DNA of 64,000 nucleotides from Paenibacillus sp. OK003. GTDB taxonomy: Bacteria > Bacillota > Bacilli > Paenibacillales > Paenibacillaceae. The notes beneath the pieces are model-generated. The model searched no databases and had not been told where the DNA came from. It was given only the letters and a program-made list of their open reading frames with translations. The first letter of the stretch is position 1, and the number at the start of each line of letters is the position of its first letter. The position numbers and the translations under genes were made by a program. Below are positions 1 through 64,000 of the stretch, piece by piece. The DNA lies in contig NZ_FOBD01000011.1 of NCBI RefSeq assembly GCF_900109515.1, positions 62,001-126,000 of the forward strand, in the 5' to 3' direction.

Positions 1-1147
1 GATCATCCGGTTCAAACACATCATCTGCATCCAGCCATAATATATATTCACTTGTTGCTTGTTCAAAGGCAAAGTTCCTTGCCGCCGCAAAATCATCCAC
101 CCACTCAAAATCGATAATACGTTCCGTATAACGAGCGGCAATCTGACGCGTCTGGTCCGTCGAACCTGTATCTACGATTACAATCTCGTCAGCGATCCCG
201 TTAACCGAGTCCAGACATCTGGCAAGGGAAGCCTCTTCATTTTTCACAATCATACACAGCGAAATGCTGATTGATTCCTCTCCGCGTTTGGCTCTGCGAT
301 TATAAGCAGCTACTCCCGGCAATTCCGATAGTCGGTAGATATGATAGGCCGGAAAATGTGTATCCACGTATAATCGAAATCCCAATGCTTGAGCACGGAT
401 GCAAAAATGGCGATCTTCTCCCCAGAAAGACACATTCGGAATCTGGTCATAGGAAACCCCTGACTCCAATACGCTCCTGCGAATAAGGGTACACGCCCCA
501 AGTCCCCCCACTTCATAACAGCCCGGGGTACGCAATTGCCTTAGGAATGCATCCGTTTGTCTACCTTCGTCCTCTGCTTCCTCCCCTGTATTGCGTTTGC
601 CTCCCTTGCGAAACAGGGCATACTCATCCTGCAACCAGACTTGTGGCATTTCCCTTGTGCCCGGCTGCCATCGTGTCCAGAAGATGTTGGAGACAATATC
701 CTTCCTGTTCGATACGAGCTGTTCCAATGTGCGTGGATGTAGGACGAGATCGGAATCAATCAGGAATACGGCATCGTACTTCTGGTCACGGGCATATGCC
801 AAAATACGATTTTTCAGTCCCGCTACCCGCCAGATCTGTTCGTCGCGCCAATAGTGCCCTCCCTCGTCCTTGTTGTATGTTCCTTTTCCCTGATTGGGAT
901 CTGCTTTATCTACATTGGCATCCATAAGGTTACCTTCGTGCCGAAGGACAAACTCATGGAGCATATTGGATGCCGCTTCTTCTTCGTTGTCGTCCACAAA
1001 CAGATAGTCTGTTGTTACCGTCGTTCGCTCAAGCGATTCCAGGGACTGGAGAAATTCATGGAGTACTGCTGCCGTCTGCCGAACAGGGCTTGCGATAAGA
1101 ATCTTTTCCCTTGGCTCTTCTTTACCTTTTTCTTTTTCCTTCTTCAA
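1..1147 (-). CDS. tandem-domain family 2 glycosyltransferase, 3' end outside the window
   Basis: About 382 codons are visible and the frame runs open off the left edge, so the C-terminus is missing. The protein has two GT-A-like parts. The first (residues ~14-230) has an IDSD metal/nucleotide-type motif near residue 130. The second begins near residue 297 with LCMIVKNEE, continues with IVDTGSTD, and has LWLDADD near residue 375. This layout is that of glycosyltransferases which often carry TPR repeats after the second domain. Role: probably transfer of a sugar to a protein, peptide or surface glycan; the acceptor cannot be read from the sequence. The start is taken as TTG at 1147, nine bases after GGAGG (1157-1161). 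The upstream glycosyltransferase gene ends only 19 bases before it, so the two are probably one operon. Confidence 0.85.
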   Translation of the reverse strand, partial: MKKEKEKGKEEPREKILIASPVRQTAAVLHEFLQSLESLERTTVTTDYLFVDDNEEEAASNMLHEFVLRHEGNLMDANVDKADPNQGKGTYNKDEGGHYWRDEQIWRVAGLKNRILAYARDQKYDAVFLIDSDLVLHPRTLEQLVSNRKDIVSNIFWTRWQPGTREMPQVWLQDEYALFRKGGKRNTGEEAEDEGRQTDAFLRQLRTPGCYEVGGLGACTLIRRSVLESGVSYDQIPNVSFWGEDRHFCIRAQALGFRLYVDTHFPAYHIYRLSELPGVAAYNRRAKRGEESISISLCMIVKNEEASLARCLDSVNGIADEIVIVDTGSTDQTRQIAARYTERIIDFEWVDDFAAARNFAFEQATSEYILWLDADDVFEPDD

Positions 1148-1166
1148 ATCTATTGTCCTCCTTCCC

Positions 1167-1883
1167 TTATTCCAACCATTGCAGGAGTCTTGGCTCTGCA
1201 TCCAAAATGGATTCGTACTGTTCCTTCCAGCCATATCTCGCATCCGGGTCCAGTGCCTGATAGCGCTCGTATTTACGAATCCGGTCCTCTGCACGTGCCC
1301 AACCATAATGCTTCACCCGGGGAGCGTGGCATCCATAGGCAAAATGCTGAATCGTTAGCGGAAAACGGCCGCAGTGCTGCGGGGTTTCCTTCCATTCATA
1401 GCTCCATTCTGGACGGTATCGGACCAGAAATGGCCGATAATACGCATGAGCCTGCCAGTATTGATCTTCTCGGTAATGTGTCTCGCTCCACATATCAAAC
1501 AGCCTGAAATAAATGGCGTCCTCCGTTCCACCCAACAGTTGATCCCGAGCAATACCAAAATCCGACGTCAGAATTTCATCCGCGTCCAGATTTAAAATCC
1601 ATTCCGGTCCGGTAGCCACCGTTGTCTCCCACTGCTGCTTGCGTAAACTTACCTCATCTGCAAACATGGAGGCCGGGTTCACAATCAACGTAAGCGGAAT
1701 TCCCTCCAGCATTTCCTGGCATAAAGCGACGGTATGGTCCGTACTTCCGTCGTCAATGATTACCGCACAATCAATCCATGGCCGGTGAGTCTCCAACGCC
1801 TGTCTAAGATACCTGTGCTCCTCATTGCGAACAATCATGGACAAGGTGACATGCGGCCTCGTGGTTTCTTCACGATCTTCCAA
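1167..1883 (-). CDS. family 2 glycosyltransferase
   Basis: A 238-residue protein. It opens with the family 2 motif LSMIVRNEE, followed by IIDDGSTD and a DxD-type NLDADE, the expected nucleotide-sugar and metal binding elements of a GT-A fold. It has no signal peptide or clear membrane segment, so it should act in the cytoplasm. The start is TTG at 1883, seven bases after a GGAGG. It lies directly upstream of the tandem-domain glycosyltransferase and also starts with TTG, which suggests a two-gene (or longer) glycosylation operon running off the left edge. Acceptor and donor are unknown. Confidence 0.85.
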   Translation of the reverse strand: MEDREETTRPHVTLSMIVRNEEHRYLRQALETHRPWIDCAVIIDDGSTDHTVALCQEMLEGIPLTLIVNPASMFADEVSLRKQQWETTVATGPEWILNLDADEILTSDFGIARDQLLGGTEDAIYFRLFDMWSETHYREDQYWQAHAYYRPFLVRYRPEWSYEWKETPQHCGRFPLTIQHFAYGCHAPRVKHYGWARAEDRIRKYERYQALDPDARYGWKEQYESILDAEPRLLQWLE

Positions 1884-2073
1884 ATCCCCACCTCCAGGCT
1901 GAGTCTGTCACGCGTAATAACCGATGTGATATGAATGATGAATTGGCTGAACCTCTATTAACCTCAATATCTAATCTATGCACGTCTGGAACACGGTTAT
2001 GTCTGACAGGGGAACCTTTCATGCCGTTTAGAAACCTTAAAATATGATATGTCCTTCTTTCTTGAACAACGAC

Positions 2074-2100
2074 AAAAAAAGCACCCGCTTTTGCAGGTGC
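2074..2100 (-). terminator. terminator after xylB
   Basis: On the minus strand a GCACCTGC / GCGGGTGC stem with a short AAAA-type loop is followed by seven T residues. It sits about 75 bases after the xylB stop and insulates it from the glycosyltransferase genes. Confidence 0.85.
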
Positions 2101-2175
2101 CTCCTTAATGTAATATTTCATTGGGTTAATATTTAATGACCTATTGCGATCTTGCTATAGAAAAGGTCTCAATAA

Positions 2176-3669
2176 TCAACGATATGCTGCCAGACGGTCA
2201 TTCAGGCTGCGTGTTTGCCCGTACACATCCTGATACAGCGCGAACAGTCCGTCATACACCTCAACCGCTTCCGGGTTAGGCGCATAGGATTTGGCAGGGC
2301 GAATGAACGCTGCTGCACATTCTTGCAAGGAAGGGAACCAGCCACAGCCATAAGCTGCAAGCATCGCCGCGCCCATTGCTGGACCTTGCTCACTTTCCAA
2401 CTTCACAATGGTTGCATTGAAGACATCGGCCTGCATTTGCAGCCAGGCTTCATTTTTGGCGCCGCCACCAATGGAGATCACTTCATTCACGGTTTTGCCT
2501 GCATCACGCAAAATATCAATGGACTCACGCAGCGAGAACGTAATGCCCTCCATCACAGCACGTCCAAAATGCTCCAGCTTATGTCCGGCATCCATGCCGA
2601 TAAAGCTGCCACGAATGTTCGCATCCGGGTGCGGTGTACGCTCGCCGACGATATAAGGGGTGAACAACAACCCGTTGCTTCCCGCTGGAATCGCATCAAT
2701 GCCCTGCAAGAGCACATCGAATGATTTGTCAGCTGCAAAAGTATCCTTGAACCAGGACAGGCTGTATCCTGCCGCAAGTGTTACCCCCATAATATAGAAG
2801 GCATCTTTCTCGCCATGGTTAAAAAAGTGCACTTTCCCTTCGAAATCGAGATCTTTACGCTCTTCATAGGAAAGCACTACCCCGGACGTTCCAATGCTGC
2901 ACATCGTCTGTCCTTCACTCAGAATGCCTGCGCCAATGGCACCACACGCATTGTCTGCACCACCTGCATATACTTTCGTTGCGGCTGCAAGTCCGGTTTG
3001 ATCCGCAATCTCAGGCAGCAATGTGCCCACTTCCTCAAATGACTCCACAAGACGTGGGCACAAGGATAAAGGTAGTTCAAAAGCTTCCGCGATTTTCTTG
3101 CTCCACTGCTTGCCAGCAACGTCCAGCAGCAATGTGCCTGCTGCATCCGAATAATCCATGGCATAATCACCTGTCAGGCGATACCGCACATAGTCCTTCG
3201 GCAACAGGAACAAGGCCGCCTGTTGCAGCAATTCCGGCTCGTTCTCCTGTACCCACAGGATTTTCGGCAGGGTAAAACCTTCGAGCGCACGGTTGCGGGC
3301 AATGCTTAACAATGTGCCATCCAGCACCTTCTCAATACGGCGGCACTGAGCCGTTGTCCGGGTATCGTTCCACAGGATCGCATTGCGCAGCGGTTTACCC
3401 TCGGCATCTACCAGCACCAATCCATGCATCTGTCCGGAGAAGCTCAGTCCTTCAATTTCCGAAGGATGTACGCCGGACACCTCCAGCAATTTGCACAGCG
3501 AAACAATTGTCTGCTCTACCCAATCTTCCGGGTTCTGTTCACTGTATCCAGCTTTGGGTTGGTACAGCGGATAAGCCTCGGATGCTTCAAACGCTACTTT
3601 CCCTTCACGGTTAACCAGCACCGTTTTCACTGCGCTGGTTCCCAGATCGACACCAATTACGTAACTCAT
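2176..3669 (-). CDS. xylB: xylulokinase
   Basis: A 497-residue FGGY-family sugar kinase that phosphorylates D-xylulose to D-xylulose 5-phosphate, the step after xylose isomerase. The N-terminus IGVDLGTSAVKTVLV is the phosphate-1 ATP-binding loop. GADNACGAIG (residues ~233-242) holds the catalytic Asp region, and SIGGGAKNEAW (residues ~398-408) is the adenosine-binding element. Length is normal for XylB. It lies downstream of xylA on the same strand, but 439 bases containing a strong terminator and a repeat element separate them, so it may need its own promoter or read-through. It ends at a clear terminator. Confidence 0.95.
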   Translation of the reverse strand: MSYVIGVDLGTSAVKTVLVNREGKVAFEASEAYPLYQPKAGYSEQNPEDWVEQTIVSLCKLLEVSGVHPSEIEGLSFSGQMHGLVLVDAEGKPLRNAILWNDTRTTAQCRRIEKVLDGTLLSIARNRALEGFTLPKILWVQENEPELLQQAALFLLPKDYVRYRLTGDYAMDYSDAAGTLLLDVAGKQWSKKIAEAFELPLSLCPRLVESFEEVGTLLPEIADQTGLAAATKVYAGGADNACGAIGAGILSEGQTMCSIGTSGVVLSYEERKDLDFEGKVHFFNHGEKDAFYIMGVTLAAGYSLSWFKDTFAADKSFDVLLQGIDAIPAGSNGLLFTPYIVGERTPHPDANIRGSFIGMDAGHKLEHFGRAVMEGITFSLRESIDILRDAGKTVNEVISIGGGAKNEAWLQMQADVFNATIVKLESEQGPAMGAAMLAAYGCGWFPSLQECAAAFIRPAKSYAPNPEAVEVYDGLFALYQDVYGQTRSLNDRLAAYR

Positions 3670-3724
3670 AGATATCCCTCGTTTCTTTCATGGTTGATAA
3701 ATAGAATTCAATTGAGCATGAAGC

Positions 3725-3852
3725 CACTCCGTGATCAGAAAACCCTCGGATCGCCGTTACCCCCAGATTTTTCTCATTCCCTTTTCCAAGGGGAAAATCC
3801 GGGGATAAATGCGAACACTACCGTTTCCTCGGGTCCTTTCTGCTCACTCCGT
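3725..3852 (-). repeat. dispersed palindromic intergenic repeat, copy A
   Basis: This is a near-palindromic element of about 128 bp. The core arms are CCCCCAGATTTTT (left) and AAAATCCGGGG (right). The 8-bp direct repeat CACTCCGT occurs at both ends (3725-3732 and 3845-3852). Related copies lie at 25891-26019 and 57305-57435 in the same orientation. Here it lies between the xylA terminator and the xylB start. Confidence 0.75.
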
Positions 3853-3912
3853 TCTGCATGCAAATTATTCATTTGTATCAAAAATTCAAAAACCGCGTTG
3901 TTTGTTTAAATC

Positions 3913-3954
3913 AAAAAACCGTCCCCGCCTTCCCAGGGGAAAGTCGGGGACGGT
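3913..3954 (-). terminator. strong terminator after xylA
   Basis: On the minus strand ACCGTCCCCG pairs with CGGGGACGGT around a short GC-rich interior and is followed by TTTTTT. It should end most xylA transcripts before xylB. Confidence 0.9.
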
Positions 3955-4108
3955 CCGAATGTCATGCTTGTTCAGGCGTTCCGTGGTACAAGCTTAGGCT
4001 ATGCTGGCGTGCACACTTTGTTATACTCCTGTACAAGTGTACAAGCGTCACTACAGGCAAAACGTATTCGTTGGTTCACAATCTTCCATACCCAAAGCCT
4101 AACTGATA

Positions 4109-5425
4109 TTAGTCAGCCAGGATGTATTGGTTGAGTTTTGCTCTCAGCAATTCCTGACGTCCAGATTGGTTTTTGCGTGGGCTTTCGTTGTTCAGCGCGT
4201 ACTCTGCAAGGGAAGCCAGTGTTGCTTTACCTGCAACCACATCTGCACCGATACCTTCGCTGAAGCTGCTGTAACGTTTTTCGATGAAGTCATCGAATAC
4301 ACGATCTTCAATCAATTTTGCTGCCACTTTCAGACCTTTAGCATACGTATCCATACCAGCGATGTGTGCGAGGAACAGATCGTCTGCTTCGAAGGAACCA
4401 CGACGTACTTTGGCGTCGAAGTTCACACCACCACGGCCGATACCGCCGTTTTTCAATACTTCGTACATTGTCAATGTAGCATCGTACATATCAACCGGGA
4501 ACTCATCCGTATCCCAACCGATCAGCATGTCGCCTTGGTTGGCATCGAGGGAACCGAGCATGCCGTTTGTACGGGCAACGCGGATCTCGTGATCGAATGT
4601 GTGACCAGCCAGTGTAGCATGGTTAGCTTCCAGGTTCAGTTTGAAGTGTTTGTCCAAACCGTATTTTTGCAGGAAGGCAATGGAAGTTGCTGCATCATAG
4701 TCGTATTGGTGCTTCGTTGGCTCTTTCGGTTTAGGCTCGATCAGGAATTGTGCATCGAAGCCAATTTCCTTCGCGTAGTCTACTGCCATGTGGAACATAC
4801 GGGCAATGTTGTCTTGTTCCAGCTGCATGTCTGTGTTGAGCAATGTGTCATAACCTTCACGACCGCCCCAGAACACATAGTTTTCTGCGCCCAGACGTTT
4901 ACCCACTTCCAGACCTTTTTTGATTTGCGCTGCAGCATGAGCGTACACATCTGCGTTGCAAGTGGAAGCTGCACCAAACATGAAGCGTGGGTTGGAGAAC
5001 ATGTTCGCTGTATTCCAGAGCAGTTTTTTGCCGCTGGATTTCATGTGACCTTCAATCAGGTCAACGATTGTATCAATGTTGCTGTAGAACTCACGCAGGC
5101 TGTTGCCTTCTGGTGCGATGTCCACATCGTGGAAACAGAAGAACGGGAGATTCATTTTTTCCAAAAATTCAAATGCTGCTTCCACGCGTACTTTCGCGAG
5201 GTCCAGACCGGAGTATTTATCCCAAGAACGAACAGCAGTTTCCGCACCAAACGGGTCACTACCGCCCGCTGTTAATGTATGCCAGTAAGCCATGCCGAAA
5301 CGGAAGTGCTCTTCCATCGATTTGCCGGCTACAACTTCTTCCGGATTATAATGTTTAAAAGCAAATGGATTCGTGGAATCTTTACCTTCGAATGAAATTT
5401 TATTAACGGATTCAAAATAGGCCAT
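4109..5425 (-). CDS. xylA: xylose isomerase
   Basis: A 438-residue class II xylose isomerase that interconverts D-xylose and D-xylulose using two divalent metal ions in a TIM barrel. Visible signatures are [12 protein letters not shown] (catalytic His region, residues ~97-108), [14 protein letters not shown] and [18 protein letters not shown] (metal-binding Glu). Length and N-terminus are typical of the long class II form. The ATG at 5425 follows GAGGAGG by a normal spacing. Its leader contains a XylR-type operator and a cre site, so it should be induced by xylose and repressed by preferred sugars. xylR is divergently transcribed. Confidence 0.97.
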
Positions 5426-5452
5426 GGTAAATGCCTCCTCAATAGTTTTGAA

Positions 5453-5466
5453 AGTAATCGTTTACA
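5453..5466 (-). promoter_or_regulatory. cre site (CcpA) in the xylA leader
   Basis: On the minus strand TGTAAACGATTACT matches the cre consensus TGWNANCGNTNWCA at 13 of 14 positions. It lies between the -10 element and the xylA start, the usual place for a roadblock-type cre in xyl operons. Confidence 0.75.
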
Positions 5467-5471
5467 ACGTT

Positions 5472-5517
5472 ATCCTAACACATCGGTTATACTTTGTCTA
5501 TTGGTTAAACAAAGTAA
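5472..5517 (-). promoter_or_regulatory. xylA promoter with XylR-type operator
   Basis: On the minus strand TAGACA (-35, 5495-5500) and TAGGAT (-10, 5472-5477) are 17 bp apart. Across the -35 lies the dyad TTACTTTGT...ACAAAGTATAA (about 5488-5517), like the XylR operator of bacilli. A repressor bound here would cover the promoter. Confidence 0.75.
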
Positions 5518-5534
5518 AAATAAAAATGTTTTTT

Positions 5535-5575
5535 GCACGTTTGTTTACGCTATAATAGTCGAATAGCTTGTTTAC
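5535..5575 (+). promoter_or_regulatory. xylR promoter region with direct repeats
   Basis: A perfect TATAAT lies at 5551-5556 with a weak T-rich -35 region. Two direct repeats, GTTTGTTTACG and GCTTGTTTACG, flank the -10 and could be a second regulator contact. That function is inferred. Confidence 0.5.
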
Positions 5576-5619
5576 GGATTGCGGGTCTGAACCCTTTTAT
5601 AGAAGAATAGGAGTGCCTT

Positions 5620-6792
5620 ATGGATATGAAAATTACCGGAGACCAGATGCTGGTCAAAAAAATAAACAAGTCGATCGTCCTCGATACGATTCGGCGTCAT
5701 GCCCCCCTCTCCCGTGCACGGGTATCCGAGATTACAGGGCTGAATAAAGCAACGGTATCCAATCTGGTTGCCGATCTGATCAATGATGAACTCTTGCAAG
5801 AAATTGGCCCCGGAGAATCCAGTGGTGGACGTAAACCTCTAATGTTGCTGTTTCGCGGTACATCGGGATATGCCGTAGGTTTGGAGCTCAGCGTGACCCA
5901 CTTAAAGGGTGTGCTTACCGATCTGGAAGGTCATATCATCACAGAATATGCCGTTAAGCTGGAACATCATGATGTGTCCTCTGTATTTGAACAGTTGAAA
6001 CTTGCGGCAGAACATCTGATTCATGCAGCCCCTCCCTCCCCACACGGGGTAATTGGCATTGGGATCGGGGTGCCGGGTATGGTGGACGAGGAAGGAACGG
6101 TGCTGTTTGCACCCAACTTAGGGTGGGAGAAGGTTCCCCTGCGTGCCATGCTGGAAGAAGTGTTCGAACTGCCCGTGACCATCGATAATGAAGCGAATGC
6201 AGGAGCTCACGGAGAGTTGAATTTTGGTGCAGGCATCGGTGTACGTCATCTGATCTATATTAGTGCAGGCATCGGGATTGGTTCAGGTATTATGGTGGAC
6301 GGTGAGCTGTACAAAGGTGCCTGGGGATATGCCGGAGAAACAGGCCATATGTCCATTGAAGCAGAGGGCAGACCTTGCTCCTGTGGCAATCGTGGCTGCT
6401 GGGAGTTATATGCTTCGGAGAAAGCTTATGAGCACCCGGATCATCAATTGCTTTTGCCGGCACATACGACACGGGAATTGATTGAATATGCACAGCAAGG
6501 CCATGAAGATGTATTGAAGCTATACCAGGAAATCGGCCGCAAACTGGGAGTTGGCATCACCAATATCGTCAACAGCTTCAATCCTGAGCGCATCATTATT
6601 GGCGGCCCTCTCTCTGAAGCCAGACCATGGATTGAAACGGCGCTGAAACAAGTGGTGGAGGAACGTACGTTGCCCTATCATCGCCGCAGTTTGCAGATTG
6701 AATGGGCTGCCCTGGGCAGTCGGTCCACACGTGTGGGTGCCGCTTACTCAGCAATTTCCCAATTTCTAGGTAAAATAAGAGTGTCCGTCTAA
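5620..6792 (+). CDS. xylR: xylose repressor, ROK family
   Basis: A 390-residue transcription regulator. Residues ~10-75 form a winged helix with LSRARVSEITGLNKATVSNL as the helix-turn-helix. The rest is a ROK (sugar-kinase-like) domain with the zinc motif CSCGNRGCWE (near residues 252-261) and the effector-binding element IGIGVPGMVD. A GRKP segment links the two. ATG at 5620 follows AGGAG by six bases. It is divergent from xylA and shares an intergenic region of about 195 bp holding the operator. By family knowledge it represses xylA (and probably xylB) without xylose. Confidence 0.93.
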   Translation: MDMKITGDQMLVKKINKSIVLDTIRRHAPLSRARVSEITGLNKATVSNLVADLINDELLQEIGPGESSGGRKPLMLLFRGTSGYAVGLELSVTHLKGVLTDLEGHIITEYAVKLEHHDVSSVFEQLKLAAEHLIHAAPPSPHGVIGIGIGVPGMVDEEGTVLFAPNLGWEKVPLRAMLEEVFELPVTIDNEANAGAHGELNFGAGIGVRHLIYISAGIGIGSGIMVDGELYKGAWGYAGETGHMSIEAEGRPCSCGNRGCWELYASEKAYEHPDHQLLLPAHTTRELIEYAQQGHEDVLKLYQEIGRKLGVGITNIVNSFNPERIIIGGPLSEARPWIETALKQVVEERTLPYHRRSLQIEWAALGSRSTRVGAAYSAISQFLGKIRVSV

Positions 6793-6937
6793 TAACCGTT
6801 GAAAATTGACATCATTTTGCCCCATTTCCTCCCTTTTTGTTAAAGAAATCCAGAGGTATAATAGGGTTATGTGATTTTTGTCATGGCGGCATGAATGTCG
6901 CCGTGTTAATTCCGATGACGAAACGGAGTGAAAATTC

Positions 6938-7135
6938 GTGACCTACGTGGATACTTCAGATATCTCGGCGCAAATGTTTGTCACCGTACTCCTGTTCCTG
7001 ATCGTGCTTGCGCCGCTGTTCAGCCTTGGCATACTTCGATTGTTTCAGAGCAAAAAGAAGGCTGGTTTCATGTACATGCTGTCAGGCTTACTGGTGTATG
7101 TAGTATTTCAGACCTTTATGAGTATCTTTTTTTAG
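6938..7135 (+). CDS. small two-helix membrane protein, unknown function
   Basis: A 65-residue protein starting at GTG with an upstream GGAG. Two hydrophobic segments (residues ~13-34 and ~44-63) flank a short positively charged loop QSKKKAG, so both ends should face the same side of the membrane. No enzyme motif is visible and I do not recognise the family. It is a single-gene unit: a TATAAT at about 6858 may be its -10, and a long hairpin follows its stop. Confidence 0.6.
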   Translation: MTYVDTSDISAQMFVTVLLFLIVLAPLFSLGILRLFQSKKKAGFMYMLSGLLVYVVFQTFMSIFF

Positions 7136-7160
7136 ATAAAATATGATTGATTTTAACGTC

Positions 7161-7232
7161 AAATCCCTTTTTACATCCACAAAAGAGTTCATGAAATATG
7201 TGCTCTGTTGTAGCTGTGAAAAGGGATTTTTC
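7161..7232 (+). terminator. long imperfect hairpin, probable terminator
   Basis: AAATCCCTTTT (7161-7171) pairs with AAAAGGGATTT, with further pairing inside (ACA/TGT, AGAG/CTCT), giving a stem-loop of about 70 nt ending in a T run. It lies just after the 65-residue membrane protein gene. It is unusually long for a terminator, so a small RNA is possible. Confidence 0.55.
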
Positions 7233-7280
7233 ATGTTGCAAAACAGTTGGAATTACTGGACAACTCAGTGTGTTGGCATT

Positions 7281-7324
7281 TCAAAATAAAAGAAGCCTCA
7301 GTCCTGATGCGGACTAAGGCTTCT
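7281..7324 (-). terminator. terminator after the glutaredoxin-like gene
   Basis: On the minus strand AGAAGCCTTAGTCC pairs with GGACTGAGGCTTCT and is followed by TTTTATTTTG. It ends the trxB / glutaredoxin-like unit. Confidence 0.85.
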
Positions 7325-7398
7325 CCAATATATATTCAAACGGCTCGCGCGAACCGGAATAGCTGCATGTGACTTGAACTTGCCCTATACAGGGGAAA

Positions 7399-7629
7399 TT
7401 AAGCGTCCAGCGCTTTAGCAAATTGAGTTTTGTTCATACCCAGAATGCGGTGTTCACCAATGACAGTCAGAGGTACGGCACGTACGCCCATATCCCATAC
7501 TTGTTGTGCGAACTCATCGCTTGTCTCGATGTTGCGCTCTTCATAAGAGATGCCTTTGTCAGCCAAGAAGCTTTTTACCGATTTGCAGTTTGGACAGTTG
7601 GTTGATGTGTATACAATTACGTTTTCCAT
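7399..7629 (-). CDS. glutaredoxin-like thiol-disulfide protein
   Basis: A 76-residue protein with the thioredoxin fold in its short glutaredoxin/NrdH-like form. The redox pair is C12-P-N-C15 in TNCPNC, the cis-proline lies in RAVPLTVI, and a GMNKTQF helix follows. It probably reduces disulfides or handles cysteine adducts in the cytoplasm. It lies about 60 bases after trxB on the same strand, so it is probably co-transcribed with and reduced by thioredoxin reductase, as NrdH-type proteins are. That pairing is an inference. Confidence 0.85.
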   Translation of the reverse strand: MENVIVYTSTNCPNCKSVKSFLADKGISYEERNIETSDEFAQQVWDMGVRAVPLTVIGEHRILGMNKTQFAKALDA

Positions 7630-7689
7630 GTTTATTCACCTCATATTGTTTTTTAATAGACTAATCTATGGAACAAAACAGCTCTTCCC

Positions 7690-8631
7690 TTACAGGACTA
7701 CTGCGCTGTGTTCCAAGCTCTCAATATATTTCTCTGTATCCATCGCAGCCATACATCCACTACCTGCTGCTGTGATCGCTTGTTTGTAACGGGTATCCTG
7801 TACGTCACCACAAGCGAATACGCCTGGGATATTGGTTTCGGATGTGCCCGGTGTAGTCAGAATATAACCGTGCTCGTCGGTTGTGATCTGTCCGCCCAGG
7901 AATCCAGTGTTTGGTGTGTGACCAATCGCTACGAACACACCACTAGCAGGAATGATTTCTTCTTCACCTGTTTCGTTGTTCAGTACTTTCAATCCAGTTA
8001 CGCCATTGTCGCCAGCCAGCACTTCAAGAGGGGTACGATTCAATGCCATTTCTACTTTCTCATTGCTGCGTGCACGATCCTGCATGATTTTGGAACCACG
8101 CAGTTCTTCACGACGGTGTACCAGGGTTACTTTGGAACCAAAACGGGACAGGAAGCTCGCTTCCTCCAGCGCGGAGTCGCCACCGCCAATAACGATGATT
8201 TCTTTGTTGCGGAAGAAGAATCCGTCACATGTCGCACAAGTGCTGACACCACGGCCCACATTCGTTTCTTCTCCAGGAATACCAAGATATTTAGCAGATG
8301 CGCCTGTAGACAGGATCAAGGTTTCGGATACGAGTTCCCCCATGCCTTCAACCTGAATTTTGAATGGACGCTCGCTCATATCGATGTTGTTTACCCAGCC
8401 TGTACGGAATTCTGCACCGAAGCGTTCTGCTTGTTTGCGCATATTGTCCATCAGTTCAGGACCCAAAATGCCATCAGGGAAACCTGGGAAGTTCTCCACT
8501 TCTGTTGTTGTTGTCAGTTGACCACCAGGTTGCGGTCCTTCAATAACAAGAGGGTTCAAGTTGGCACGTGCCAGATAGATTGCTGCTGTCAGCCCTGCAG
8601 GGCCTGTTCCAATAATAATTGATTTATACAT
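7690..8631 (-). CDS. trxB: thioredoxin-disulfide reductase
   Basis: A 313-residue FAD/NADPH enzyme that reduces thioredoxin. IIGTGPAGLTAAIYLARA near the N-terminus binds FAD, VIGGGDSALEEASFLSR binds NADPH, and STCATCDG carries the redox-active CxxC. GVFACGDVQD closes the FAD site. The ATG at 8631 is chosen because GGGAGG sits eight bases before it and the protein then has the normal family N-terminus; an upstream in-frame ATG would add 23 unrelated residues. It is divergent from the ZIP transporter gene. Confidence 0.96.
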   Translation of the reverse strand: MYKSIIIGTGPAGLTAAIYLARANLNPLVIEGPQPGGQLTTTTEVENFPGFPDGILGPELMDNMRKQAERFGAEFRTGWVNNIDMSERPFKIQVEGMGELVSETLILSTGASAKYLGIPGEETNVGRGVSTCATCDGFFFRNKEIIVIGGGDSALEEASFLSRFGSKVTLVHRREELRGSKIMQDRARSNEKVEMALNRTPLEVLAGDNGVTGLKVLNNETGEEEIIPASGVFVAIGHTPNTGFLGGQITTDEHGYILTTPGTSETNIPGVFACGDVQDTRYKQAITAAGSGCMAAMDTEKYIESLEHSAVVL

Positions 8632-8780
8632 GTATAGTTCCTCCCCCGGGTTCTGCAAAAAGGTCAGGCACTCCGGCATCAAAAGCAAATGCTTTTGCAT
8701 ACACTAGAACGAAAGCCTACATCATGTCCACATGACCTGCCCGTTATGACAATTAACCTATGCAGAAACGGAATTCTAAT

Positions 8781-8813
8781 TTATAATCATTCTAATCTGT
8801 TGTTCATTATGAT
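8781..8813 (+). promoter_or_regulatory. PerR-like box and promoter of the ZIP transporter gene
   Basis: TTATAATCATTCTAA (8781-8795) matches the PerR box TTATAATNATTATAA at 14 of 15 positions. A TATGAT -10 lies at 8808-8813, so the box would overlap the -35 region. Another Fur-family protein could bind instead. Confidence 0.55.
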
Positions 8814-8884
8814 CTCTTTTATGTACGGTGTCAATGCTCGGCAGCGATTATGAAGAAGTCTTCATCAGGAGGGAAAATGGAAGC

Positions 8885-9616
8885 ATGAACGATGCACTCA
8901 TTGGCAGCTTTATCTCAGCCATGTCTACCGGCCTTGGGGCCATACCTATTCTATTTATGCGCAAAGTAACTCACCGTCTGCGTGATATTTTGCTTGCCTA
9001 CGCAGCAGGCATCATGACCTCTGCCTCGGTGTACAATCTCATTCCGGAAGCGCTCGGGCAATCCAATCTGTTTGTACTTGCCCTTGGTATTATGCTGGGC
9101 AGCATGGTTCTGCTTGTGCTGGAGATGAAGATTCCCCATGTGGATCTGGAAAATCCCGAGAAGATGCCTTTCAAAATTGAAGCCAAAGCCTTCATGATCA
9201 TTGCAGCCATCACTATGCATAACCTGCCCGAAGGGCTATCGGTAGGTGTCAGCTACGCGAGCAGTGACGCAGGACTTGGCAATCTGATTGCCTTTTCCAT
9301 TGGATTGCAGAATGCGCCGGAAGGATTCCTGGTCGCCCTCTTCCTCGTCAATCAGAACATCGGTCGCTTCAAGGCGCTCGGTATCGCCACGCTGACTGGC
9401 GCAGTTGAAATTGTTACAGCCATGATTGGTTACACACTCAGTAGTCTGGTGTCCGGTCTGGTCCCTTATGGTCTTGCCTTTGCAGCGGGTGCGATGATGT
9501 TCATCGTGTACAAGGAACTGATTCCCGAAAGCCACGGCGACGGCAATGCACGGGCGGCAACGGTTTCCTTTTTGCTCGGACTGATCACGATGATTGGGCT
9601 GACTGAACTCTTTTAA
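8885..9616 (+). CDS. ZIP family divalent metal transporter
   Basis: A 243-residue, about eight-helix membrane protein of the ZIP family (GufA/ZupT branch). It moves Zn2+ or related divalent metals across the membrane. The binding helices are visible as MHNLPEGLSVGVSY (TM4) and QNAPEGFLVALF (TM5), whose His, Asn and Glu line the metal site. The ATG at 8885 is preferred over an upstream frame extension because AGGAGGG lies just before it, although the 12-base spacing is long. A PerR-like box in its promoter suggests peroxide or metal control. A clear terminator follows. Confidence 0.9.
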   Translation: MNDALIGSFISAMSTGLGAIPILFMRKVTHRLRDILLAYAAGIMTSASVYNLIPEALGQSNLFVLALGIMLGSMVLLVLEMKIPHVDLENPEKMPFKIEAKAFMIIAAITMHNLPEGLSVGVSYASSDAGLGNLIAFSIGLQNAPEGFLVALFLVNQNIGRFKALGIATLTGAVEIVTAMIGYTLSSLVSGLVPYGLAFAAGAMMFIVYKELIPESHGDGNARAATVSFLLGLITMIGLTELF

Positions 9617-9666
9617 TGGAAAGAAGTAAGAACAGCCCTCACATGAACACAATGATGGACGGCAAA

Positions 9667-9712
9667 AAACCTGAAAGCACAGCGGCTCGCTGAACTTCCA
9701 GGTTCTTTTTTT
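9667..9712 (+). terminator. terminator after the ZIP transporter gene
   Basis: AACCTG / CAGGTT arms with an inner CAGCG / CGCTG stem are followed by CTTTTTTTG on the plus strand. Confidence 0.85.
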
Positions 9713-9761
9713 GTTCACAAATGAAGATTGAATGAAATGATCTGTAAAGGTCGTTGGACGA

Positions 9762-10577
9762 TTACAATCCGGATTTGATAAATCGAATCAGTTCGGCATT
9801 GAATTTTTCCAATTCATCATAAAATGCCCCGTGACCGCTCTCCTCAAAAGCAATCAATTGAGAACCCGCAATGCCTTTGTTCATCTCCTCGGCAAACTCA
9901 AATGGACATATCTCATCCTTCTTCCCGTGCAAAATGGCTGTAGGCACCTGAATCGAACTCAGGTCACCTCGCAAATCCTCATCTCGCAGTGCAATTGCAC
10001 TGGAGATCGTACTGTACGACGAAGCCTCCATACCGAGTGCATGGAACCAATCCATAAACGGCTGGCTATGCTGCTTCGCGAAAAACATGCCGCCAAACGT
10101 CTCCAGCAGCTTTGGACGATCTGCGAAGATCGGCTCAATAATCTGCTCAGTAAGCTGCGCTGGAGTCAATCCATACGGATAACTCTCACGCTGGGTGAAC
10201 ACCGGCGCCGCCGCAGACAATAGCGCCAGCTTGGATACACCATGTCCTGCATGGCGGGCCATATAATGCACGGCAATCGCTCCACCCATGGAAAAGCCCG
10301 CAAGTACAACGTCGGTCAACTCCAGATCATCAATCACGGCACGAACATCGTCCGCCATCCGGTCGTAGTCATAGCCTGTGGACGGTGCGTCCGACTTGCC
10401 ATACCCTCTGAAATCTATGGCAATGGTACGTATGCCATGATTCGGCTATACATTTAATTGATATTCAAACATTTTATAATTGACAGGCCAGCCGTGCAAA
10501 AAGACAACCGGTGTTCCTTGGCCAATATCTTCAACAAATACACTCACATTCGGTTCCACTTGTACGTAACGTCCCAT
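9762..10577 (-). pseudogene. alpha/beta hydrolase gene interrupted by an in-frame TAG
   Basis: Read through, this is a 271-residue alpha/beta hydrolase of the non-heme haloperoxidase/esterase type. The oxyanion motif FLHGWP is near residue 30. The nucleophile elbow AGFSMGG, an HGKKDEICP segment (Asp) and ESGHGAFY (His) complete the triad. The start ATG (10575-10577) follows GGAG, and codon 44 is TAG (10446-10448). The frame stays intact on both sides, and the residues after the stop (GIRTIAIDFRGYGKSDAP) are perfect family sequence. Everything else about the gene is normal. It is therefore either a recent nonsense mutation, a base error in the sequence, or a readthrough case. Translation restarting at an internal ATG near 10358 would lack the N-terminal strands. 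Confidence 0.85.
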
Positions 10578-10757
10578 ATTTCACAGCTCCCTTTATTGTC
10601 ATGTCGCTGCAGCGGCAAATTGCGAACTGCATGGTAATGCTTCAATAACAACGTTCCATGAGTCATATTCCGTTTGGAACGTTTCTCTAGAATCATCTCT
10701 TCGATTCATTACCCGCTGACCCAAGGTTCAAACGCCGTCTTTTTCAAATGGATATCG

Positions 10758-12773
10758 TTATCGCAGCAGTCTTAGTCCATTCAAAATAACCAGGATCGTG
10801 CTGCCTTCATGGCCTACCACGCCCAAGGGCAATGCAACATCTTGTAAAAAGTTACCTGCGATTAGAGCCAGAATTACCGTGATGGCAAAAAACATATTCT
10901 GCTTCACCGTCCGCTGTGCCCGGCGAGCCTGCCTGATCACCCAGGCGATTTCTTCAATATTGTCATTCATCAGTACAACATCCGCTACTTCCAGTGCCGT
11001 GCCGCTACCTGATACACCCATGCCCATACCCACCGTTGCCGCTGCAAGTGCAGGCGCATCATTCACACCATCCCCAACCATCAGCACTTGCCCGTACTGT
11101 TCACGAAGCAGATGCACCTGCTTCACTTTATCTTCGGGTAGCAGACCTGCATATACCAGGCTCACACCTGTCTCACGGGCGATCACTGCTGCCGATTCGG
11201 GACGATCACCTGTCAGCATAGCCACTTTCACACCCATCGCTTCCAGCTTTTTCACCGCTGCGGCCGCTTGTGGGCGCACGGTGTCCCTCATCGCGATCAG
11301 TCCAGCCATCTCCCCGTTCGCTGTTATGGCAGACACGGTTTTACCTTCTCCCTCAAGTTGGGCACGTATGCCATGCCACACAGCCAAATCCTTCATATCA
11401 GAAGCACCCCATTGCCCTTCTGTATCATTTGCATTATTTATCCCACTGCTCATATGATGCGTATCCAACTCATCCGTTTTGCCAATTTTCCAGAGCACGT
11501 CGTTTACTTTCCCCTCAATCCCCCAGCCTGTCAGAGCTTGAACCTGTTCTGCAATCGGGAGGTTGATGTCCTCCTTGGCGGCCCGCTCCACAATAGCCCG
11601 AGCCAGTGGGTGCATCGAAAGGTTCTCAATGGCAGCTACCGCACCCAACAACTGTGTACGGTCATATCCGTCTGCCGTTATAATATCGGTCACCTGTGGT
11701 GTACCCATCGTCAATGTTCCTGTTTTATCAAAAGCAACCACCCGGGTCTGGGCCATGTTCTCCACATGAGCGCCACCCTTGAAGAGAATACCGCGACGTG
11801 CACTGCTAGACATCGCTGATAACATGACCGGCATAATGGAAGAAACCAGGGCACAAGGTGAAGCTACAACCAGAAAGACCATTGCTTTGTAAAACGCATC
11901 ATTCCATGTCCAACCAAGCAATAGCGGTGTTGCCACAATAACCAGCACCGTTACGGCGACAACAATACGGGCGTAGATCCCCTCGAAACGCTCAATAAAG
12001 CGTTGGGAATCCGGCATTTCCGTCTGTGCTTCTTCCACCAGTTTAATGATTTTGCCAAACAACGATCCTTCAGCGGATTTGGTCACCTCCACGTATAGAG
12101 CACCTTCACCGTTCACGGTACCTGCATATACTTCGTCGCCAGCGACTTTGTCTACAGGTAAGGATTCGCCTGTAATCGAGGCCTGATTGATAAAAGAGCT
12201 GCCCCGGTACACGACACCATCCGCCGGAACCAGTTCCCCTGGTTTGACCAGCAACAGATCCCCCGGTTGCAAATCATTGATGGATACACGATTCATCTTC
12301 CCGTCCTCGATACGCAGCGCCGTTTCCGGTTTGAGCGCCAGCAGTGATGAAATATCCTTGTGGCTGCGCTCCGTTGCATAGCTCTCCAGTGCACCGCTTA
12401 ACGCAAAAATAAAAATCAGCATGGCCCCTTCATTCCAGTAGCCAATAGCTGCCGCTCCCAACGATGCTGCAATCATGAGCAGATTCACATCGAGATCACG
12501 ATCCTTGACCAGTGTCTCTATGCCTTCTTTGGCTTTAGTCCATCCACCTATGGCATAAGCAACAATATACAGCAGTACGGATAACTGGTTAGACCATGAT
12601 GCCGTCGCCCAGGCAATAAGCATCAAAAGTCCACTGCCCAGAGCAGCTTGCATTTCCTTGTTGCTCAGCATAGCCCGAAAGTCTGGTTTGCGCCCTCGGC
12701 CTGGGCCAGGTGTATTGGCGGAACGCTGTTCAGCTTTTGCTTGGGTTTGAATGGGTTGGTGTATCGCTTGCAT
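10758..12773 (-). CDS. P1B-4-type heavy-metal transporting ATPase (PfeT/ZosA-like)
   Basis: A 671-residue P-type ATPase. The phosphorylation motif DKTGTLT is near residue 348, TGES is the actuator loop, and GDGVNDAPALA is the hinge. The transport motif is SPCALV near residue 304 rather than CPC, the C-terminus has HEGSTILVILNGLRLL, and there is no N-terminal metal-binding domain. Those three traits mark the P1B-4 group, whose members export Fe2+, Co2+ or Zn2+. The start is uncertain: the ATG at 12773 has AAAGGA upstream, while an ATG 14 codons earlier has no ribosome site. Fur/PerR-like boxes and a perfect palindrome precede it, which fits iron or peroxide control as in PfeT. Confidence 0.9.
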   Translation of the reverse strand: MQAIHQPIQTQAKAEQRSANTPGPGRGRKPDFRAMLSNKEMQAALGSGLLMLIAWATASWSNQLSVLLYIVAYAIGGWTKAKEGIETLVKDRDLDVNLLMIAASLGAAAIGYWNEGAMLIFIFALSGALESYATERSHKDISSLLALKPETALRIEDGKMNRVSINDLQPGDLLLVKPGELVPADGVVYRGSSFINQASITGESLPVDKVAGDEVYAGTVNGEGALYVEVTKSAEGSLFGKIIKLVEEAQTEMPDSQRFIERFEGIYARIVVAVTVLVIVATPLLLGWTWNDAFYKAMVFLVVASPCALVSSIMPVMLSAMSSSARRGILFKGGAHVENMAQTRVVAFDKTGTLTMGTPQVTDIITADGYDRTQLLGAVAAIENLSMHPLARAIVERAAKEDINLPIAEQVQALTGWGIEGKVNDVLWKIGKTDELDTHHMSSGINNANDTEGQWGASDMKDLAVWHGIRAQLEGEGKTVSAITANGEMAGLIAMRDTVRPQAAAAVKKLEAMGVKVAMLTGDRPESAAVIARETGVSLVYAGLLPEDKVKQVHLLREQYGQVLMVGDGVNDAPALAAATVGMGMGVSGSGTALEVADVVLMNDNIEEIAWVIRQARRAQRTVKQNMFFAITVILALIAGNFLQDVALPLGVVGHEGSTILVILNGLRLLR

Positions 12774-12889
12774 ATGAATCACAATCCTTTCTGAATGTCG
12801 GGTTGTGGAGTGCATTTTGCTGCATCCATGTCCCGTGTATTGAAGTCGTATTGAGAATGAGAGCCATTGTTAATACCCTAAAAATGACA

Positions 12890-12920
12890 CATGCTGCTGC
12901 GGGAATCCCGCAGCAGCATG
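12890..12920 (-). promoter_or_regulatory. perfect 15-bp inverted repeat in the metal ATPase leader
   Basis: CATGCTGCTGCGGGA (12890-12904) and its exact complement (12906-12920) are separated by one base. It lies between the Fur-like boxes and the ATPase start. On the minus strand it is followed seven bases later by a short T run (CATTTTTAG), so it could be an attenuator hairpin, or an operator near the transcription start. Confidence 0.7.
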
Positions 12921-12938
12921 GTTATTGAATGGTTGTTG

Positions 12939-12978
12939 AATGATTTTCAAATCATTTTGAATGAGAATGATAATCATT
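12939..12978 (-). promoter_or_regulatory. tandem Fur-family boxes before the metal ATPase gene
   Basis: Two dyads lie side by side. AATGATTTTCAAATCATT (12939-12956) is a perfect palindrome. TGAGAATGATAATCA (12962-12976) matches the Fur 7-1-7 consensus TGATAATNATTATCA at 13 of 15 positions. They sit where a promoter of the ATPase gene would lie. Apart from these dyads and the palindrome at 12890-12920, I see nothing else in the gene-free stretch 12774-13144 but the metY terminator. Confidence 0.65.
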
Positions 12979-13081
12979 TTTGTGCTTATGCAATTATTTT
13001 TACCCAATACAACTTTTGCTTCATTATATGCCTGTGCTCTGCATTTGTAAATGGGTTTTTCACCTTAGCCGGTGTAAAATT

Positions 13082-13114
13082 AAAAAAGCCACTCGTCCAT
13101 AAGGACAAGCGGCT
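13082..13114 (-). terminator. terminator after the O-acetylhomoserine sulfhydrylase gene
   Basis: On the minus strand AGCCGCTTGTCC pairs with GGACGAGTGGCT and is followed by TTTTTT. Confidence 0.85.
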
Positions 13115-13144
13115 CGTGTGAATTTAATTTATTAACGTTATGAA

Positions 13145-14473
<1,329 letters not shown>

Positions 14474-14615
14474 TTATACGTTTGGCAAATCCCTAGATGT
14501 CATGACATGGTGGCGTATGTTTTACATATTCTCTCACAAGATGTCGGTTTTGAAAAGAAGTATTTCCGATTTTTCCGATAAGAAATATTTATTATGTGTT
14601 ACGAAGACCGCTATA

Positions 14616-14646
14616 CAAAAAAAACCTTTGCTCTCGCAAAGGTTTT
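14616..14646 (-). terminator. terminator after the kdu operon
   Basis: On the minus strand AAAACCTTTG pairs with CAAAGGTTTT around CGAGAG and runs into a T tract. It lies after the sugar epimerase gene. Confidence 0.88.
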
Positions 14647-14699
14647 AAGGATTTTTTTGCAACGATTCAACTGCCAGGCTGCTGCCGACTCTTTACCGT

Positions 14700-15545
14700 T
14701 TATACCCGAACGCCACTCCATATCTCACGTAAATGCTTGGCCGCTGGGACAGCTTCCTCCGCCGTTACCCCTTCTAGTGAAATATCGATATGTGGTTTAT
14801 ACGTCTTCAATAGTTCAAAAAATAACGGATAATCCAGAATGCCCTCACCCGGCACCGGATTGAACTTCTCACCCTGTGCATTGAAAGCAACGTCTTTGGC
14901 ATGAATGACAATGATGCGCTGATACAGCGTTTCCATCACTTCACGCAGGAAGGCAGACTGGTCAGCCACATGCGGCTGTTTGATCAGATTACAAGGATCG
15001 AACAGCATGCCCAGATTGGATGAAGGGATTTCTTCGAACAGGCGGATCATATGTTCACGCGTATGAAGTGTATGGGTAGATACAGGCTCAATCGCCGCAT
15101 GAACGCCCCACTTCTCCGCCTCTTCCGCCAGTTCCTCTACCGTCTCCCGCAGCACAGTCCACGCCTTTTCTTCATATCCGTTCGCATGAGTATCCCGATA
15201 CGTATCCAGGCCCCCCGTCTCCGTTGCCACCATACTGCAACCGAAATCCCGGGCATAACGCAGATGCTCCTTGAATCGATTAATGTCTGCACGACGGGCC
15301 ACAGGATCAGGATCAATCGGGTTAATATAGCAGCCTAGTACCGCAATCTTGACTCCGCGCTGTGCAAATTGATCTCCGATCTCATTCGCCAGTCCAGGGC
15401 TCAGCTTGCCATTGGAAGAGTCCACATCCGATAACGCCTTGGCTAATGCCAACTGTACCGAATTGAATCCGTTATCCGCGATAGTCTGTGCAAGCTGCGC
15501 TGTAGGCTGTTTGCCAAACGTATGCGCAAGAATACCAAGTTTCAT
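14700..15545 (-). CDS. sugar phosphate isomerase/epimerase (TIM barrel)
   Basis: A 281-residue protein of the xylose-isomerase-like TIM-barrel superfamily (AP endonuclease 2 family fold). Metal-ligand regions can be seen in ATETGG, HAAIEPV, MLFDPCN, VIHAKDV and DISLEGVT. It probably isomerises or epimerises a keto-sugar or uronate intermediate. The ATG at 15545 follows GGAGG and gives the normal MKLGILAHTFG start; the longer frame adds nine residues without a ribosome site. It is the last gene of the kduI operon, 35 bases after kduD, so its substrate is probably a hexuronate derivative (inference). Confidence 0.85.
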   Translation of the reverse strand: MKLGILAHTFGKQPTAQLAQTIADNGFNSVQLALAKALSDVDSSNGKLSPGLANEIGDQFAQRGVKIAVLGCYINPIDPDPVARRADINRFKEHLRYARDFGCSMVATETGGLDTYRDTHANGYEEKAWTVLRETVEELAEEAEKWGVHAAIEPVSTHTLHTREHMIRLFEEIPSSNLGMLFDPCNLIKQPHVADQSAFLREVMETLYQRIIVIHAKDVAFNAQGEKFNPVPGEGILDYPLFFELLKTYKPHIDISLEGVTAEEAVPAAKHLREIWSGVRV

Positions 15546-15580
15546 GTCACTGCCTCCTTTGCCATCGATCACTGACAGGA

Positions 15581-16333
15581 TTAACGAGCCATCCAGCCGC
15601 CATCCACATTCAGTATGTGACCATTCAAATAGTCCGAAGCCGCCGATGCCAGGAAAACAACCGGACCTTTCAGATCCTCAGGTGTTCCCCAGCGTCCGGC
15701 CGGAATCCGTGCCGTGATGTCACGGTACCGATTTTCATCGGCGCGAATCTGAGTCGTATTGTCTGTTTCCATATAGCCTGGTGCAATCCCGTTGATTTGA
15801 ACACCTTTGCCTGCCCATTCATTCGCGAGTGCTTTCGTTAAACCGGCAACCCCATGTTTACTGGCCGTGTATCCTGGTACGTTAATTCCACCCTGATAAG
15901 ACAGCATCGAGGCAATGTTAATGATCTTGCCGCTTCCCCGTTCAATCATATGTCTGCCAGCCAACTGACTCAGGAAAAATACCGTATTCAGGTTAAGACC
16001 AATGACATCATGCCAGTCCTGTTGACCGTGATCCGCTGCAGGTGTACGACGAATAATTCCCGCATTATTGACCAGAATATCAATTCTCGCCTGAAAGGCT
16101 AATGCCTTTTCAAACACCCCGGTCAGTTCATCCTCACGACTCAAATCAGCTTCAATCACATGCGCTTTTCGTCCGAGAGCCTCAATGGCTTTCGCTGTCT
16201 CCGCTGGATTGGAGTAAGACACCAGCACAACATCCGCCCCGGCTTCAGCAAGGCCAATCGCCATTCCTTGTCCAAGACCTCCTGATGTACCAGTGACAAG
16301 TGCAACTTGTCCGCTTAAATCAAATGGGTTCAT
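15581..16333 (-). CDS. kduD: 2-deoxy-D-gluconate 3-dehydrogenase (DKII reductase)
   Basis: A 250-residue short-chain dehydrogenase. TGTSGGLGQGMA is the NAD(P)-binding loop, NNAGI the structural motif, Ser in NIASMLS and YTASKHG the catalytic Ser and Tyr/Lys, and ILNVDGGWMAR the conserved C-terminus. It reduces 2,5-diketo-3-deoxygluconate to KDG in the breakdown of unsaturated uronates from pectin or glycosaminoglycans. ATG at 16333 follows GGAGG by eight bases; the frame upstream of it is not real coding. It is paired with kduI in the same operon, which makes the assignment firm within the SDR family. Confidence 0.92.
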   Translation of the reverse strand: MNPFDLSGQVALVTGTSGGLGQGMAIGLAEAGADVVLVSYSNPAETAKAIEALGRKAHVIEADLSREDELTGVFEKALAFQARIDILVNNAGIIRRTPAADHGQQDWHDVIGLNLNTVFFLSQLAGRHMIERGSGKIINIASMLSYQGGINVPGYTASKHGVAGLTKALANEWAGKGVQINGIAPGYMETDNTTQIRADENRYRDITARIPAGRWGTPEDLKGPVVFLASAASDYLNGHILNVDGGWMAR

Positions 16334-16415
16334 GAATGATTCCTCCGCATGGTTATTGGGTTGCAAACCGTGTCCTTCAGCCTCGGTAGTCAAGTAACCA
16401 CTGTGGAACTGAAGG

Positions 16416-17177
16416 TCAGCTCTGATAATCCACTTCGATACCATTTTGCCTGTACAGGGCTGCTGTCTCCTCATCCAAGCGACTGTCGCTGATGATACAG
16501 TCCAGCTCCGAACAGTGTGCAAAGGTCCGAAGGGCAAATTGTCCAAATTTATAATGATCCACGACGCCATAGACCTGCTGTGAAGCAGAGATCATTGCTT
16601 TTTTTAATGGCACCAGATCTCCTGTATATATGGAAAGTCCAAATTCCGGATGAAGTGCCGTCGTTGAGATAAATGCTTTGTGAATGTTGAGACCTGATAT
16701 GAAGGCCGCCGTGTCGTCTCCCACCAGCATATTGCGCACCCTTGCTCCGCCAGGCACAACCAGTCGCACCTGCTCCTTTTTGGTCAGCTCGGCAATAATG
16801 AACAGATCATTGGTAACCACCGTAATGGGCTGATTGTCCATTCGCTTCGCCATCTCCAACGTAGTGCTCCCACCATCCAGCGCAACAATATCTCCTGGTC
16901 GGATATATGCAAGGGCTCGCTCGGCAATCTCCGTTTTCTCCGAATGATGCTTTTCCGTAGCCCCGCGACTCGTCAGGATGCCATACTGGTCGTTCTGAGC
17001 CAGCATCGCACCCCCGTGGACACGCACGAGTAATCCCATGCCTTCCAGCTTATCGAGATCCTCCCGCACGGTCTTGCCTGTGACCTGTAACAGTTCACTC
17101 AAATCACTGACGGTGACTTCCTGCCGCTCCAGCAGAGCCTCCATAATTTTTTCATGTCTTTTCAATGGATTCATCAC
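16416..17177 (-). CDS. DeoR/GlpR-family regulator of the kdu operon
   Basis: A 253-residue regulator. Residues 1-57 form a winged helix with VTVSDLSELLQVTGKTVRED, and the rest is a DeoR C-terminal sensor with the sugar-phosphate-binding element ALDGGSTTLEMA and the later GLSIYTGD region. It lies inside the operon, between kduI and kduD, so it probably senses a uronate catabolite and controls the operon. Three 10-bp direct repeats just before kduI are a plausible binding site. DeoR proteins are usually repressors lifted by a phosphorylated sugar. Confidence 0.9.
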   Translation of the reverse strand: MMNPLKRHEKIMEALLERQEVTVSDLSELLQVTGKTVREDLDKLEGMGLLVRVHGGAMLAQNDQYGILTSRGATEKHHSEKTEIAERALAYIRPGDIVALDGGSTTLEMAKRMDNQPITVVTNDLFIIAELTKKEQVRLVVPGGARVRNMLVGDDTAAFISGLNIHKAFISTTALHPEFGLSIYTGDLVPLKKAMISASQQVYGVVDHYKFGQFALRTFAHCSELDCIISDSRLDEETAALYRQNGIEVDYQS

Positions 17178-17211
17178 AGATCAACTTCCTGTTTCTTTGG
17201 AATTTACGTGC

Positions 17212-18051
17212 CTATTTCAGGTCCTTCATCGCCACGCCGTCCATATCCTCGAACGTCTGGTTTTCACCAGCCATTGCCCAGCAGAAGGTATAGCTGCTCG
17301 TACCGACACCACTGTGGATGGACCAGCTAGGAGAGATGATGGCCTGACGGTCACGCACAACCAGATGCCGTGTTTCGTTTGGCTCGCCCATCATATGGAA
17401 TACAACGCCATCTTCCGGCAGGTTGAAATACAAGTATACTTCGGAACGGCGGTTGTGGGTATGTGCAGGCATGGTGTTCCACATGTTGCCCTTGTCGAGT
17501 TCCGTAATGCCCATTACCAGCTGACAGCTCTGGATTCCGCCTTCTCCCTGGTGGATGTAGCGATAGATCGTCCGTTCATTCGAGCCTTCAATGCTGCCGA
17601 GATGGTTCGGCTGAGCTTGTTCTTGCGTTGCTTTTACTGTTGGATATGTGTGGTGAGCTGGTGTGGATACAAAATAAAACTGAGCCGGCTGATCGTTGCC
17701 GCTGCTCTTGAACACAACTTCTTTTACACCTCTGCCGATGTACAGGCATTCCTTCGCACCAATCTCGTATCCTTGACCGTCAGCTGTCACCGTTCCATGA
17801 CCTCCAACATTAATGATACCGATTTCACGACGCTCCAGGAAAAAGTTCGTTCCGATATCCTTCAGGTTCACTTCAAGTGCAATATCCTTGCTTTGAGGTA
17901 CAGCCGTTCCTACAATATAACGATCTACATGGGAATATACCGTCACCAATTCATCTGTGGCAAACAATTGCTCCATCAAGAATTCCTCGCGCAGACGGGC
18001 CGTATCATACGTTTTTACCTCATTTGGGTGTGCAGCATAACGGTTTTGCAT
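17212..18051 (-). CDS. kduI: 5-dehydro-4-deoxy-D-glucuronate isomerase
   Basis: A 279-residue cupin-fold isomerase. It converts 5-keto-4-deoxyuronate (from unsaturated galacturonate) to 2,5-diketo-3-deoxygluconate, the substrate of KduD. The zinc-site segment PAHTHNRRSEVYLYF and the N-terminal RYAAHPNEVKTYDT are diagnostic. The ATG at 18051 (AAAGGAA upstream) gives the family N-terminus MQNRYAAHP; a longer frame would read 16 residues through the operator repeats. It is the first gene of the operon. Confidence 0.94.
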   Translation of the reverse strand: MQNRYAAHPNEVKTYDTARLREEFLMEQLFATDELVTVYSHVDRYIVGTAVPQSKDIALEVNLKDIGTNFFLERREIGIINVGGHGTVTADGQGYEIGAKECLYIGRGVKEVVFKSSGNDQPAQFYFVSTPAHHTYPTVKATQEQAQPNHLGSIEGSNERTIYRYIHQGEGGIQSCQLVMGITELDKGNMWNTMPAHTHNRRSEVYLYFNLPEDGVVFHMMGEPNETRHLVVRDRQAIISPSWSIHSGVGTSSYTFCWAMAGENQTFEDMDGVAMKDLK

Positions 18052-18083
18052 CTTTAATCCATTCCTTTCGTGAGTCAGATAAT

Positions 18084-18113
18084 GTTCATATAAGTTCATT
18101 TTAGTTCATTTAA
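18084..18113 (-). promoter_or_regulatory. three 10-bp direct repeats before kduI (probable operator)
   Basis: GTTCATATAA, GTTCATTTTA and GTTCATTTAA follow each other with exact 10-bp spacing, placing the GTTCAT cores on one face of the helix. They start 33 bases before kduI. DeoR-family regulators often bind direct repeats, and one is encoded in this operon. Confidence 0.6.
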
Positions 18114-18183
18114 TATCTTTTGTGTACCTTTTTTTAAAAAAATTTGATTTTCAGATATACCTGTCTCTTATACACGTTTGTTC

Positions 18184-18215
18184 AAAAAAAGCGTCTGGAG
18201 ACCCATCCAGACGCT
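18184..18215 (-). terminator. terminator after the ABC ATPase gene of the bacteriocin island
   Basis: On the minus strand AGCGTCTGGA pairs with TCCAGACGCT around TGGGTC and is followed by seven T residues. Confidence 0.9.
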
Positions 18216-18280
18216 AGAGTATATATGAATTTCGACTAACACGATCTATTTATATGGCGCCAGTATGACTAATAAACGCC

Positions 18281-18940
18281 CTAAACAACTGTCCCCTCTT
18301 TAATATAGATAATTCTGTCGCAGACATCGGCTACCTGATGATCATGTGTGACAATGACAATGGTCTTGCCTCTTCGGTGCAATTCTTTAAAAATGCTTAA
18401 TATTGATTGCTCTGTCTTCTCGTCAAGTGAACCTGTCGGTTCATCAGCCAAAATAATAGAGGGATCTTGGACTATTGCTCTCGCAATAGCGACTCGTTGC
18501 ATTTCTCCGCCTGAAAGATTATTCACAGCCTCCTCGGATAAATGGTTTATTTCTAAAGACGACAGTGTCTCTTTAACTTTTTTATTTATAACTGATTTTG
18601 GTACTTTGCTGTATCTTAAAGGCAAAGCCACGTTTTCAAATACATTTTTAGCTTCGATTAACGCATAATTTTGTACAATAAAACCTATCACTTTCCTGCG
18701 GAAGATAGCGGACTCAGCTGATGTTTTGGATAGTACATCCTGATCCATATATTTGTATATTCCAGAATCAACCTTCTCTAACCCAGCCATTATATTTAGT
18801 AACGTAGATTTACCTGAGCCACTTCTTCCCATAATTGCAGTCATTGAGCCCTCTTCTAAAGTGAGGCTCAGACCTCTCAATACTTCATTCTTTTTAGCTC
18901 CAGTTTCATAGCATTTATGCAAGTCGTTAATCTCAATCAA
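18281..18940 (-). CDS. ABC transporter ATPase (MacB/LolD type) of the bacteriocin island
   Basis: A 219-residue ATPase with Walker A GRSGSGKST, signature LSGGEMQRVAIARA, Walker B IILADEPTGSLDE and the switch His in IVTHDH. The type matches MacB/LolD/FtsE ATPases that drive FtsX-fold permeases. The start is set at TTG 18940, eight bases after GGAG, which gives the family-like MIEINDLHKCYE; a GTG at 18949 overlapping the permease stop is the alternative. It is the last gene of the island and AT-rich like its partners. Probable role: power an exporter or immunity pump for the secreted protein encoded upstream. Confidence 0.9.
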   Translation of the reverse strand: MIEINDLHKCYETGAKKNEVLRGLSLTLEEGSMTAIMGRSGSGKSTLLNIMAGLEKVDSGIYKYMDQDVLSKTSAESAIFRRKVIGFIVQNYALIEAKNVFENVALPLRYSKVPKSVINKKVKETLSSLEINHLSEEAVNNLSGGEMQRVAIARAIVQDPSIILADEPTGSLDEKTEQSILSIFKELHRRGKTIVIVTHDHQVADVCDRIIYIKEGTVV

Positions 18941-18945
18941 TAAGA

Positions 18946-20238
18946 TCACTCCATTCTTTTTAGCAAAGAACCCATATTTTCGTTTTGGATGCGCCTATAT
19001 AAGGGAATAAGAACAGACAGTATGATTGTGGCTGAAAGAGTCAGCAAAATGAATAGATAGGCAACCATATTATGGCCAATAAACATTCCATACAGTATCA
19101 AACTGATGATTGCGGGTGATAACACTACAATTCCAATCTCAACTACATAATAGAGAAATATTTGATTAGGTACAGCTCCTGATATCAAATGAATTGACCA
19201 CGCTTTAAGGTTATCTTCAAATTTATTTTTGAAAAAAATCCACATTGTCAATACAACGATTAACATTATCGTAATTCCTATTATGCTGAGGAGAAATCTA
19301 TTTTCCTTCAGGGCTGATAGAACAAAACCAAAAGGTATAGCGCTAGCTCCTAAAAATCTAGTATCAACAAAGCCCGTCCTTTCTTTAGCTTCCTCTAGTT
19401 TCTTATTTACAATAAAATCTCCAGAAGCACTATATACTGAGCCGTTAATCAGTTGGAGATAATGCTTTTGTTGAAAACTGAAATCCTCCTCGCTTTGTGG
19501 GGCAGATACAAATTGTTGTGCGGGCATTACAATATAACGATCCAAATATAACTCCGGTTCATTAGAGCTAAAGATCAGGGAATTGGGCTTAAGAAAGCCT
19601 TTTACAACCAAGTTAAATTTCTTAAATAAATATTGTCCTTTTATTGTATCCCCTGGATTATAGAAATTTTTATACTCATGACCTAATAGTACGGGTATCC
19701 GATCATCCGCATTTCCCATATAATCATTTTCTGCGAAACTCTCACCATCGACTGCACTAACCGAAAACATATCTACCGCCTGCTTATTTAATTGTACTGC
19801 TTTGATAGCATTATATGGGCCCTCTCCATCAATATCAAAAGGTTCACTTACGAAACCCATTTCATAATCTCTGGTGAATTTTTCTTTCTCTGACTTAGTG
19901 AAGTCGAGTAACTCAATGGGCTGAGTGAATATATAAATATACTTTTCATTTAAATCCGTTTCCAAATAACTATAGAACTTTTTAATGGTTTCAAGAAAAT
20001 GTACTTGTTTCATTAAACTTGATAATTGATCCCCATCAAGCAATGTATCAGAAAGTTGGTAGCTTTTCATATCTTCAAGAAGATTAATTTGATTTGATTT
20101 TTTCTCAAGGCTATTTAAACCTAGAAATACAACCATAGCTAAAAAAAACAGGAAGAGGATCTCAACTATGATTAGAATCGTAACCATTTTATTTTTACGG
20201 ATACTTTCAAACACTTCCGTGTATATTCGTTCGTACAT
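18946..20238 (-). CDS. MacB/FtsX-type ABC permease, second subunit
   Basis: A 430-residue membrane protein. One helix at residues ~14-36 (ILIIVEILFLFFLAMVVFL) is followed by a large extracellular domain, then three C-terminal helices, ending in IPLYRRIQNENMGSLLKRME. This is the FtsX/MacB topology. The start at 20238 has GAAAGGA seven bases upstream; the longer frame has no site. It overlaps the ATPase gene at its 3' end, indicating coupled translation. It resembles, but is not a close copy of, the preceding permease, so the two may form a heterodimer. The substrate is not known. Confidence 0.85.
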   Translation of the reverse strand: MYERIYTEVFESIRKNKMVTILIIVEILFLFFLAMVVFLGLNSLEKKSNQINLLEDMKSYQLSDTLLDGDQLSSLMKQVHFLETIKKFYSYLETDLNEKYIYIFTQPIELLDFTKSEKEKFTRDYEMGFVSEPFDIDGEGPYNAIKAVQLNKQAVDMFSVSAVDGESFAENDYMGNADDRIPVLLGHEYKNFYNPGDTIKGQYLFKKFNLVVKGFLKPNSLIFSSNEPELYLDRYIVMPAQQFVSAPQSEEDFSFQQKHYLQLINGSVYSASGDFIVNKKLEEAKERTGFVDTRFLGASAIPFGFVLSALKENRFLLSIIGITIMLIVVLTMWIFFKNKFEDNLKAWSIHLISGAVPNQIFLYYVVEIGIVVLSPAIISLILYGMFIGHNMVAYLFILLTLSATIILSVLIPLYRRIQNENMGSLLKRME

Positions 20239-20270
20239 AGAAAAATCCTTTCTTATGATAAAAAATGATT

Positions 20271-21296
20271 CTACTTTAGCCTCTTGCTCAAGCTTTTCAT
20301 AGACATTCTCAAGGATAAAAAAGATGTGAGAACTATAACTAGAAAACCAAAGCAAATATGAAGAAAATATTCATTGTAAAATTCTGGATTAATATTTAGA
20401 ATAGCAAAACTACCGCCGGCTACTAAAACATAAGTAAATGAGGTAATCGTAAAATATTTAATCACATATCTAAATAACGGATATATAGGTTGAAATCCCA
20501 AAATCCAAAGTACACGAATCTCGGACCACTGTTTCTTGATCCAACTCACTGTAAAAACAATACTGGAAAGGGATACCAAAATAAACACTATAATTTTCAA
20601 AATAACATTATAGATATCGGAATTTGCATAGCTTTGTGCTCCATATTCTCCTCGTTCAAACAAGTGAACAGGCACTTTAATGCCTCCCACATCCAGCATT
20701 TTACTTTTGGTAATGGAACTTAAATCCGAGGCATTTAATACAAAAATACCCGATTCTCTATTTTCCTCCCCACTCAATCCATTCATGGACAGTATTATTG
20801 TTTTATCTATTTCAGTTAGATGAGAGGCGCCCATTGTCCCAATAACTTCAAACTCATTGTTTTTATAAATATAGTATAACTTCCCATTTTTATATTTGAG
20901 CTCTGATCTCTGAATTTCTTTTCCTACAACTGCAAATCTCCCGTTATCGTAAAAGTCCTCTTTTCGAAAAAATCTACCGTCTACAATCGGCGGTACATAA
21001 GTCTGATTATCAAAGTATATGGCTCGAATATTTCTTGATCCCGTTTGAAGTTCCTTAAACAATGTAAACTGCTGACCAATGTTTATATCGCGCCAATTCC
21101 ATAATACGGATTCATCAGGTATAAAAAAGATACTATTTTCATTATAGAGACCTCTTCCTAATGTATCCATTTCACTCTTTTTAATTTCATAGTAACTCAT
21201 GGAAACGATCATGATGCTCAGCAAGATGTAAAGCAAGCAAATATGAAAAACCCCACCTCTATTAATTTTCTTAAACAGATCGCTCATCCAGTCCAT
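20271..21296 (-). CDS. MacB/FtsX-type ABC permease, first subunit
   Basis: A 341-residue protein with one N-terminal helix (residues ~15-36), an extracellular domain of about 200 residues, and three helices in the last 110 residues ending in LSLRMSMKSLSKRLK. The topology is FtsX/MacB-like. The start may be the ATG three codons downstream, which has better spacing to AAAGG. Its codon use (many AAA, ATA, AAT) is unlike the flanking operons. In lactococcin-972-type loci a single larger membrane protein sits in this place; here two separate half-size permeases occupy it. Confidence 0.82.
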   Translation of the reverse strand: MDWMSDLFKKINRGGVFHICLLYILLSIMIVSMSYYEIKKSEMDTLGRGLYNENSIFFIPDESVLWNWRDINIGQQFTLFKELQTGSRNIRAIYFDNQTYVPPIVDGRFFRKEDFYDNGRFAVVGKEIQRSELKYKNGKLYYIYKNNEFEVIGTMGASHLTEIDKTIILSMNGLSGEENRESGIFVLNASDLSSITKSKMLDVGGIKVPVHLFERGEYGAQSYANSDIYNVILKIIVFILVSLSSIVFTVSWIKKQWSEIRVLWILGFQPIYPLFRYVIKYFTITSFTYVLVAGGSFAILNINPEFYNEYFLHICFGFLVIVLTSFLSLRMSMKSLSKRLK

Positions 21297-21310
21297 TACC
21301 TTTCATAAAT

Positions 21311-21347
21311 AGCGGCAAGTTCTCTTTTTTCAAGAAATCTTGCCGCT
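21311..21347 (-). terminator. hairpin between the secreted-protein gene and the permeases
   Basis: AGCGGCAAG pairs with CTTGCCGCT with additional inner pairing. No long T run follows, so it probably acts as a partial terminator or RNA-stabilising hairpin that favours expression of the secreted protein over the transporter. Confidence 0.6.
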
Positions 21348-21382
21348 TTATTATTTAAGTACTAAATAAACTCACAATAGAA

Positions 21383-21793
21383 TTATTCTTCGGTTCCCCA
21401 ATATGTTTTAGAAATCAGGTCAAAACTAGCATAATTTGTTTGCGCTTTTGTAGTACCGGTCCCCCATTGTCTCCCACTATCTTCTCTAACCCATATCCAC
21501 TCCATCTGAGCTCTAGAGTAATGGCGCTGACCTGGCCAAACCGTTTTTGCAACAGCACGTTTTAATTTACTATCTGTTGTACTATACTCAGAATACCCTT
21601 CATGGGAATCAGGATATAATTTTACTTCCTGTGTTGTTATTCCTCTGTTTGGACTGGCGTTGGTGAAGTAGCCTTCACCTTCTACCCAACCTCCTCCAAC
21701 ACCGAATGGTTTGGCTGCATAAGCAGAGGAAGCAATGGAACCCAATATTGCTGTAATTGCCAGAGCTTTAATTACTTTTTTAGTTATTCTCAT
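21383..21793 (-). CDS. secreted protein, lactococcin-972-like bacteriocin candidate
   Basis: A 136-residue protein with a clear signal peptide: basic MRITKKVIK, a hydrophobic core, and SSAYA before AKPFG (cleavage about residue 26). The mature part of about 110 residues is glycine-, tryptophan- and tyrosine-rich with no cysteine. It has a GVGGGW element near its N-terminus and a NYASFDL...YWG tail, which recall the lactococcin 972 family. It is longer than lactococcin 972 itself (66 residues mature), so this is a distant match judged by eye. AGGAG precedes the ATG. Its position upstream of two permeases and an ATPase supports a bacteriocin or peptide-toxin role. Confidence 0.6.
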   Translation of the reverse strand: MRITKKVIKALAITAILGSIASSAYAAKPFGVGGGWVEGEGYFTNASPNRGITTQEVKLYPDSHEGYSEYSTTDSKLKRAVAKTVWPGQRHYSRAQMEWIWVREDSGRQWGTGTTKAQTNYASFDLISKTYWGTEE

Positions 21794-22369
21794 GAAATTT
21801 TCTCCTATTCTCTATTAATTTAATTTGAAAGCTGGCCAGCTAATCAAAATAATCCATAATTATACATGGAAATTATTTGAATTCAAATAGCTAATAATGT
21901 CGTATAAACACTTATTTTGTATTGTTTTGTAATATAATATATGATTACTACTTTTTTTGACGAAATGAGAAAGAAACTGTTTCATATTGAACTGGATATC
22001 TTTGACTAGACAGCCCAGCCCATATTTGGGTGGAGAACTAGGATAGGAATGAAGACTAACGACTTCAAATTGTCATCATTTTATGGCTAGAAAATAGATT
22101 TGCACAGAGTTGATCTGTCCATGCAAGTCTATTTTTCCGCATCCATATACATATATGTTCACATCCACGAATCAAGTCTTTAAACAAACAAAAGAAGCCC
22201 GCTAACCGAATCTTCGAGCACGTCTATTATTACTGCTTATAATTCTCTAGGTTACTTAGTATTTCATTATTATTCGTCTCATAGTCGATAGGCTTAGTCT
22301 TCGCTACACTGCCGAACAGTGACATATTAATTTTGTTATATTAAATATATAAAGTAAAATAATGGACTG
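21794..22369 (+). other. AT-rich gene-poor stretch with a hairpin
   Basis: No convincing gene of normal size is present. An inverted repeat, AAAATAGATTTGCA (22091-22104) with TGCAAGTCTATTTT (22122-22135), matches at 13 of 14 positions. It contains an inner CAGA/TCTG stem and is flanked by A and T runs, so it could terminate transcription in either direction. Before it, at 21968-22012, a plus-strand start codon gives only a 14-codon frame. The stretch may hold remnants of transferred DNA or a small RNA. Confidence 0.45.
22230..22325 (-). CDS. possible 31-residue ORF or gene remnant
   Basis: An ATG-to-TAA frame of 31 codons begins MSLFGSVAKTKPIDYE and has a protein-like composition, followed by further stops. 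No ribosome binding site is visible upstream and the surroundings are AT-rich, so this may be a gene fragment or chance. I do not recognise it. Confidence 0.2.
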   Translation of the reverse strand: MSLFGSVAKTKPIDYETNNNEILSNLENYKQ

Positions 22370-23353
22370 TTAACTTAATAGAAGAACCTTTCCCTTGATG
22401 CTCGATTCAGAGGCTGCAATGGCCTGTTTCACATTTTCCAATCCAAACGTCGCCCCAATGTTTGCCATCAATAGCCGCCCTTCCCGAACTAACTTAATCA
22501 CTTCATTGAATACCTGTTCCCATCGTTCTTGCGAACATCTCTCTACCCAATGCTTTAGCCAAAAGAGTTTAACGTTAACTTGCGTTCCTCGGGTCATCTC
22601 ATGCCATAAAGGCGTGATGCCCGAGAGCAGCCCGACGCTTATTACCGTTCCATTCGGCCTTAAACAACTCACGAGCTGCTCTCCGTCTGCCCCTCCGATG
22701 CAGTCGACGGCCGCATTAGCGCCGAGCCCCTCCGTTAATTCTGCACTTCTCTCCTGTAGCAGCTCTTCCATCGTATTCACGACAGCAGCTGCCCCAAGGC
22801 CATATAACTCAGCAGTATGTCGATCATTTCTTGTGAGCGCAATCATACGAAATCCCAGAATCTTCGATAATTGTGCAAATATTCGACCGATTGCGGAACC
22901 ACCAGCATTGACAATTAAGGTATCTCCGTACGTAAGATGAAGCATATCCGTACAAATTAACCATGCTGTTATCGGGTTAATGTAGAGCTGACTTGCCGAT
23001 TGATCATTAATATCATCAGGCACAATGATCGCATGTCGATCCAAAGTCCTCACCATCTCTTGCCATGTGTTTTCACCTCTCAACGGCAGGACGCGCCGCC
23101 CTAACAGTTGATTGGATACTCCCGGCCCTACTGCTTCCACGATCCCCACTCCCTCGAACCCAGGTACAGCGGGCAATGCCGTCCGATGCGGATATGCGCC
23201 TCGAACGGGAATGACATCTGAAGGATTAATAGGCCGAGCGCACATCCTCACAACTAATTCACCGGGACCAGGAGGCACTAACTGCTTCTCCTCTATGCAC
23301 AGCACTTCGCTCGGCTCTCCGAAACGATAATAACGTATAACCTTAGTCTTCAT
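22370..23353 (-). CDS. MDR-superfamily oxidoreductase (enoyl reductase/quinone reductase-like)
   Basis: A 327-residue medium-chain dehydrogenase. INPSDVIPVRGAYP and PAVPGFEGVGIVEAVG belong to the catalytic domain, and NAGGSAIGRIFAQL is the NADPH Rossmann loop. The zinc ligands of true alcohol dehydrogenases are absent. The INPSD motif and overall pattern fit trans-2-enoyl-CoA reductase (MECR/Etr1)-like or quinone-oxidoreductase-like enzymes. The ATG at 23353 follows AGGAG; the longer frame adds 19 residues of leader. It stands alone next to the bacteriocin island, so its substrate is not indicated by context. Confidence 0.85.
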   Translation of the reverse strand: MKTKVIRYYRFGEPSEVLCIEEKQLVPPGPGELVVRMCARPINPSDVIPVRGAYPHRTALPAVPGFEGVGIVEAVGPGVSNQLLGRRVLPLRGENTWQEMVRTLDRHAIIVPDDINDQSASQLYINPITAWLICTDMLHLTYGDTLIVNAGGSAIGRIFAQLSKILGFRMIALTRNDRHTAELYGLGAAAVVNTMEELLQERSAELTEGLGANAAVDCIGGADGEQLVSCLRPNGTVISVGLLSGITPLWHEMTRGTQVNVKLFWLKHWVERCSQERWEQVFNEVIKLVREGRLLMANIGATFGLENVKQAIAASESSIKGKVLLLS

Positions 23354-23427
23354 TGTTGCATCTCCTAAAATCATTTTTCTTAGATAGAATATAACATTAG
23401 TGCCCCCCATGTTGGGATAAATGAAAG

Positions 23428-23457
23428 AACCCGACGGGAAAATCCCCGCCAGGCTCA
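23428..23457 (-). terminator. weak terminator after the GH13 gene
   Basis: GCCTGGCGGGG and CCCGTCGGGTT form an imperfect GC-rich stem on the minus strand followed by CTTTC. Pairing and T run are both modest. Confidence 0.5.
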
Positions 23458-23473
23458 GATAACTTGCGATGGT

Positions 23474-25117
23474 TTATATGGAGTAAATAAGCGCCTCATA
23501 AGGACGCAAACGAACGGTGCCGTTTCTAACCTCACCCGAGGTTGACCGATCCAGATTGCCAATAACCAAGCGGGCATTCGTGGCTCGATCAGCGAATGAA
23601 GCAGGCAGACGATAGGACTGCTCCTGGTCCGAATGATTGAGCATAACAAGCCATGTCTCTCCATCCAGACTGCGGCTATATGCATATACATGCTCTTCCC
23701 CTGCTGATTGGTCACGATAATCTCCATAGACCATAACCGCGTTCGTTTTACGCAGCGCAATCAGCTGCTGATAATATGCAAATATGGAGTCCTCCGCGGC
23801 TAAATCCCGCTCCACATTAATCTCTTCATAGTTGGGATTCACCTGCATCCACGGCTGCCCTTCGGTAAACCCGGCATGCTTGCTGCTGTCCCACTGCATC
23901 GGCGTACGGGAATTATCCCGACTCAGCGGCTGGAGACCGTGGAGGACTTCATCTGGCGCACGGCCTTTACTGATTTCTTCCTTATATTTGTTCTTCATGG
24001 CAATATCGTGATATTCATCAATGGAAGAGAACCGGACACCCGTCATGCCGATCTCCTCTCCCTGGAATACATACGGTGTTCCCGGAAGAGTATGAATCAT
24101 GGTCGCCAGTTGTTTGGCCGATTGCACACGGTATTGTCCATCATTGCCGTACCTCGAAACCTGCCTTGTGTGATCGTGATTGTTCAGGAACTGGGAGTTC
24201 CAACCTTCATTACGGAACGCCTCATACCAGCTCTCCTGAATTTCCTTGTACCGTGCCAGATCCCAAGTAGGCATGTCATCCGCCACCTGGAAATGGAATA
24301 ACGTATGCAGCTCTTTCCGGTTGTCGCCCACATATAAGAGACCATCCTCAGGTGTGACAAACGGAATCTCTCCCACAGTCATGATGTCATAATGCTGGAG
24401 AACCTCCCGGTTCATTTCCTGCAAGTATTCATGAATGCCGGGATTATTGCCCAGATAATCAATGCTCTCCGGGTGCTCCGCATCCGGGAAACCTTCCAGC
24501 TTGGCGAGCAGGTTAATGACATCCATACGGAAGCCGTCAATGCCCTGATCCAGCCAAAAACGCATCATCCGATAGATCTCCTGACGCAGTTCAGCATTTT
24601 CCCAATTCAGATCAGGCTGCTCCTTGGCAAAGGAATGGAAATAATACTCCCCCGTTCGCTCGTCGTAGGTCCAGGTCGATGGTTCAAAATAGGAGCGCCA
24701 GTTGTTCGGCGGGCTATCCTGTTTCCCCGGCTTCCATATATACCAGTTGCGTTTCGGATTATCGACGGATGAACGCGATTCTTCGAACCATGCATGCTGC
24801 TCTGATGTATGATTCACCACCAGATCCATAATGAGCTTCATGCCCAGTGCATGGACCTTGTCCAGCAATTGCCTGAACTGCTCCATCGTTCCGGCTTTTG
24901 CCATGATGCGGTAATAATCCGCGATATCGTATCCGTTGTCTTTATCTGGCGATTCATAAATGGGATTGAGCCAGATGACATCTATCCCCAGACTTTTGAT
25001 ATAGTCGAGCTTGAGCATCAAGCCCTCCAAATCCCCGATGCCGTCCCCATTCGCATCCAGGAAGCTCCGCCAGTAGATTTGATATACCACAGCTTCTTTC
25101 CACCATGCCCGGTTCAT
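23474..25117 (-). CDS. GH13 alpha-glucosidase (oligo-1,6-glucosidase type)
   Basis: A 547-residue cytoplasmic GH13 enzyme of the subfamily containing MalL and oligo-1,6-glucosidase. It hydrolyses terminal alpha-glucosidic bonds in short oligosaccharides. Conserved regions are MDLVVNHTS (I), GFRMDVIN with the nucleophile Asp (II), TVGEIPFV with the acid/base Glu (III) and FLNNHDH with the stabilising Asp (IV). Val in the VVNHT region is often linked to alpha-1,6 activity, which is a hint only. There is no signal peptide. It is the last gene of the GH65/ABC operon, 21 bases after pgmB, matching the malL-pgcM pairing known in Bacillus. Confidence 0.93.
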   Translation of the reverse strand: MNRAWWKEAVVYQIYWRSFLDANGDGIGDLEGLMLKLDYIKSLGIDVIWLNPIYESPDKDNGYDIADYYRIMAKAGTMEQFRQLLDKVHALGMKLIMDLVVNHTSEQHAWFEESRSSVDNPKRNWYIWKPGKQDSPPNNWRSYFEPSTWTYDERTGEYYFHSFAKEQPDLNWENAELRQEIYRMMRFWLDQGIDGFRMDVINLLAKLEGFPDAEHPESIDYLGNNPGIHEYLQEMNREVLQHYDIMTVGEIPFVTPEDGLLYVGDNRKELHTLFHFQVADDMPTWDLARYKEIQESWYEAFRNEGWNSQFLNNHDHTRQVSRYGNDGQYRVQSAKQLATMIHTLPGTPYVFQGEEIGMTGVRFSSIDEYHDIAMKNKYKEEISKGRAPDEVLHGLQPLSRDNSRTPMQWDSSKHAGFTEGQPWMQVNPNYEEINVERDLAAEDSIFAYYQQLIALRKTNAVMVYGDYRDQSAGEEHVYAYSRSLDGETWLVMLNHSDQEQSYRLPASFADRATNARLVIGNLDRSTSGEVRNGTVRLRPYEALIYSI

Positions 25118-25138
25118 GCTGCATCTCCCCTTTCCCGC

Positions 25139-25828
25139 TTAATGGCTATGCTCCTGCAACGTACGCTCCAGGAATGACAGCGTGAGCTGTTTCGTATCGT
25201 TCAGCACCACGTCCGCTCCGGAACCTTTCAGTACCGCTTCTTCCCCAATACCCACGGCGATCATGCCTGCGGCTTTGATGGCCTCAATACCCGCCTGCGC
25301 ATCCTCGATGCCGATGCAGGCTTTAACGTCAGCACCCACTTCTTCCGCTCCACGCAGGAACAGATCAGGTGCTGGCTTGCCGTGAGGTACGGAATCCGGA
25401 TGAACCACATAGCGGAACAGTGAGTCCAACTCCAGTGCCTTCAGAATTTGAGGCGCATTTTTGCTGGCCGAGGCGATCACCGCAGGAATGCCTGCGGCTT
25501 GCAGCTCAAGCAGCAACTCCCGAATTCCAGGATAAGTATGCTCAGGTGTCAGCGAGTCCAGCAACGAGACGTAATGTTCGTTTTTACGCTGTGCGAATTC
25601 TTCCTTTTCCTCAGCCGAAAATGCCTCTTCCTTGCCACCAAGACGCAAAATGCGCGCCAGTGACTCTCCGCGGCTAATGCCCTTCAACTGCTCGTTGAAC
25701 TCACGATCAAACGGGATGTCCAGCTCTTCTCCAAGCTGCTTCCATGCAACATAATGATACTCCGCTGTGTCAGTAATGACACCATCCAAATCAAAAATAA
25801 CGGCTTGAAGTGCTCCGTTCCCTTTCAT
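25139..25828 (-). CDS. pgmB: beta-phosphoglucomutase
   Basis: A 229-residue HAD-superfamily enzyme. FDLDGVITDTAEYHY carries the nucleophile D13 and acid/base D15, KGISRGESL is the typical cap-domain segment, ASASKNAP is motif II, and GKPAPDLFL and GIEDAQAGIEA are motifs III and IV. It converts beta-glucose 1-phosphate to glucose 6-phosphate. Its partner is the inverting GH65 phosphorylase in the same locus, which releases beta-glucose 1-phosphate. Repeat copy B lies between the preceding glycosidase gene and this one. Confidence 0.95.
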   Translation of the reverse strand: MKGNGALQAVIFDLDGVITDTAEYHYVAWKQLGEELDIPFDREFNEQLKGISRGESLARILRLGGKEEAFSAEEKEEFAQRKNEHYVSLLDSLTPEHTYPGIRELLLELQAAGIPAVIASASKNAPQILKALELDSLFRYVVHPDSVPHGKPAPDLFLRGAEEVGADVKACIGIEDAQAGIEAIKAAGMIAVGIGEEAVLKGSGADVVLNDTKQLTLSFLERTLQEHSH

Positions 25829-25890
25829 TTACCCGTTCCTCCCCATGCCATTGCTCTAGTTGAGTTCAACTAAAAGATATTTACACTGGT

Positions 25891-26019
25891 CACTCCGATG
25901 ACAGAACAACCTTCCGATCGCTGTTATCCCCAGATTTTTTTTGATATCCTTTTCAGAAGGGAAAATCCGGGAATAAAGGCGAACACTGCGTTTCTTCAGG
26001 TTTTTTCTGCCCTCTCCGT
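25891..26019 (-). repeat. dispersed palindromic intergenic repeat, copy B
   Basis: This copy keeps the core arms CCCCAGATTTTTT and AAAATCCGGGAAT and the outer arms (GACAGAACAACCT against a segment near AGGTTTTTTCTGCC). The CACTCCGA at 25891 and CTCTCCGT near 26012 echo the end repeats of copy A. It sits between the six-hairpin glycosidase gene and pgmB. Confidence 0.75.
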
Positions 26020-26044
26020 TATCGTGTAAATGTTTAGTTGAACA

Positions 26045-28240
26045 TTATAGTTGCCATTCAATTCGTTTCTCGTTGCTTTCACGTTTCTCGCCTTTCCAGT
26101 CCAGAACAACCGTCCAGCCTGATGCATTGGAAATGCTCGCATAACGTTTGCCCTCACGGGATTCAAAATGAATATCGAACTCTGCATCGCCTACCATCAG
26201 TTGCTCCAGACTGCATGTTTTGTTTTCCCATGCCTGCGGCATATCAGGTGATACGGTTAAACGGCGATGCTGTGCTTCCGGTTGAACGCCGAAGAAATGT
26301 CGTACGACTGGTACAGCTAGAGCATAGATGGTCCACGCCTGCACGACACAGCCGTAGTCCGGGGACATCTCCGAGAATGAACCTGGCACTACACGTGAGA
26401 AGCTTTTCCCCATCCGACGCAGTAAATCCAGTGCATGATCCGGGTGCCCGTACGCCGCCTCTGCAACCGCATGTGCTCCGGTAGAGATTGTCATCGTGCC
26501 CTGTTGGTACATGGCCGCAAGATAAGTACCGTATTCACCAATGAAGTCGCGATTTCGCATCGTTTCCAGCGCACGCTGTGCTTTGTCCTGATCGGCAATT
26601 CCTGCTTCCATCGGGGTGACAATGACCCAGTTTTTGTTCAGCAGCCAACCGCGATCTTTCTGATCCTCACCGGCATCAGCCAATAATCCTTCCACGTACG
26701 CCCGGTAGTCTGTGATCCCTTGCTTTTCAGCGAGAGAAACCATGTAATCCACCTTGGGCACAATATCAGAAACAGGTGCAACGGCATCTGCATACAGGCT
26801 GTCTTTTTCAGACCAATATACATCATTCACCGCGCGTACCGCTTGTTCGGCCAGTTTTTGATAGGTCTGGTGCCGCTTCGTTTCACCCAAATAGAGACTC
26901 ATGTGCTCCAGCGCCTGAAGAGCCTTCGCAGTATATACGGCACTATCAATTAGCTCCATATTCAATCCAGCAATCTCGATGATGCCGTAACCGGAAGGGA
27001 ACAGGTCTCCATCCGGGTCCATCTCACCCAGCAGCCAATCGATTCCCTGGACACAGTAGTCATAATGCTCGCGCAGAAGTGCATGGTCTCCGGTCCACAG
27101 GAACATTTCCCATACAAAGGCGATATAGTGTGCCGTTTCCTGCGTGTTGCCGCGATTAGATACCGCTCCCATGGTGGTCACTTCATGCACAAAACGTCCA
27201 TTGCCGTTCGCTTCCTTGGACTTCTCCAGCAACAAATTAAGCGTATCCCGCACCAGTTGATGGTCTCCCGTAGCAAGCACACCCTGAAGCGCATACGTAC
27301 TGTCACAGCCGAACCACCACGGATATGTGGGTCCACCTGCCGTCAATCCACGACCAATGCCGTCTACTTGCTGCACCAACCACTGATTATTGCGCTTCAC
27401 CCAGGCAAATTGCTCGTTCAGCTCATCTTCGCCTTCAATGGTCAGTACTGCTCGCTGATCCAACTTGTCGTAGAGTTGTTGTTTCTGCTCTTTCAAGCTG
27501 ACGTAGTCACGTTCGATGACGGCATAAGTCTGCTCACAGGCTTCACGGGACGACTCCGAACCGGCAACAAATAACCGGAAGCGGAACACATCCTTCTCCT
27601 CCAGCGTGCATTCGGTTACAAAAGAAATGCCTGTGCCCTTGCCTGCCGTCAGTTCTGGTCCGTAAATCTCAGGACCAACTGTCATTTCCGTTCCAGGCAG
27701 GTCACTTCCGATCATGGCATACCAGTCTTGGGCATCATCTTTGACGATGACTTTGCGCGAAGAAATGGCTTCTGCCGTTTCACCCGCTCCTGGGATAATT
27801 CCAATCTCATCGGAATACCACACTGGACGGAGATCGGTACGTGACAGCAGCTCCAGCTTGAGCCGGGTTGTTCCTTTGCCGTAAGCGCTGATCTCATATT
27901 CTGCGACCATGCCTTTTTCATAATCGGGGGCAAACTGGTTGCGTTCAATGGATACCGGAATGTGGCTCAATCCGTGATCATAATCGAACCGGCTTCCGCC
28001 CCAGGATTCACTTGTGAATCCGTCTGCCCTTGCCCATACCGCAATGTTGCGATCCAGATCGGTTACCTTCAGCCAGAAGCCGTCCAGCAGCTTGATCGGA
28101 TGCAGCCATACACCGCCCATTTCGTTAGCCATATGATGCCCAAAGTCGGGAAAGTATCCGTCCTGGGTACCGCAAATCTTTACATATTCACCTGCGTTAT
28201 AATACAAATTAAAAGGATGTCTGCTTGTTAATGTGGCCAT
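26045..28240 (-). CDS. six-hairpin glycosidase (amylo-alpha-1,6-glucosidase-like), specificity unknown
   Basis: A 731-residue protein without a signal peptide. Residues ~1-270 look like a beta-sandwich, and ~280-640 like an (alpha/alpha)6 barrel of the six-hairpin type, with GPTYPWWFGCDSTYAL, the central MDPDGDLFPSGYGIIE and SPDYGCVVQAWTIYA. This is the architecture of glycogen debranching and related GH families. Its cytoplasmic location and position between the permease genes and pgmB say it trims an imported gluco-oligosaccharide, perhaps removing a branch the phosphorylase cannot attack. I cannot name the family or bond with confidence. Confidence 0.8.
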   Translation of the reverse strand: MATLTSRHPFNLYYNAGEYVKICGTQDGYFPDFGHHMANEMGGVWLHPIKLLDGFWLKVTDLDRNIAVWARADGFTSESWGGSRFDYDHGLSHIPVSIERNQFAPDYEKGMVAEYEISAYGKGTTRLKLELLSRTDLRPVWYSDEIGIIPGAGETAEAISSRKVIVKDDAQDWYAMIGSDLPGTEMTVGPEIYGPELTAGKGTGISFVTECTLEEKDVFRFRLFVAGSESSREACEQTYAVIERDYVSLKEQKQQLYDKLDQRAVLTIEGEDELNEQFAWVKRNNQWLVQQVDGIGRGLTAGGPTYPWWFGCDSTYALQGVLATGDHQLVRDTLNLLLEKSKEANGNGRFVHEVTTMGAVSNRGNTQETAHYIAFVWEMFLWTGDHALLREHYDYCVQGIDWLLGEMDPDGDLFPSGYGIIEIAGLNMELIDSAVYTAKALQALEHMSLYLGETKRHQTYQKLAEQAVRAVNDVYWSEKDSLYADAVAPVSDIVPKVDYMVSLAEKQGITDYRAYVEGLLADAGEDQKDRGWLLNKNWVIVTPMEAGIADQDKAQRALETMRNRDFIGEYGTYLAAMYQQGTMTISTGAHAVAEAAYGHPDHALDLLRRMGKSFSRVVPGSFSEMSPDYGCVVQAWTIYALAVPVVRHFFGVQPEAQHRRLTVSPDMPQAWENKTCSLEQLMVGDAEFDIHFESREGKRYASISNASGWTVVLDWKGEKRESNEKRIEWQL

Positions 28241-28296
28241 AGTAGTCCTCCTCTGCGGTTTGGCTTACCGCTCATCGCTTCTATTCATACGGACGA

Positions 28297-29142
28297 TTAG
28301 CCCTTGATTGCAGAAGAGATGGAAATGCCTTCAATAAAGTATTTTTGTGCAACAAAGAATACAAGGAGTGGCGGAAGCATAATCAGCATCGTTGCAGCCA
28401 TTAACATGTTCCATTCCACGTTATACAGCCCTTTGAACATGGACAATCCGAGAGCCAGCGTATACTTCTCACTGGAGTTCAAATAAATGAGTGGTCCTTG
28501 GAAGTCATTCCATACGCCCATAAAGGTAAAGATCGATACGGCAATCAGTGGCGGCATGGAAAGTGGCAGCATGATTTTAGTGAAAATCTGCATTTTATTG
28601 GCTCCGTCAACAAAAGCAGACTCATCGAGATCACGCGGAATACCGCGCATGAACTGGCGAATCAGGAAGATGTTAAACGCTCCGCCCCCGAAAAATGCAG
28701 GGATAATGAGTGGTAAAAATGTATCAACCCAGCCGATTTCCTTGAACATGATGAACATCGGGATCATCGTTACCTGCGAAGGCAGCATCATCGTCGCCAA
28801 TAGCACCAGGAACAGCGTGCGTTTGCCGCGGAAGTTAAACCGGGCGAAACCATACGCACATAGGGCAGACGAGAATACGGTACCGACTAATACCGGAATC
28901 AGAATAATCAGCGTATTTTTCAAAAATGTAAAAAACGGGATGGCCAAGACGGCATTTTTATAGTTGGACCACATCCATACAGCCGGGAAAAAATCATCTT
29001 TGAACACCTCGGCAGGTGTTTTAAGAGACGTTGCAAACGTCCATAACAGCGGGATCAGCACGACGGCTGCACCAGCGATAAGCATGAGCATAGAGAATAG
29101 TTTCGAGTAGACCGGTTTCCGTGTCGTTGCTTGATTCATCAT
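28297..29142 (-). CDS. sugar ABC transporter permease, MalG type
   Basis: A 281-residue inner membrane protein with six predicted helices. The EAA coupling loop reads ESAFVDGANKMQIFTKIMLP. It belongs to the CUT1 family of oligosaccharide importers, and the C-terminus YFIEGISISSAIKG is typical of MalG-like proteins. The ATG at 29142 follows GGAGGACAA. It is the second permease of the maltose-type transporter. No ATPase gene lies nearby, so a shared MsmX-type ATPase probably powers it. Confidence 0.93.
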   Translation of the reverse strand: MMNQATTRKPVYSKLFSMLMLIAGAAVVLIPLLWTFATSLKTPAEVFKDDFFPAVWMWSNYKNAVLAIPFFTFLKNTLIILIPVLVGTVFSSALCAYGFARFNFRGKRTLFLVLLATMMLPSQVTMIPMFIMFKEIGWVDTFLPLIIPAFFGGGAFNIFLIRQFMRGIPRDLDESAFVDGANKMQIFTKIMLPLSMPPLIAVSIFTFMGVWNDFQGPLIYLNSSEKYTLALGLSMFKGLYNVEWNMLMAATMLIMLPPLLVFFVAQKYFIEGISISSAIKG

Positions 29143-29153
29143 TTGTCCTCCTC

Positions 29154-30050
29154 TCAATCCTTTTCGTTATCGCCCTGGTAATAGACCCACATCGAAGAGC
29201 TGCGGATGACCAGCAACGTAAACGCCAGAATGATGATGAACAATACCCAGGAGAGTGCCGAAGCATAACCCATTTCAAAATCGGTAAAAGCTTTATTGTA
29301 CAGATACAAGTTATAGAACAAGGTCGAGTTAAGCGGTCCCCCGTTGGTCATAACAAATGCTTGTGTAAAATACTGGAATCCACCGATGATACCCATAATA
29401 ACGTTGAAGAACACCGTTGGGGAAATCATAGGCAATGTAATGTTGAAAAACCGTTGAAACGGTCCCGCTCCATCCAGATTGGCAGCTTCATACAGCTCTT
29501 CAGGAACGCCCTGCAAGCCGGACAAATAAATGATGATCGTATTACCGACGCCCCACAAACCCATGACAATCAGTGCGCCCAGCGCATAGCTCGGATCTTG
29601 AAGCCAAGCTGGCCCCTGTACGCCGAAAAAGGCAAGCGCCCGGTTCAGAATACCGTATTCCGGATTGAAAATCATAATCCACATCATTGATGCCGCTACA
29701 GCTGGAATGACGGATGGCATGAAATAGATCAATCGGAAAAATTTCATCCCTTTATTCCGCATATTCAGCAGCAAGGCAATCAGCAGTGATGCCACTTGAT
29801 ATAGTGGTACGGATACCAGAGCGAAGATAAAGGTAACTTTCAACGATTGATAGAAAAGCTCATCATGAAACATCGTTTTGAAGTTATCCAAACCGACCCA
29901 TTCAATCGATTGTACGCCGGTGATAATATCCCATTTACTAAATGCCAGCAGCAGGGAGAATAACATTGGACCAATGGTAAAGAGCAACAAGCCTATAAGC
30001 CAGGGCAATATGAACCAATACCCGGCACGCTCGGATTTAGAATTACGCAT
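29154..30050 (-). CDS. sugar ABC transporter permease, MalF type
   Basis: A 298-residue CUT1 permease with about six helices and the EAA loop EAANLDGAGPFQRFFNITLP. It forms a heterodimer with the MalG-type permease 11 bases downstream and receives substrate from the lipoprotein encoded upstream. The N-terminus RAGYWFILPWLIGLLLF is characteristic of the short MalF-like subunits of Gram-positive bacteria. Confidence 0.93.
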   Translation of the reverse strand: MRNSKSERAGYWFILPWLIGLLLFTIGPMLFSLLLAFSKWDIITGVQSIEWVGLDNFKTMFHDELFYQSLKVTFIFALVSVPLYQVASLLIALLLNMRNKGMKFFRLIYFMPSVIPAVAASMMWIMIFNPEYGILNRALAFFGVQGPAWLQDPSYALGALIVMGLWGVGNTIIIYLSGLQGVPEELYEAANLDGAGPFQRFFNITLPMISPTVFFNVIMGIIGGFQYFTQAFVMTNGGPLNSTLFYNLYLYNKAFTDFEMGYASALSWVLFIIILAFTLLVIRSSSMWVYYQGDNEKD

Positions 30051-30109
30051 AGCAGCCTCCTTGATGAAGAGGGTGAATCAGCATGGCCGCCGACTCACCC
30101 GCATGGTTT

Positions 30110-31396
30110 TTACTTGATTTTGCTGTCAACGTTCTTCGCAGCTTCATCCAGAGCGCCTTTGACATCCTGTTTGCCAAGCAGCACTTTTTCCAGCGCCTTG
30201 GTGAATTCTTCAACAAACACAGGTCCGTTTGTAGAACGCATGGTTACCGGTTTTTTAGCATAATCCATCATTTCGATGACCGGTTTGTCTGCTACTTCTT
30301 TGGCTTTGACTTCGTCCAGTTCTTTCACAGTCGCTGGCAGTACTTTACCGTTCGCAGAACGAAGCTTCTGTGCATCTGTACCCGAGAGCCATTTCACCAG
30401 TTCATAAGCCGCTTCTTTATTTTTACCGGCTGCGTTGATCGCCCAACCTGCACTTGCGATAATGCTTGAACGAGTACCGTCCGTATTTTGTGGAATCAGT
30501 GCAGAACCATATTGAACATCGGATTTGTCGAGATCACCTTTGATCCAACGACCTGTAATCATCATCGCGAGCTTGTCTGTCATGAACATCGATGAATCTC
30601 CGCCAAGTGTCTCGGAATCCAGTGGCGTCGGGGATACACGGCTATCTCCTTGAGACCAGGATACATATTTATCCATTGCCGCTATCGTTTTTTCACTGTT
30701 CATGTAGCCTTCCGCAGCTGTTCCATCCTCATTCGCGATGTCTGTACCGTTATCCCACAGGTACGTATAGATCGGATATTCCCATTTGCCTGCGTTGAAT
30801 CCGAATTGAGTATATTTATTGCCATCTTTTTTAGTCAGTTTTTGTGCAGTTGCAATCATGTCATCCCAAGTCCATTCATCTGTTGGATAAGGAATTCCAG
30901 CTTCATCAAACATGCGTTTGTTGTACCACAGAGCAAGTGGATTGAAATCTTTAGGCAAGTAGTACTGTTTGCCTTCGATTTTCATATTTTCAATGAGATC
31001 CTTTTGGAAAATATCCAGATTAAACGAAGTATCTTTGCTCAAATAATCGTCAAGTGGCTCAATTACACCTTTATCAACGTATTTGTAGTAATCTCCTTCA
31101 CCAACCAGGAATACGTCTGGTGCCTGACCTGCTGCCAGGGATGTGGTGAGTTTTGTTCCATAACCTTCACTTGGAATAGGCTCAAACTTTACTTCGATAT
31201 CCGGGTGTGCAGCATTGAACTCTTCCGCAAGCTTCACTTCATCCGCACCGGAGTTGACATCTCCCCATACAGAGAAGGTGAGTTTAACTTTTTCTCCTTT
31301 TCCGCCTTCCGCGCTGTTGCTTCCACCTGAAGAACACGCGGATAATACGAATACCAAAATCAGCATCATGACCAAACTTGCGGACCCTTTTTTCAT
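30110..31396 (-). CDS. sugar ABC transporter substrate-binding lipoprotein
   Basis: A 428-residue lipoprotein with a signal peptide ending in the lipobox VLSAC, a Ser/Gly-rich linker, then a family 1 solute-binding protein starting KLTFSVWGDVNSG. Anchored outside the membrane, it captures the oligosaccharide for the MalFG-type permeases downstream. The ATG at 31396 follows GGAGG; the longer frame lacks a site. By locus content the ligand is probably a malto- or other alpha-gluco-oligosaccharide (inference). Confidence 0.93.
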   Translation of the reverse strand: MKKGSASLVMMLILVFVLSACSSGGSNSAEGGKGEKVKLTFSVWGDVNSGADEVKLAEEFNAAHPDIEVKFEPIPSEGYGTKLTTSLAAGQAPDVFLVGEGDYYKYVDKGVIEPLDDYLSKDTSFNLDIFQKDLIENMKIEGKQYYLPKDFNPLALWYNKRMFDEAGIPYPTDEWTWDDMIATAQKLTKKDGNKYTQFGFNAGKWEYPIYTYLWDNGTDIANEDGTAAEGYMNSEKTIAAMDKYVSWSQGDSRVSPTPLDSETLGGDSSMFMTDKLAMMITGRWIKGDLDKSDVQYGSALIPQNTDGTRSSIIASAGWAINAAGKNKEAAYELVKWLSGTDAQKLRSANGKVLPATVKELDEVKAKEVADKPVIEMMDYAKKPVTMRSTNGPVFVEEFTKALEKVLLGKQDVKGALDEAAKNVDSKIK

Positions 31397-31422
31397 TTGA
31401 ATGACCTCCACATGGATTTATA

Positions 31423-33753
31423 TTAAACCAAGGTTTGAAACCGTTTGCTGAAAGTAACTTGCTGACCGGACAGAAGGAGAGAAATTTCTTCCTCTGCATC
31501 ACTCTCGATTAGAATACCCTCGGACGTGATTGTGATATGCAACAGCTGGTTTTGCCAGTAGAGCGGGAATTTCAGACTGCTCCAGGATTCAGGCAGCTTT
31601 GGATCGAGATGAAGCTGGCCATCCAACATGCGAACTCCGGCAAATCCCATCACGACACATTTCCATATTCCGCCCAGAGAAGCGGAGTGGATGCCTGCAT
31701 CCGAAGAGTGCATATGCGGTCCCAGATCAATCTCGGACGCCCGGCGGAACAGATCATAAGCAAGCGGGCGATCACCGAAGTCACTGGCAAGGATACTGTG
31801 CGTCGACAGGGACAAGGAGGAATCATGCAAAGTTTTCTCCTCATAGTAATCGTAGTTGGCGCGTTTGATATCGGGTTCGAATTTATTCTCAAGCAGAAAG
31901 AACAGCATCATGATGTCAGCCTGCTTCGAAATTTGCATTTCACCAACCTGATCGAGGTTGTAGTCATTGAAGATGCTGGCGACTTTGGTCTGATTTTTGT
32001 AAGGGGTAAGATCAATGACTTTCTTCTGCAAGTAGGTATCATCTTGCGGAATAAGTCCTTGTTCATTTGGCCCTGGCAGATACATTTGATCCAGCTTGTT
32101 CCATGCTTCCCGAGCAGATGTCAGGTCAAGCTTCGCAGACAATGCCTTGAGCAACTCAGGTTTCTCCTGCTGAAGCTTTTCATAATATTGAATGGCCAGT
32201 TCCATATTGAAGTGAGCCATATGGTTGGTGAATGCATTGTTGTCCACATGCTCCTTATACTCATCCGGTCCAACAACCTCATTGATGTGATAGCGGCCCT
32301 TCGCCTCATCCCACTCCAGACGGCTGGCCCAGAACGTTGCTGTATCGAAAATGATTTCGTAGCCATATTGATCCATGAACGCCTCATCGCCTGTAGACTG
32401 GACATAATGCCAAACGGCATAAGCGATGTCAGAGGTAATGTGCTGTTCAATGAAGCCGGACCAGATCTTCGTCTGTTCTCCGGTTACGATATCTACATCT
32501 CCCCATACCGGTGTAACTTCGCCATCTTCGATCCAGGCAGCTTCCCACGGATACATGGCACCCTCGAATCCGTTCTCCTTGGCCTTTCTTCTAGCTCCAT
32601 CCAATCCCTGATATCGATATTCCAGCAAGGATCTTGCGATCTTGGGATTGCTGTAGATGAAGAAAGGCAGGATGAAGATTTCCGTATCCCAAAAGGAATG
32701 TCCCTTGTACCCTTCACCACTTAATCCCTTCGCCCCGATTCCCATGCGATTATCATGAGCAGGTGTCATAATGACGAGGTGATAGATGGCGAAACGGATG
32801 GCAAGCTGGTCATACCCGCTTGTGCTGTCCACTTCAATGTTGTACGTGGACCAAGTATCCGCCCAAGCGTTAGCGCTTTCACAAAACAGCTGATCATACC
32901 CTTTTTGCGACTCTTGCTTCAGCTCTGTCAGCGCCGATTCACGCATATGCTCCAGTAAATATCCACCGTGGCTGTACACCAGATCGCGGCTGGTATGCAC
33001 ATTCGAGATTTTTTCCAGTGTTACCAATTGTCCGGCTTCCACGGTTACTGTGCCTTCGATGCCAACCTTGCGGCGTCCCATCGTTTGACGCAATTCCGGC
33101 TCAACCTTTTCACCATTCAGCTGCCAGTGGTGCACCGTATTGGTTACAAAATCAACAGCCGATTGTGTCGTCGTTGATGTCATTTGAATATAAGTCTTTT
33201 CAAATATCCGTTTTTCGCCTTCCGTGAAATGCTGTGCACCCGAGTTCGTCCATTGTCCATTAATACCGGATGCAATGTGAACACGTGCCTGACCATCCAG
33301 TGGCTTGATACTTACGGATGAACCCACCAGATGACGGTTGCTCAAGGAAACAAAGCGACGGAATTGAAGTTCAAAGCTTTCTCCAGTTGGGCTCTGCCAT
33401 ACTACGTTACGAGTCAGCTCACCGTTTTTGAGATTCAGTTGACGACTGTAGCTGATCGTTCTTCCTTTTTCCAAGCTGAAGGTTTCCCCATTCAGGGTGA
33501 TTGAAAGCTCCGTCACATCTGCTGTATTGGGGAGTTCTGTTACTTCATGCTCGTCAAACTTATTAAAGGTTCCAGCTACGAACCAGTTCCGCACCTGCCC
33601 AACATAATTTTCGTCCGTTGCGGAGCGAAGTCCCATGTAGCCGTTTCCAAGTGAGAGCACAGCTTCGCCTTTCCCTTGATGAGCCGGATCAAACCCGGTT
33701 TCAGTTACCAGCCAGTTACTCCATTCTCCTTGTCCTGCATCGTATTTCAGCAA
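31423..33753 (-). CDS. GH65 disaccharide phosphorylase (maltose/kojibiose phosphorylase type)
   Basis: A 776-residue GH65 enzyme that splits an alpha-glucobiose with phosphate, giving beta-glucose 1-phosphate and glucose. The phosphate- and substrate-site segment GHSFWDTEIFILPFF and the catalytic acid region VVGPDEYKEHVDNNAF (general acid Glu) are intact. A C-terminal beta-sandwich jelly roll follows. Length and motifs fit bacterial maltose-, kojibiose-, nigerose- or trehalose-phosphorylases; sequence alone does not settle which. It heads the operon, with two LacI-type operator copies just upstream, and pgmB in the same locus consumes its product. Confidence 0.92.
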   Translation of the reverse strand: MLKYDAGQGEWSNWLVTETGFDPAHQGKGEAVLSLGNGYMGLRSATDENYVGQVRNWFVAGTFNKFDEHEVTELPNTADVTELSITLNGETFSLEKGRTISYSRQLNLKNGELTRNVVWQSPTGESFELQFRRFVSLSNRHLVGSSVSIKPLDGQARVHIASGINGQWTNSGAQHFTEGEKRIFEKTYIQMTSTTTQSAVDFVTNTVHHWQLNGEKVEPELRQTMGRRKVGIEGTVTVEAGQLVTLEKISNVHTSRDLVYSHGGYLLEHMRESALTELKQESQKGYDQLFCESANAWADTWSTYNIEVDSTSGYDQLAIRFAIYHLVIMTPAHDNRMGIGAKGLSGEGYKGHSFWDTEIFILPFFIYSNPKIARSLLEYRYQGLDGARRKAKENGFEGAMYPWEAAWIEDGEVTPVWGDVDIVTGEQTKIWSGFIEQHITSDIAYAVWHYVQSTGDEAFMDQYGYEIIFDTATFWASRLEWDEAKGRYHINEVVGPDEYKEHVDNNAFTNHMAHFNMELAIQYYEKLQQEKPELLKALSAKLDLTSAREAWNKLDQMYLPGPNEQGLIPQDDTYLQKKVIDLTPYKNQTKVASIFNDYNLDQVGEMQISKQADIMMLFFLLENKFEPDIKRANYDYYEEKTLHDSSLSLSTHSILASDFGDRPLAYDLFRRASEIDLGPHMHSSDAGIHSASLGGIWKCVVMGFAGVRMLDGQLHLDPKLPESWSSLKFPLYWQNQLLHITITSEGILIESDAEEEISLLLSGQQVTFSKRFQTLV

Positions 33754-33787
33754 TTTGTATTCCCCCTATGTCTATCTTATGTTGTAT

Positions 33788-33833
33788 CCGAAACGTTTTG
33801 GATTTGAGTGAAAATAATACCGAAACGTTTCGG
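33788..33833 (-). promoter_or_regulatory. two LacI-type operators before the GH65 operon
   Basis: CCGAAACGTTTTGG (33788-33801) and the perfect palindrome CCGAAACGTTTCGG (33820-33833) are spaced 32 bp centre to centre (three helical turns). A partial third copy, ACATTTCGG, follows near 33844. They lie between the lacI-type gene and the GH65 start. Confidence 0.85.
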
Positions 33834-33909
33834 ATTTCATAAAACATTTCGGTGCTCTCTTCATCTCGTTCATTTTGCAATTCCTCGCGAACCGTATTCT
33901 CAGCTAAAC

Positions 33910-34926
33910 TCAGTGACCTGGTTTGGCTGTCGAGGATCTCAAAACCAATTCATTTTGCAAAATATTAAATTTGGGACTGTCTTCCGATTTCAGCATGCCC
34001 ATCAGCAGGTTTGCAGCTTCATGTCCCAACTGGTACATGTTCTGGCCGATGGTGGTGAGTGGTGGTTGAAAATAGGCGGCGGTTGGAATGTCGTCAAATC
34101 CCACTACCGACAATTCATCCGGTATCGAGATGCCCAGTTCATTCGCAGCCTTCATTACACCCAGAGCCATCATGTCGCTTGCGCAAAAGACTGCGGTAAT
34201 TTCCGGATAAGTTTTCAACAACTCAGCAGCTTGTTGCTGTGCTTCCTCTTCCGTGAAGTTCCCGTTTACGATCCATTCAGGCTTCAAGCTCAATCCAACA
34301 TTTTGCAGTGCATCGGAATATCCTTCATAGCGTTCCTTGGAAACAAAAGCCTCCGGGTAACCGTTCACCATGGCAATCTGCCGATGACCCAAACCAATAA
34401 GGTGCTCTACAGCCGTCTGTGCACTTTGTTTGTGATTCGTTGATACAAAACCAACATACTCACTATGGATGGGAATATCAATCAATACACAAGGGATATC
34501 ACTATCCAGTACTTCCTGCAAATACGGATCATCCGTCTTCACACCCTGAAGAATGACGCCATCCACCTTACGTTCCCTGCACAGCTGTGTGTACGTTTTC
34601 ATCTTTTGCTTCGCTGTATTGGTGCTGAACAAAATCAGATCATAATCCGAATTGGCAGCGCTATCATTAATACCGCAAAGCACTTCAAATACAAAGTTGT
34701 TATCGATGTTTTTGTACGTCATGCCTGATACGAGCAACCCCAGCGTTTTGGTTTCCTTCATGACCAGGCCTCTCGCTAGACCATTTGGACTATAGTTCAG
34801 GGTTTCGGCGGCTTCTTTAATCCGTTTGCGCGTACTATCGCTGACGTCCGAGTACCCATTCAGAGCTCTGGATACGGTCGTTATCGAAAATCCCGTCATT
34901 TGTGATATGTCTTTAATTGTAGCCAA
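33910..34926 (-). CDS. LacI-family repressor of the GH65 operon
   Basis: A 338-residue regulator. Residues 1-50 hold the LacI helix-turn-helix and hinge (ATIKDISQMTGFSITTVSRA, then LNYSPNGLARGL), and the remainder is a periplasmic-binding-protein-like sensor ending in SVVGFDDIPTAAYF. The start is TTG at 34926 because GGAGG precedes it by seven bases and it gives the exact LacI N-terminus; the longer frame begins in non-coding DNA. A CCAAAACGTTTCGG operator overlaps its own ribosome site, so it is probably autorepressed. It should respond to the imported sugar. Confidence 0.92.
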   Translation of the reverse strand: MATIKDISQMTGFSITTVSRALNGYSDVSDSTRKRIKEAAETLNYSPNGLARGLVMKETKTLGLLVSGMTYKNIDNNFVFEVLCGINDSAANSDYDLILFSTNTAKQKMKTYTQLCRERKVDGVILQGVKTDDPYLQEVLDSDIPCVLIDIPIHSEYVGFVSTNHKQSAQTAVEHLIGLGHRQIAMVNGYPEAFVSKERYEGYSDALQNVGLSLKPEWIVNGNFTEEEAQQQAAELLKTYPEITAVFCASDMMALGVMKAANELGISIPDELSVVGFDDIPTAAYFQPPLTTIGQNMYQLGHEAANLLMGMLKSEDSPKFNILQNELVLRSSTAKPGH

Positions 34927-34936
34927 TTGCTTTCCT

Positions 34937-34950
34937 CCAAAACGTTTCGG
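34937..34950 (-). promoter_or_regulatory. LacI-type operator overlapping the regulator's ribosome site
   Basis: CCAAAACGTTTCGG is the same motif as the two operators before the GH65 gene and directly abuts the GGAGG of the lacI-type gene, which points to autoregulation. Confidence 0.8.
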
Positions 34951-35080
34951 ATTACTTATATTTCTGAGTATACGGATTAGCGAAAAAAAATCAAGAACTT
35001 TTTTCGACAATATTTTCGAATTTTTGTATCTCATGCGTCCCTTCCCTTATTCTGCCCTCATTCAGGATGGAAAAAGGATA

Positions 35081-35120
35081 AAAAAAAGATCTCCCGACTT
35101 TTAAATAAAGTCGGGAGATC
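35081..35120 (-). terminator. terminator after the qox operon
   Basis: On the minus strand GATCTCCCGACTT pairs with AAGTCGGGAGATC and is followed by eight T residues. Confidence 0.92.
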
Positions 35121-35136
35121 CCTGAACATATAAAAC

Positions 35137-35466
35137 TTAATGTGCAACTGTATTGTTCAACATGATCCAGATGGAACCAATAACGATGGTCATCATGATC
35201 AACAGACCAAAGATCAAAGCCATCACATTCCAACGCGGCTTCTCCGATTCACGGATATGCATGAAGAAGAAGAGTTGAACCACAAACTGAAGTGCTGCTG
35301 TTACCAGAACGACACTCAGCGTTGCTGTTCTGCCCATCATGTCATTCAGAACCACTACCAAAGGGACAATGGTCAGGACAACGGACAGAATGAAGCCGAT
35401 GACATAAGACTTAAGTGAACCATGCTGTTCGTGGCCATGGGATTCATGTGAGTTATGCTCTGCCAT
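35137..35466 (-). CDS. qoxD: quinol oxidase subunit IV
   Basis: A 109-residue membrane protein with a His-rich N-terminus (HNSHESHGHEQHG) and three helices. FFFMHIRESEKPRWN is the subunit IV signature between the second and third helices. It helps assemble the aa3/bo3-type quinol oxidase. It directly abuts qoxC (no gap) and is the last gene of the operon before a strong terminator. Confidence 0.93.
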   Translation of the reverse strand: MAEHNSHESHGHEQHGSLKSYVIGFILSVVLTIVPLVVVLNDMMGRTATLSVVLVTAALQFVVQLFFFMHIRESEKPRWNVMALIFGLLIMMTIVIGSIWIMLNNTVAH

Positions 35467-36075
35467 CTACATCACCCCCATCAGATAGACAATCGACAGG
35501 AGGAAAATCCAGACGACGTCCAAGAAGTGCCAGTACAAGCTGATTACGTTAATTTTACCGCGAGTGACATCGGTAATTCCACGTTTTTTCAGTTGCAGCA
35601 TCAATCCGATCATCCAGATCAGACCGAGCGATACGTGAAGTCCGTGAGTACCCACAAGGGTGAAGAATGCACCGGAAGATGCACTCGTTGTATAACTGAA
35701 CCCTTCATGAATCAACTCAATAAACTCCGATACCTCCAGGGCGATAAAGCTCGCACCCAGAACAGCTGTAACTGCCAGCCAGCTGATCAATTGCTTCACC
35801 TTGCCCTGATTCATGGCCAGAACCGCAAGTCCACTTGTGAATGAACTTGTGAGCAAGATAAATGTCTCGGCAATAACGCCAGGCATTTTAATCAATTCAG
35901 ACAATACAGGTCCGCCCGCCGAATTGTCACGCAACACAATAAAGGTTGCGAACAATACGGAGAACAGGATAACGTCGGAAATCAGGAAGAACCAGAATCC
36001 GAGTATTTTTAATTCTTGCGGGTCATGGTGACCATGGTCATGAGCATGACCGTGCTTTGCGGCTGCTTGAGCCAT
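35467..36075 (-). CDS. qoxC: quinol oxidase subunit III
   Basis: A 202-residue membrane protein with five helices, characteristic of the short CyoC/QoxC form. The segment LVGTHGLHVSLGLIWM and the C-terminus YWHFLDVVWIFLLSIVYLMG are conserved in subunit III. It begins with a His-rich stretch (HGHAHDHGHH). Its start codon directly follows the qoxB stop. Confidence 0.95.
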   Translation of the reverse strand: MAQAAAKHGHAHDHGHHDPQELKILGFWFFLISDVILFSVLFATFIVLRDNSAGGPVLSELIKMPGVIAETFILLTSSFTSGLAVLAMNQGKVKQLISWLAVTAVLGASFIALEVSEFIELIHEGFSYTTSASSGAFFTLVGTHGLHVSLGLIWMIGLMLQLKKRGITDVTRGKINVISLYWHFLDVVWIFLLSIVYLMGVM

Positions 36076-38046
36076 TTATACCGACCCCCTTAACGACGCT
36101 TCGGTACGCTTAATTTCGTCAACCGGAATATAATAATCCGTATCGTATGAGAATGAACGAGCGATCATGCAAATCCCTACGCCAGCGAGTCCGAGAATCG
36201 CCATCCACAGCCATCCGAATACAAAGCCGAAACCGGCAATGAACCAGAATATAGACATAATGAACGGAATTGCGGAATTTTTAGGCATATGAATCGGCTC
36301 AAGCGGCTGTTCAGGTGGATAGATGCCTTTGGCACGACGTTCCTTCTCTTCCCACCACTCATCAATATCATCTCCGCGCGGTGTAATGGCGAAGTTATAT
36401 TCAGGAGCAGGTGAAGGAATCGACCACTCGAGCGTACGACCACCCCAAGGGTCGCCAGAAGCTTTGAGTGTTTTGTATTTCCGAATGCCGTCTGCAATTT
36501 GTGCAACCTGGAACAAGAATCCGACACCCATCAGGAATGCCCCGATTGTGGATACAAAGTTCAGTTCCCACCAGCCGGTATCCCAGCCATAGGTGCTCAG
36601 ACGACGTGTCATACCCATCAAACCGACAGCGTACTGCGGCATGAAGCAGACATAGAAACCGATATTCCAAGTCCAGAAAGCCCATTTACCCAGTTTTTCT
36701 GGCAGTTGGAATCCAAACATTTTAGGCCACCAGTAGTACAGACCTGCAAAGTATCCGAATACTACACCACCGATCAAGACTTGGTGGAAGTGAGCAATCA
36801 GGAAGTAACTGTTGTGGAACTGGAAGTCAGCAGGTGCAACGGATAACATAACCCCCGTCATCCCCCCGACGATAAAGCATGGAATAAATGCAAGTGTCCA
36901 TAGCATCGGGGTATCCATGCGTATCCTTCCCCGGAACATGGTAAACAGCCAGTTAAAGATTTTAACCCCTGTTGGTATGGCTATCAACATCGTGGTTACG
37001 GCGAAGAATGCATTAACGTCTGCTCCCGAACCCATCGTGAAGAAGTGATGCGCCCATGTAAAGAAGGACAGGAAGCTAATGATCAGCATCGCAAATACCA
37101 TTGATTTATAACCAAACAATTTTTTCTTCGAGAATGTACTTACAATCTCGGAGAACACACCGAATGCCGGCAAGACAACGATATATACCTCAGGGTGACC
37201 CCACATCCAGATCAAGTTGATATACATCATCGGATTACCGCCCAAATCAAGTGTGAAGAAATGCGCCCCCGCGAACCTGTCGAGGAAAAGCAACGCAAGT
37301 GTCACTGTCAAGATTGGGAATGCAAACAGAATGATAATACAAGTGGAGAATACCGACCATGTAAACATCGGCATTTTCATCCATTTCATGCCTGGCGCAC
37401 GCATTTTAATGATGGTAACCAGGAAGTTGATACCGGTAGCCAGGGAACCGATACCCGAAATCTGAATACCCCATATATAGAAGTTTTGTCCCACCCCCGG
37501 GCTATGCGATAGCTCCGATAAAGGCGGATAACTGAGCCAGCCTGCGTCCGGTGAACCACCGATAACGAAGGACAGGTTGAACAGCATTGCTCCCAGGAAG
37601 AATAACCAGAAGCTTAGTGCATTCAGGAATGGGAACGCAACGTCCCTTGCCCCGATTTGAAGCGGTACAATAACATTAAATAAACCGAACATAAACGGCA
37701 TCGCCATGAACAAGATCATGATCGTACCATGAGTCGTAAAGACCTGATTATAATGCTCGGGATGTAAGAAATCCATGTTAGGCATAGCTAGCTGAAGACG
37801 CATCATGAGTGCATCCACACCACCACGGAAGAGCATGATAATGGAAGCAATAATATACATAATACCGATCTTTTTGTGATCGACGGTAGTTAACCAGTTA
37901 CGCCAGAGCCAGCCCCATTTTTTGAAATAAGTCAGCACCGCTACGATGGTAATCATCGTAATCCCGATCGCCACGTCCGCACCATAAATCAGCGGATCAC
38001 CGGTAACGAAAAACTCCGATGCAAACTCCTTAAGTCTCTCTAACAT
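36076..38046 (-). CDS. qoxB: quinol oxidase subunit I (haem-copper catalytic subunit)
   Basis: A 656-residue, about 14-helix protein that holds the low-spin haem and the haem-copper centre, where O2 is reduced to water with proton pumping. GHPEVYIVVLPAFG contains the CuB His and cross-linked Tyr, WAHHFFTMG two more CuB His, and LIAHFHQVLIGGVVF the haem ligands. TTHGTIMILFMAMP precedes them with the low-spin haem His. The length with the C-terminal extension is that of CyoB/QoxB rather than cytochrome c oxidase. Confidence 0.97.
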   Translation of the reverse strand: MLERLKEFASEFFVTGDPLIYGADVAIGITMITIVAVLTYFKKWGWLWRNWLTTVDHKKIGIMYIIASIIMLFRGGVDALMMRLQLAMPNMDFLHPEHYNQVFTTHGTIMILFMAMPFMFGLFNVIVPLQIGARDVAFPFLNALSFWLFFLGAMLFNLSFVIGGSPDAGWLSYPPLSELSHSPGVGQNFYIWGIQISGIGSLATGINFLVTIIKMRAPGMKWMKMPMFTWSVFSTCIIILFAFPILTVTLALLFLDRFAGAHFFTLDLGGNPMMYINLIWMWGHPEVYIVVLPAFGVFSEIVSTFSKKKLFGYKSMVFAMLIISFLSFFTWAHHFFTMGSGADVNAFFAVTTMLIAIPTGVKIFNWLFTMFRGRIRMDTPMLWTLAFIPCFIVGGMTGVMLSVAPADFQFHNSYFLIAHFHQVLIGGVVFGYFAGLYYWWPKMFGFQLPEKLGKWAFWTWNIGFYVCFMPQYAVGLMGMTRRLSTYGWDTGWWELNFVSTIGAFLMGVGFLFQVAQIADGIRKYKTLKASGDPWGGRTLEWSIPSPAPEYNFAITPRGDDIDEWWEEKERRAKGIYPPEQPLEPIHMPKNSAIPFIMSIFWFIAGFGFVFGWLWMAILGLAGVGICMIARSFSYDTDYYIPVDEIKRTEASLRGSV

Positions 38047-38067
38047 TGGGGGCCTCCTTTCGAATCT

Positions 38068-39021
38068 TTAGTTAGCACTCTTGTCCACGCCTTGCGTAGT
38101 AATCTCTTTGGCACCTGAAGCCTCACCGTGCTTGCTGTGAGCGCTTTGACCGTCAACAACATACTTGGTCACGATGTCTTGGAACAGTCCTTCAGGGAAG
38201 GAAGAATAATAAGCTACATTGCTTGTTCCCGGTTCCGCCAATGTTTTATACGTTTCTTGCGTCAGCGGTTGGGATTGTTGTTTCACTTCAGTAACCCATT
38301 TGTCGAAGTCTTCCTCCGATGTAGCATTCACATCAAAACGCATTTGGGCGAAGTGTTCCCCGGTAAAGTTGGCACCTGAACCCCAATATTGACCTTCATG
38401 ATCAGCTTGCAAGTACAAGGTCATCGCCATACCCGACATTGTATAAATCTGTCCACCAAGCTGCGGAATCCAGAACGAGTTCATCGGTGAATCCGCGGTG
38501 AGCTCAAATTTTACGGGCCGGTCTGCCGGAATATTCAACGTATTGACCGTTGCAATACCTTGCTCCGGATACATAAACAACCATTTCCAGTCCAGTGAAG
38601 ATACTTGAATGGTCACCGGTGCTTTCTCGGATGCCAATGGCTTCGAAGGTTCCAGATCATAGGTGTAGCGGATTGTTACAACCGCCAGCAACCCAATAAT
38701 AATAATCGGAACGGTCCACCAGATAGCCTCCGCTTTAGTGCTATGAGACCAGTTCGGCTCATAAGCAGATTTATTGTCCGGTTTGTCGCGGTAACGCCAT
38801 ACAATTACAGCAGACAAAATCAATACAGGCACAATAACGACTGCACACAGAATTGTCGAAATGACAATCAAATCTCTCTGCGAAGCGCCAACAGGCCCTT
38901 TCGGATCCAGAACAACGTACTGCCCGCCTGCCAGCATTGGCCAGACAATCAATGCAATTGTAACCAACGTCAGGACAACCGGAATGATTATCCGAATTAG
39001 CGACCTAGGTTTCTTGTTCAT
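38068..39021 (-). CDS. qoxA: quinol oxidase subunit II
   Basis: A 317-residue protein with an N-terminal hydrophobic segment, two transmembrane helices and an external cupredoxin domain (from about residue 135, SLDWKWLFMYPEQGIATVN). The CuA ligands (CxxxC and His) of cytochrome c oxidases are absent, which marks it as the quinol-oxidising type. No lipobox cysteine is seen at the N-terminus, unlike many CyoA proteins. It is the first gene of qoxABCD. Confidence 0.94.
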   Translation of the reverse strand: MNKKPRSLIRIIIPVVLTLVTIALIVWPMLAGGQYVVLDPKGPVGASQRDLIVISTILCAVVIVPVLILSAVIVWRYRDKPDNKSAYEPNWSHSTKAEAIWWTVPIIIIGLLAVVTIRYTYDLEPSKPLASEKAPVTIQVSSLDWKWLFMYPEQGIATVNTLNIPADRPVKFELTADSPMNSFWIPQLGGQIYTMSGMAMTLYLQADHEGQYWGSGANFTGEHFAQMRFDVNATSEEDFDKWVTEVKQQSQPLTQETYKTLAEPGTSNVAYYSSFPEGLFQDIVTKYVVDGQSAHSKHGEASGAKEITTQGVDKSAN

Positions 39022-39338
39022 CTTGATCCCCTCTCCTTAAATTCGCTCATACTGAAAAAACAGTATACTACTCTCTTCCTTCTAAAGATATCAGAAATGA
39101 GCAACTTTTTTGTTCATGTTAACAAATTTGTCGATTTTGCACCTTAAATGTGTGAATTTTTTCTCACAAATCGCTTGCACACTTGATATTTCCTCATCGT
39201 AATCTTTACACTTCAAGTCACAAAATAAAACCCTTTGCAGTCCCGTTGAACAGTATCAACGAATCCGCAAAGGGCTTTATTGACTGGGATTCCGGGTGCT
39301 CATCCAGTCTTATTATGAACGAATTAACGCAAGATTAT
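39022..39338 (-). promoter_or_regulatory. qox promoter region with a redox-regulator-like dyad
   Basis: No gene is present. TGTGA (39151-39155) and TCACA (39164-39168) form a dyad with an 8-bp spacer about 130 bp before qoxA. On the minus strand it contains TTTGTGAGA, close to the ResD half-site TTTGTGAAT, and it also resembles a Rex site. The rest is AT-rich promoter DNA, bounded by the terminator at 39222-39274. Confidence 0.4.
39222..39274 (-). terminator. terminator after the 87-residue membrane protein gene
   Basis: CCCTTTGC and GCAAAGGG arms with an inner GTTGA/TCAAC stem are followed on the minus strand by TTTTATTTTG. Confidence 0.85.
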
Positions 39339-39602
39339 TTAATCGGCGCCTTCGTCTTCCCGGCGTGTATGAACTAGTCCAATCGATTTGGCAATTACAT
39401 AAATAAATACACTACCCACCAAGAAACCGATCCCCACCATTAATCCCAGGTTGCGATCATTAAAATCATTCAGGTTGATCAGGCACATGATTACTCCCGT
39501 AATAAGGGCAATCCAAGCCAGAACTGTCATCGTTAACACTGCACGCCGCATATTTTTATCTTTGCGCTCCAATTGGCTTACCATTGCTGTCTTCGATGCC
39601 AT
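39339..39602 (-). CDS. small membrane protein upstream of the qox operon, unknown function
   Basis: An 87-residue protein with a basic N-terminal part (LERKDKNMRR) and two helices (residues ~25-43 and ~53-72). The start is set at the ATG with AAAGGAAG upstream; a longer frame adds 19 residues without support. I do not recognise the family. It is separated from qoxA by a terminator, so it is probably an independent unit. The 398-base stretch between it and the GH1 gene holds only AT-rich DNA and the terminator at 39857-39899. Confidence 0.65.
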   Translation of the reverse strand: MASKTAMVSQLERKDKNMRRAVLTMTVLAWIALITGVIMCLINLNDFNDRNLGLMVGIGFLVGSVFIYVIAKSIGLVHTRREDEGAD

Positions 39603-39856
39603 AGTAAACACTTCCTTTTCCCTTTTTGTAAGTGCTTTCCTTATACCAATATACCACATCAGTATGATTTTTAGTCAACAAATGTTCAAATTTCTTTCGC
39701 AATTTGGACACTTTATTTGTATTTTAACTGTTGACAAGGGCTAGATCACTTCTTCTTACTTCTTATAACCCAAAAATGCCCTCCTCATAACATGAAACAG
39801 CCCAGACCTTATGAAACCTTCATGAACATGTGAGTTCGGGGTGAAAATAAAACAAT

Positions 39857-39899
39857 AAAAAAAGACGGTGCTTCGGATTACCGAACCACCGTCTTTTTT
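39857..39899 (-). terminator. bidirectional-looking terminator after the GH1 gene
   Basis: AAAAAAGACGGTG and CACCGTCTTTTTT arms with an inner TTCGG/CCGAA stem form a strong hairpin; it ends the GH95-GH1 unit on the minus strand. Confidence 0.92.
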
Positions 39900-40000
39900 C
39901 TGATGAACACGTATGTCCCTGCATTTAACAATTGAAATAACGTAATTACTTAGTTATGTCAGGTTCTGAGCACTTCTTCCTGGAATATTGAAATTAAAGC

Positions 40001-41347
40001 TTAAATTCGTGTTTCCAACCAATTATTTTTGATCACATTCTGATACCAGTAAAAGCTTTCTTTAGGTGTTCTGACCAATGAACGGTAATCCACATGCACA
40101 AGTCCAAAGCGCATACGGTATCCTTCCGCCCACTCAAAGTTATCCATCAAAGACCAAGCCATGTAGCCTTTCAGGTTGATTCCGTCGTTGATAATCCGAT
40201 GAATTTGAGCCAAATGCTGCTCATAGTATGCAATCCGGCGATCATCATTGATTTTGCCATTTTCCAAATCATCATTGATGCATGCACCATTTTCTGTGAT
40301 GTAGACATCCACATTTCCGTATTTTTGCAAGTAATGCATGAACTCATACAGTCCGCGTGATTCAACAGGCCAGCCAATATCCGTTTTGGTAAGTCCCATA
40401 TCCACCTCTTCGGATTGCAATGCACCCGCCTCTGGATTGAAACGATTGATTCCCATGGTGTAATAGTTAATGCCAAGCAAGTCAATGGGTTGCGAGATGA
40501 TCTCCATATCGCCTTCCTGAATGGGTACTGTAGCTCCAGCTTCTGCGAACCATTCCACCATAAATTGTGGATACGATCCTTTGTAGATCGGGTCTAGGAA
40601 CCAATCGGTGTTCAGAGCAATTGCCCGATCACAGGCTGCCTGATCTTCTGGAGATTTGCTGTAAGGCTCAGCCCAGCATACATTGGGTGCAATACCAATC
40701 TGTCCTGTTGTACCCAAGCGACGGAACGATTGAACGGCTTTACCGTGAGCAACGAGCAGTCCATGAGCAACATTAATGGATGTTTGCAGGTCCTTATTTC
40801 CTGGCGCATGAATGCCAAGCAGGTTTGACAGAAACGCAATGCACCATGGTTCGTTGAAAGTTAGCCAAAAATTAATTTTACCGGAAAACTCCTTGAAGAT
40901 GACTTCAGCATATTTTACAAATGCATCCACCGTCCTGCGATTGCCCCAACCTCCGATATCCTCCAGCGTCTGAGGCAAGTCCCAATGATACAGCGTACAG
41001 AAAGGTTCGATTCCCGCTTCAAGCAGCTTATCCACGAATCGATGATAGAAGTCCAAGCCTTCCCGATTGATCTCGCCATCTCCATCAGGAATAATACGCG
41101 GCCAGGCGATCGAGAATCGGTAGGTGTTGATCCCAAGCTTTTTCATCAGCTCGATGTCTTCCTCATAGCGATGGTAACTGTCACATGCGACATCACCATT
41201 ATCTCCATTGAATACTTTGCCGGGCGTACGGGCAAACGTATCCCAGATGGATACCCCGCGTCCGCCTTCCTGCGCTGCCCCTTCGATTTGATAGGAAGCT
41301 GTTGCTGTTCCCCAGCAGAAATCTTGTGGAAATTGAAAAATCGTCAT
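40001..41347 (-). CDS. GH1 beta-glucosidase
   Basis: A 448-residue cytoplasmic GH1 enzyme hydrolysing beta-glucosides (or related beta-glycosides) released by import. FCWGTATASYQIEGA is the GH1 N-terminal signature, LTFNEPW holds the acid/base Glu, and VYITENGA the nucleophile Glu. LFDMEPH-type phospho-sugar loops are not seen, so a non-phosphorylated substrate is likely. It is 16 bases after the GH95 gene and shares its promoter region and terminator. Confidence 0.94.
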   Translation of the reverse strand: MTIFQFPQDFCWGTATASYQIEGAAQEGGRGVSIWDTFARTPGKVFNGDNGDVACDSYHRYEEDIELMKKLGINTYRFSIAWPRIIPDGDGEINREGLDFYHRFVDKLLEAGIEPFCTLYHWDLPQTLEDIGGWGNRRTVDAFVKYAEVIFKEFSGKINFWLTFNEPWCIAFLSNLLGIHAPGNKDLQTSINVAHGLLVAHGKAVQSFRRLGTTGQIGIAPNVCWAEPYSKSPEDQAACDRAIALNTDWFLDPIYKGSYPQFMVEWFAEAGATVPIQEGDMEIISQPIDLLGINYYTMGINRFNPEAGALQSEEVDMGLTKTDIGWPVESRGLYEFMHYLQKYGNVDVYITENGACINDDLENGKINDDRRIAYYEQHLAQIHRIINDGINLKGYMAWSLMDNFEWAEGYRMRFGLVHVDYRSLVRTPKESFYWYQNVIKNNWLETRI

Positions 41348-41363
41348 CGTTTACTCCTCCGTC

Positions 41364-43739
41364 TCATGATGACACGCGGATCGTCTGTCCTGCGGTCATG
41401 GTTAAAATAACTACATAATCACCCTGAGGTGTAAGCTGCGCTTTGGCCTGATCGTTTCCTTCCAGTGGGTATGCACTGCGAATGGTTATCGAACCAGCGT
41501 GATCAGCCTTAATTTCGGCGCTTGAGAGTCTGCCCTCTGTCCACTCGATTGCCACCCTATATCCACCACGTGCCCGAAGCCCCTTCACACTGCCACTGGC
41601 CCAGTGTGAAGGCAGTGCTGGCAGCAGATGTAATTCACCCAAATGACTCTGTAACAGCATCTCGGCAATACCGGCAGTGCCACCAAAATTGCCATCGATC
41701 TGGAACGGCGGATGATCATCAAACAGATTGGGATGCGTGGAACGAGCCAGCAGCGTACGGACAAACTGATGTGCAAGCTTGCTATCCAGCAGCCTCGCAT
41801 ACAGATTGATCAACCAGGCACAGCTCCAACCTGTATGCCCGCCACCTTGTGAGATACGACGTTCAAGTGACACTCGTGCTGCTTCCACCAGTTCCGGCGT
41901 ATCCAGTCGGTTGATCTGCTCCCCCGGATACAGACCATACAGATGGGAGACGTGACGATGCCCCGGTTCGGATTCGGCAAAATCTTTGAACCATTCCTGC
42001 AGCTGCCCCTCGCTTCCGATCTTGAATGGATAGAGCTTGCTGCGTGCTTCGCTCCACTCCTTCGCCAGCTGTTGATCCACATCCAGCTGCTTCGTTGCTT
42101 CAATGCATCGATCGAACAACTCACGAATCAATGTCATATCCATCGTCGAAGCCATGGAGATGCTGCGAGCCTCTCCTTTCTCAGTGAGGAACTTGTTCTC
42201 TGGAGAGGTTGAAGGAGCGGTAACCAGATATCCGTCTGGTCCCTCCACCAACCAGTCAAGACAGAAGAGCGCCGCTTCCTTCATGATTGGATACGCGCGT
42301 TCCGCGAGGAATTGCTGATCACGGGTAAACAGATAATGCTCCCATAGATGTGAAGTCAACCACACGCCACCCATTGGCCAGAACGCCCAGCTTGCATCTC
42401 CACCTGTAGGCGTGGATGTCCTCCAAATATCCACATTATGATGGGCTGTCCAGCCGCGCGCCCCGTACAAAATACGTGCTGTCCTTCTCCCTGTATCGCT
42501 CAGATCCTCCAACAAGCCAAACAGCGGCTCATGGCATTCACTCAGGTTGCATACTTCTGCCGGCCAGTAATTCATCTCGGTATTGATATTAATCGTGTAA
42601 TCACTATGCCAGGGCGGCTCCACCTGATGATTCCAGATTCCCTGCAGATTGGCTGGCTGGCTTCCTTTACGTGAACTACCCATTAACAGATATCTGCCAT
42701 ATTGAAAATAGAGTGCCTCCAGGCCGGGATCATGGGCTCCAGCCTGGTACGCTTGCAGCCGCTCATCTGTAGGCAATGCTTCATTCGCTGATGTGCCGAG
42801 ATCAATAGATACTCTTGAAAATAAAGTCCCATGATCCATCACATGCCGCTCGCGAAGAGCCTTCATGCCATGAGCCATCGCTTTAGTGATTACCTCCCTG
42901 CACTCCTGATCCAGAATCACACCATCCTTAACAGGTACCACATCATAGCCTTCAAAGGCGGTCGCCGCTGTCAGATAAAAAATAACCTGGTCGGCTCCCT
43001 GTATATGAAGTCTTCCGTCCATAACTGAAACTTCGGCATTCTTGCCCATCGCAGTCGTGGCCAGTCGCACAGCATAAGCCGTTCCCCGATCTTCCTCGTA
43101 AATGACGGACTCCGGATGATCCCTGAAATAATTCGATTCAACGTGACTCGGACAGCGACTGAATAAGGTAAGTGCATCGCCCGAAGCCTGAACTTTATAA
43201 GGATGTGGACTGTCTAATGTAACACTGACGTTTACAGCTCCCTCACGATCAGCAGTGATGGTACATACCATGAGATCATCCGGCGCACTGGCGTATACTT
43301 CACGTACATAACGAATGCCTTTATACGAATACTTCGTCGTTGTAATCCCGCTGGGGAGATCAAGCTCACGCTCAAATTCATCGTACGGGATCCCACCCAG
43401 TTCAGTGTGCTGCAACTTAAAGTGACCCATCGGCTGATAAGCTTCCACATCACGTCCCAGCATCTCGCGGTTCAGCAATTGTTCAGCTTCGCTGTATTGC
43501 CCTGACATGATCAGTTCCCGGGTCTGCTTCAGGTATCGCTGACTGCTGTACTGGATGGTGTCACGTGGAAATCCGGACCACAATGTATCTTCATTTAACT
43601 GAATTTGTTCATACGCCGCTCCGCCATACACCATACCGCCAAGGCGACCATTGCCGATGGGCAACGCCTCTTCCCAGCGAGTAGCCGGCTGACGATACCA
43701 CAGACGGTTTTCTTGTGTTCTCTCATTAAATGGGGACAT
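41364..43739 (-). CDS. GH95 glycosidase (alpha-L-fucosidase / alpha-L-galactosidase type)
   Basis: A 791-residue protein without a signal peptide. [18 protein letters not shown] is the GH95 N-terminal signature. [32 protein letters not shown] and [13 protein letters not shown] belong to the (alpha/alpha)6 catalytic barrel, and [17 protein letters not shown] to its last part. GH95 enzymes remove terminal alpha-L-fucose or alpha-L-galactose, often from xyloglucan- or glycan-type oligosaccharides. With the GH1 beta-glucosidase and the LplABC-type importer it suggests uptake of a fucosylated or galactosylated plant oligosaccharide. Box and cre sites precede it. Confidence 0.92.
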
Positions 43740-43779
43740 AGATTACTCCTATTCCTGAATCAGCTATTTTGCATAATTC

Positions 43780-43793
43780 TAAAACGTTTTCGG
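43780..43793 (-). promoter_or_regulatory. LacI-family-type box before the GH95 gene
   Basis: TAAAACGTTTTCGG, on the minus strand CCGAAAACGTTTTA, lies 40 bases before the GH95 start. It is one of a set of similar boxes spread from here to 52.2 kb. Confidence 0.65.
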
Positions 43794-43877
43794 TAATAAG
43801 TAAAAAGATGTTTTTTCTCGCATTCCAGAATGAAATATACACTCTGATATCTGTCTTTTGATCTGTATCATTTTACC

Positions 43878-43891
43878 TGAAAGTGCTTACA
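43878..43891 (-). promoter_or_regulatory. cre-like site before the GH95 gene
   Basis: TGAAAGTGCTTACA matches TGWNANCGNTNWCA at 13 of 14 positions (central C replaced by T). It suggests CcpA control. Confidence 0.6.
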
Positions 43892-43974
43892 ATATTACAA
43901 AAAATTATATTGGATTTTTATCAGTGCGTCAACGTATATCCTCACATTTACCTTTTCATTTATAATGAATGTCA

Positions 43975-44012
43975 ATATAAAAAAGAAGGACCTCCCTTCC
44001 GGGAAATCCTCC
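43975..44012 (-). terminator. terminator after SBP 1
   Basis: On the minus strand AGGATTTCCC pairs with GGGAGGTCCT (two G-T pairs) around GGAA and is followed by TCTTTTTTAT. Confidence 0.82.
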
Positions 44013-44024
44013 ATTTAAAAGTTA

Positions 44025-45731
44025 TTATTTTGTGTTTTGTCCATTCCACAATTCCACTCGTGCTTGAACGTAACCTGTGTACTCCTGCTCCATTTTTACT
44101 GCACCAGCTTTATCAAGTTCAGCAAGCATGTTATCATACACACTGTCGAATTGGTCAGCAGGGGTTAGGACAGCTTTTGGAATACTCTTACGAATGATGT
44201 CCTGAGTTTTCTGGAAAACTACGTTGTAATCACTATCAGAAGGCACAGAGATGTTCCAAGCTGCTCCCCATGGTTTCACCGGGAATTCGTCTGCTTTTGG
44301 AAATAGGTCCAGCCATGTTGTTGCACCATAAGCTTTCAACGTTTTCTTCTCCGCATCAGAGTATCCTGCAACAATCTGATCAGGGAAATTGGTAGTGTAA
44401 TAATTATCTGTTGAATCTTTCACTCCATCCCCGTAGTGCGCACTAAAGATATTATACAGGCCAACTCCGCTTTCCTTAGTAAACGAAGCATTATCATCAT
44501 TTTTACGCTTCTGAACATCGGCCGGGATTACACGCTTGCCATCTTCCACATTATATTGTTTCCCTTCTACACCCCAGTTTCTTAAAACCTGTCCTTCATC
44601 AGAGGCCAACCAATCGAGGAATTTAATCGTACGTACCGGATCCGGATTGCTGGTTGTAATGCCAATACCCCATCCACTCATAAAACCGGTATCTTGCATG
44701 GAGTGATCCTTAATATCCTTGTTCAAAGTAACCGGGAAGTGAGCATACGTATAGTCATCCTTGCCTTCCCCCTTCAGAGCATTTTCCGCATCGCTATAAC
44801 CCCATTCCTGATCAATCAGACCAAGAACACGACCACTGGCGATTTTAGATTTATACTGATCACTTTTTTGAACAAAGGCATCCTTGTCGAGCAGTCCTTC
44901 ATTGTACATTTTGTTCAGCCAACGGAAGTATTCCTTCTCCTCCGGACGCTTGTAATGCAACTGGGCTTCATACGTTTCAGGATCAATGTAATATTCGCCG
45001 TCATCAGGTGCTCCTGTTGCCTGAAAAGCAGGATTAGTTACTGTTATCATAATACGCCAGTCATCAGCGTCCAATGTCAATGGAATCGTCGGTTGACCAT
45101 CTGTTGTTGGATGTTTAGCGTAATATTCTTTTAACACTTTCTCATAATCATTGAGTGTCTTTACTTCTGGGTAACCGAGCTCTTCCAAAACTCTCTGCTG
45201 AATTTCAAAGCCACCGCCCGCATCAAATGTTTGTTGGTCCACTGCACCAACGGTTGGCAATACATATATTGCTTGATCCTCATTACTGTATTTGAGTCGA
45301 TCCATGTAATCGCCATATACTTTCTTCAAATTGGGACCGTATTTATCAATAAGGTCTGTCAAATCGACCATATTACCTGCATCCACCAGCTTGTTAATGT
45401 CTCCTTTGGCATAAATCATATCCGGAACTTCACCGCTGGCAGCCATCAAGGATATCTTGTCATTCCCACCGGATACAGCATATTCCGCATTAATAGTAAC
45501 ACCTGTTTTTTCAATAATGGCCTGACCAATATCATCTTTCATATTCGCCCAGTTCGGACTGGCATCCGCACCGAAGAAAGACAGTGTTATCGGTTTTGTA
45601 TCATCCGAGCCTTCGGTAGGTGTAGCATCTTTGCTTCCCGAATTTCCGCAGCCAGCTGTAACCAACAACGCACTTGCGAGCATCAACATTGCAAACGTCT
45701 TAGGTGTATTGCCTTTCATTTTGCCTCTCAT
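44025..45731 (-). CDS. LplA-type sugar-binding lipoprotein, paralogue 1
   Basis: A 568-residue lipoprotein with a signal peptide ending in the lipobox VTAGC and a family 1 solute-binding protein of the large LplA/YtcQ type. It should hand oligosaccharides to the LplBC-type permeases encoded nearby. ATG at 45731 follows AGGGGG by eight bases. It is one of three tandem paralogues. Its signal peptide is nearly identical to that of paralogue 2, and its middle part is close to both. Differences cluster after the VLPT segment (VLPTVGAVDQQTFDAGGG). It has its own box, cre and terminator, so it is a separate transcription unit. Confidence 0.93.
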   Translation of the reverse strand: MRGKMKGNTPKTFAMLMLASALLVTAGCGNSGSKDATPTEGSDDTKPITLSFFGADASPNWANMKDDIGQAIIEKTGVTINAEYAVSGGNDKISLMAASGEVPDMIYAKGDINKLVDAGNMVDLTDLIDKYGPNLKKVYGDYMDRLKYSNEDQAIYVLPTVGAVDQQTFDAGGGFEIQQRVLEELGYPEVKTLNDYEKVLKEYYAKHPTTDGQPTIPLTLDADDWRIMITVTNPAFQATGAPDDGEYYIDPETYEAQLHYKRPEEKEYFRWLNKMYNEGLLDKDAFVQKSDQYKSKIASGRVLGLIDQEWGYSDAENALKGEGKDDYTYAHFPVTLNKDIKDHSMQDTGFMSGWGIGITTSNPDPVRTIKFLDWLASDEGQVLRNWGVEGKQYNVEDGKRVIPADVQKRKNDDNASFTKESGVGLYNIFSAHYGDGVKDSTDNYYTTNFPDQIVAGYSDAEKKTLKAYGATTWLDLFPKADEFPVKPWGAAWNISVPSDSDYNVVFQKTQDIIRKSIPKAVLTPADQFDSVYDNMLAELDKAGAVKMEQEYTGYVQARVELWNGQNTK

Positions 45732-46036
45732 TGTCTAGTCCCCCTATTATTATGAAGGTTTTATCTGTATAACAGGCTTTAGGCCTGAGGATACCACTGG
45801 AAGATACATTTCTGTATGCGCTTACTAAAAATTAAATTTGTACTCTTTTTTATCAATACTAAAACTCTCTTCTAACATCCGTAAAACGTTTTCGATAAAT
45901 AGTTTAAAACGCTTACTGAAAGTGCTTACATTAACGATTATATGTTATCCTCACCCTTTCGTCAACAACAAAAAAGGCCCTTTCCGGGGACCTCTTTTGC
46001 TTTGAAAATGCTTAATTATCATGCTTATTTTCAGTA
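45732..46036 (-). promoter_or_regulatory. control region of SBP 1 with box, cre and upstream terminator
   Basis: TAAAACGTTTTCGA (45882-45895) is the recurring box. TTAAAACGC at about 45904 is a partial second copy. TGAAAGTGCTTACA (45917-45930) is a cre-like site. The terminator of SBP 2 lies at 45969-45995 (AGGTCCC/GGGCCT stem and TTTTTTG). No gene is present. Confidence 0.65.
45969..45995 (-). terminator. terminator after SBP 2
   Basis: On the minus strand AGGTCCC pairs with GGGCCT around CGGAAA and is followed by TTTTTTG. Confidence 0.85.
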
Positions 46037-47740
46037 TTATTTCACGTCTTTACCTGTCCAGAGTGATACACGTTCCTTGACCCAAACGGTATATTGTTTC
46101 TCCATGTCTACCGCACCTGCTTTATCAAGCTCTGCCAGGAGATCATCATACACTTGGTCGAATTTCTCAGGTTTGGCAAGGATGGCTTCAGGAATACGTT
46201 TGCGGATAATGTCCTGCGTTTTCTGGAACGTTACGTTATAATCCGTATCTGAAGGTACAGGCATGTTATATGCTGCGCCCCAATCTTTCAGCTTCAAGTC
46301 GTCTTCAGAAGGATAGAAATCTTTCCACGTTGTAATGCCATAGGCTTTCAATGTTTCCTTCTCTGCCGCAGTATAACCTGCCTGGATCTGCTCAGGGAAG
46401 TTCGTTGTGTAGTAGTTACCTGTGGAATCTTTCACACCATCGCCATATCTAGCGCTGAAGATGTTGTACATACCGACTCCTGTTTCTTTGGTGAATGCAG
46501 AGTTGTCATTGGTCTTGCGGTCCTGTACATCCTGAGGAATGATACGTTGGCCATTTTCCACTTTGTATTGTTGGCCTTCAATCCCCCAGTTTCTCAGCAC
46601 CTGGCCTTCATCCGAAGCGAGCCAATCCATAAATTTGATAATACGTACAGGGTCTTTTGCAGTTTTGGAAATTCCGATGCCATATCCATCGAATCCGGTT
46701 GGTTGGAACGTATGATCCACAATATCCTTGTTGAGGGATACAGAGAAATGAGCGTACGTATTCTCGCCATTGTTAACTGATTTCAAAGCATTCTCAGCTT
46801 CACCATAGTTCCATTCCTGGTCAATCAGCCCCAGTACCCGACCGCTTGCAATTTTGGATTTGTATTGGTCATCCTTCTGCACAAATGTATCTTTGTCAAG
46901 AATGCCTTCATTGTACATTTTGTTCAACCAGCGGAAGTATTCTTTCTCCTCTGGACGTTTATAGTGCAACATCGCTTCATACGTTTCAGGGTTAATATAA
47001 TATTCACCATCATCCGGTGCTCCAGTTGCCTGGAAGGCTGGATTCGTTACCGTAATCATAATCTTCCAGTCATCTGCATTCAGCGTCAGCGGAATGGTCG
47101 GCTGTCCGTCAATGGTTGGATGTTTAGCATAATATTCTTTTAGCACTTTCTCGTAATCCTCAAGCGTTTTCACTTCTGGGTAGCCGAGTTCTTTCAATAC
47201 CTTTTGCTGAATCTCGAATCCGCCTGTAGCATCAAATGCAACATTATCTACACCCATGTTCGTTGGGATCGTGTATATGGACTGATCTTCCAAACTGTAT
47301 TTCAGACGGTTCATCTGGTCCCCATAAATTTTCTTCAGGTTTGGTGCATATTTGTCAATCAGATCTGTCAGGTCAAGCATCGCGCCTGCATCCACAAGCT
47401 TAGACAAGTTACCTTTAGGATAGATAATATCAGGGTATTCACCGCTGGCAGCCATCAAAGGTATCTTCTGGTCGCCACCATTATTCACATCATACTCGGC
47501 TTCAATTGTAACACCTGTTTGTTTCGTAATTTCTTGGCCAACTGCGTCCTTCATGTTGTTCCAGTTAGGACTTGCGTCAGCACCAAAGAACGTAAAGGTG
47601 ATTGGACTGGTCGTATCCCCTGTGTCCGTTGGTGTCTCTGAAGCCGTAGTTCCTCCTCCGCTACCGCTGCATCCTGCTGTAATGGCAAGAGCGCTGGCTA
47701 ACAGAAGCATCGCGAATGTTTTTGGTGTTTTGCCCTTCAT
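46037..47740 (-). CDS. LplA-type sugar-binding lipoprotein, paralogue 2
   Basis: A 567-residue lipoprotein with the lipobox ITAGC and a Gly/Thr-rich linker. It has the same fold and length as its neighbours. The loop after the IPT segment reads IPTNMGVDNVAFDATGG, clearly unlike the other two, and this is a likely ligand-specificity region. The large middle block around IPLTLNADDWKIMITVTNPA and KSKIASGRVLGLIDQEW is almost invariant among the three. ATG at 47740 follows GGGGG. It has its own promoter region and terminator, so it can be expressed apart from the permeases. Confidence 0.93.
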   Translation of the reverse strand: MKGKTPKTFAMLLLASALAITAGCSGSGGGTTASETPTDTGDTTSPITFTFFGADASPNWNNMKDAVGQEITKQTGVTIEAEYDVNNGGDQKIPLMAASGEYPDIIYPKGNLSKLVDAGAMLDLTDLIDKYAPNLKKIYGDQMNRLKYSLEDQSIYTIPTNMGVDNVAFDATGGFEIQQKVLKELGYPEVKTLEDYEKVLKEYYAKHPTIDGQPTIPLTLNADDWKIMITVTNPAFQATGAPDDGEYYINPETYEAMLHYKRPEEKEYFRWLNKMYNEGILDKDTFVQKDDQYKSKIASGRVLGLIDQEWNYGEAENALKSVNNGENTYAHFSVSLNKDIVDHTFQPTGFDGYGIGISKTAKDPVRIIKFMDWLASDEGQVLRNWGIEGQQYKVENGQRIIPQDVQDRKTNDNSAFTKETGVGMYNIFSARYGDGVKDSTGNYYTTNFPEQIQAGYTAAEKETLKAYGITTWKDFYPSEDDLKLKDWGAAYNMPVPSDTDYNVTFQKTQDIIRKRIPEAILAKPEKFDQVYDDLLAELDKAGAVDMEKQYTVWVKERVSLWTGKDVK

Positions 47741-48120
47741 GTGTAATCCCCCTTATGGATAAAATGAAGCTATCTATTGTAGAACAGGCTGACCTGCACA
47801 TACCGTATTCGGGTGATTCTCATTGTGAAACGTTTGATTTTATAACATAAAAAGCGTTTTCTAAATGTAGTGAAAAACACTCACTCTTCTCAGCATTTTG
47901 AGCAACCGATCTATACTCTTTCTGACTGAAGAGATTCGTGTATACGCCTTGGTAAATCATAAATGAAAGTGCTTTCATATTTGAATAATAATCCCTCCAA
48001 AAGTCCTTGTCAATAGTGAATATACAAAATTGAAAACGTTTTTTGGAAAACGTTTTAGGTATAAAAAAGAACCCAGTTCCCTGGGCCCTTTTTCTCGAAA
48101 AAATAGTCTGCTGAAACGTA
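47741..48120 (-). promoter_or_regulatory. control region of SBP 2 with tandem boxes and cre
   Basis: TGAAAACGTTTTTT (48031-48044) is followed at once by GGAAAACGTTTTAG (48045-48058), two boxes 14 bp apart. TGAAAGTGCTTTCA (47964-47977) is a palindromic cre-like site. GTGAAACGTTTGA and AAAGCGTTTTC near 47826 and 47851 are partial copies. The SBP 3 terminator is at 48063-48092. No gene is present. Confidence 0.65.
48063..48092 (-). terminator. terminator after SBP 3
   Basis: On the minus strand GGGCCCAG pairs with CTGGGTTC around GGAA and is followed by TTTTTT. Confidence 0.85.
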
Positions 48121-49809
48121 TTAGTTGCTCGCTTCACCGCTCCACAATTGAACACGGCTTTGCACCAGTTCAGTGTATTGTTTTTCCATGTCCTCTGCTC
48201 CGGCTTTATTCAGCTCGGCAATCATCCCATCATAAATGGCATCGAATTGTTCAGGGGAACTAAGGATCGCTTCTGGAATCCGTTTACGGATAATATCCTG
48301 TGTTTTTTGGAAAATAACGTTGTAATCCGAGTCTCCTGGAGTCGGCATATTGTACGCTGCTCCCCATGGTTTGACCGGGAACTCATCTTCACTTGGGAAC
48401 AGATCTTTCCACGTTGTTGCGCCGTATGCTTTGAGTGTCTCTTTCTCCGCATCGGAATAGGCCGCTACAATCTGTTCAGGGAAATTCGTTGTGTAATAGT
48501 TATCCGTGGAATCCTTGACACCATCGCCATAGTGACCAGACATATTGGTATAGAGGCCAATCCCTGTTTCTTTCTGGAATACGGCAGCATTATTCGTTTT
48601 TTGGTCCAGCACATCGGCAGGAATCACACGTTTGCCATCTTTCACTTCGTACTGCTTGCCTTCAATACCCCAGTTCATCAGCACTTGACCTTCATCAGAG
48701 GCCAGGTAATCAAAGAATTTAATTGTGCGAACCGGGTCCGGATTCGATGTTGTAATCCCTACACCCCATCCTGATACAAAACCAGGGTCCTGGAAGGAAT
48801 GATCCTTGATATCTTTAGACAGAGTTACCGGGAAGTGTGAATAGGTCGCTTCATCTTTGCCCGCTGCTTTCAATGCGTTTTCCGCATCGGAATAACCCCA
48901 ATCCTGGTCAATGACGCCCAGAACACGACCACTTGCAATTTTGGATTTGTATTGATCCGTTTTCTGTACGAAGCTGTCCTGATCAAGCAGTCCTTCCGCA
49001 TACATATGGTTCAGCCAACGGAAATACTCTTTCTCTTCCGGACGTTTGTAATGCAGACTTGCCTCATAGGTCTCAGGATCAATATAGTACTCACCGTCAT
49101 CCGGAGCGCCTGTTGCGAAGAATGCCGGATTTGTCACCGTAATCATGATTCTCCAGTCATCTGCGTCCAATGTTAACGGGATTGTCGGCTGACCATCAAT
49201 CGTTGGATGTTTCTCTTTGTATGCCTTCAGTACCTTCTCATAATCTTGCAGTGTACGCACTTCAGGATATCCCAGCTCTTTCAATACACGCTGCTGAATC
49301 CCAAATCCGCCGCCTGCATCAAAATACTTCTGATCTACCGCATAATACGTAGGCAGTACATAAATTCCTTGATCTTCGTTGCTATATTTCAGCCGGTCCA
49401 TGTAATTACCATACAGCTTCTTCAGATTGGGGGCATATTGCTCGATCAGATCAGTCAGATCGACCATTGCCCCAGCATCCACGAGCTTGCTCAGCTCTCC
49501 TTTGGGTGACACGATATCCGGATATTCTCCGCTTGCTGCCATCAAGGATACTTTATCCTGACCACCACTGACGGCAAATTCACCGTTAAGGGTTACTCCT
49601 GTTTTCTCTGTAAGGACTTTCCCCACTTCATCCTTCATACCGTTCCAGTTCGGACTGGGATCGACGCTAAAAAAGTCAAAAGTAATCGGAGACGTATCAC
49701 CGCTAGTGTCCTTAAACGACGTTTCGCCGCTGTTTCCTCCACCGCAACCTGCGAGCAAAGACATCGCAAGCACTGGAGCCAGTGCAATCTTCATTTTGTT
49801 TCTTGCCAT
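48121..49809 (-). CDS. LplA-type sugar-binding lipoprotein, paralogue 3 (permease-linked)
   Basis: A 562-residue lipoprotein with the lipobox LLAGC and a short Gly-rich linker. Its signal peptide (MARNKMKIALAPVLAMSL) differs from the other two, but the mature protein is of the same type. The variable loop reads VLPTYYAVDQKYFDAGGG. It lies 186 bases after the LplC-type permease gene, with an RNA hairpin but no terminator between, so it is most likely co-transcribed with the permeases and is the core binding protein of the importer. Confidence 0.93.
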   Translation of the reverse strand: MARNKMKIALAPVLAMSLLAGCGGGNSGETSFKDTSGDTSPITFDFFSVDPSPNWNGMKDEVGKVLTEKTGVTLNGEFAVSGGQDKVSLMAASGEYPDIVSPKGELSKLVDAGAMVDLTDLIEQYAPNLKKLYGNYMDRLKYSNEDQGIYVLPTYYAVDQKYFDAGGGFGIQQRVLKELGYPEVRTLQDYEKVLKAYKEKHPTIDGQPTIPLTLDADDWRIMITVTNPAFFATGAPDDGEYYIDPETYEASLHYKRPEEKEYFRWLNHMYAEGLLDQDSFVQKTDQYKSKIASGRVLGVIDQDWGYSDAENALKAAGKDEATYSHFPVTLSKDIKDHSFQDPGFVSGWGVGITTSNPDPVRTIKFFDYLASDEGQVLMNWGIEGKQYEVKDGKRVIPADVLDQKTNNAAVFQKETGIGLYTNMSGHYGDGVKDSTDNYYTTNFPEQIVAAYSDAEKETLKAYGATTWKDLFPSEDEFPVKPWGAAYNMPTPGDSDYNVIFQKTQDIIRKRIPEAILSSPEQFDAIYDGMIAELNKAGAEDMEKQYTELVQSRVQLWSGEASN

Positions 49810-49903
49810 AATGGTAATCCTCCCGTTTCATATGTCTGTCTATCCGGGACTTTTTTGTCCCTGTCTATAGCTTCATGAATGCCACTCCGCAGCCCTATAC
49901 GGT

Positions 49904-49930
49904 GAAGCGCAGGCCGTATGGCTGCGCTTC
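49904..49930 (-). other. intergenic RNA hairpin between permease and SBP 3 genes
   Basis: GAAGCGCA pairs with TGCGCTTC with a further GCC/GGC inner pair. No T run follows, so it is more likely an mRNA-stabilising or processing hairpin that raises binding-protein output than a terminator. Confidence 0.55.
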
Positions 49931-49995
49931 GGGCATCCTGATGCTTCTTTTATTATACGGCCGCTCTATCTATGTGGCGGCCTGTATAAACTTGC

Positions 49996-50898
49996 TTAAG
50001 CTTTTACTGCACCCAATGTCATACCACCCACAAAATACTTTTGCAGGAATGGATACACAATCAGAATAGGAACCGTAACAACGATCGTGATCGCCATTTT
50101 GATGGATTCCGGTGAAATCTGTGTCATTTGCTGTGCCATGTCATTGGCGTTACGTCCAGCTCCCGAGCCTTGCTGTGTACTTTGCAGTACTTTCATCAGC
50201 TCGTACTGGAGCGTGGTCAGATGAGCCTTCGAACCATTATACAGATACGTATCGAACCAGGCATTCCACTGGCCTACAGCCAGGAACAACGCGATGGTTG
50301 CAAGTACCGGTTTACAGAGTGGCAAAATGATTTTGTAATAGATCTTAAAGTCATTCGCACCATCCAGCTTCGCTGATTCCTGCAAGGCATACGGCAAGCC
50401 GTCAATGAAGGAACGAATGATGAACACGTTAAACGCACTGATCATACCTGGCAATACATATACCCAGAATGTACCGATCAGGTTCAGGTCACGCATCAGG
50501 ATGTACACCGGAATCAGACCACCGGAGAAATACATCGTGAGTGCAAGTGTTGTAGAAACAAACTTTCTCAACTTGAAGTCAGGACGACTCAGTGTAAATG
50601 CGATCATTGAGGAACTGATCAAGCCGAGCACGGTACCTACAATGGTACGTAGAATGGATACCTGCAAACCTTGCAGCAATCCCTCGTATTGGAAAATCGT
50701 TTTGTAGTTTTGCAATGTGAAATCACGAGGCCACAAGTAAATTCCACCACGTACGGTATCTGTCGAGTTATTAAGTGAGATAGCCAGTACGTTCAAGAAT
50801 GGATACAGTGTTACAATCAGCACCAGGGTCATCGCGAGGATGTTGAATATATCGAACAGCTTATCGCCCCGAGTAGCATTGAATGCTTTGTTCGCCAT
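49996..50898 (-). CDS. sugar ABC transporter permease, LplC/YtcP type
   Basis: A 300-residue CUT1 permease with six helices. The EAA loop is ESAKLDGANDFKIYYKIILP and the C-terminus KYFVGGMTLGAVKA is characteristic of LplC/YtcP. It pairs with the LplB-type permease encoded 15 bases upstream. No ATPase is encoded in the locus; these importers usually borrow a shared MsmX-type ATPase. Confidence 0.93.
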   Translation of the reverse strand: MANKAFNATRGDKLFDIFNILAMTLVLIVTLYPFLNVLAISLNNSTDTVRGGIYLWPRDFTLQNYKTIFQYEGLLQGLQVSILRTIVGTVLGLISSSMIAFTLSRPDFKLRKFVSTTLALTMYFSGGLIPVYILMRDLNLIGTFWVYVLPGMISAFNVFIIRSFIDGLPYALQESAKLDGANDFKIYYKIILPLCKPVLATIALFLAVGQWNAWFDTYLYNGSKAHLTTLQYELMKVLQSTQQGSGAGRNANDMAQQMTQISPESIKMAITIVVTVPILIVYPFLQKYFVGGMTLGAVKA

Positions 50899-50913
50899 AA
50901 TGTCGTCCCCTCC

Positions 50914-51897
50914 CTACATGATGCTTTCTTTGGTGAATTTTTTGAACAATCCGTTCGCTGTAAACAGAAGGATGATACTGACAACGGAGTTGAATATGCC
51001 TATGGCTGTACCATACGAGAATCGTCCCATATTCAAACCATAGTTGAGCGCGTATAGATCAAGCACTTCCGAGTAGTCTAGCACCAGACTGTTTTGCAGC
51101 AAAAATTGCTTCTCGAAACCGATACTGATCAGATGCCCGATCGACATGATGAAAAGTACGGAAATCGTGGTCCGTATGCCAGGCAACGTGATATGCCACA
51201 TTTGTCTCCAGCGGTTTGCTCCGTCTACCCGGGATGCTTCGTAAAGCTCCTGGTCAATACCGGTAATGGCCGCCAAATAGATAATGGCATTCCAACCGGT
51301 TTCCTTCCACATATCTGAAGCGGTTACAATGTACCAGAACAGGTTCCCTTTAGCCATGAATTGGATCGGCTGATCGATAATGTTTAGGTTTACCAAAAGG
51401 TCATTGATAATCCCGCCATCAGTGGAGAGCATCTTGGTAATAATCCCTGCCACTACGACCCAGGATACAAAGTGAGGCAGATATGATACCGTTTGCACGG
51501 CGCGCTTGAAGAACATACCTTTCATCTCATTCAAGAGAATCGCGAAGAAAATCGGCACGATAAAACCGACAACCAGTCCCATCAAGCTCATTGCAAGCGT
51601 ATTTCGAAGTACCAGATAGAAGCGATCATCACTGAACAGCTCTGCAAAGTGTTTAAAACCAACCCACTGTTGATCACCGAACGATCTGGCCGGTTTATAA
51701 TTTTGGAAAGCCATCGTCCATCCCCATAGTGGCAGATAGTTAAATACAAAAACCCAAGCTACGAATGGCAATGACATGAGGTAGAGATACTTTTGCTGTT
51801 TCATACTGTCCCAAATTCTGTTCCGCCGTTTTGGTGTTGACGGATTGGGGTCACTGCTTTTTTTCGCGGAAGCGGATTTTTCTGTTAGCGTTTCCAT
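50914..51897 (-). CDS. sugar ABC transporter permease, LplB/YteP type
   Basis: A 327-residue CUT1 permease with a charged N-terminal cytoplasmic extension (about 30 residues, ASAKKSSDPNPSTPKRRNR) and six helices. The EAA loop is EASRVDGANRWRQMWHITLP, and WGWTMAFQNYKPARSF is the LplB signature. It is the first gene of the permease/SBP 3 operon. Two regulatory boxes and the RR terminator precede it. Confidence 0.93.
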   Translation of the reverse strand: METLTEKSASAKKSSDPNPSTPKRRNRIWDSMKQQKYLYLMSLPFVAWVFVFNYLPLWGWTMAFQNYKPARSFGDQQWVGFKHFAELFSDDRFYLVLRNTLAMSLMGLVVGFIVPIFFAILLNEMKGMFFKRAVQTVSYLPHFVSWVVVAGIITKMLSTDGGIINDLLVNLNIIDQPIQFMAKGNLFWYIVTASDMWKETGWNAIIYLAAITGIDQELYEASRVDGANRWRQMWHITLPGIRTTISVLFIMSIGHLISIGFEKQFLLQNSLVLDYSEVLDLYALNYGLNMGRFSYGTAIGIFNSVVSIILLFTANGLFKKFTKESIM

Positions 51898-52261
51898 CTC
51901 CGTTCCCCCTCCTCTAATTTATAAAATAATCATACCTGATAGAGCGTTTTCAAAATACCAGCTGGATTTTAGAGAAAATCATATGAAAATTAGATATCCC
52001 CCTATATAATCCGATTTTATTTCTATAAAATTAGTGATAATGACGCCTTCTATTATTAATTAATGAAATTAAAAGGGAATTTATTTTGAAAATGGTAATG
52101 ATCGAAAACGTTTTATAGAAATCGTTTACTTGATGTAAAACTACAAAGAAAAAAGGACCTCAAAGGTCCTTCAAATAGAGTATAAGTTCGAAAACGTTTT
52201 ACAATAAACTAATCGGGAGAAATGCCAACCGTCAGAAGTACTCCGCTCTGAAAATTATGGG
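51898..52261 (-). promoter_or_regulatory. control region of the permease operon with two boxes
   Basis: TCGAAAACGTTTTA occurs twice, exactly, at 52102-52115 and 52188-52201, 86 bp apart. A half copy, AGCGTTTTCAAAA, is near 51943, and GAAATCGTTTAC near 52118. The terminator of the regulator gene (52151-52177) lies between the two full boxes. No gene is present. Confidence 0.7.
52151..52177 (-). terminator. terminator after the response regulator gene
   Basis: On the minus strand AAGGACCT pairs with AGGTCC around TTGA and is followed by TTTTTTC. Confidence 0.82.
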
Positions 52262-53866
52262 CTACTTCCGTTCCGGCTCTCCTGAGGAATCCTTGGACTG
52301 TGATCTGGCAAGCTCTCTTGCATGTTTATAAGCGGAAGGCGATTCCCCTACATACTTCTTGAATTTGCCGTGGAAGTAATCCACGTTGGCATACCCCACC
52401 CTCGCGGCAACCTGGTGCACCTTTAAGCCTTCATCGAGAAGTTCCTTCGCTTTCTCCATTCGAACCTTATCGAGAAATGCATTGAAATATTCCCCGGTAT
52501 GGTTTTTGAACAGCTTGCCCAAATAACTGCTATTGTAGTTAAATACCTCAGCGAGTACCTCCAGCTTGAGATTTTCGCCGGGATTACGACGGATAAATTC
52601 AATCATTTGTTTCAGTACCGTATCCTTGCTTCCTCCACCCATGCGCTGAATAAGCCGGTTCAGGTGTTGAGCAGCCATTACTTTGAGATCCAGTAACGTT
52701 AATTGATGGTAGACCTCCGTAATTAGAACGGAATGCTCCTGCATAATGGATTGCATATGCTGATTCGTTGCCGCAAGTTTGTTGATAGCCAATGAAAACA
52801 CTTGGGAGAACGCCGTCTTAATCGCCTGTTCTGTCTGATGATGGGGGATCAGACGTTCCTCGATTTCGGTCAGCACACGCATCACGGACTCGCTGCTCCG
52901 AATGTCGAGCGCATAATACAGCTTGTCCGCCAATTCTGCTTCATCCGGTTCACCACTAACTTCATCCAGCGCAATAACCGGCCCAGAAGCACTTTTGCTC
53001 TTCTCGCCTTCGTTCCATAACATAATACGTCGTTCCGCGAACAGGAAACGTCCGCCCAATACGCCGTTGGCCTGATTATAGGAATGTGCGATGTCTGCTG
53101 TGGAGTTTACAGGTTGACCTGCTGCCGCGTACATGTGAATATTCCATTCTCCCAGCAGCCCTTCCAACTCATCATATAAACTCTGGGCAGATGGTACAGT
53201 CAAAATAGGCTCTTTACATAACAGTCCCAGTCCGGAATGGAACGAAAACACAATGCCCCGATCTTTCTGGTCAAAAGCTTCTGCCAGTCTGCGTTTCACC
53301 ACACTACCACGCTGTAAATCAGGTTCGGCATGCATCTCCAGCAGCACAACCTGATACTGCGACCAATTCAATCCTAGAGCATTTGCTTCCATCGTTTCCA
53401 TACCTTCCAGGCTATCAAAAAGCAATGCTTCAATTTGATGCTCCCGGTAGGCTGTATCCTCACCAGCATGGCGGGCTAATGTCATCCGCTCCCGTGTCAG
53501 CATTGCAGAGATTCGCTCCAGCTCACTGATAATCTCCTCTTCATCCACCGGCTTGAGCAGATACCCATCCACGCCAAAACTGATGGCTTTCTTGGCATAA
53601 TCAAAATCGGCGTACCCGCTCAGGATCAGAAAGTGCGAACCCGGATGGTGCTGCCGCACTTCTTCAATGACATCCAGTCCGGTCATGCCGGGCATACGAA
53701 TATCAATGATCGTCAGGTCTGGTTCCAGTTCTTCGAAGTGGGTGATGGCCTCACGCCCGCTCGCAGCTGTACCAATCACCTGAAAGCCGTATTTTTCCCA
53801 ATCAATGATCGTTGTCAGTCCTTCACGTATGCTCGGTTCATCATCTACCAATAACACTTTATACAT
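52262..53866 (-). CDS. AraC-type response regulator (YesN family)
   Basis: A 534-residue two-component regulator. Residues 1-120 form the receiver (VLLVDDEPS, phosphorylated Asp in LTIIDIRMPG, Lys in LLKPVDEEE). A long middle domain follows, and the last ~100 residues are an AraC-type double helix-turn-helix (FNYNSSYLGKLFKNHTGEYF and RVGYANVDYFHGKFKKYVG). The start is the ATG at 53866 with GGAGGAG upstream; it overlaps the kinase stop by eight bases, so translation is coupled. It probably activates the importer and GH genes downstream on sensing sugar. Confidence 0.93.
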   Translation of the reverse strand: MYKVLLVDDEPSIREGLTTIIDWEKYGFQVIGTAASGREAITHFEELEPDLTIIDIRMPGMTGLDVIEEVRQHHPGSHFLILSGYADFDYAKKAISFGVDGYLLKPVDEEEIISELERISAMLTRERMTLARHAGEDTAYREHQIEALLFDSLEGMETMEANALGLNWSQYQVVLLEMHAEPDLQRGSVVKRRLAEAFDQKDRGIVFSFHSGLGLLCKEPILTVPSAQSLYDELEGLLGEWNIHMYAAAGQPVNSTADIAHSYNQANGVLGGRFLFAERRIMLWNEGEKSKSASGPVIALDEVSGEPDEAELADKLYYALDIRSSESVMRVLTEIEERLIPHHQTEQAIKTAFSQVFSLAINKLAATNQHMQSIMQEHSVLITEVYHQLTLLDLKVMAAQHLNRLIQRMGGGSKDTVLKQMIEFIRRNPGENLKLEVLAEVFNYNSSYLGKLFKNHTGEYFNAFLDKVRMEKAKELLDEGLKVHQVAARVGYANVDYFHGKFKKYVGESPSAYKHARELARSQSKDSSGEPERK

Positions 53867-55649
53867 GCTGGTCTCCTCCTGCTGGCAAGGTGAAAGAAAC
53901 CTCTGTTCCTTCCCCGTACACACTCTTAATCTGTAATCCGTATGGCTCGCCGTAAGTCAACGTTAAACGTTGATGTACGTTGCGCATGCCAATCCGGCTC
54001 TTCTCCTGTTCTTCCGGTCCACAGATGAATTGCATCACTTCAGCCAGACGCTCCGGCGTAATGCCTGCCCCATCGTCATCGACTCTCACCTGGACAACAT
54101 CCTCCACCAAACGAATATCTATATTCACACGGACGGTGCCCTCTTTATTTTCCAAACCATGCACAATCGCATTCTCAACCAGAGGCTGAATGATCAAAGG
54201 AGGGATGTACATCTTCTCCACCTCCGGATCAATATGGATCTGGAAAGCAAGTCGGTCGCCGTATCGGAATTTCTGAATTTCCAGATAAGAACGTACCATC
54301 TCCAGTTCGGCTCTGAACGTCGTTTTGCCGCTGCCAATCTCAAGGCTCTTGCGCATCAGTTTGCCCAGGAGCCTGACGATATTGGCAATCTCAGCCTCGC
54401 CTTTGATATGGGCTTTCATGCGGATCGACTCCAGTGCATTAAACAAAAAATGAGGATTGATCTGGCTGGCCATCATTTTCAGTTTAATCTCTTTCTGCGC
54501 GATTTCCAATTGATTGTTCTGTTCCGTTGCCTCCACCACCTGAGTCATCAGTTCATTAATGCTCTTCACCATGTAATTGAACTGCCTAGACAGTTGCCCA
54601 ATCTCATCATTCCCGTCAATGCGGGAGGTGACATTCAGATCACCCAGTGCGAGCTTATTCAGATGTTTGCTGAGGCGTAACAATCGGTTCGACGTGAGAA
54701 ATGAAATGATATATACAAGCAACAATGCAATGACCAGCACAAGCGTAATAAAGAGCATACCGATCATGCTAATGGTGTTGGCGTCTTTGACGATATTTTT
54801 GGTGGCAAAAACCGAAATGATTTTCAGGCTGTTCATGCTCGATCCAGGGTGCAGCTCATCAATGACAATGTTGGATGGCTCCCCCTGAAAGTCTGCTTCA
54901 ATTGTGCCTTTGGCCTGGTTTTGCAGATCTACGCCAAAATCAAGCTCGTCCAGCGTCCTACCCACCAGTTCGGTATTTTTGGCCGCAACCACATAACCCT
55001 GCTCGTCCGTAATCAACGTCTCAAACGGCTCCTGACGTAACAATCCATTTAGCTCGTCCTGATTAATTACAATCATCAGCACACCCTCGGTCCGATATTC
55101 GGGAAAAGGTACTTTGCGCACCAGACTAAGCTTGTGCACCGGATTATCTCCCTTGTCAGGAATGTAGAACCAGCCGATGCTCGTCGTTTTCAGCGCCTTT
55201 TGGTACCAGTAACTATCCTCGGTCTGCTTATCCACCGGAATAAACTCCAGATTGTTGATTAGCGTCGGATTGGTGGAGTAAAACCGGATGCCCGCAACCT
55301 CGCGGTACAGACGCTTGTATTCCTGAAAATCTTTGTATGCGAGGTAAGCCGAGGTCAGCTCCACAACACTTTGGTATTGTTTGTTCACAATTTCTTTCAA
55401 ATCATTGTTGAACATCAGAATGTTGGAAATATCCGTAGGCACACGCAGCAGTGTGGTCGTCTGACTTTTGACTTTGTCCACGTTGTTAATCGTCTGTCCA
55501 ATGGCATTATCCAGCGCCTGCTTCCGAAAGTATCCGGTTACAGCCAGGCCAATAATCAGTACCGGAATCATGACGACAAGTACATAGGATATGAGCAATT
55601 TATGCTTTAATTTAAGATTGTTGGATGTTCGTATGAGCCTTTTAAACAT
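53859..55649 (-). CDS. sensor histidine kinase (YesM family)
   Basis: A 596-residue membrane kinase. It has helices at about residues 18-38 and ~298-320, with an extracellular sensor (dCache-type, inferred) between. A HAMP linker (LNKLALGDLNVTSRIDGNDE) follows. The His-kinase box SQINPHFLFNALE carries the phosphorylated His, and the ATPase domain has PPLIIQPLVENAIVHGLENK and RVDDDGAG. It belongs to the 5TM/YesM-like group lacking a HisKA dimerisation domain. It pairs with the overlapping response regulator gene. A cre site lies just before it. Confidence 0.94.
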   Translation of the reverse strand: MFKRLIRTSNNLKLKHKLLISYVLVVMIPVLIIGLAVTGYFRKQALDNAIGQTINNVDKVKSQTTTLLRVPTDISNILMFNNDLKEIVNKQYQSVVELTSAYLAYKDFQEYKRLYREVAGIRFYSTNPTLINNLEFIPVDKQTEDSYWYQKALKTTSIGWFYIPDKGDNPVHKLSLVRKVPFPEYRTEGVLMIVINQDELNGLLRQEPFETLITDEQGYVVAAKNTELVGRTLDELDFGVDLQNQAKGTIEADFQGEPSNIVIDELHPGSSMNSLKIISVFATKNIVKDANTISMIGMLFITLVLVIALLLVYIISFLTSNRLLRLSKHLNKLALGDLNVTSRIDGNDEIGQLSRQFNYMVKSINELMTQVVEATEQNNQLEIAQKEIKLKMMASQINPHFLFNALESIRMKAHIKGEAEIANIVRLLGKLMRKSLEIGSGKTTFRAELEMVRSYLEIQKFRYGDRLAFQIHIDPEVEKMYIPPLIIQPLVENAIVHGLENKEGTVRVNIDIRLVEDVVQVRVDDDGAGITPERLAEVMQFICGPEEQEKSRIGMRNVHQRLTLTYGEPYGLQIKSVYGEGTEVSFTLPAGGDQHV

Positions 55650-55669
55650 ATCTGCACCTTCCGCCCGCG

Positions 55670-55683
55670 TATAAGCGCTTACA
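55670..55683 (-). promoter_or_regulatory. cre site before the sensor kinase gene
   Basis: On the minus strand TGTAAGCGCTTATA matches TGWNANCGNTNWCA at 13 of 14 positions. It lies 21 bases before the kinase start, so CcpA could shut down the regulator pair. Confidence 0.65.
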
Positions 55684-55739
55684 TATAAAGGTCAGTACAT
55701 ATTACGTCTGCCCTTCCAATTCATCATACCACATAACAG

Positions 55740-55765
55740 CAAAAGCCCTGCAAGAGGGCTTAGAA
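55740..55765 (-). terminator. short terminator after the Lrp-type gene
   Basis: On the minus strand AAGCCCT pairs with AGGGCTT around CTTGC and is followed by TTGCTG. The T run is weak. Confidence 0.5.
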
Positions 55766-55806
55766 AAGAGATCTGATATAAATAGTGGACACGGGTCTGA
55801 AATACT

Positions 55807-56265
55807 CTATCCATCTGGCTGATCTTTTGGATCTAAAATGAGCATCGGCAGCTCCACCTGTGAAAAAACAACGTGAGTTACTGTCATCGCATACGGGGTC
55901 AGCTCGGTAATACAGGCTTCGATTTCAGACATTCCCGGTGCAGACAACATCACCATAAAACAGGCCTTGCCTGCTACACGATAAGCAAATTCCGCCCAAG
56001 GCAATCGACGAATATAATCAGCAAAACGTTCATGCTCTCCATTTCGCAAAGTCACCTCAATCATACATCGAACCCCGCAGCCCAGCTTGGAGCGATCTAT
56101 GTCTGCTCTGTATCCGCGTATTATCCCCGTATCTTCCAGCTTGCGTACTCTTTCGCTCACCGATGACGGTGACAGGTTTATCTGACGGGCCACTTCACGC
56201 ATGGACAGACGAGCATCGTCGTGTAACAGCCCCAAAATATGATAATCCGTTCGATCCAGATTCAT
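55807..56265 (-). CDS. Lrp/AsnC-family regulator
   Basis: A 152-residue regulator. Residues 1-62 form the AsnC-type helix-turn-helix (MREVARQINLSPSSVSERVR, IIRGYRADIDRSKLG), and the remainder is a RAM-like ligand and assembly domain. Lrp proteins respond to amino acids or related molecules. It is divergent from the AhpD-like gene, with 141 bp of shared upstream DNA, so that gene is its most likely target besides itself. Confidence 0.9.
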   Translation of the reverse strand: MNLDRTDYHILGLLHDDARLSMREVARQINLSPSSVSERVRKLEDTGIIRGYRADIDRSKLGCGVRCMIEVTLRNGEHERFADYIRRLPWAEFAYRVAGKACFMVMLSAPGMSEIEACITELTPYAMTVTHVVFSQVELPMLILDPKDQPDG

Positions 56266-56406
56266 TTGTCATCCCAGACTCCTTTTTTCGGCACATATGT
56301 TTTAGATTAGCATACAATTCAATTCATTTGCAGTGGAGATGCACTGAAAGAATTAGATAAAATTGATTGTATCAGATTGCATATCTTTCAGAAGGAGTAA
56401 ACCACG

Positions 56407-56835
56407 ATGCCAATCATTTCATTTTCAACTCATGGGGAAACCCCATTCCAACGTCTGCTCGGCCATCAGCCTTCCGTGATGCAGCATTGGAATTCTCTAG
56501 GCGATGTACTTGCTGGTGACAGCCTGTTATCAGCTCGGCTGAAAGAAGAAGTCAGACGTACGCTTGCTCAGCGTAACGGATGCATGTATTGCCGGGCCAA
56601 GGGACAGCCTGACCCAAAACCGGAAGAGGCCGCCATTAGTATGGCGACCGGGCTTGCTGAATTATTTTTACAGACGGGCGGCAATGTGGACTCTGCCGTC
56701 TTCCCTGTTCTCCGGGAGCATTTTTCTGACGCACAGCTCAGTGAGTTGTGTGCCTGGATCTGTTTTACCATCGCATCCCAATGGTTTGGTGCCGCACTAA
56801 GACTTGAACCGGAGAAGGATATTCCAACTCCTTAA
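56407..56835 (+). CDS. AhpD/carboxymuconolactone-decarboxylase-like protein
   Basis: A 142-residue protein of the AhpD-like fold. EEVRRTLAQRNGCMYCRAKG has the redox pair CxxC preceded by the Glu of the proton relay, as in AhpD-type peroxidase components. It may reduce peroxides or thiols; the partner is unknown. ATG follows AAGGAG. It is divergent from the Lrp gene and convergent with the OsmC-like gene, overlapping it by four bases at the stop codons, a possible thiol or peroxide stress cluster. Confidence 0.85.
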   Translation: MPIISFSTHGETPFQRLLGHQPSVMQHWNSLGDVLAGDSLLSARLKEEVRRTLAQRNGCMYCRAKGQPDPKPEEAAISMATGLAELFLQTGGNVDSAVFPVLREHFSDAQLSELCAWICFTIASQWFGAALRLEPEKDIPTP

Positions 56836-57254
56836 GGACGTGGTGTGTCTACCCCGTTCAGAATCAGTTTGGGATGAATATCTGCGCTAAGCGAAGCGGA
56901 AACTGCACAATACTTCTCTTCAGCCATTTGGATGGCTTTCCAGATCCGATAATCCGGGATATCGCCGTCCACCTTGAAGATCAGGTCAATGGAAGTAAAT
57001 CCTTTCGGCATACCTTCACTACGTGTACCCTGTGCTTCAATCTCAATGCCAGTAATTTTGTCCAGGAAAGCGTCCAGAATCATCGTGATATCGATCCCCA
57101 TACAACCCCCGAGACCCGCCAGTAACAATTCCATGGGCGTAGCACCCTTGCTGTCACCACCATAGGCTGCTGTGGCATCCATGCCAACCGCATAGCCAGA
57201 AGGTCCTTCGGAAGTAAACGCGCGTTTGCCTTTCCATACCGTTGTTACATTCAT
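56832..57254 (-). CDS. OsmC/Ohr-family thiol peroxidase-like protein
   Basis: A 140-residue protein of the OsmC superfamily. GLGGCMGIDITMIL and EEKYCAVSASL carry the two redox cysteines used to reduce organic hydroperoxides, though the YhfA-like OsmC branch (ATPMELLLAGLGGCMG) is a closer match than Ohr. Length is normal. Its 3' end overlaps the AhpD-like gene by four bases on the opposite strand. Upstream of it lies repeat copy C. Confidence 0.88.
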   Translation of the reverse strand: MNVTTVWKGKRAFTSEGPSGYAVGMDATAAYGGDSKGATPMELLLAGLGGCMGIDITMILDAFLDKITGIEIEAQGTRSEGMPKGFTSIDLIFKVDGDIPDYRIWKAIQMAEEKYCAVSASLSADIHPKLILNGVDTPRP

Positions 57255-57304
57255 GATGTTTATCCTTCTTTCTTAGAATAGTTTACGCTCTGCAGATATC
57301 CGTT

Positions 57305-57435
57305 CCAGGTCCGGATCGTTCTTCCGATCGCTGTTGTCTCCAAATGTTTTTGATTATACTCATAAAGGATAACATTCGGAGACAAAGGCGAACGCTACGC
57401 TTCTTCAGAATCGATTCCGTCCCCTTCACTCCGTC
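57305..57435 (-). repeat. dispersed palindromic intergenic repeat, copy C
   Basis: The third, most diverged copy. Its core arms TCTCCAAATG and CATTCGGAGA differ from CCCCAGATTTT and AAAATCCGGGG in A and B but still pair, so the stem is kept by paired changes. The flanks GATCGCTGTT and AAAGGCGAACGCT and the end CACTCCGT are preserved. It lies between the ABC ATPase and OsmC-like genes. Confidence 0.7.
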
Positions 57436-57454
57436 TGCTTATCTCTGAGAATTC

Positions 57455-58201
57455 TTAGAATTCAGTAATTTGCTGCAAAAATCTGCGTGTCCGCTCCTGA
57501 GTCGGGTGTTCAAAAAAGGCCTGTGGACTTGCTTCTTCCACAATCGATCCATCCGCCATAAAGACGATTTTGTTAGCCACATTCCGGGCGAACTTCAACT
57601 CATGCGTAACGACCAGCATCGTCATGCCTTCCTGTGCCAACTCCTTCATAACGGAGAGCACTTCTCCCACCAATTCGGGATCAAGGGCTGAGGTAGGCTC
57701 GTCAAACAGCATCACTTCAGGCTCCATGGCCAGTGCGCGGGCAATTGCTACGCGCTGCTGCTGTCCACCGGACAAACGGGATGGATATGCATCCTGCTTG
57801 TCCGACAGGCCGACTCGATCCAGCAGAATCCGGCCGCGTTCGGCCGCTTCGTCCCGCTTGATTTTTTTCACAGTCACGAGTCCTTCCATCACATTGCCAA
57901 GCACCGTCTTGTGCGGATACAGATTGAACTGCTGGAATACCATGCCGGTCTGCCGACGGATTTCCAGTACACGAGCCCGCTGGATTCGCTGCGAGTCGGC
58001 ACTGTCTACCACAACACCATTCACTTCAATCTTGCCACCAGAGAGCTCTTCCAGACCGTTCAGACAGCGCAACAATGTACTTTTACCTGATCCACTGGGT
58101 CCCAGCAGAACAACAATATCTTTCGCATCGACATGCAAATCTATATTTGTGAGAACTTCATTTTTCCCAAAACGTTTGGTCAATCCTGTTGTTGTAATCA
58201 C
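57455..58201 (-). CDS. polar amino-acid ABC transporter ATPase (probably cystine)
   Basis: A 248-residue ATPase. Walker A is GPSGSGKST, signature LSGGQQQRVAIARA, Walker B MLFDEPTSALD and switch His VVTHE. It is of the GlnQ/TcyC type with the C-terminal FFEHPTQERTRRFL of amino-acid importers. It powers uptake together with the permease and binding protein encoded upstream (three-gene operon, order SBP-permease-ATPase). Confidence 0.92.
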   Translation of the reverse strand: MITTTGLTKRFGKNEVLTNIDLHVDAKDIVVLLGPSGSGKSTLLRCLNGLEELSGGKIEVNGVVVDSADSQRIQRARVLEIRRQTGMVFQQFNLYPHKTVLGNVMEGLVTVKKIKRDEAAERGRILLDRVGLSDKQDAYPSRLSGGQQQRVAIARALAMEPEVMLFDEPTSALDPELVGEVLSVMKELAQEGMTMLVVTHELKFARNVANKIVFMADGSIVEEASPQAFFEHPTQERTRRFLQQITEF

Positions 58202-58217
58202 CGGTTCTCCCCTCCTA

Positions 58218-58862
58218 TCAGTAAGCCCGGGCCAGCCGGCGCTCCACTTGTTCCAGAATGGCCGAGAAGCCGATACTCATAATCCAGTAGATCACGCCAA
58301 TCGCCAGATAAAACGGCATATTCACCGCATATTGTGATACAAGCAATTGTGCTGACCGCAACAACTCGGTAACACCGATCGCCGCCACAAGTGATGTTTC
58401 CTTCAGCATACCAATAAAGGTGTTACCCATCGGCGGGATGGCAATGCGTACAGCCTGCGGGAAGATAATCCGTCTCATCGCTTGAGTCGGCGTCATTCCC
58501 GTTGCGTATGCAGCTTCCGTCTGCCCTTTCGGTACCGCCTGAATGGCTCCGCGGAACGTCTCCGACAGAAACGCACCTGCATTCAGACTCAGCCCCAGAC
58601 ATGCTGCGGTGAGCGATCCCAAGGTCACTCCATAATCAACCAAGCCGTAATAAATAACGAATAATTGCACCAGCAGCGGGGTTCCCCGCATGATGGATAC
58701 ATAGAAACGGGCGATCATTCTAAGCCACATCGGTCCTTTCAGACGCGCGATCGCGACGAGCACTCCGATGATAAAGGCAAAAAACATTGATATTACAGTT
58801 ACATACAGCGTGTAATACGCTCCCTTCAGAAAGAAGGGGATATTCTCAAATACCAATTCCAT
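58218..58862 (-). CDS. polar amino-acid ABC transporter permease (TcyB type)
   Basis: A 214-residue HisM/TcyB-type permease with about five helices and the coupling loop GMTPTQAMRRIIFPQAVR. MRGTPLLVQLFVIYYGL is the family signature. It is 16 bases before the ATPase gene and follows the binding protein gene closely. Cystine is the best guess for the substrate. Confidence 0.92.
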   Translation of the reverse strand: MELVFENIPFFLKGAYYTLYVTVISMFFAFIIGVLVAIARLKGPMWLRMIARFYVSIMRGTPLLVQLFVIYYGLVDYGVTLGSLTAACLGLSLNAGAFLSETFRGAIQAVPKGQTEAAYATGMTPTQAMRRIIFPQAVRIAIPPMGNTFIGMLKETSLVAAIGVTELLRSAQLLVSQYAVNMPFYLAIGVIYWIMSIGFSAILEQVERRLARAY

Positions 58863-58893
58863 GGATCAAACTTCCCTTCGCCTTGCCGGTTCA

Positions 58894-59745
58894 TTATTGC
58901 GCAGGCTCTTCACCGAACCATTTTTTGAAGATGGTATTGTACGTACCGTCATCCTTCATGCCTTTCAATGCATCATTCAATGCTGCTACGAGTTCTGGGT
59001 TGTCTTTGCGCACAGCAATACCTGCCTGGTCACTCTTAATCGGTTCACCTACGGCTTTGATTTTTAATCCGTTGGCATCCACAATGGGTTTCAGCGCATA
59101 CATGTTGTTGATTGTGGCATCAATCCGTCCAGCATTCAGATCTTTGAGTGAAGAGATAACATCGTCATAGGTTTTAATCGTGAAGTCGCCCACTTTCGGC
59201 AGCACTTCATTACGCAGATACGTTTCATCATTCGTACCCAGACCTACGCCAATCGTTTTTCCTTTGAAATCTTCCAACTTGGTAATATCGTTGTTATCAC
59301 TTTTCACAATGATTTTGACCTGGTTCGTAATATACGGATCACTGAAATCCAGTACTTTCTTCCGATCATCGGTAATCGTCATTTGGCTGATGATGGCATC
59401 CAGCTTTTTCGCTTGCAGACTTGGTGTCAGGCCGGAGAACTCCTGGGATACAAATTCAACCTTAACCCCAAGACGCTTCGCAACCTCACGTGCGATATCT
59501 GCATCGTAGCCGTCCATTTCTTTCTTATCGTTCAGGAAGTTATATGGTGCGTATGTGCCCATCATGCCCACTTTGATGACGCCAGCAGACTTGATCTGAT
59601 CCAGTTCATTGTTCGCCTGTGCTCCATTGCTGCTTCCATTGTCCGTAGCTTTACTGCCACAAGCGCTGAGTACCAGCACGGTCATTAGCAGCAGAGCCGT
59701 TAAAGTCCAGCCTTTACGAGATTTCATTCCATATGTTTTATTCAT
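58894..59745 (-). CDS. amino-acid-binding lipoprotein (TcyA type)
   Basis: A 283-residue lipoprotein with the lipobox VLSAC, a Ser/Asn-rich linker and a type 3 solute-binding domain. GMMGTYAPYNFLNDKKEMDGYD and FSGLTPSLQAKKLDAIISQM are the ligand-binding regions, and the pattern resembles cystine-binding TcyA/FliY. ATG at 59745 follows GAGGAAG. It heads the operon. No riboswitch or T-box is evident in the roughly 160 bases before it, where only a GCACAT/ATGTGC hairpin overlapping the TetR stop is seen. Confidence 0.9.
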   Translation of the reverse strand: MNKTYGMKSRKGWTLTALLLMTVLVLSACGSKATDNGSSNGAQANNELDQIKSAGVIKVGMMGTYAPYNFLNDKKEMDGYDADIAREVAKRLGVKVEFVSQEFSGLTPSLQAKKLDAIISQMTITDDRKKVLDFSDPYITNQVKIIVKSDNNDITKLEDFKGKTIGVGLGTNDETYLRNEVLPKVGDFTIKTYDDVISSLKDLNAGRIDATINNMYALKPIVDANGLKIKAVGEPIKSDQAGIAVRKDNPELVAALNDALKGMKDDGTYNTIFKKWFGEEPAQ

Positions 59746-59904
59746 GTCATTAACTTCCTCTCATCCACGTAGTCATGTCTTGTTGAAACTTCTGATTCCT
59801 TTCTTCCTCTACCGCAGTTGTACCCATTATTCCCTGCTGCAGGCTTAATCATGTGAATATTTAATCCAGTTGTTGAAAAGTAGAGCTTATGGGCCAGCAC
59901 ATCT

Positions 59905-60537
59905 TTATGTGCCGAGCAGTCCGTAAAACTCAAAGCTTGCCGCCTCCGCAGCCAGCGTTGTTGCTGTCATCGACGAGAACTCGCTGTGCAGCTCCTCCGA
60001 GCCAAACAGCCAGCGCGTAATCATGCCTTCAATCATGCTAACCAACAGCGCAGCACGCAGCGGTACATTCATGGAATTAGGCAGCATTCCCAGCTCAATA
60101 GCCCGCTGCATGTTGTGGCGAAACGCCTGCTCAACTGCACCCCGTGTCTCTTCGACCAGACGGCGTACCGAATCCTCCGAAACAATGCCTTTGAGCAACA
60201 ATTCCATAAAATAACGATTGTCCGCTGCAAAGGAGAATAAGTCGGTAAACAGCCGTTCCGAAGCTCTCACCATATCCTCAACCGATCCGGCATCCTTGCG
60301 GTAGCCTTGTCCGATGGCTTCAAGCAGCTTCTCCCTGCCGGTTATCACAATCTCCGAGGCAATGGCTTCCTTACTTTTGAAATGCCAGTAAAAAGTGCCT
60401 TGCGCGACACCAGCTTCCCGGACGATATCGGAAATTTTCGTCTGATGGTAGCCCTGGGTCGCAAAACGCTCCATCGCTATGCGTATAATCTGGTCCCGGC
60501 GTTCTTCTCCGGGTTCCAAATGATTGGTTTTAGACAT
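59905..60537 (-). CDS. TetR-family regulator
   Basis: A 210-residue repressor. The N-terminal helix-turn-helix reads ISDIVREAGVAQGTFYWHFK, with AMERFATQGYHQTK before it. The C-terminal ligand domain resembles that of regulators of efflux or lipid genes. It is divergent from uppP, with about 215 bp between. A GATCAGTCAGTCAGTTAA stretch just before its start is a plausible operator. The target could be itself and, possibly, uppP. Confidence 0.9.
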   Translation of the reverse strand: MSKTNHLEPGEERRDQIIRIAMERFATQGYHQTKISDIVREAGVAQGTFYWHFKSKEAIASEIVITGREKLLEAIGQGYRKDAGSVEDMVRASERLFTDLFSFAADNRYFMELLLKGIVSEDSVRRLVEETRGAVEQAFRHNMQRAIELGMLPNSMNVPLRAALLVSMIEGMITRWLFGSEELHSEFSSMTATTLAAEAASFEFYGLLGT

Positions 60538-60544
60538 TTAATTA

Positions 60545-60575
60545 TCCTCCCGATTGATCAGTCAGTCAGTTAAAG
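60545..60575 (-). promoter_or_regulatory. TetR-type operator candidate
   Basis: TGATCAGTCAGTCAGTTAA, a repeated CAGT with TGATCA, begins about 15 bases before the TetR-family start. TetR operators often look like this. Binding is inferred. Confidence 0.45.
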
Positions 60576-60752
60576 TATATCCTATTGGATAACTAGGTTT
60601 TTGTCAATATGGTTTTAAACAATTCATTACGAGCATAAGTTGAAGTTGGGCGCATTTGTGATCATAATAGATGATAGCCTTGTTCTAATGAGCGGGCATT
60701 GTCACGCAGGACAGCCTATAAGCTGGCATCTGCATTTCAAGGAGGAAGAGAA

Positions 60753-61565
60753 TTGGACTTTATATCATCAATTATTATGGGCATCATCGAAGGTTTGACT
60801 GAGTTTTTGCCCGTGTCCTCGACCGGACACATGATTCTGACTGCCCACTTGCTGGGATTATCGGAGGACAACGAGTCAGTCAAAACGTTTGAGGTGGTTG
60901 TGCAGCTCGGAGCTGTACTAGCTGTCGTTGTGCTGTACTGGAACAAATTCATTGATATGTTCCGCTTCACCGGAGGCAAAAGGAGCTACACCTCCCGTCT
61001 GAACCTCATACATATCTTTTTGGCGATGGTTCCTGCCGTGGTCATTGGACTTGTATTCCGGGACTGGATCAAGGCGCATCTGTTTGGAGCACAAACGGTG
61101 CTGTACAGTCTTGTTATTGGTGGTATCCTGATGATTATCGCTGAACGTTGGAGCCACCGCAGCGAGCGCATTACAACCCATGATGTAGACGATATTACGT
61201 ATAAACAGGCATTTGTGGTGGGTCTTTTTCAGATTCTCGCATTATGGCCAGGCTTCTCCCGTTCCGGTTCGACGATCTCCGGTGGACTGTTCGCAGGGGT
61301 AAGCCGAGTTGCCGCAGCAGAATTTACATTCCTGGTATCTGTGCCGATCATGATTGGAGCCACAGGATATGATCTATACAAAAGTATCGATCATCTGAAT
61401 ACCAGCGATTTCCCCATTTTCGCGATTGGATTCATTGCCGCATTTATCGTAGCCATGCTCGCGATTAAGACGTTCTTGTCCATTTTGAAAAAACTGAGTC
61501 TGACCGTCTTTGCAGTGTATCGCTTCGTGCTGGCAGCCGTATTCTTTATCATTTTAATGATGTAA
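60753..61565 (+). CDS. uppP: undecaprenyl-diphosphatase
   Basis: A 270-residue, about eight-helix membrane phosphatase that recycles undecaprenyl pyrophosphate to the lipid carrier of cell-wall synthesis; overproduction gives bacitracin resistance. EGLTEFLPVSSTGHMIL and PGFSRSGSTISGGLFAG are the two active-site motifs. The start is TTG at 60753 with GGAGGAAG upstream, giving the family N-terminus; a longer ATG frame adds 18 unlikely residues. A clear terminator follows. Confidence 0.94.
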   Translation: MDFISSIIMGIIEGLTEFLPVSSTGHMILTAHLLGLSEDNESVKTFEVVVQLGAVLAVVVLYWNKFIDMFRFTGGKRSYTSRLNLIHIFLAMVPAVVIGLVFRDWIKAHLFGAQTVLYSLVIGGILMIIAERWSHRSERITTHDVDDITYKQAFVVGLFQILALWPGFSRSGSTISGGLFAGVSRVAAAEFTFLVSVPIMIGATGYDLYKSIDHLNTSDFPIFAIGFIAAFIVAMLAIKTFLSILKKLSLTVFAVYRFVLAAVFFIILMM

Positions 61566-61597
61566 CCCTATCTTCAAGTCATGTAACCAAAAAACCA

Positions 61598-61636
61598 ATG
61601 GCGACCTGTTCCTTTCGGAAACGGGTCGCCATTTTT
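61598..61636 (+). terminator. terminator after uppP
   Basis: ATGGCGACCTGTT pairs with AACGGGTCGCCAT-type arms and is followed by TTTTT on the plus strand. Confidence 0.88.
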
Positions 61637-61651
61637 ATGTACGAGACTAAA

Positions 61652-61849
61652 TCAGGACCACTTTCTTGCCTGAATTTTTTTTAATTTCTTTGAATGCCTA
61701 ATTTTTTTGATAATATGCTTCCTATTACGCTTTCTTTCCTCCAACAATTGTTTCACGCCTCTCATTAATAAAAGGTATCTTAGGTCATCCTCATGGCTCA
61801 ATTGGTGCATTTCTTTCAGAATCGAATTGCTCATATCCGTCTCTGCCAC
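61652..61849 (-). CDS. small highly basic protein, unknown function
   Basis: A 65-residue frame starting at GTG (an ATG five codons later is an alternative). The N-terminal half is acidic-mixed (MHQLSHEDDLRYLL) and the C-terminal half is strongly basic (EERKRNRKHIIKKIRHSKKL). No membrane segment or known motif is seen. The ribosome site is weak, but a TATAAT lies about 40 bases upstream. The basic tail suggests nucleic-acid or membrane-surface binding (speculative). Confidence 0.5.
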   Translation of the reverse strand: MAETDMSNSILKEMHQLSHEDDLRYLLLMRGVKQLLEERKRNRKHIIKKIRHSKKLKKIQARKWS

Positions 61850-61952
61850 CCCATATTTAGTTTATCCTGAACATTATACGAGGGCGTACTTAACAAACTC
61901 TCAACAATTCGATTTCATTTGGTGAACAGCGCATTCTCTTTGCCCCAATAGC

Positions 61953-61983
61953 AAAAACGCCACCTATCAGGGATAGGAGGCGT
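61953..61983 (-). terminator. terminator after the thioredoxin-like gene
   Basis: On the minus strand ACGCCTCCTATC pairs with GATAGGTGGCGT and is followed by TTTTTG. Confidence 0.88.
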
Positions 61984-62029
61984 GCGTTTCGTATAACTAA
62001 TGCGATCGATCTAAACAAACTGATATCGT

Positions 62030-62356
62030 TTATACCTTGGACTCCAAAGTCTGCAGGTACTCCGAGATTTGAGCAGGTGTTTTTGCCCATTTGCTGTGCA
62101 GATGTGCAATTTTCTTGCCGTTCTGGAATACGAGCAGGCTTGGAATGCCGCGTACACCGTTCTCTTCAGCAAACGGCAGGAACTCTTCTGCATCCAGGGC
62201 ATAGAAAGTTTTATCCGCATGCTGGTCGATAACGTCCCCGATAAAGCGATCCAGGTTTTTGCAATCCGGACACCAGGTTGTATCAAATTTAATGACGGTC
62301 ATTCCGTCAGAATTAATTATATCGCGATATTGTTGTTCACTTTGAATTCTTTCCAT
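62030..62356 (-). CDS. thioredoxin family protein
   Basis: A 108-residue thioredoxin-fold protein. TTWCPDCKNLD has the redox CxxC (C-P-D-C) and GIPSLLVFQNG the cis-proline. It resembles the thioredoxin-like proteins of Paenibacillus/Bacillus rather than TrxA (which has CGPC). It has no signal peptide, so it acts in the cytoplasm, probably as a disulfide reductase or a bacillithiol-linked protein. It is a single-gene unit with its own terminator. Confidence 0.88.
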   Translation of the reverse strand: MERIQSEQQYRDIINSDGMTVIKFDTTWCPDCKNLDRFIGDVIDQHADKTFYALDAEEFLPFAEENGVRGIPSLLVFQNGKKIAHLHSKWAKTPAQISEYLQTLESKV

Positions 62357-62440
62357 ATGTCTTCTCTCCCTTATTTGATTCTTTATGGTTGACCTTCATT
62401 GTACCTCGTATAGTTACAATTGAAAATAGGCTGCCAACGT

Positions 62441-63349
62441 TTAACGGTGCTGCTTGTAGAGATTGGCGGGACTCAGCTCCCGTATTTCGTTAATCTCCGC
62501 AACCGTAAGGGGTGCAGATTCTGAAGCAGCGATATTATGCAACAACTGCTCTCTCGAACTGGCACCTGGCACGACAGCGGCAACAGCCGGATGCGCCAAA
62601 GCATAACGAATGGCCGTTTGAGCCATGCTGCGATTGTCTGTAACCAAATGGCCCAGGCCTTCTCGTATGATGTGCAGCTCCTCAGGAGTATAATCCAAAT
62701 AACCCTTATCTGCCTTGGCAGCACCAGAATCGGCGAGCACCCCACTTGCCACAGGTCCACGAGCAATAACACTAATGCCCTTTTGTTCCAACAAAGGTAA
62801 TACTTCCTCTTCGGCCCGGCGATCCGCAACGCTGTATTGATTCATTACGCTAACAATGGAAGCTCTCTGCACATATTCACGAATCACGTTAGGCCGGATG
62901 GAGGATATGCCGTAATACCGGATAAGACCTTCCTGCTTCAGTTCCTCAAAGGCTTCGATCGTCTCTTCGATTGGATCATCCATTGTTCCGCCATGCAGCT
63001 GATACAGATCAATATAATCCGTCTGCAGCCGTTTCAGGCTGTCTCGTACAGCCTGTTTGATATAGGCTTTGGACGGGTCCCATGTCCAGCCTTCTTTTCC
63101 CGCTATGCGACGATTACCAACCTTGGTTGCCACAATGACCTGATCCCGGCGTCCCTGGATGGCCTGGCCCACGATTTCTTCGTTTAATCCTGCATCATAC
63201 AGGTCAGCGGTATCCAGAAGATTAACGCCACGATCCAATGCTTCATGAATCAGGGCTATGGCAGGTCTCACTTCGGTTCCAAGCGACATACAGCCTAACC
63301 CAATTTCACCAACCATGAGTTCGGATGAACCCAGACGATTTTTCTTCAT
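62441..63349 (-). CDS. aldo/keto reductase
   Basis: A 302-residue NADPH-dependent aldo/keto reductase, a TIM barrel. LGLGCMSLGTE-like sequence near the N-terminus, DTADLYDAG (Asp and Tyr), VATKVG (Lys) and DLYQLHGG (His) are the catalytic tetrad regions, and the C-terminal VVPGASSREQLLHN binds the cofactor. The ATG at 63349 follows AAGGGGA; the longer frame adds 30 residues of leader. The substrate is not indicated. Confidence 0.9.
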   Translation of the reverse strand: MKKNRLGSSELMVGEIGLGCMSLGTEVRPAIALIHEALDRGVNLLDTADLYDAGLNEEIVGQAIQGRRDQVIVATKVGNRRIAGKEGWTWDPSKAYIKQAVRDSLKRLQTDYIDLYQLHGGTMDDPIEETIEAFEELKQEGLIRYYGISSIRPNVIREYVQRASIVSVMNQYSVADRRAEEEVLPLLEQKGISVIARGPVASGVLADSGAAKADKGYLDYTPEELHIIREGLGHLVTDNRSMAQTAIRYALAHPAVAAVVPGASSREQLLHNIAASESAPLTVAEINEIRELSPANLYKQHR

Positions 63350-63435
63350 ATGTTGTGCATCCCCTTCCATACGTTCTGCAAGTTTCCATTGTATCATTCT
63401 TGCTGGCAAAAATCGCATATGACATATGAGCGTAC

Positions 63436-63468
63436 ACAAAAACCCGGGACCATACCAGCTCCGGGCTT
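63436..63468 (-). terminator. terminator after the 55-residue gene
   Basis: On the minus strand GCCCGG pairs with CCGGGT (CCCGGGTT) around an 11-base interior and is followed by TTTTTG. Confidence 0.75.
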
Positions 63469-63502
63469 CTCATGCTTATTGACTCCTATAACAAAATCTA
63501 TT

Positions 63503-63670
63503 TTAAATCACACGTGAACCTTTTTTGCTTCCATAAGACGGTATTGAAGAAGAGTTTTTCATCAGACCTGATACCGTACTGAACAGCTTATCCCTTGCTT
63601 CTTTATTCCTCATCAAATAAGTCACGCCTGCTCCGATGGCTGTTACAATAATTCCACTTTTTTTAGACAT
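63503..63670 (-). CDS. 55-residue small protein, unknown function
   Basis: The frame runs from ATG at 63670 to TAA at 63503 and encodes 55 residues. AGAGGAA six bases before the ATG is a good ribosome site. It has one short hydrophobic stretch (GIIVTAIGAGVTYLM, residues ~6-20) followed by a charged amphipathic part (RNKEARDKLFSTVSGLMKN) and a Ser/Lys-rich tail. The hydrophobic start with a Gly-Ala-Gly turn resembles small envelope-associated proteins of bacilli, but I do not recognise a family. A terminator follows. Confidence 0.65.
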   Translation of the reverse strand: MSKKSGIIVTAIGAGVTYLMRNKEARDKLFSTVSGLMKNSSSIPSYGSKKGSRVI

Positions 63671-63786
63671 ATGTTGTTCCTCTTTTAGGATTAATGTACA
63701 TCGTCTCTTGCTTGAGATTACCCTGTGGGAGAAAAACGAAACGTCAGATGTGATCGCTAAAATTAGAGAATGGCCTATTACAGCGT

Positions 63787-63817
63787 AAAAAAGATGGCCC
63801 CTGAAAATTCAGGAGCC
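63787..63817 (-). terminator. terminator after the right-edge gene
   Basis: On the minus strand GGCTCCTGAA pairs with TTCAGGGGCC and is followed by ATCTTTTTT. Confidence 0.8.
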
Positions 63818-63910
63818 TTCTTCTAACGTGCTGTATAAGTCTAAATCATCGTTACTACTGTAGACCGTTGCGTGGTCATAATATCATCCAATGATTATTA
63901 TCGCTTCCGA

Positions 63911-64000
63911 TCAATCGGACGGCGGTGCAACATGCGTCATTTCCTCATGTTTGTAGGTGGAGCCATCCGCAGTCAGGTAGAAATGCCCGATCGGATGCAG
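63911..64000 (-). CDS. 3' end of an unidentified gene
   Basis: The last 29 codons and stop of a frame entering from the right edge: LHPIGHFYLTADGSTYKHEE and a short tail ending PPSD. The terminator at 63787-63817 supports it as a real gene end. The product is not recognisable. Confidence 0.6.
   Translation of the reverse strand: MHPIGHFYLTADGSTYKHEEMTHVAPPSD

Follow-up and report, generated by a model that had tools for sequence, protein, structure and literature searches.

The window analysed here (the whole stretch of 64,000 nucleotides, from Paenibacillus sp. OK003) holds an AT-rich island of 4.2 kb whose minus-strand genes encode a small secreted protein (SEC), two MacB/FtsX-type permeases (PERM1 and PERM2) and an ABC ATPase (Table 1). 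As the original prediction proposed, these genes form a single minus-strand transcription unit, with every predicted part found in place, and their base composition is foreign to both sides: in 500-base windows, GC is 0.29-0.40 from ~18.0 to 22.4 kb, versus 0.39-0.56 per window, mostly 0.48-0.53, in the flanks. Homology to five relatives (G015, G020, G019, G002 and G036) ends at 18142-18144, and in G019 the counterparts of window positions 18142 and 22371 lie only 78 bp apart. An Rfam scan of 18000-22400 returned no match at the gathering score, and PADLOC returned none for SEC, PERM1 or PERM2.

Table 1. Features of the island and its borders (window coordinates)
Feature	Coordinates	Strand	Basis or remark
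AT-rich island	18143..22347	.	GC windows; sharp left edge ~18142/18143
15-mer CTGTCTCTTATACAC	18161..18175	+	at the island's left junction
Cassette common to Paenibacillus sp. PCH8 (L002), there at another chromosomal site	18184..22053	-	sequence comparison
Terminator-like hairpin with T run, after the ATPase gene (unit end)	18190..18215	-	
ABC ATPase, 222 aa	18281..18949	-	TIGR03608 best model, below cut-off
PERM2, MacB/FtsX-type permease, 430 aa	18946..20238	-	~275-aa outer domain; class from relatives
PERM1, MacB/FtsX-type permease, 341 aa	20271..21296	-	~195-aa outer domain, 4 hydrophobic segments
Hairpin without T run, SEC-PERM1 gap	21311..21347	-	9-bp stem + inner helix
SEC, secreted protein, 136 aa, candidate bacteriocin	21383..21793	-	sequence + family signature
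SEC Sec signal peptide, 26 aa	21716..21793	-	by eye + simple script
Candidate SEC promoter, TTGAAT-16-TATAAT	21859..21886	-	10/12 consensus matches

The secreted protein

SEC opens with a K-rich n-region and a hydrophobic core, with likely cleavage after SSAYA, leaving the mature protein of 110 aa and zero cysteines that had been predicted. To judge from its sequence, it belongs to a family without a name in the public family libraries searched, recognizable by the signature GGWxE..GYF ... H ... TxW ... YHYTRARxE ... DSGRxWG ... TxAxS ... AKTYYG. A 47-residue stretch within a 484-aa frame (L027, E 8e-4) was rejected as not SEC. The family-library, profile and structure-database searches found no sequence kinship of SEC to any known toxin, and an AlphaFold2 model built from two sequences (those of the window and L002) reached a mean pLDDT of 33.5; we count the missing kinship and the lack of a confident fold, as well as the near-neutral pI of the window's mature SEC (6.95), against the bacteriocin-cassette explanation developed below. 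Phage databases gave no match with the SEC relative L013 as query, nor did viral contigs; among the SEC proteins scanned against PHROGs, that of the window had no match and one relative matched weakly within its signal region (E 0.008). In the PubMed Central subset searched (subscription journals lie outside that scope), we found neither a paper on the SEC family nor a killing or protection test for any cassette member.

A conserved and mobile cassette

The order SEC-PERM1-PERM2-ATPase recurs in 28 of the 32 loci with a SEC sequence (the window included), and since the same three genes follow SEC in the same order in these 28, the four genes are a conserved cassette. The four remaining loci comprise a SEC remnant with stops that stands alone (L069), a locus where a gene that by eye resembles a transposase interrupts PERM2 and SEC has no recognizable signal (L066), one with a truncated SEC (L021), and a Priestia locus (L020/L054) that apparently spans the record start. 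Within the 28, the SEC frame lacks a signal peptide at L065 and L067, and the SEC starts are unsure at L070 and L072. Homologues found alone, without ABC genes, had been named in advance as grounds for rejection; the L069 remnant is the sole solitary case among the 32 loci and does not refute the linkage. Left out of the locus counts were a second P. polymyxa plasmid match (H3/H10) and a Terrisporobacter plasmid (L019). The latter encodes a distant SEC-like protein with a signal peptide (E 0.005) and a single PERM2-like permease; its ORFs of at least 50 aa include no ATPase, which we count against the cassette explanation. No other SEC-like gene with a signal was observed to lack part of the transporter. 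The search profiles for PERM1 and PERM2, rebuilt over three rounds, match each other's families, and that of PERM1 absorbed a fused permease (at L029).

SEC is present in 20 of the 295 Paenibacillaceae genomes sampled and known in nine of 75 genomes of the genus, and complete cassettes are carried by plasmids of Sarcina (p6) and P. polymyxa (pPPM1a). The PCH8 locus matches window positions 14001-28000 at 18184-18213 and 18244-22053 only. Another species has the four cassette genes at 99.5-99.9% identity, against 91.6-95.5% for its flanks, and the cassette is absent from a same-species genome (G015); on the strength of these comparisons, the cassette has evidently moved recently.

A split type VII transporter

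The ATPase has intact Walker A, signature, Walker B and H-loop motifs (by eye), and BceA is its nearest solved structure, with MacB and LolD also among the nearest. The NCBIfam model TIGR03608 (L_ocin_972_ABC) ranks first for all eight ATPases examined from such modules and for none of five controls. The window's ATPase scores highest of the eight at 235.2 bits, yet all eight miss the curated cut-off of 254.85, which a canonical lactococcin 972 ATPase (L032, 282.3) passes, and at L028 the model leads by just 2 bits; these shortfalls, together with the failure of an ATPase tree to join module and canonical proteins (central branch 40/8), count against the cassette explanation. ATPases from orphan transporters, those without SEC, are scattered over several parts of the module tree, which counts in its favour.

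The permeases are assigned to the type VII (MacB-like) class through their families rather than the window's own copies: the window's PERM1 scores 24.2 bits in Pfam, under the cut-off of 27, and no Pfam family matches its PERM2, while at E up to 0.1 the MacB_PCD domain is found in 9/17 PERM1 and 8/18 PERM2 relatives and the FtsX domain in 7/17 and 3/18, respectively. The relatives also weakly match MacB, LolC and LolF. An alternative PERM1 start is possible (ATG at 21287); for PERM2 the ORF called mechanically begins at 20355, and the start adopted is a later ATG that has a good ribosome site. Together with an ATPase dimer, PERM1 and PERM2 would make up an ABC machine of the MacB/LolCDE/BceAB type, many of the cassette's permease relatives sharing the MacB_PCD and FtsX domains of these transporters; unlike them, the cassette encodes no membrane-fusion or outer-membrane partner and is paired with a small secreted protein.

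The expectation that two half-size permeases replace one large protein held, in that 341 + 430 aa stand in place of the single chain of 652-746 aa measured in five fused permeases of the TIGR01654 (DUF1430) type. A simple hydropathy scan of these five gave the order segment, outer domain of ~140-200 aa, segments, outer domain of ~235-280 aa, final segments, which is the order of PERM1 followed by PERM2. In profile alignments, however, PERM1 and PERM2 both align best to the core of the fused permease's first half, the match of PERM2 to the second half being weak (19.7%). TIGR01654 (bact_immun_7tm) matches neither PERM1 nor PERM2 of the window; two fused permeases scanned pass its cut-off.

Relation to lactococcin 972

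The locus had been called lactococcin-972-like, a description that suits the ATPase ranking and the operon layout and fails for SEC itself. By sequence SEC is no member of that family: PF09683 matches none of 21 SEC members (E up to 1), and TIGR01653 touches one of the 21 (E 0.017). PF09683 also has no match in genome G000 (G006 and G007 do match) and, in the family of G171, is matched by one of 18, that one a broken stretch. Nevertheless, the lactococcin 972 operon (lcn972-orf2-orf3, on pBL1), streptococcin B and mediterrocin likewise pair a Sec-signal protein with a following permease and ABC ATPase; as expected of lactococcin 972, SEC has a Sec signal peptide and no modification gene is among the cassette's four; and both groups occur on plasmids or patchily. 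The excerpted text of one source places lactococcin 972 on plasmid pBL1, and its excerpted table rows give strains with the lcn972 cluster MICs of 800-1600 AU/mL versus 12.5 for the host (PMC4055356). What separates the cassette from these systems is a SEC with no kinship detected in these comparisons, a split permease and an ATPase under the TIGR03608 cut-off. The layout is not universal among PF09683 genes: two Streptomyces loci (L077, L079) have one with no permease listed alongside, in gene tables that are incomplete.

SEC could still be a very divergent lactococcin 972 homologue with the same beta-sandwich, making the cassette a true class member with a split permease. This reading overlaps the bacteriocin-immunity explanation and was weighed separately; we regard it as possible, if rather doubtful. 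It is favoured by the operon layout shared, with fused permeases, by canonical loci L031, L032, L075, L076 and L078, by the TIGR03608 ranking, by short motifs (GGxW, SG, YY) common to both proteins by eye, and by a long stem downstream of the toxin gene in all four canonical gaps folded (without shuffles). Mediterrocin, moreover, has 18% identity to the lactococcin 972 core and a similar predicted fold (PMC12345188, in part). Against it, the SEC profile scores 11.7 with the canonical profile in hhalign, within the range of 60 column-shuffled profiles (maximum 14.0); HMM scores in both directions are no higher than those of reversed sequences; and the SEC profile does not find 2LGN, unlike a canonical member. 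The canonical profile held eight members, two of them near-copies of others (L076, L078b), so that a richer one could still reveal weak kinship; two PF09683 loci were omitted from it (L073, frame unclear; L074, internal stop).

Hairpin and transcription signals

The hairpin lacking a T run lies, as anticipated, between SEC and the transporter genes. The folding energy of the window's gap is -29.6 kcal/mol (z -5.3, 100 mononucleotide shuffles), and the same hairpin is modest under a stricter single-stem test (p 0.1). Such hairpins are enriched in 29 module SEC-PERM1 gaps compared with 49 control gaps drawn from the same loci, although 8/29 do not reach 2 SD below shuffles in folding energy, and the 29 are not independent (L011 duplicates the gap of the window, and the pairs L013/L014 and L071/L072 are nearly identical). 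With 100 single-base shuffles, the identical gap scored p 0.1 for the window and 0.04 for L011; L068, with a 1-bp gap, was left out. The hairpin may allow SEC to outnumber the transporter, through protection of the SEC mRNA end or limited read-through. The candidate SEC promoter is not evidence by itself, as the region has 22 promoter-like sites versus 19.2 in shuffles.

Immunity, export or signalling

We consider it probable that the four genes form a mobile bacteriocin-immunity cassette. SEC would exit through the Sec pathway and, as a folded, cysteine-free protein, inhibit related Gram-positive bacteria without the cassette, acting most likely on the outer leaflet of the membrane or on precursors of the cell wall. 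The split machine, presumably equivalent to the transporter that lactococcin 972 operons encode in fused form, would shield the producer by clearing SEC from the membrane or target. An immunity role is more likely than an exporter role, because several loci keep the transporter although SEC is absent or damaged: related transporters persist without SEC at five of six loci fetched for that test (the survey, apparently of the same 295 genomes, scored up to six candidates per genome, and extra copies may be missed), three more loci have a transporter next to a SEC that is truncated or lacks its signal (L021, L065, L067), and L029 has a second transporter copy without SEC. Two further points count against this explanation. 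At L161, scored as an orphan, an ORF of 73 aa, unrelated and hydrophobic at its N-terminus, lies 37 bp upstream and could be another partner; and the functions of genes B and C at lactococcin 972 loci are called unverified in the excerpted source (PMC11796350).

The transporter had originally been termed an exporter; its linkage to SEC stands, and the export role is doubtful. A dedicated split exporter, secreting SEC or extracting it from the membrane after Sec translocation (SEC perhaps still being a bacteriocin), is in our estimate unlikely. MacB-type pumps do transport proteins off the membrane surface, the close linkage and fixed gene order suit such a role, and in NCBIfam TIGR03608 is annotated as a putative transporter for bacteriocin export; yet SEC bears its own Sec signal, and the transporter is retained where SEC is missing. 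Streptococcin B, likewise, is secreted whether or not the ComAB exporter is present, supporting Sec, the test in the excerpted source being of ComAB and not of its own B/C (PMC11796350).

Still less probable is that SEC serves as a secreted signal or cell-wall protein, with a transporter that detects it, sets it free or gives resistance to antibiotics. Sensing of antimicrobial peptides is also known from type VII transporters, BceAB among them, and at one locus (L029) an HTH regulator gene lies between two transporter copies; however, the patchy, partly plasmid-borne and recently transferred distribution (9/75 genomes of the genus) and the loss of only SEC are better explained by a competition trait.

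The proposal of a new toxin class was borne out as a possibility, SEC standing outside the named families of the libraries searched, and the predicted gain is an unnamed candidate antibacterial protein family with a MacB-type self-protection transporter. Immunity, which the excerpted source calls unverified as a function of the lactococcin 972 B/C genes (PMC11796350), could readily be tested with orphan transporters, and with the permease split in two the half that recognizes the toxin may be easier to identify. More tentatively, SEC might found a separate Sec-exported bacteriocin family unrelated to lactococcin 972, toxins having been swapped before a common immunity transporter; if so, the same type VII machine, in fused or split form, would provide immunity to several secreted proteins that are unrelated to one another, and L165, where a related transporter is preceded by a third, unrelated secreted protein of 106 aa, would be another case.

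Gene order and surroundings of the cassette

The four genes form a real, conserved cassette and, judged by sequence, a putative variant of the lactococcin-972-type bacteriocin-immunity operon, from which it differs in its unnamed secreted protein (SEC) and its split transporter (permeases PERM1 and PERM2 with an ATPase). Among 32 loci with SEC sequence (31 surveyed plus the window, drawn from SEC or PERM2 searches), 28 carry SEC-PERM1-PERM2-ATPase in this order on one strand, and the order persists even where SEC identity has dropped to about 34%, on Sarcina plasmid p6. The exceptions are a Priestia plasmid, whose gene order apparently crosses the record start; L066, where a transposase-like gene interrupts PERM2; L021, on Sarcina plasmid p1, where an intact transporter follows a truncated SEC; and L069. 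SEC homologues without ABC genes, which would have spoken against the prediction, were mostly not found: only the L069 remnant, which contains stops, stands alone, and a distant SEC-like gene on a Terrisporobacter plasmid has one permease and no ATPase.

Members of the SEC family share the signature GGWxE..GYF, H, TxW, YHYTRARxE, DSGRxWG, TxAxS and AKTYYG. A single-protein search found relatives in 7 of 75 genus genomes (8 copies), to which a profile search added two (G017 and G018); profile matches occurred in 20 of 295 family genomes, at 22 places, and matches in 5 of 398 phylum genomes, the window counted and one of the five (L027) doubtful.

In the 6.7-Mb host genome (G000), whose relatives include Paenibacillus sp. 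PCH8, the cassette is indeed the predicted single minus-strand unit of deviating base composition, with a GC content of 0.29-0.40 vs 0.39-0.56 (mostly 0.48-0.53) in flanking windows. A -10/-35 pair lies about 65 bp upstream of SEC, in a region without an excess of such pairs over shuffles.

Features of the cassette and its borders in the window
Feature	Position	Strand	Remark
kduI-like gene	17212-18099		Neighbour of the unit; named by eye
15-mer CTGTCTCTTATACAC	18161-18175		Left junction of the AT-rich island
Terminator-like site	18190-18215		Closes the four-gene unit
ATPase	18281-18949	-	Fourth gene
PERM2	18946-20238	-	Third gene
PERM1	20271-21296	-	Second gene
SEC	21383-21793	-	First gene; 136 aa
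Quinone-oxidoreductase-like protein gene	22370-23410		Other neighbour; named by eye

Mobility and insertion site

The cassette moves between genomes and sites. Compared with G041, which the kinship label of the comparison tool places in another species, its four genes are 99.5-99.9% and its non-coding edges 97.7-99.0% identical, vs 91.6-95.5% for six flanking stretches. PCH8 carries a cassette at another site, matching window positions 18184-22053; SEC and PERM2 are absent from the same-species genome G015, and in G019 the two sides of the site are only 78 bp apart. The insertion site is itself variable among relatives: from the break point at 18143, upstream of the kduI-like gene, G015, G019 and G020 each continue with different DNA. 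The 15-mer CTGTCTCTTATACAC, which corresponds to 15 of 19 positions in the mosaic end of Tn5, is restricted to G000 and G041 among the 75 genus genomes, lies at the left junction in both, and has no second copy in the window on either strand with up to one mismatch. G041, a single 7.55-Mb contig, has it too, so that a library adapter confined to one assembly is not its simplest explanation.

Relationship to lactococcin 972 loci

The predicted likeness of SEC to lactococcin 972 was not supported, no kinship being detectable by sequence comparison. No Pfam or NCBIfam family was named for SEC, TIGR01653 touching 1 of 21 members (E 0.017); against eight canonical proteins, hhalign scored 11.7, below the maximum of 14.0 from 60 shuffles, and reversed sequences did as well in HMM scores. 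Solved structures gave no match to the single sequence or to the profile (best E 0.59, a thiamine-binding protein), a test capable of working, since a canonical member recovered 2LGN.

True PF09683 genes in two comparator Paenibacillus genomes (G006 and G007) are each followed by a fused permease, 746 and 742 aa long, bearing out the claim that two half-size permeases stand in place of one. This layout is not universal among PF09683 genes: Streptomyces loci L077 and L079 list no permease alongside, in plasmid gene tables that are incomplete. In the canonical loci of Macrococcus plasmids L075 and L076, an additional gene of the YxeA family separates the permease from the ATPase.

MacB_PCD was found in 9 of 17 PERM1 and 8 of 18 PERM2 relatives, and FtsX in 7 of 17 and 3 of 18, respectively; among solved structures these relatives had weak matches to MacB, LolC and LolF, with best E values of 0.0003 and 0.002. 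The window PERM1 falls slightly below the MacB_PCD cut-off, and its PERM2 has no Pfam match. In a simple hydropathy scan of five fused permeases, the PERM1-PERM2 segment order recurred in a single chain, with first-half spacing like PERM1 and second-half spacing like PERM2. In profile alignments the FtsX core of the fused first half was the best match for both PERM1 (95%) and PERM2 (57%), and PERM2 matched the second half at length but weakly (20%); these alignments are less telling, and general MacB kinship would produce the same.

The lactococcin 972 ABC family TIGR03608 ranked top in 8 of 8 module ATPases scanned and 0 of 5 controls, always below cut-off and once leading by only 2 bits. In the ATPase tree, module ATPases stand apart from canonical ones and from 20 paralogues of the host genome, with weak central support (40/8). 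Locus L029 (G130, 2088-12972) brings together a split module, a second near-identical transporter copy, a TIGR01654 permease of the fused type plus the ATPase belonging to it, and an HTH regulator gene.

Export or immunity

The original prediction was right about a split transporter; its role as exporter of SEC, which carries a Sec signal, is doubtful, because the transporter outlives SEC at several loci. All 20 SEC genomes are among the 24 family genomes with a close PERM2 (E < 1e-40), which leaves 4 with PERM2 and no SEC; two more have extra PERM2 copies, and five further genomes have distant matches only. At 5 of 6 SEC-less transporter loci fetched, no SEC was found in 1.1-1.2 kb upstream (three frames) or among locus ORFs, nor does one precede the second copy in L029. 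One of the five, L161, may have a different partner, since directly upstream lies a 73-aa ORF that is unrelated and hydrophobic at its N-terminus; at the sixth, L165 (G672, 2657-6154), a more distant two-permease transporter follows a different 106-aa secreted protein. The transporter is also kept beside truncated or signal-less SEC at L021, L065 and L067. Orphan ATPases occupy several well-supported tree positions, which makes repeated loss of SEC probable, as expected for an immunity device and less so for an exporter. Contrary cases are few: L066, where SEC and transporter both look broken, the L069 remnant, and Terrisporobacter plasmid pTVTCOM3 (L019; 5.6 kb), which at 3102-4776 encodes a 111-aa signal-bearing, distant SEC-like protein (E 0.005) and a single PERM2-like permease. 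The last is perhaps a minimal form, and perhaps counts against a strict need for the full transporter.

In Bacillus subtilis, the MacB-like transporter YknWXYZ protects against the SdpC toxin. Lactococcin 972 is described as binding lipid II, orf2-orf3 of its cluster are regarded as immunity genes, strains with the cluster showed MICs of 800-1600 AU/mL vs 12.5, and the cluster stabilises plasmids (PMC4055356). In a BlpAB-deficient background, streptococcin B is reported to be secreted even without ComAB, and the functions of B and C are called unverified (PMC11796350); for mediterrocin, a Sec signal is described and a DUF1430 protein is given as the likely immunity factor (PMC12345188).

A recurrent hairpin between SEC and PERM1

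The predicted hairpin without a T run is present in the window, where folding energy is strong (z -5.3) and the single-stem test modest (p 0.1), because the helix is interrupted. Of 29 testable SEC-PERM1 gaps, 21 have a folding energy lower by 2 SD or more than that of their own mononucleotide shuffles. Stems of at least 9 pairs occur in 20 of 29 such gaps vs 19 of 49 control gaps, at p <=0.01 in 16 vs 9 (Fisher p 0.0011), and stems without a T run in 18 vs 12 (p 0.0016), p values that are optimistic because the gaps are partly related. Gap sequences differ between distant loci, so that structure rather than sequence recurs. Dosage control by the hairpin is a plausible, putative role. Canonical gaps, folded without shuffles, have a long stem in four of four cases.
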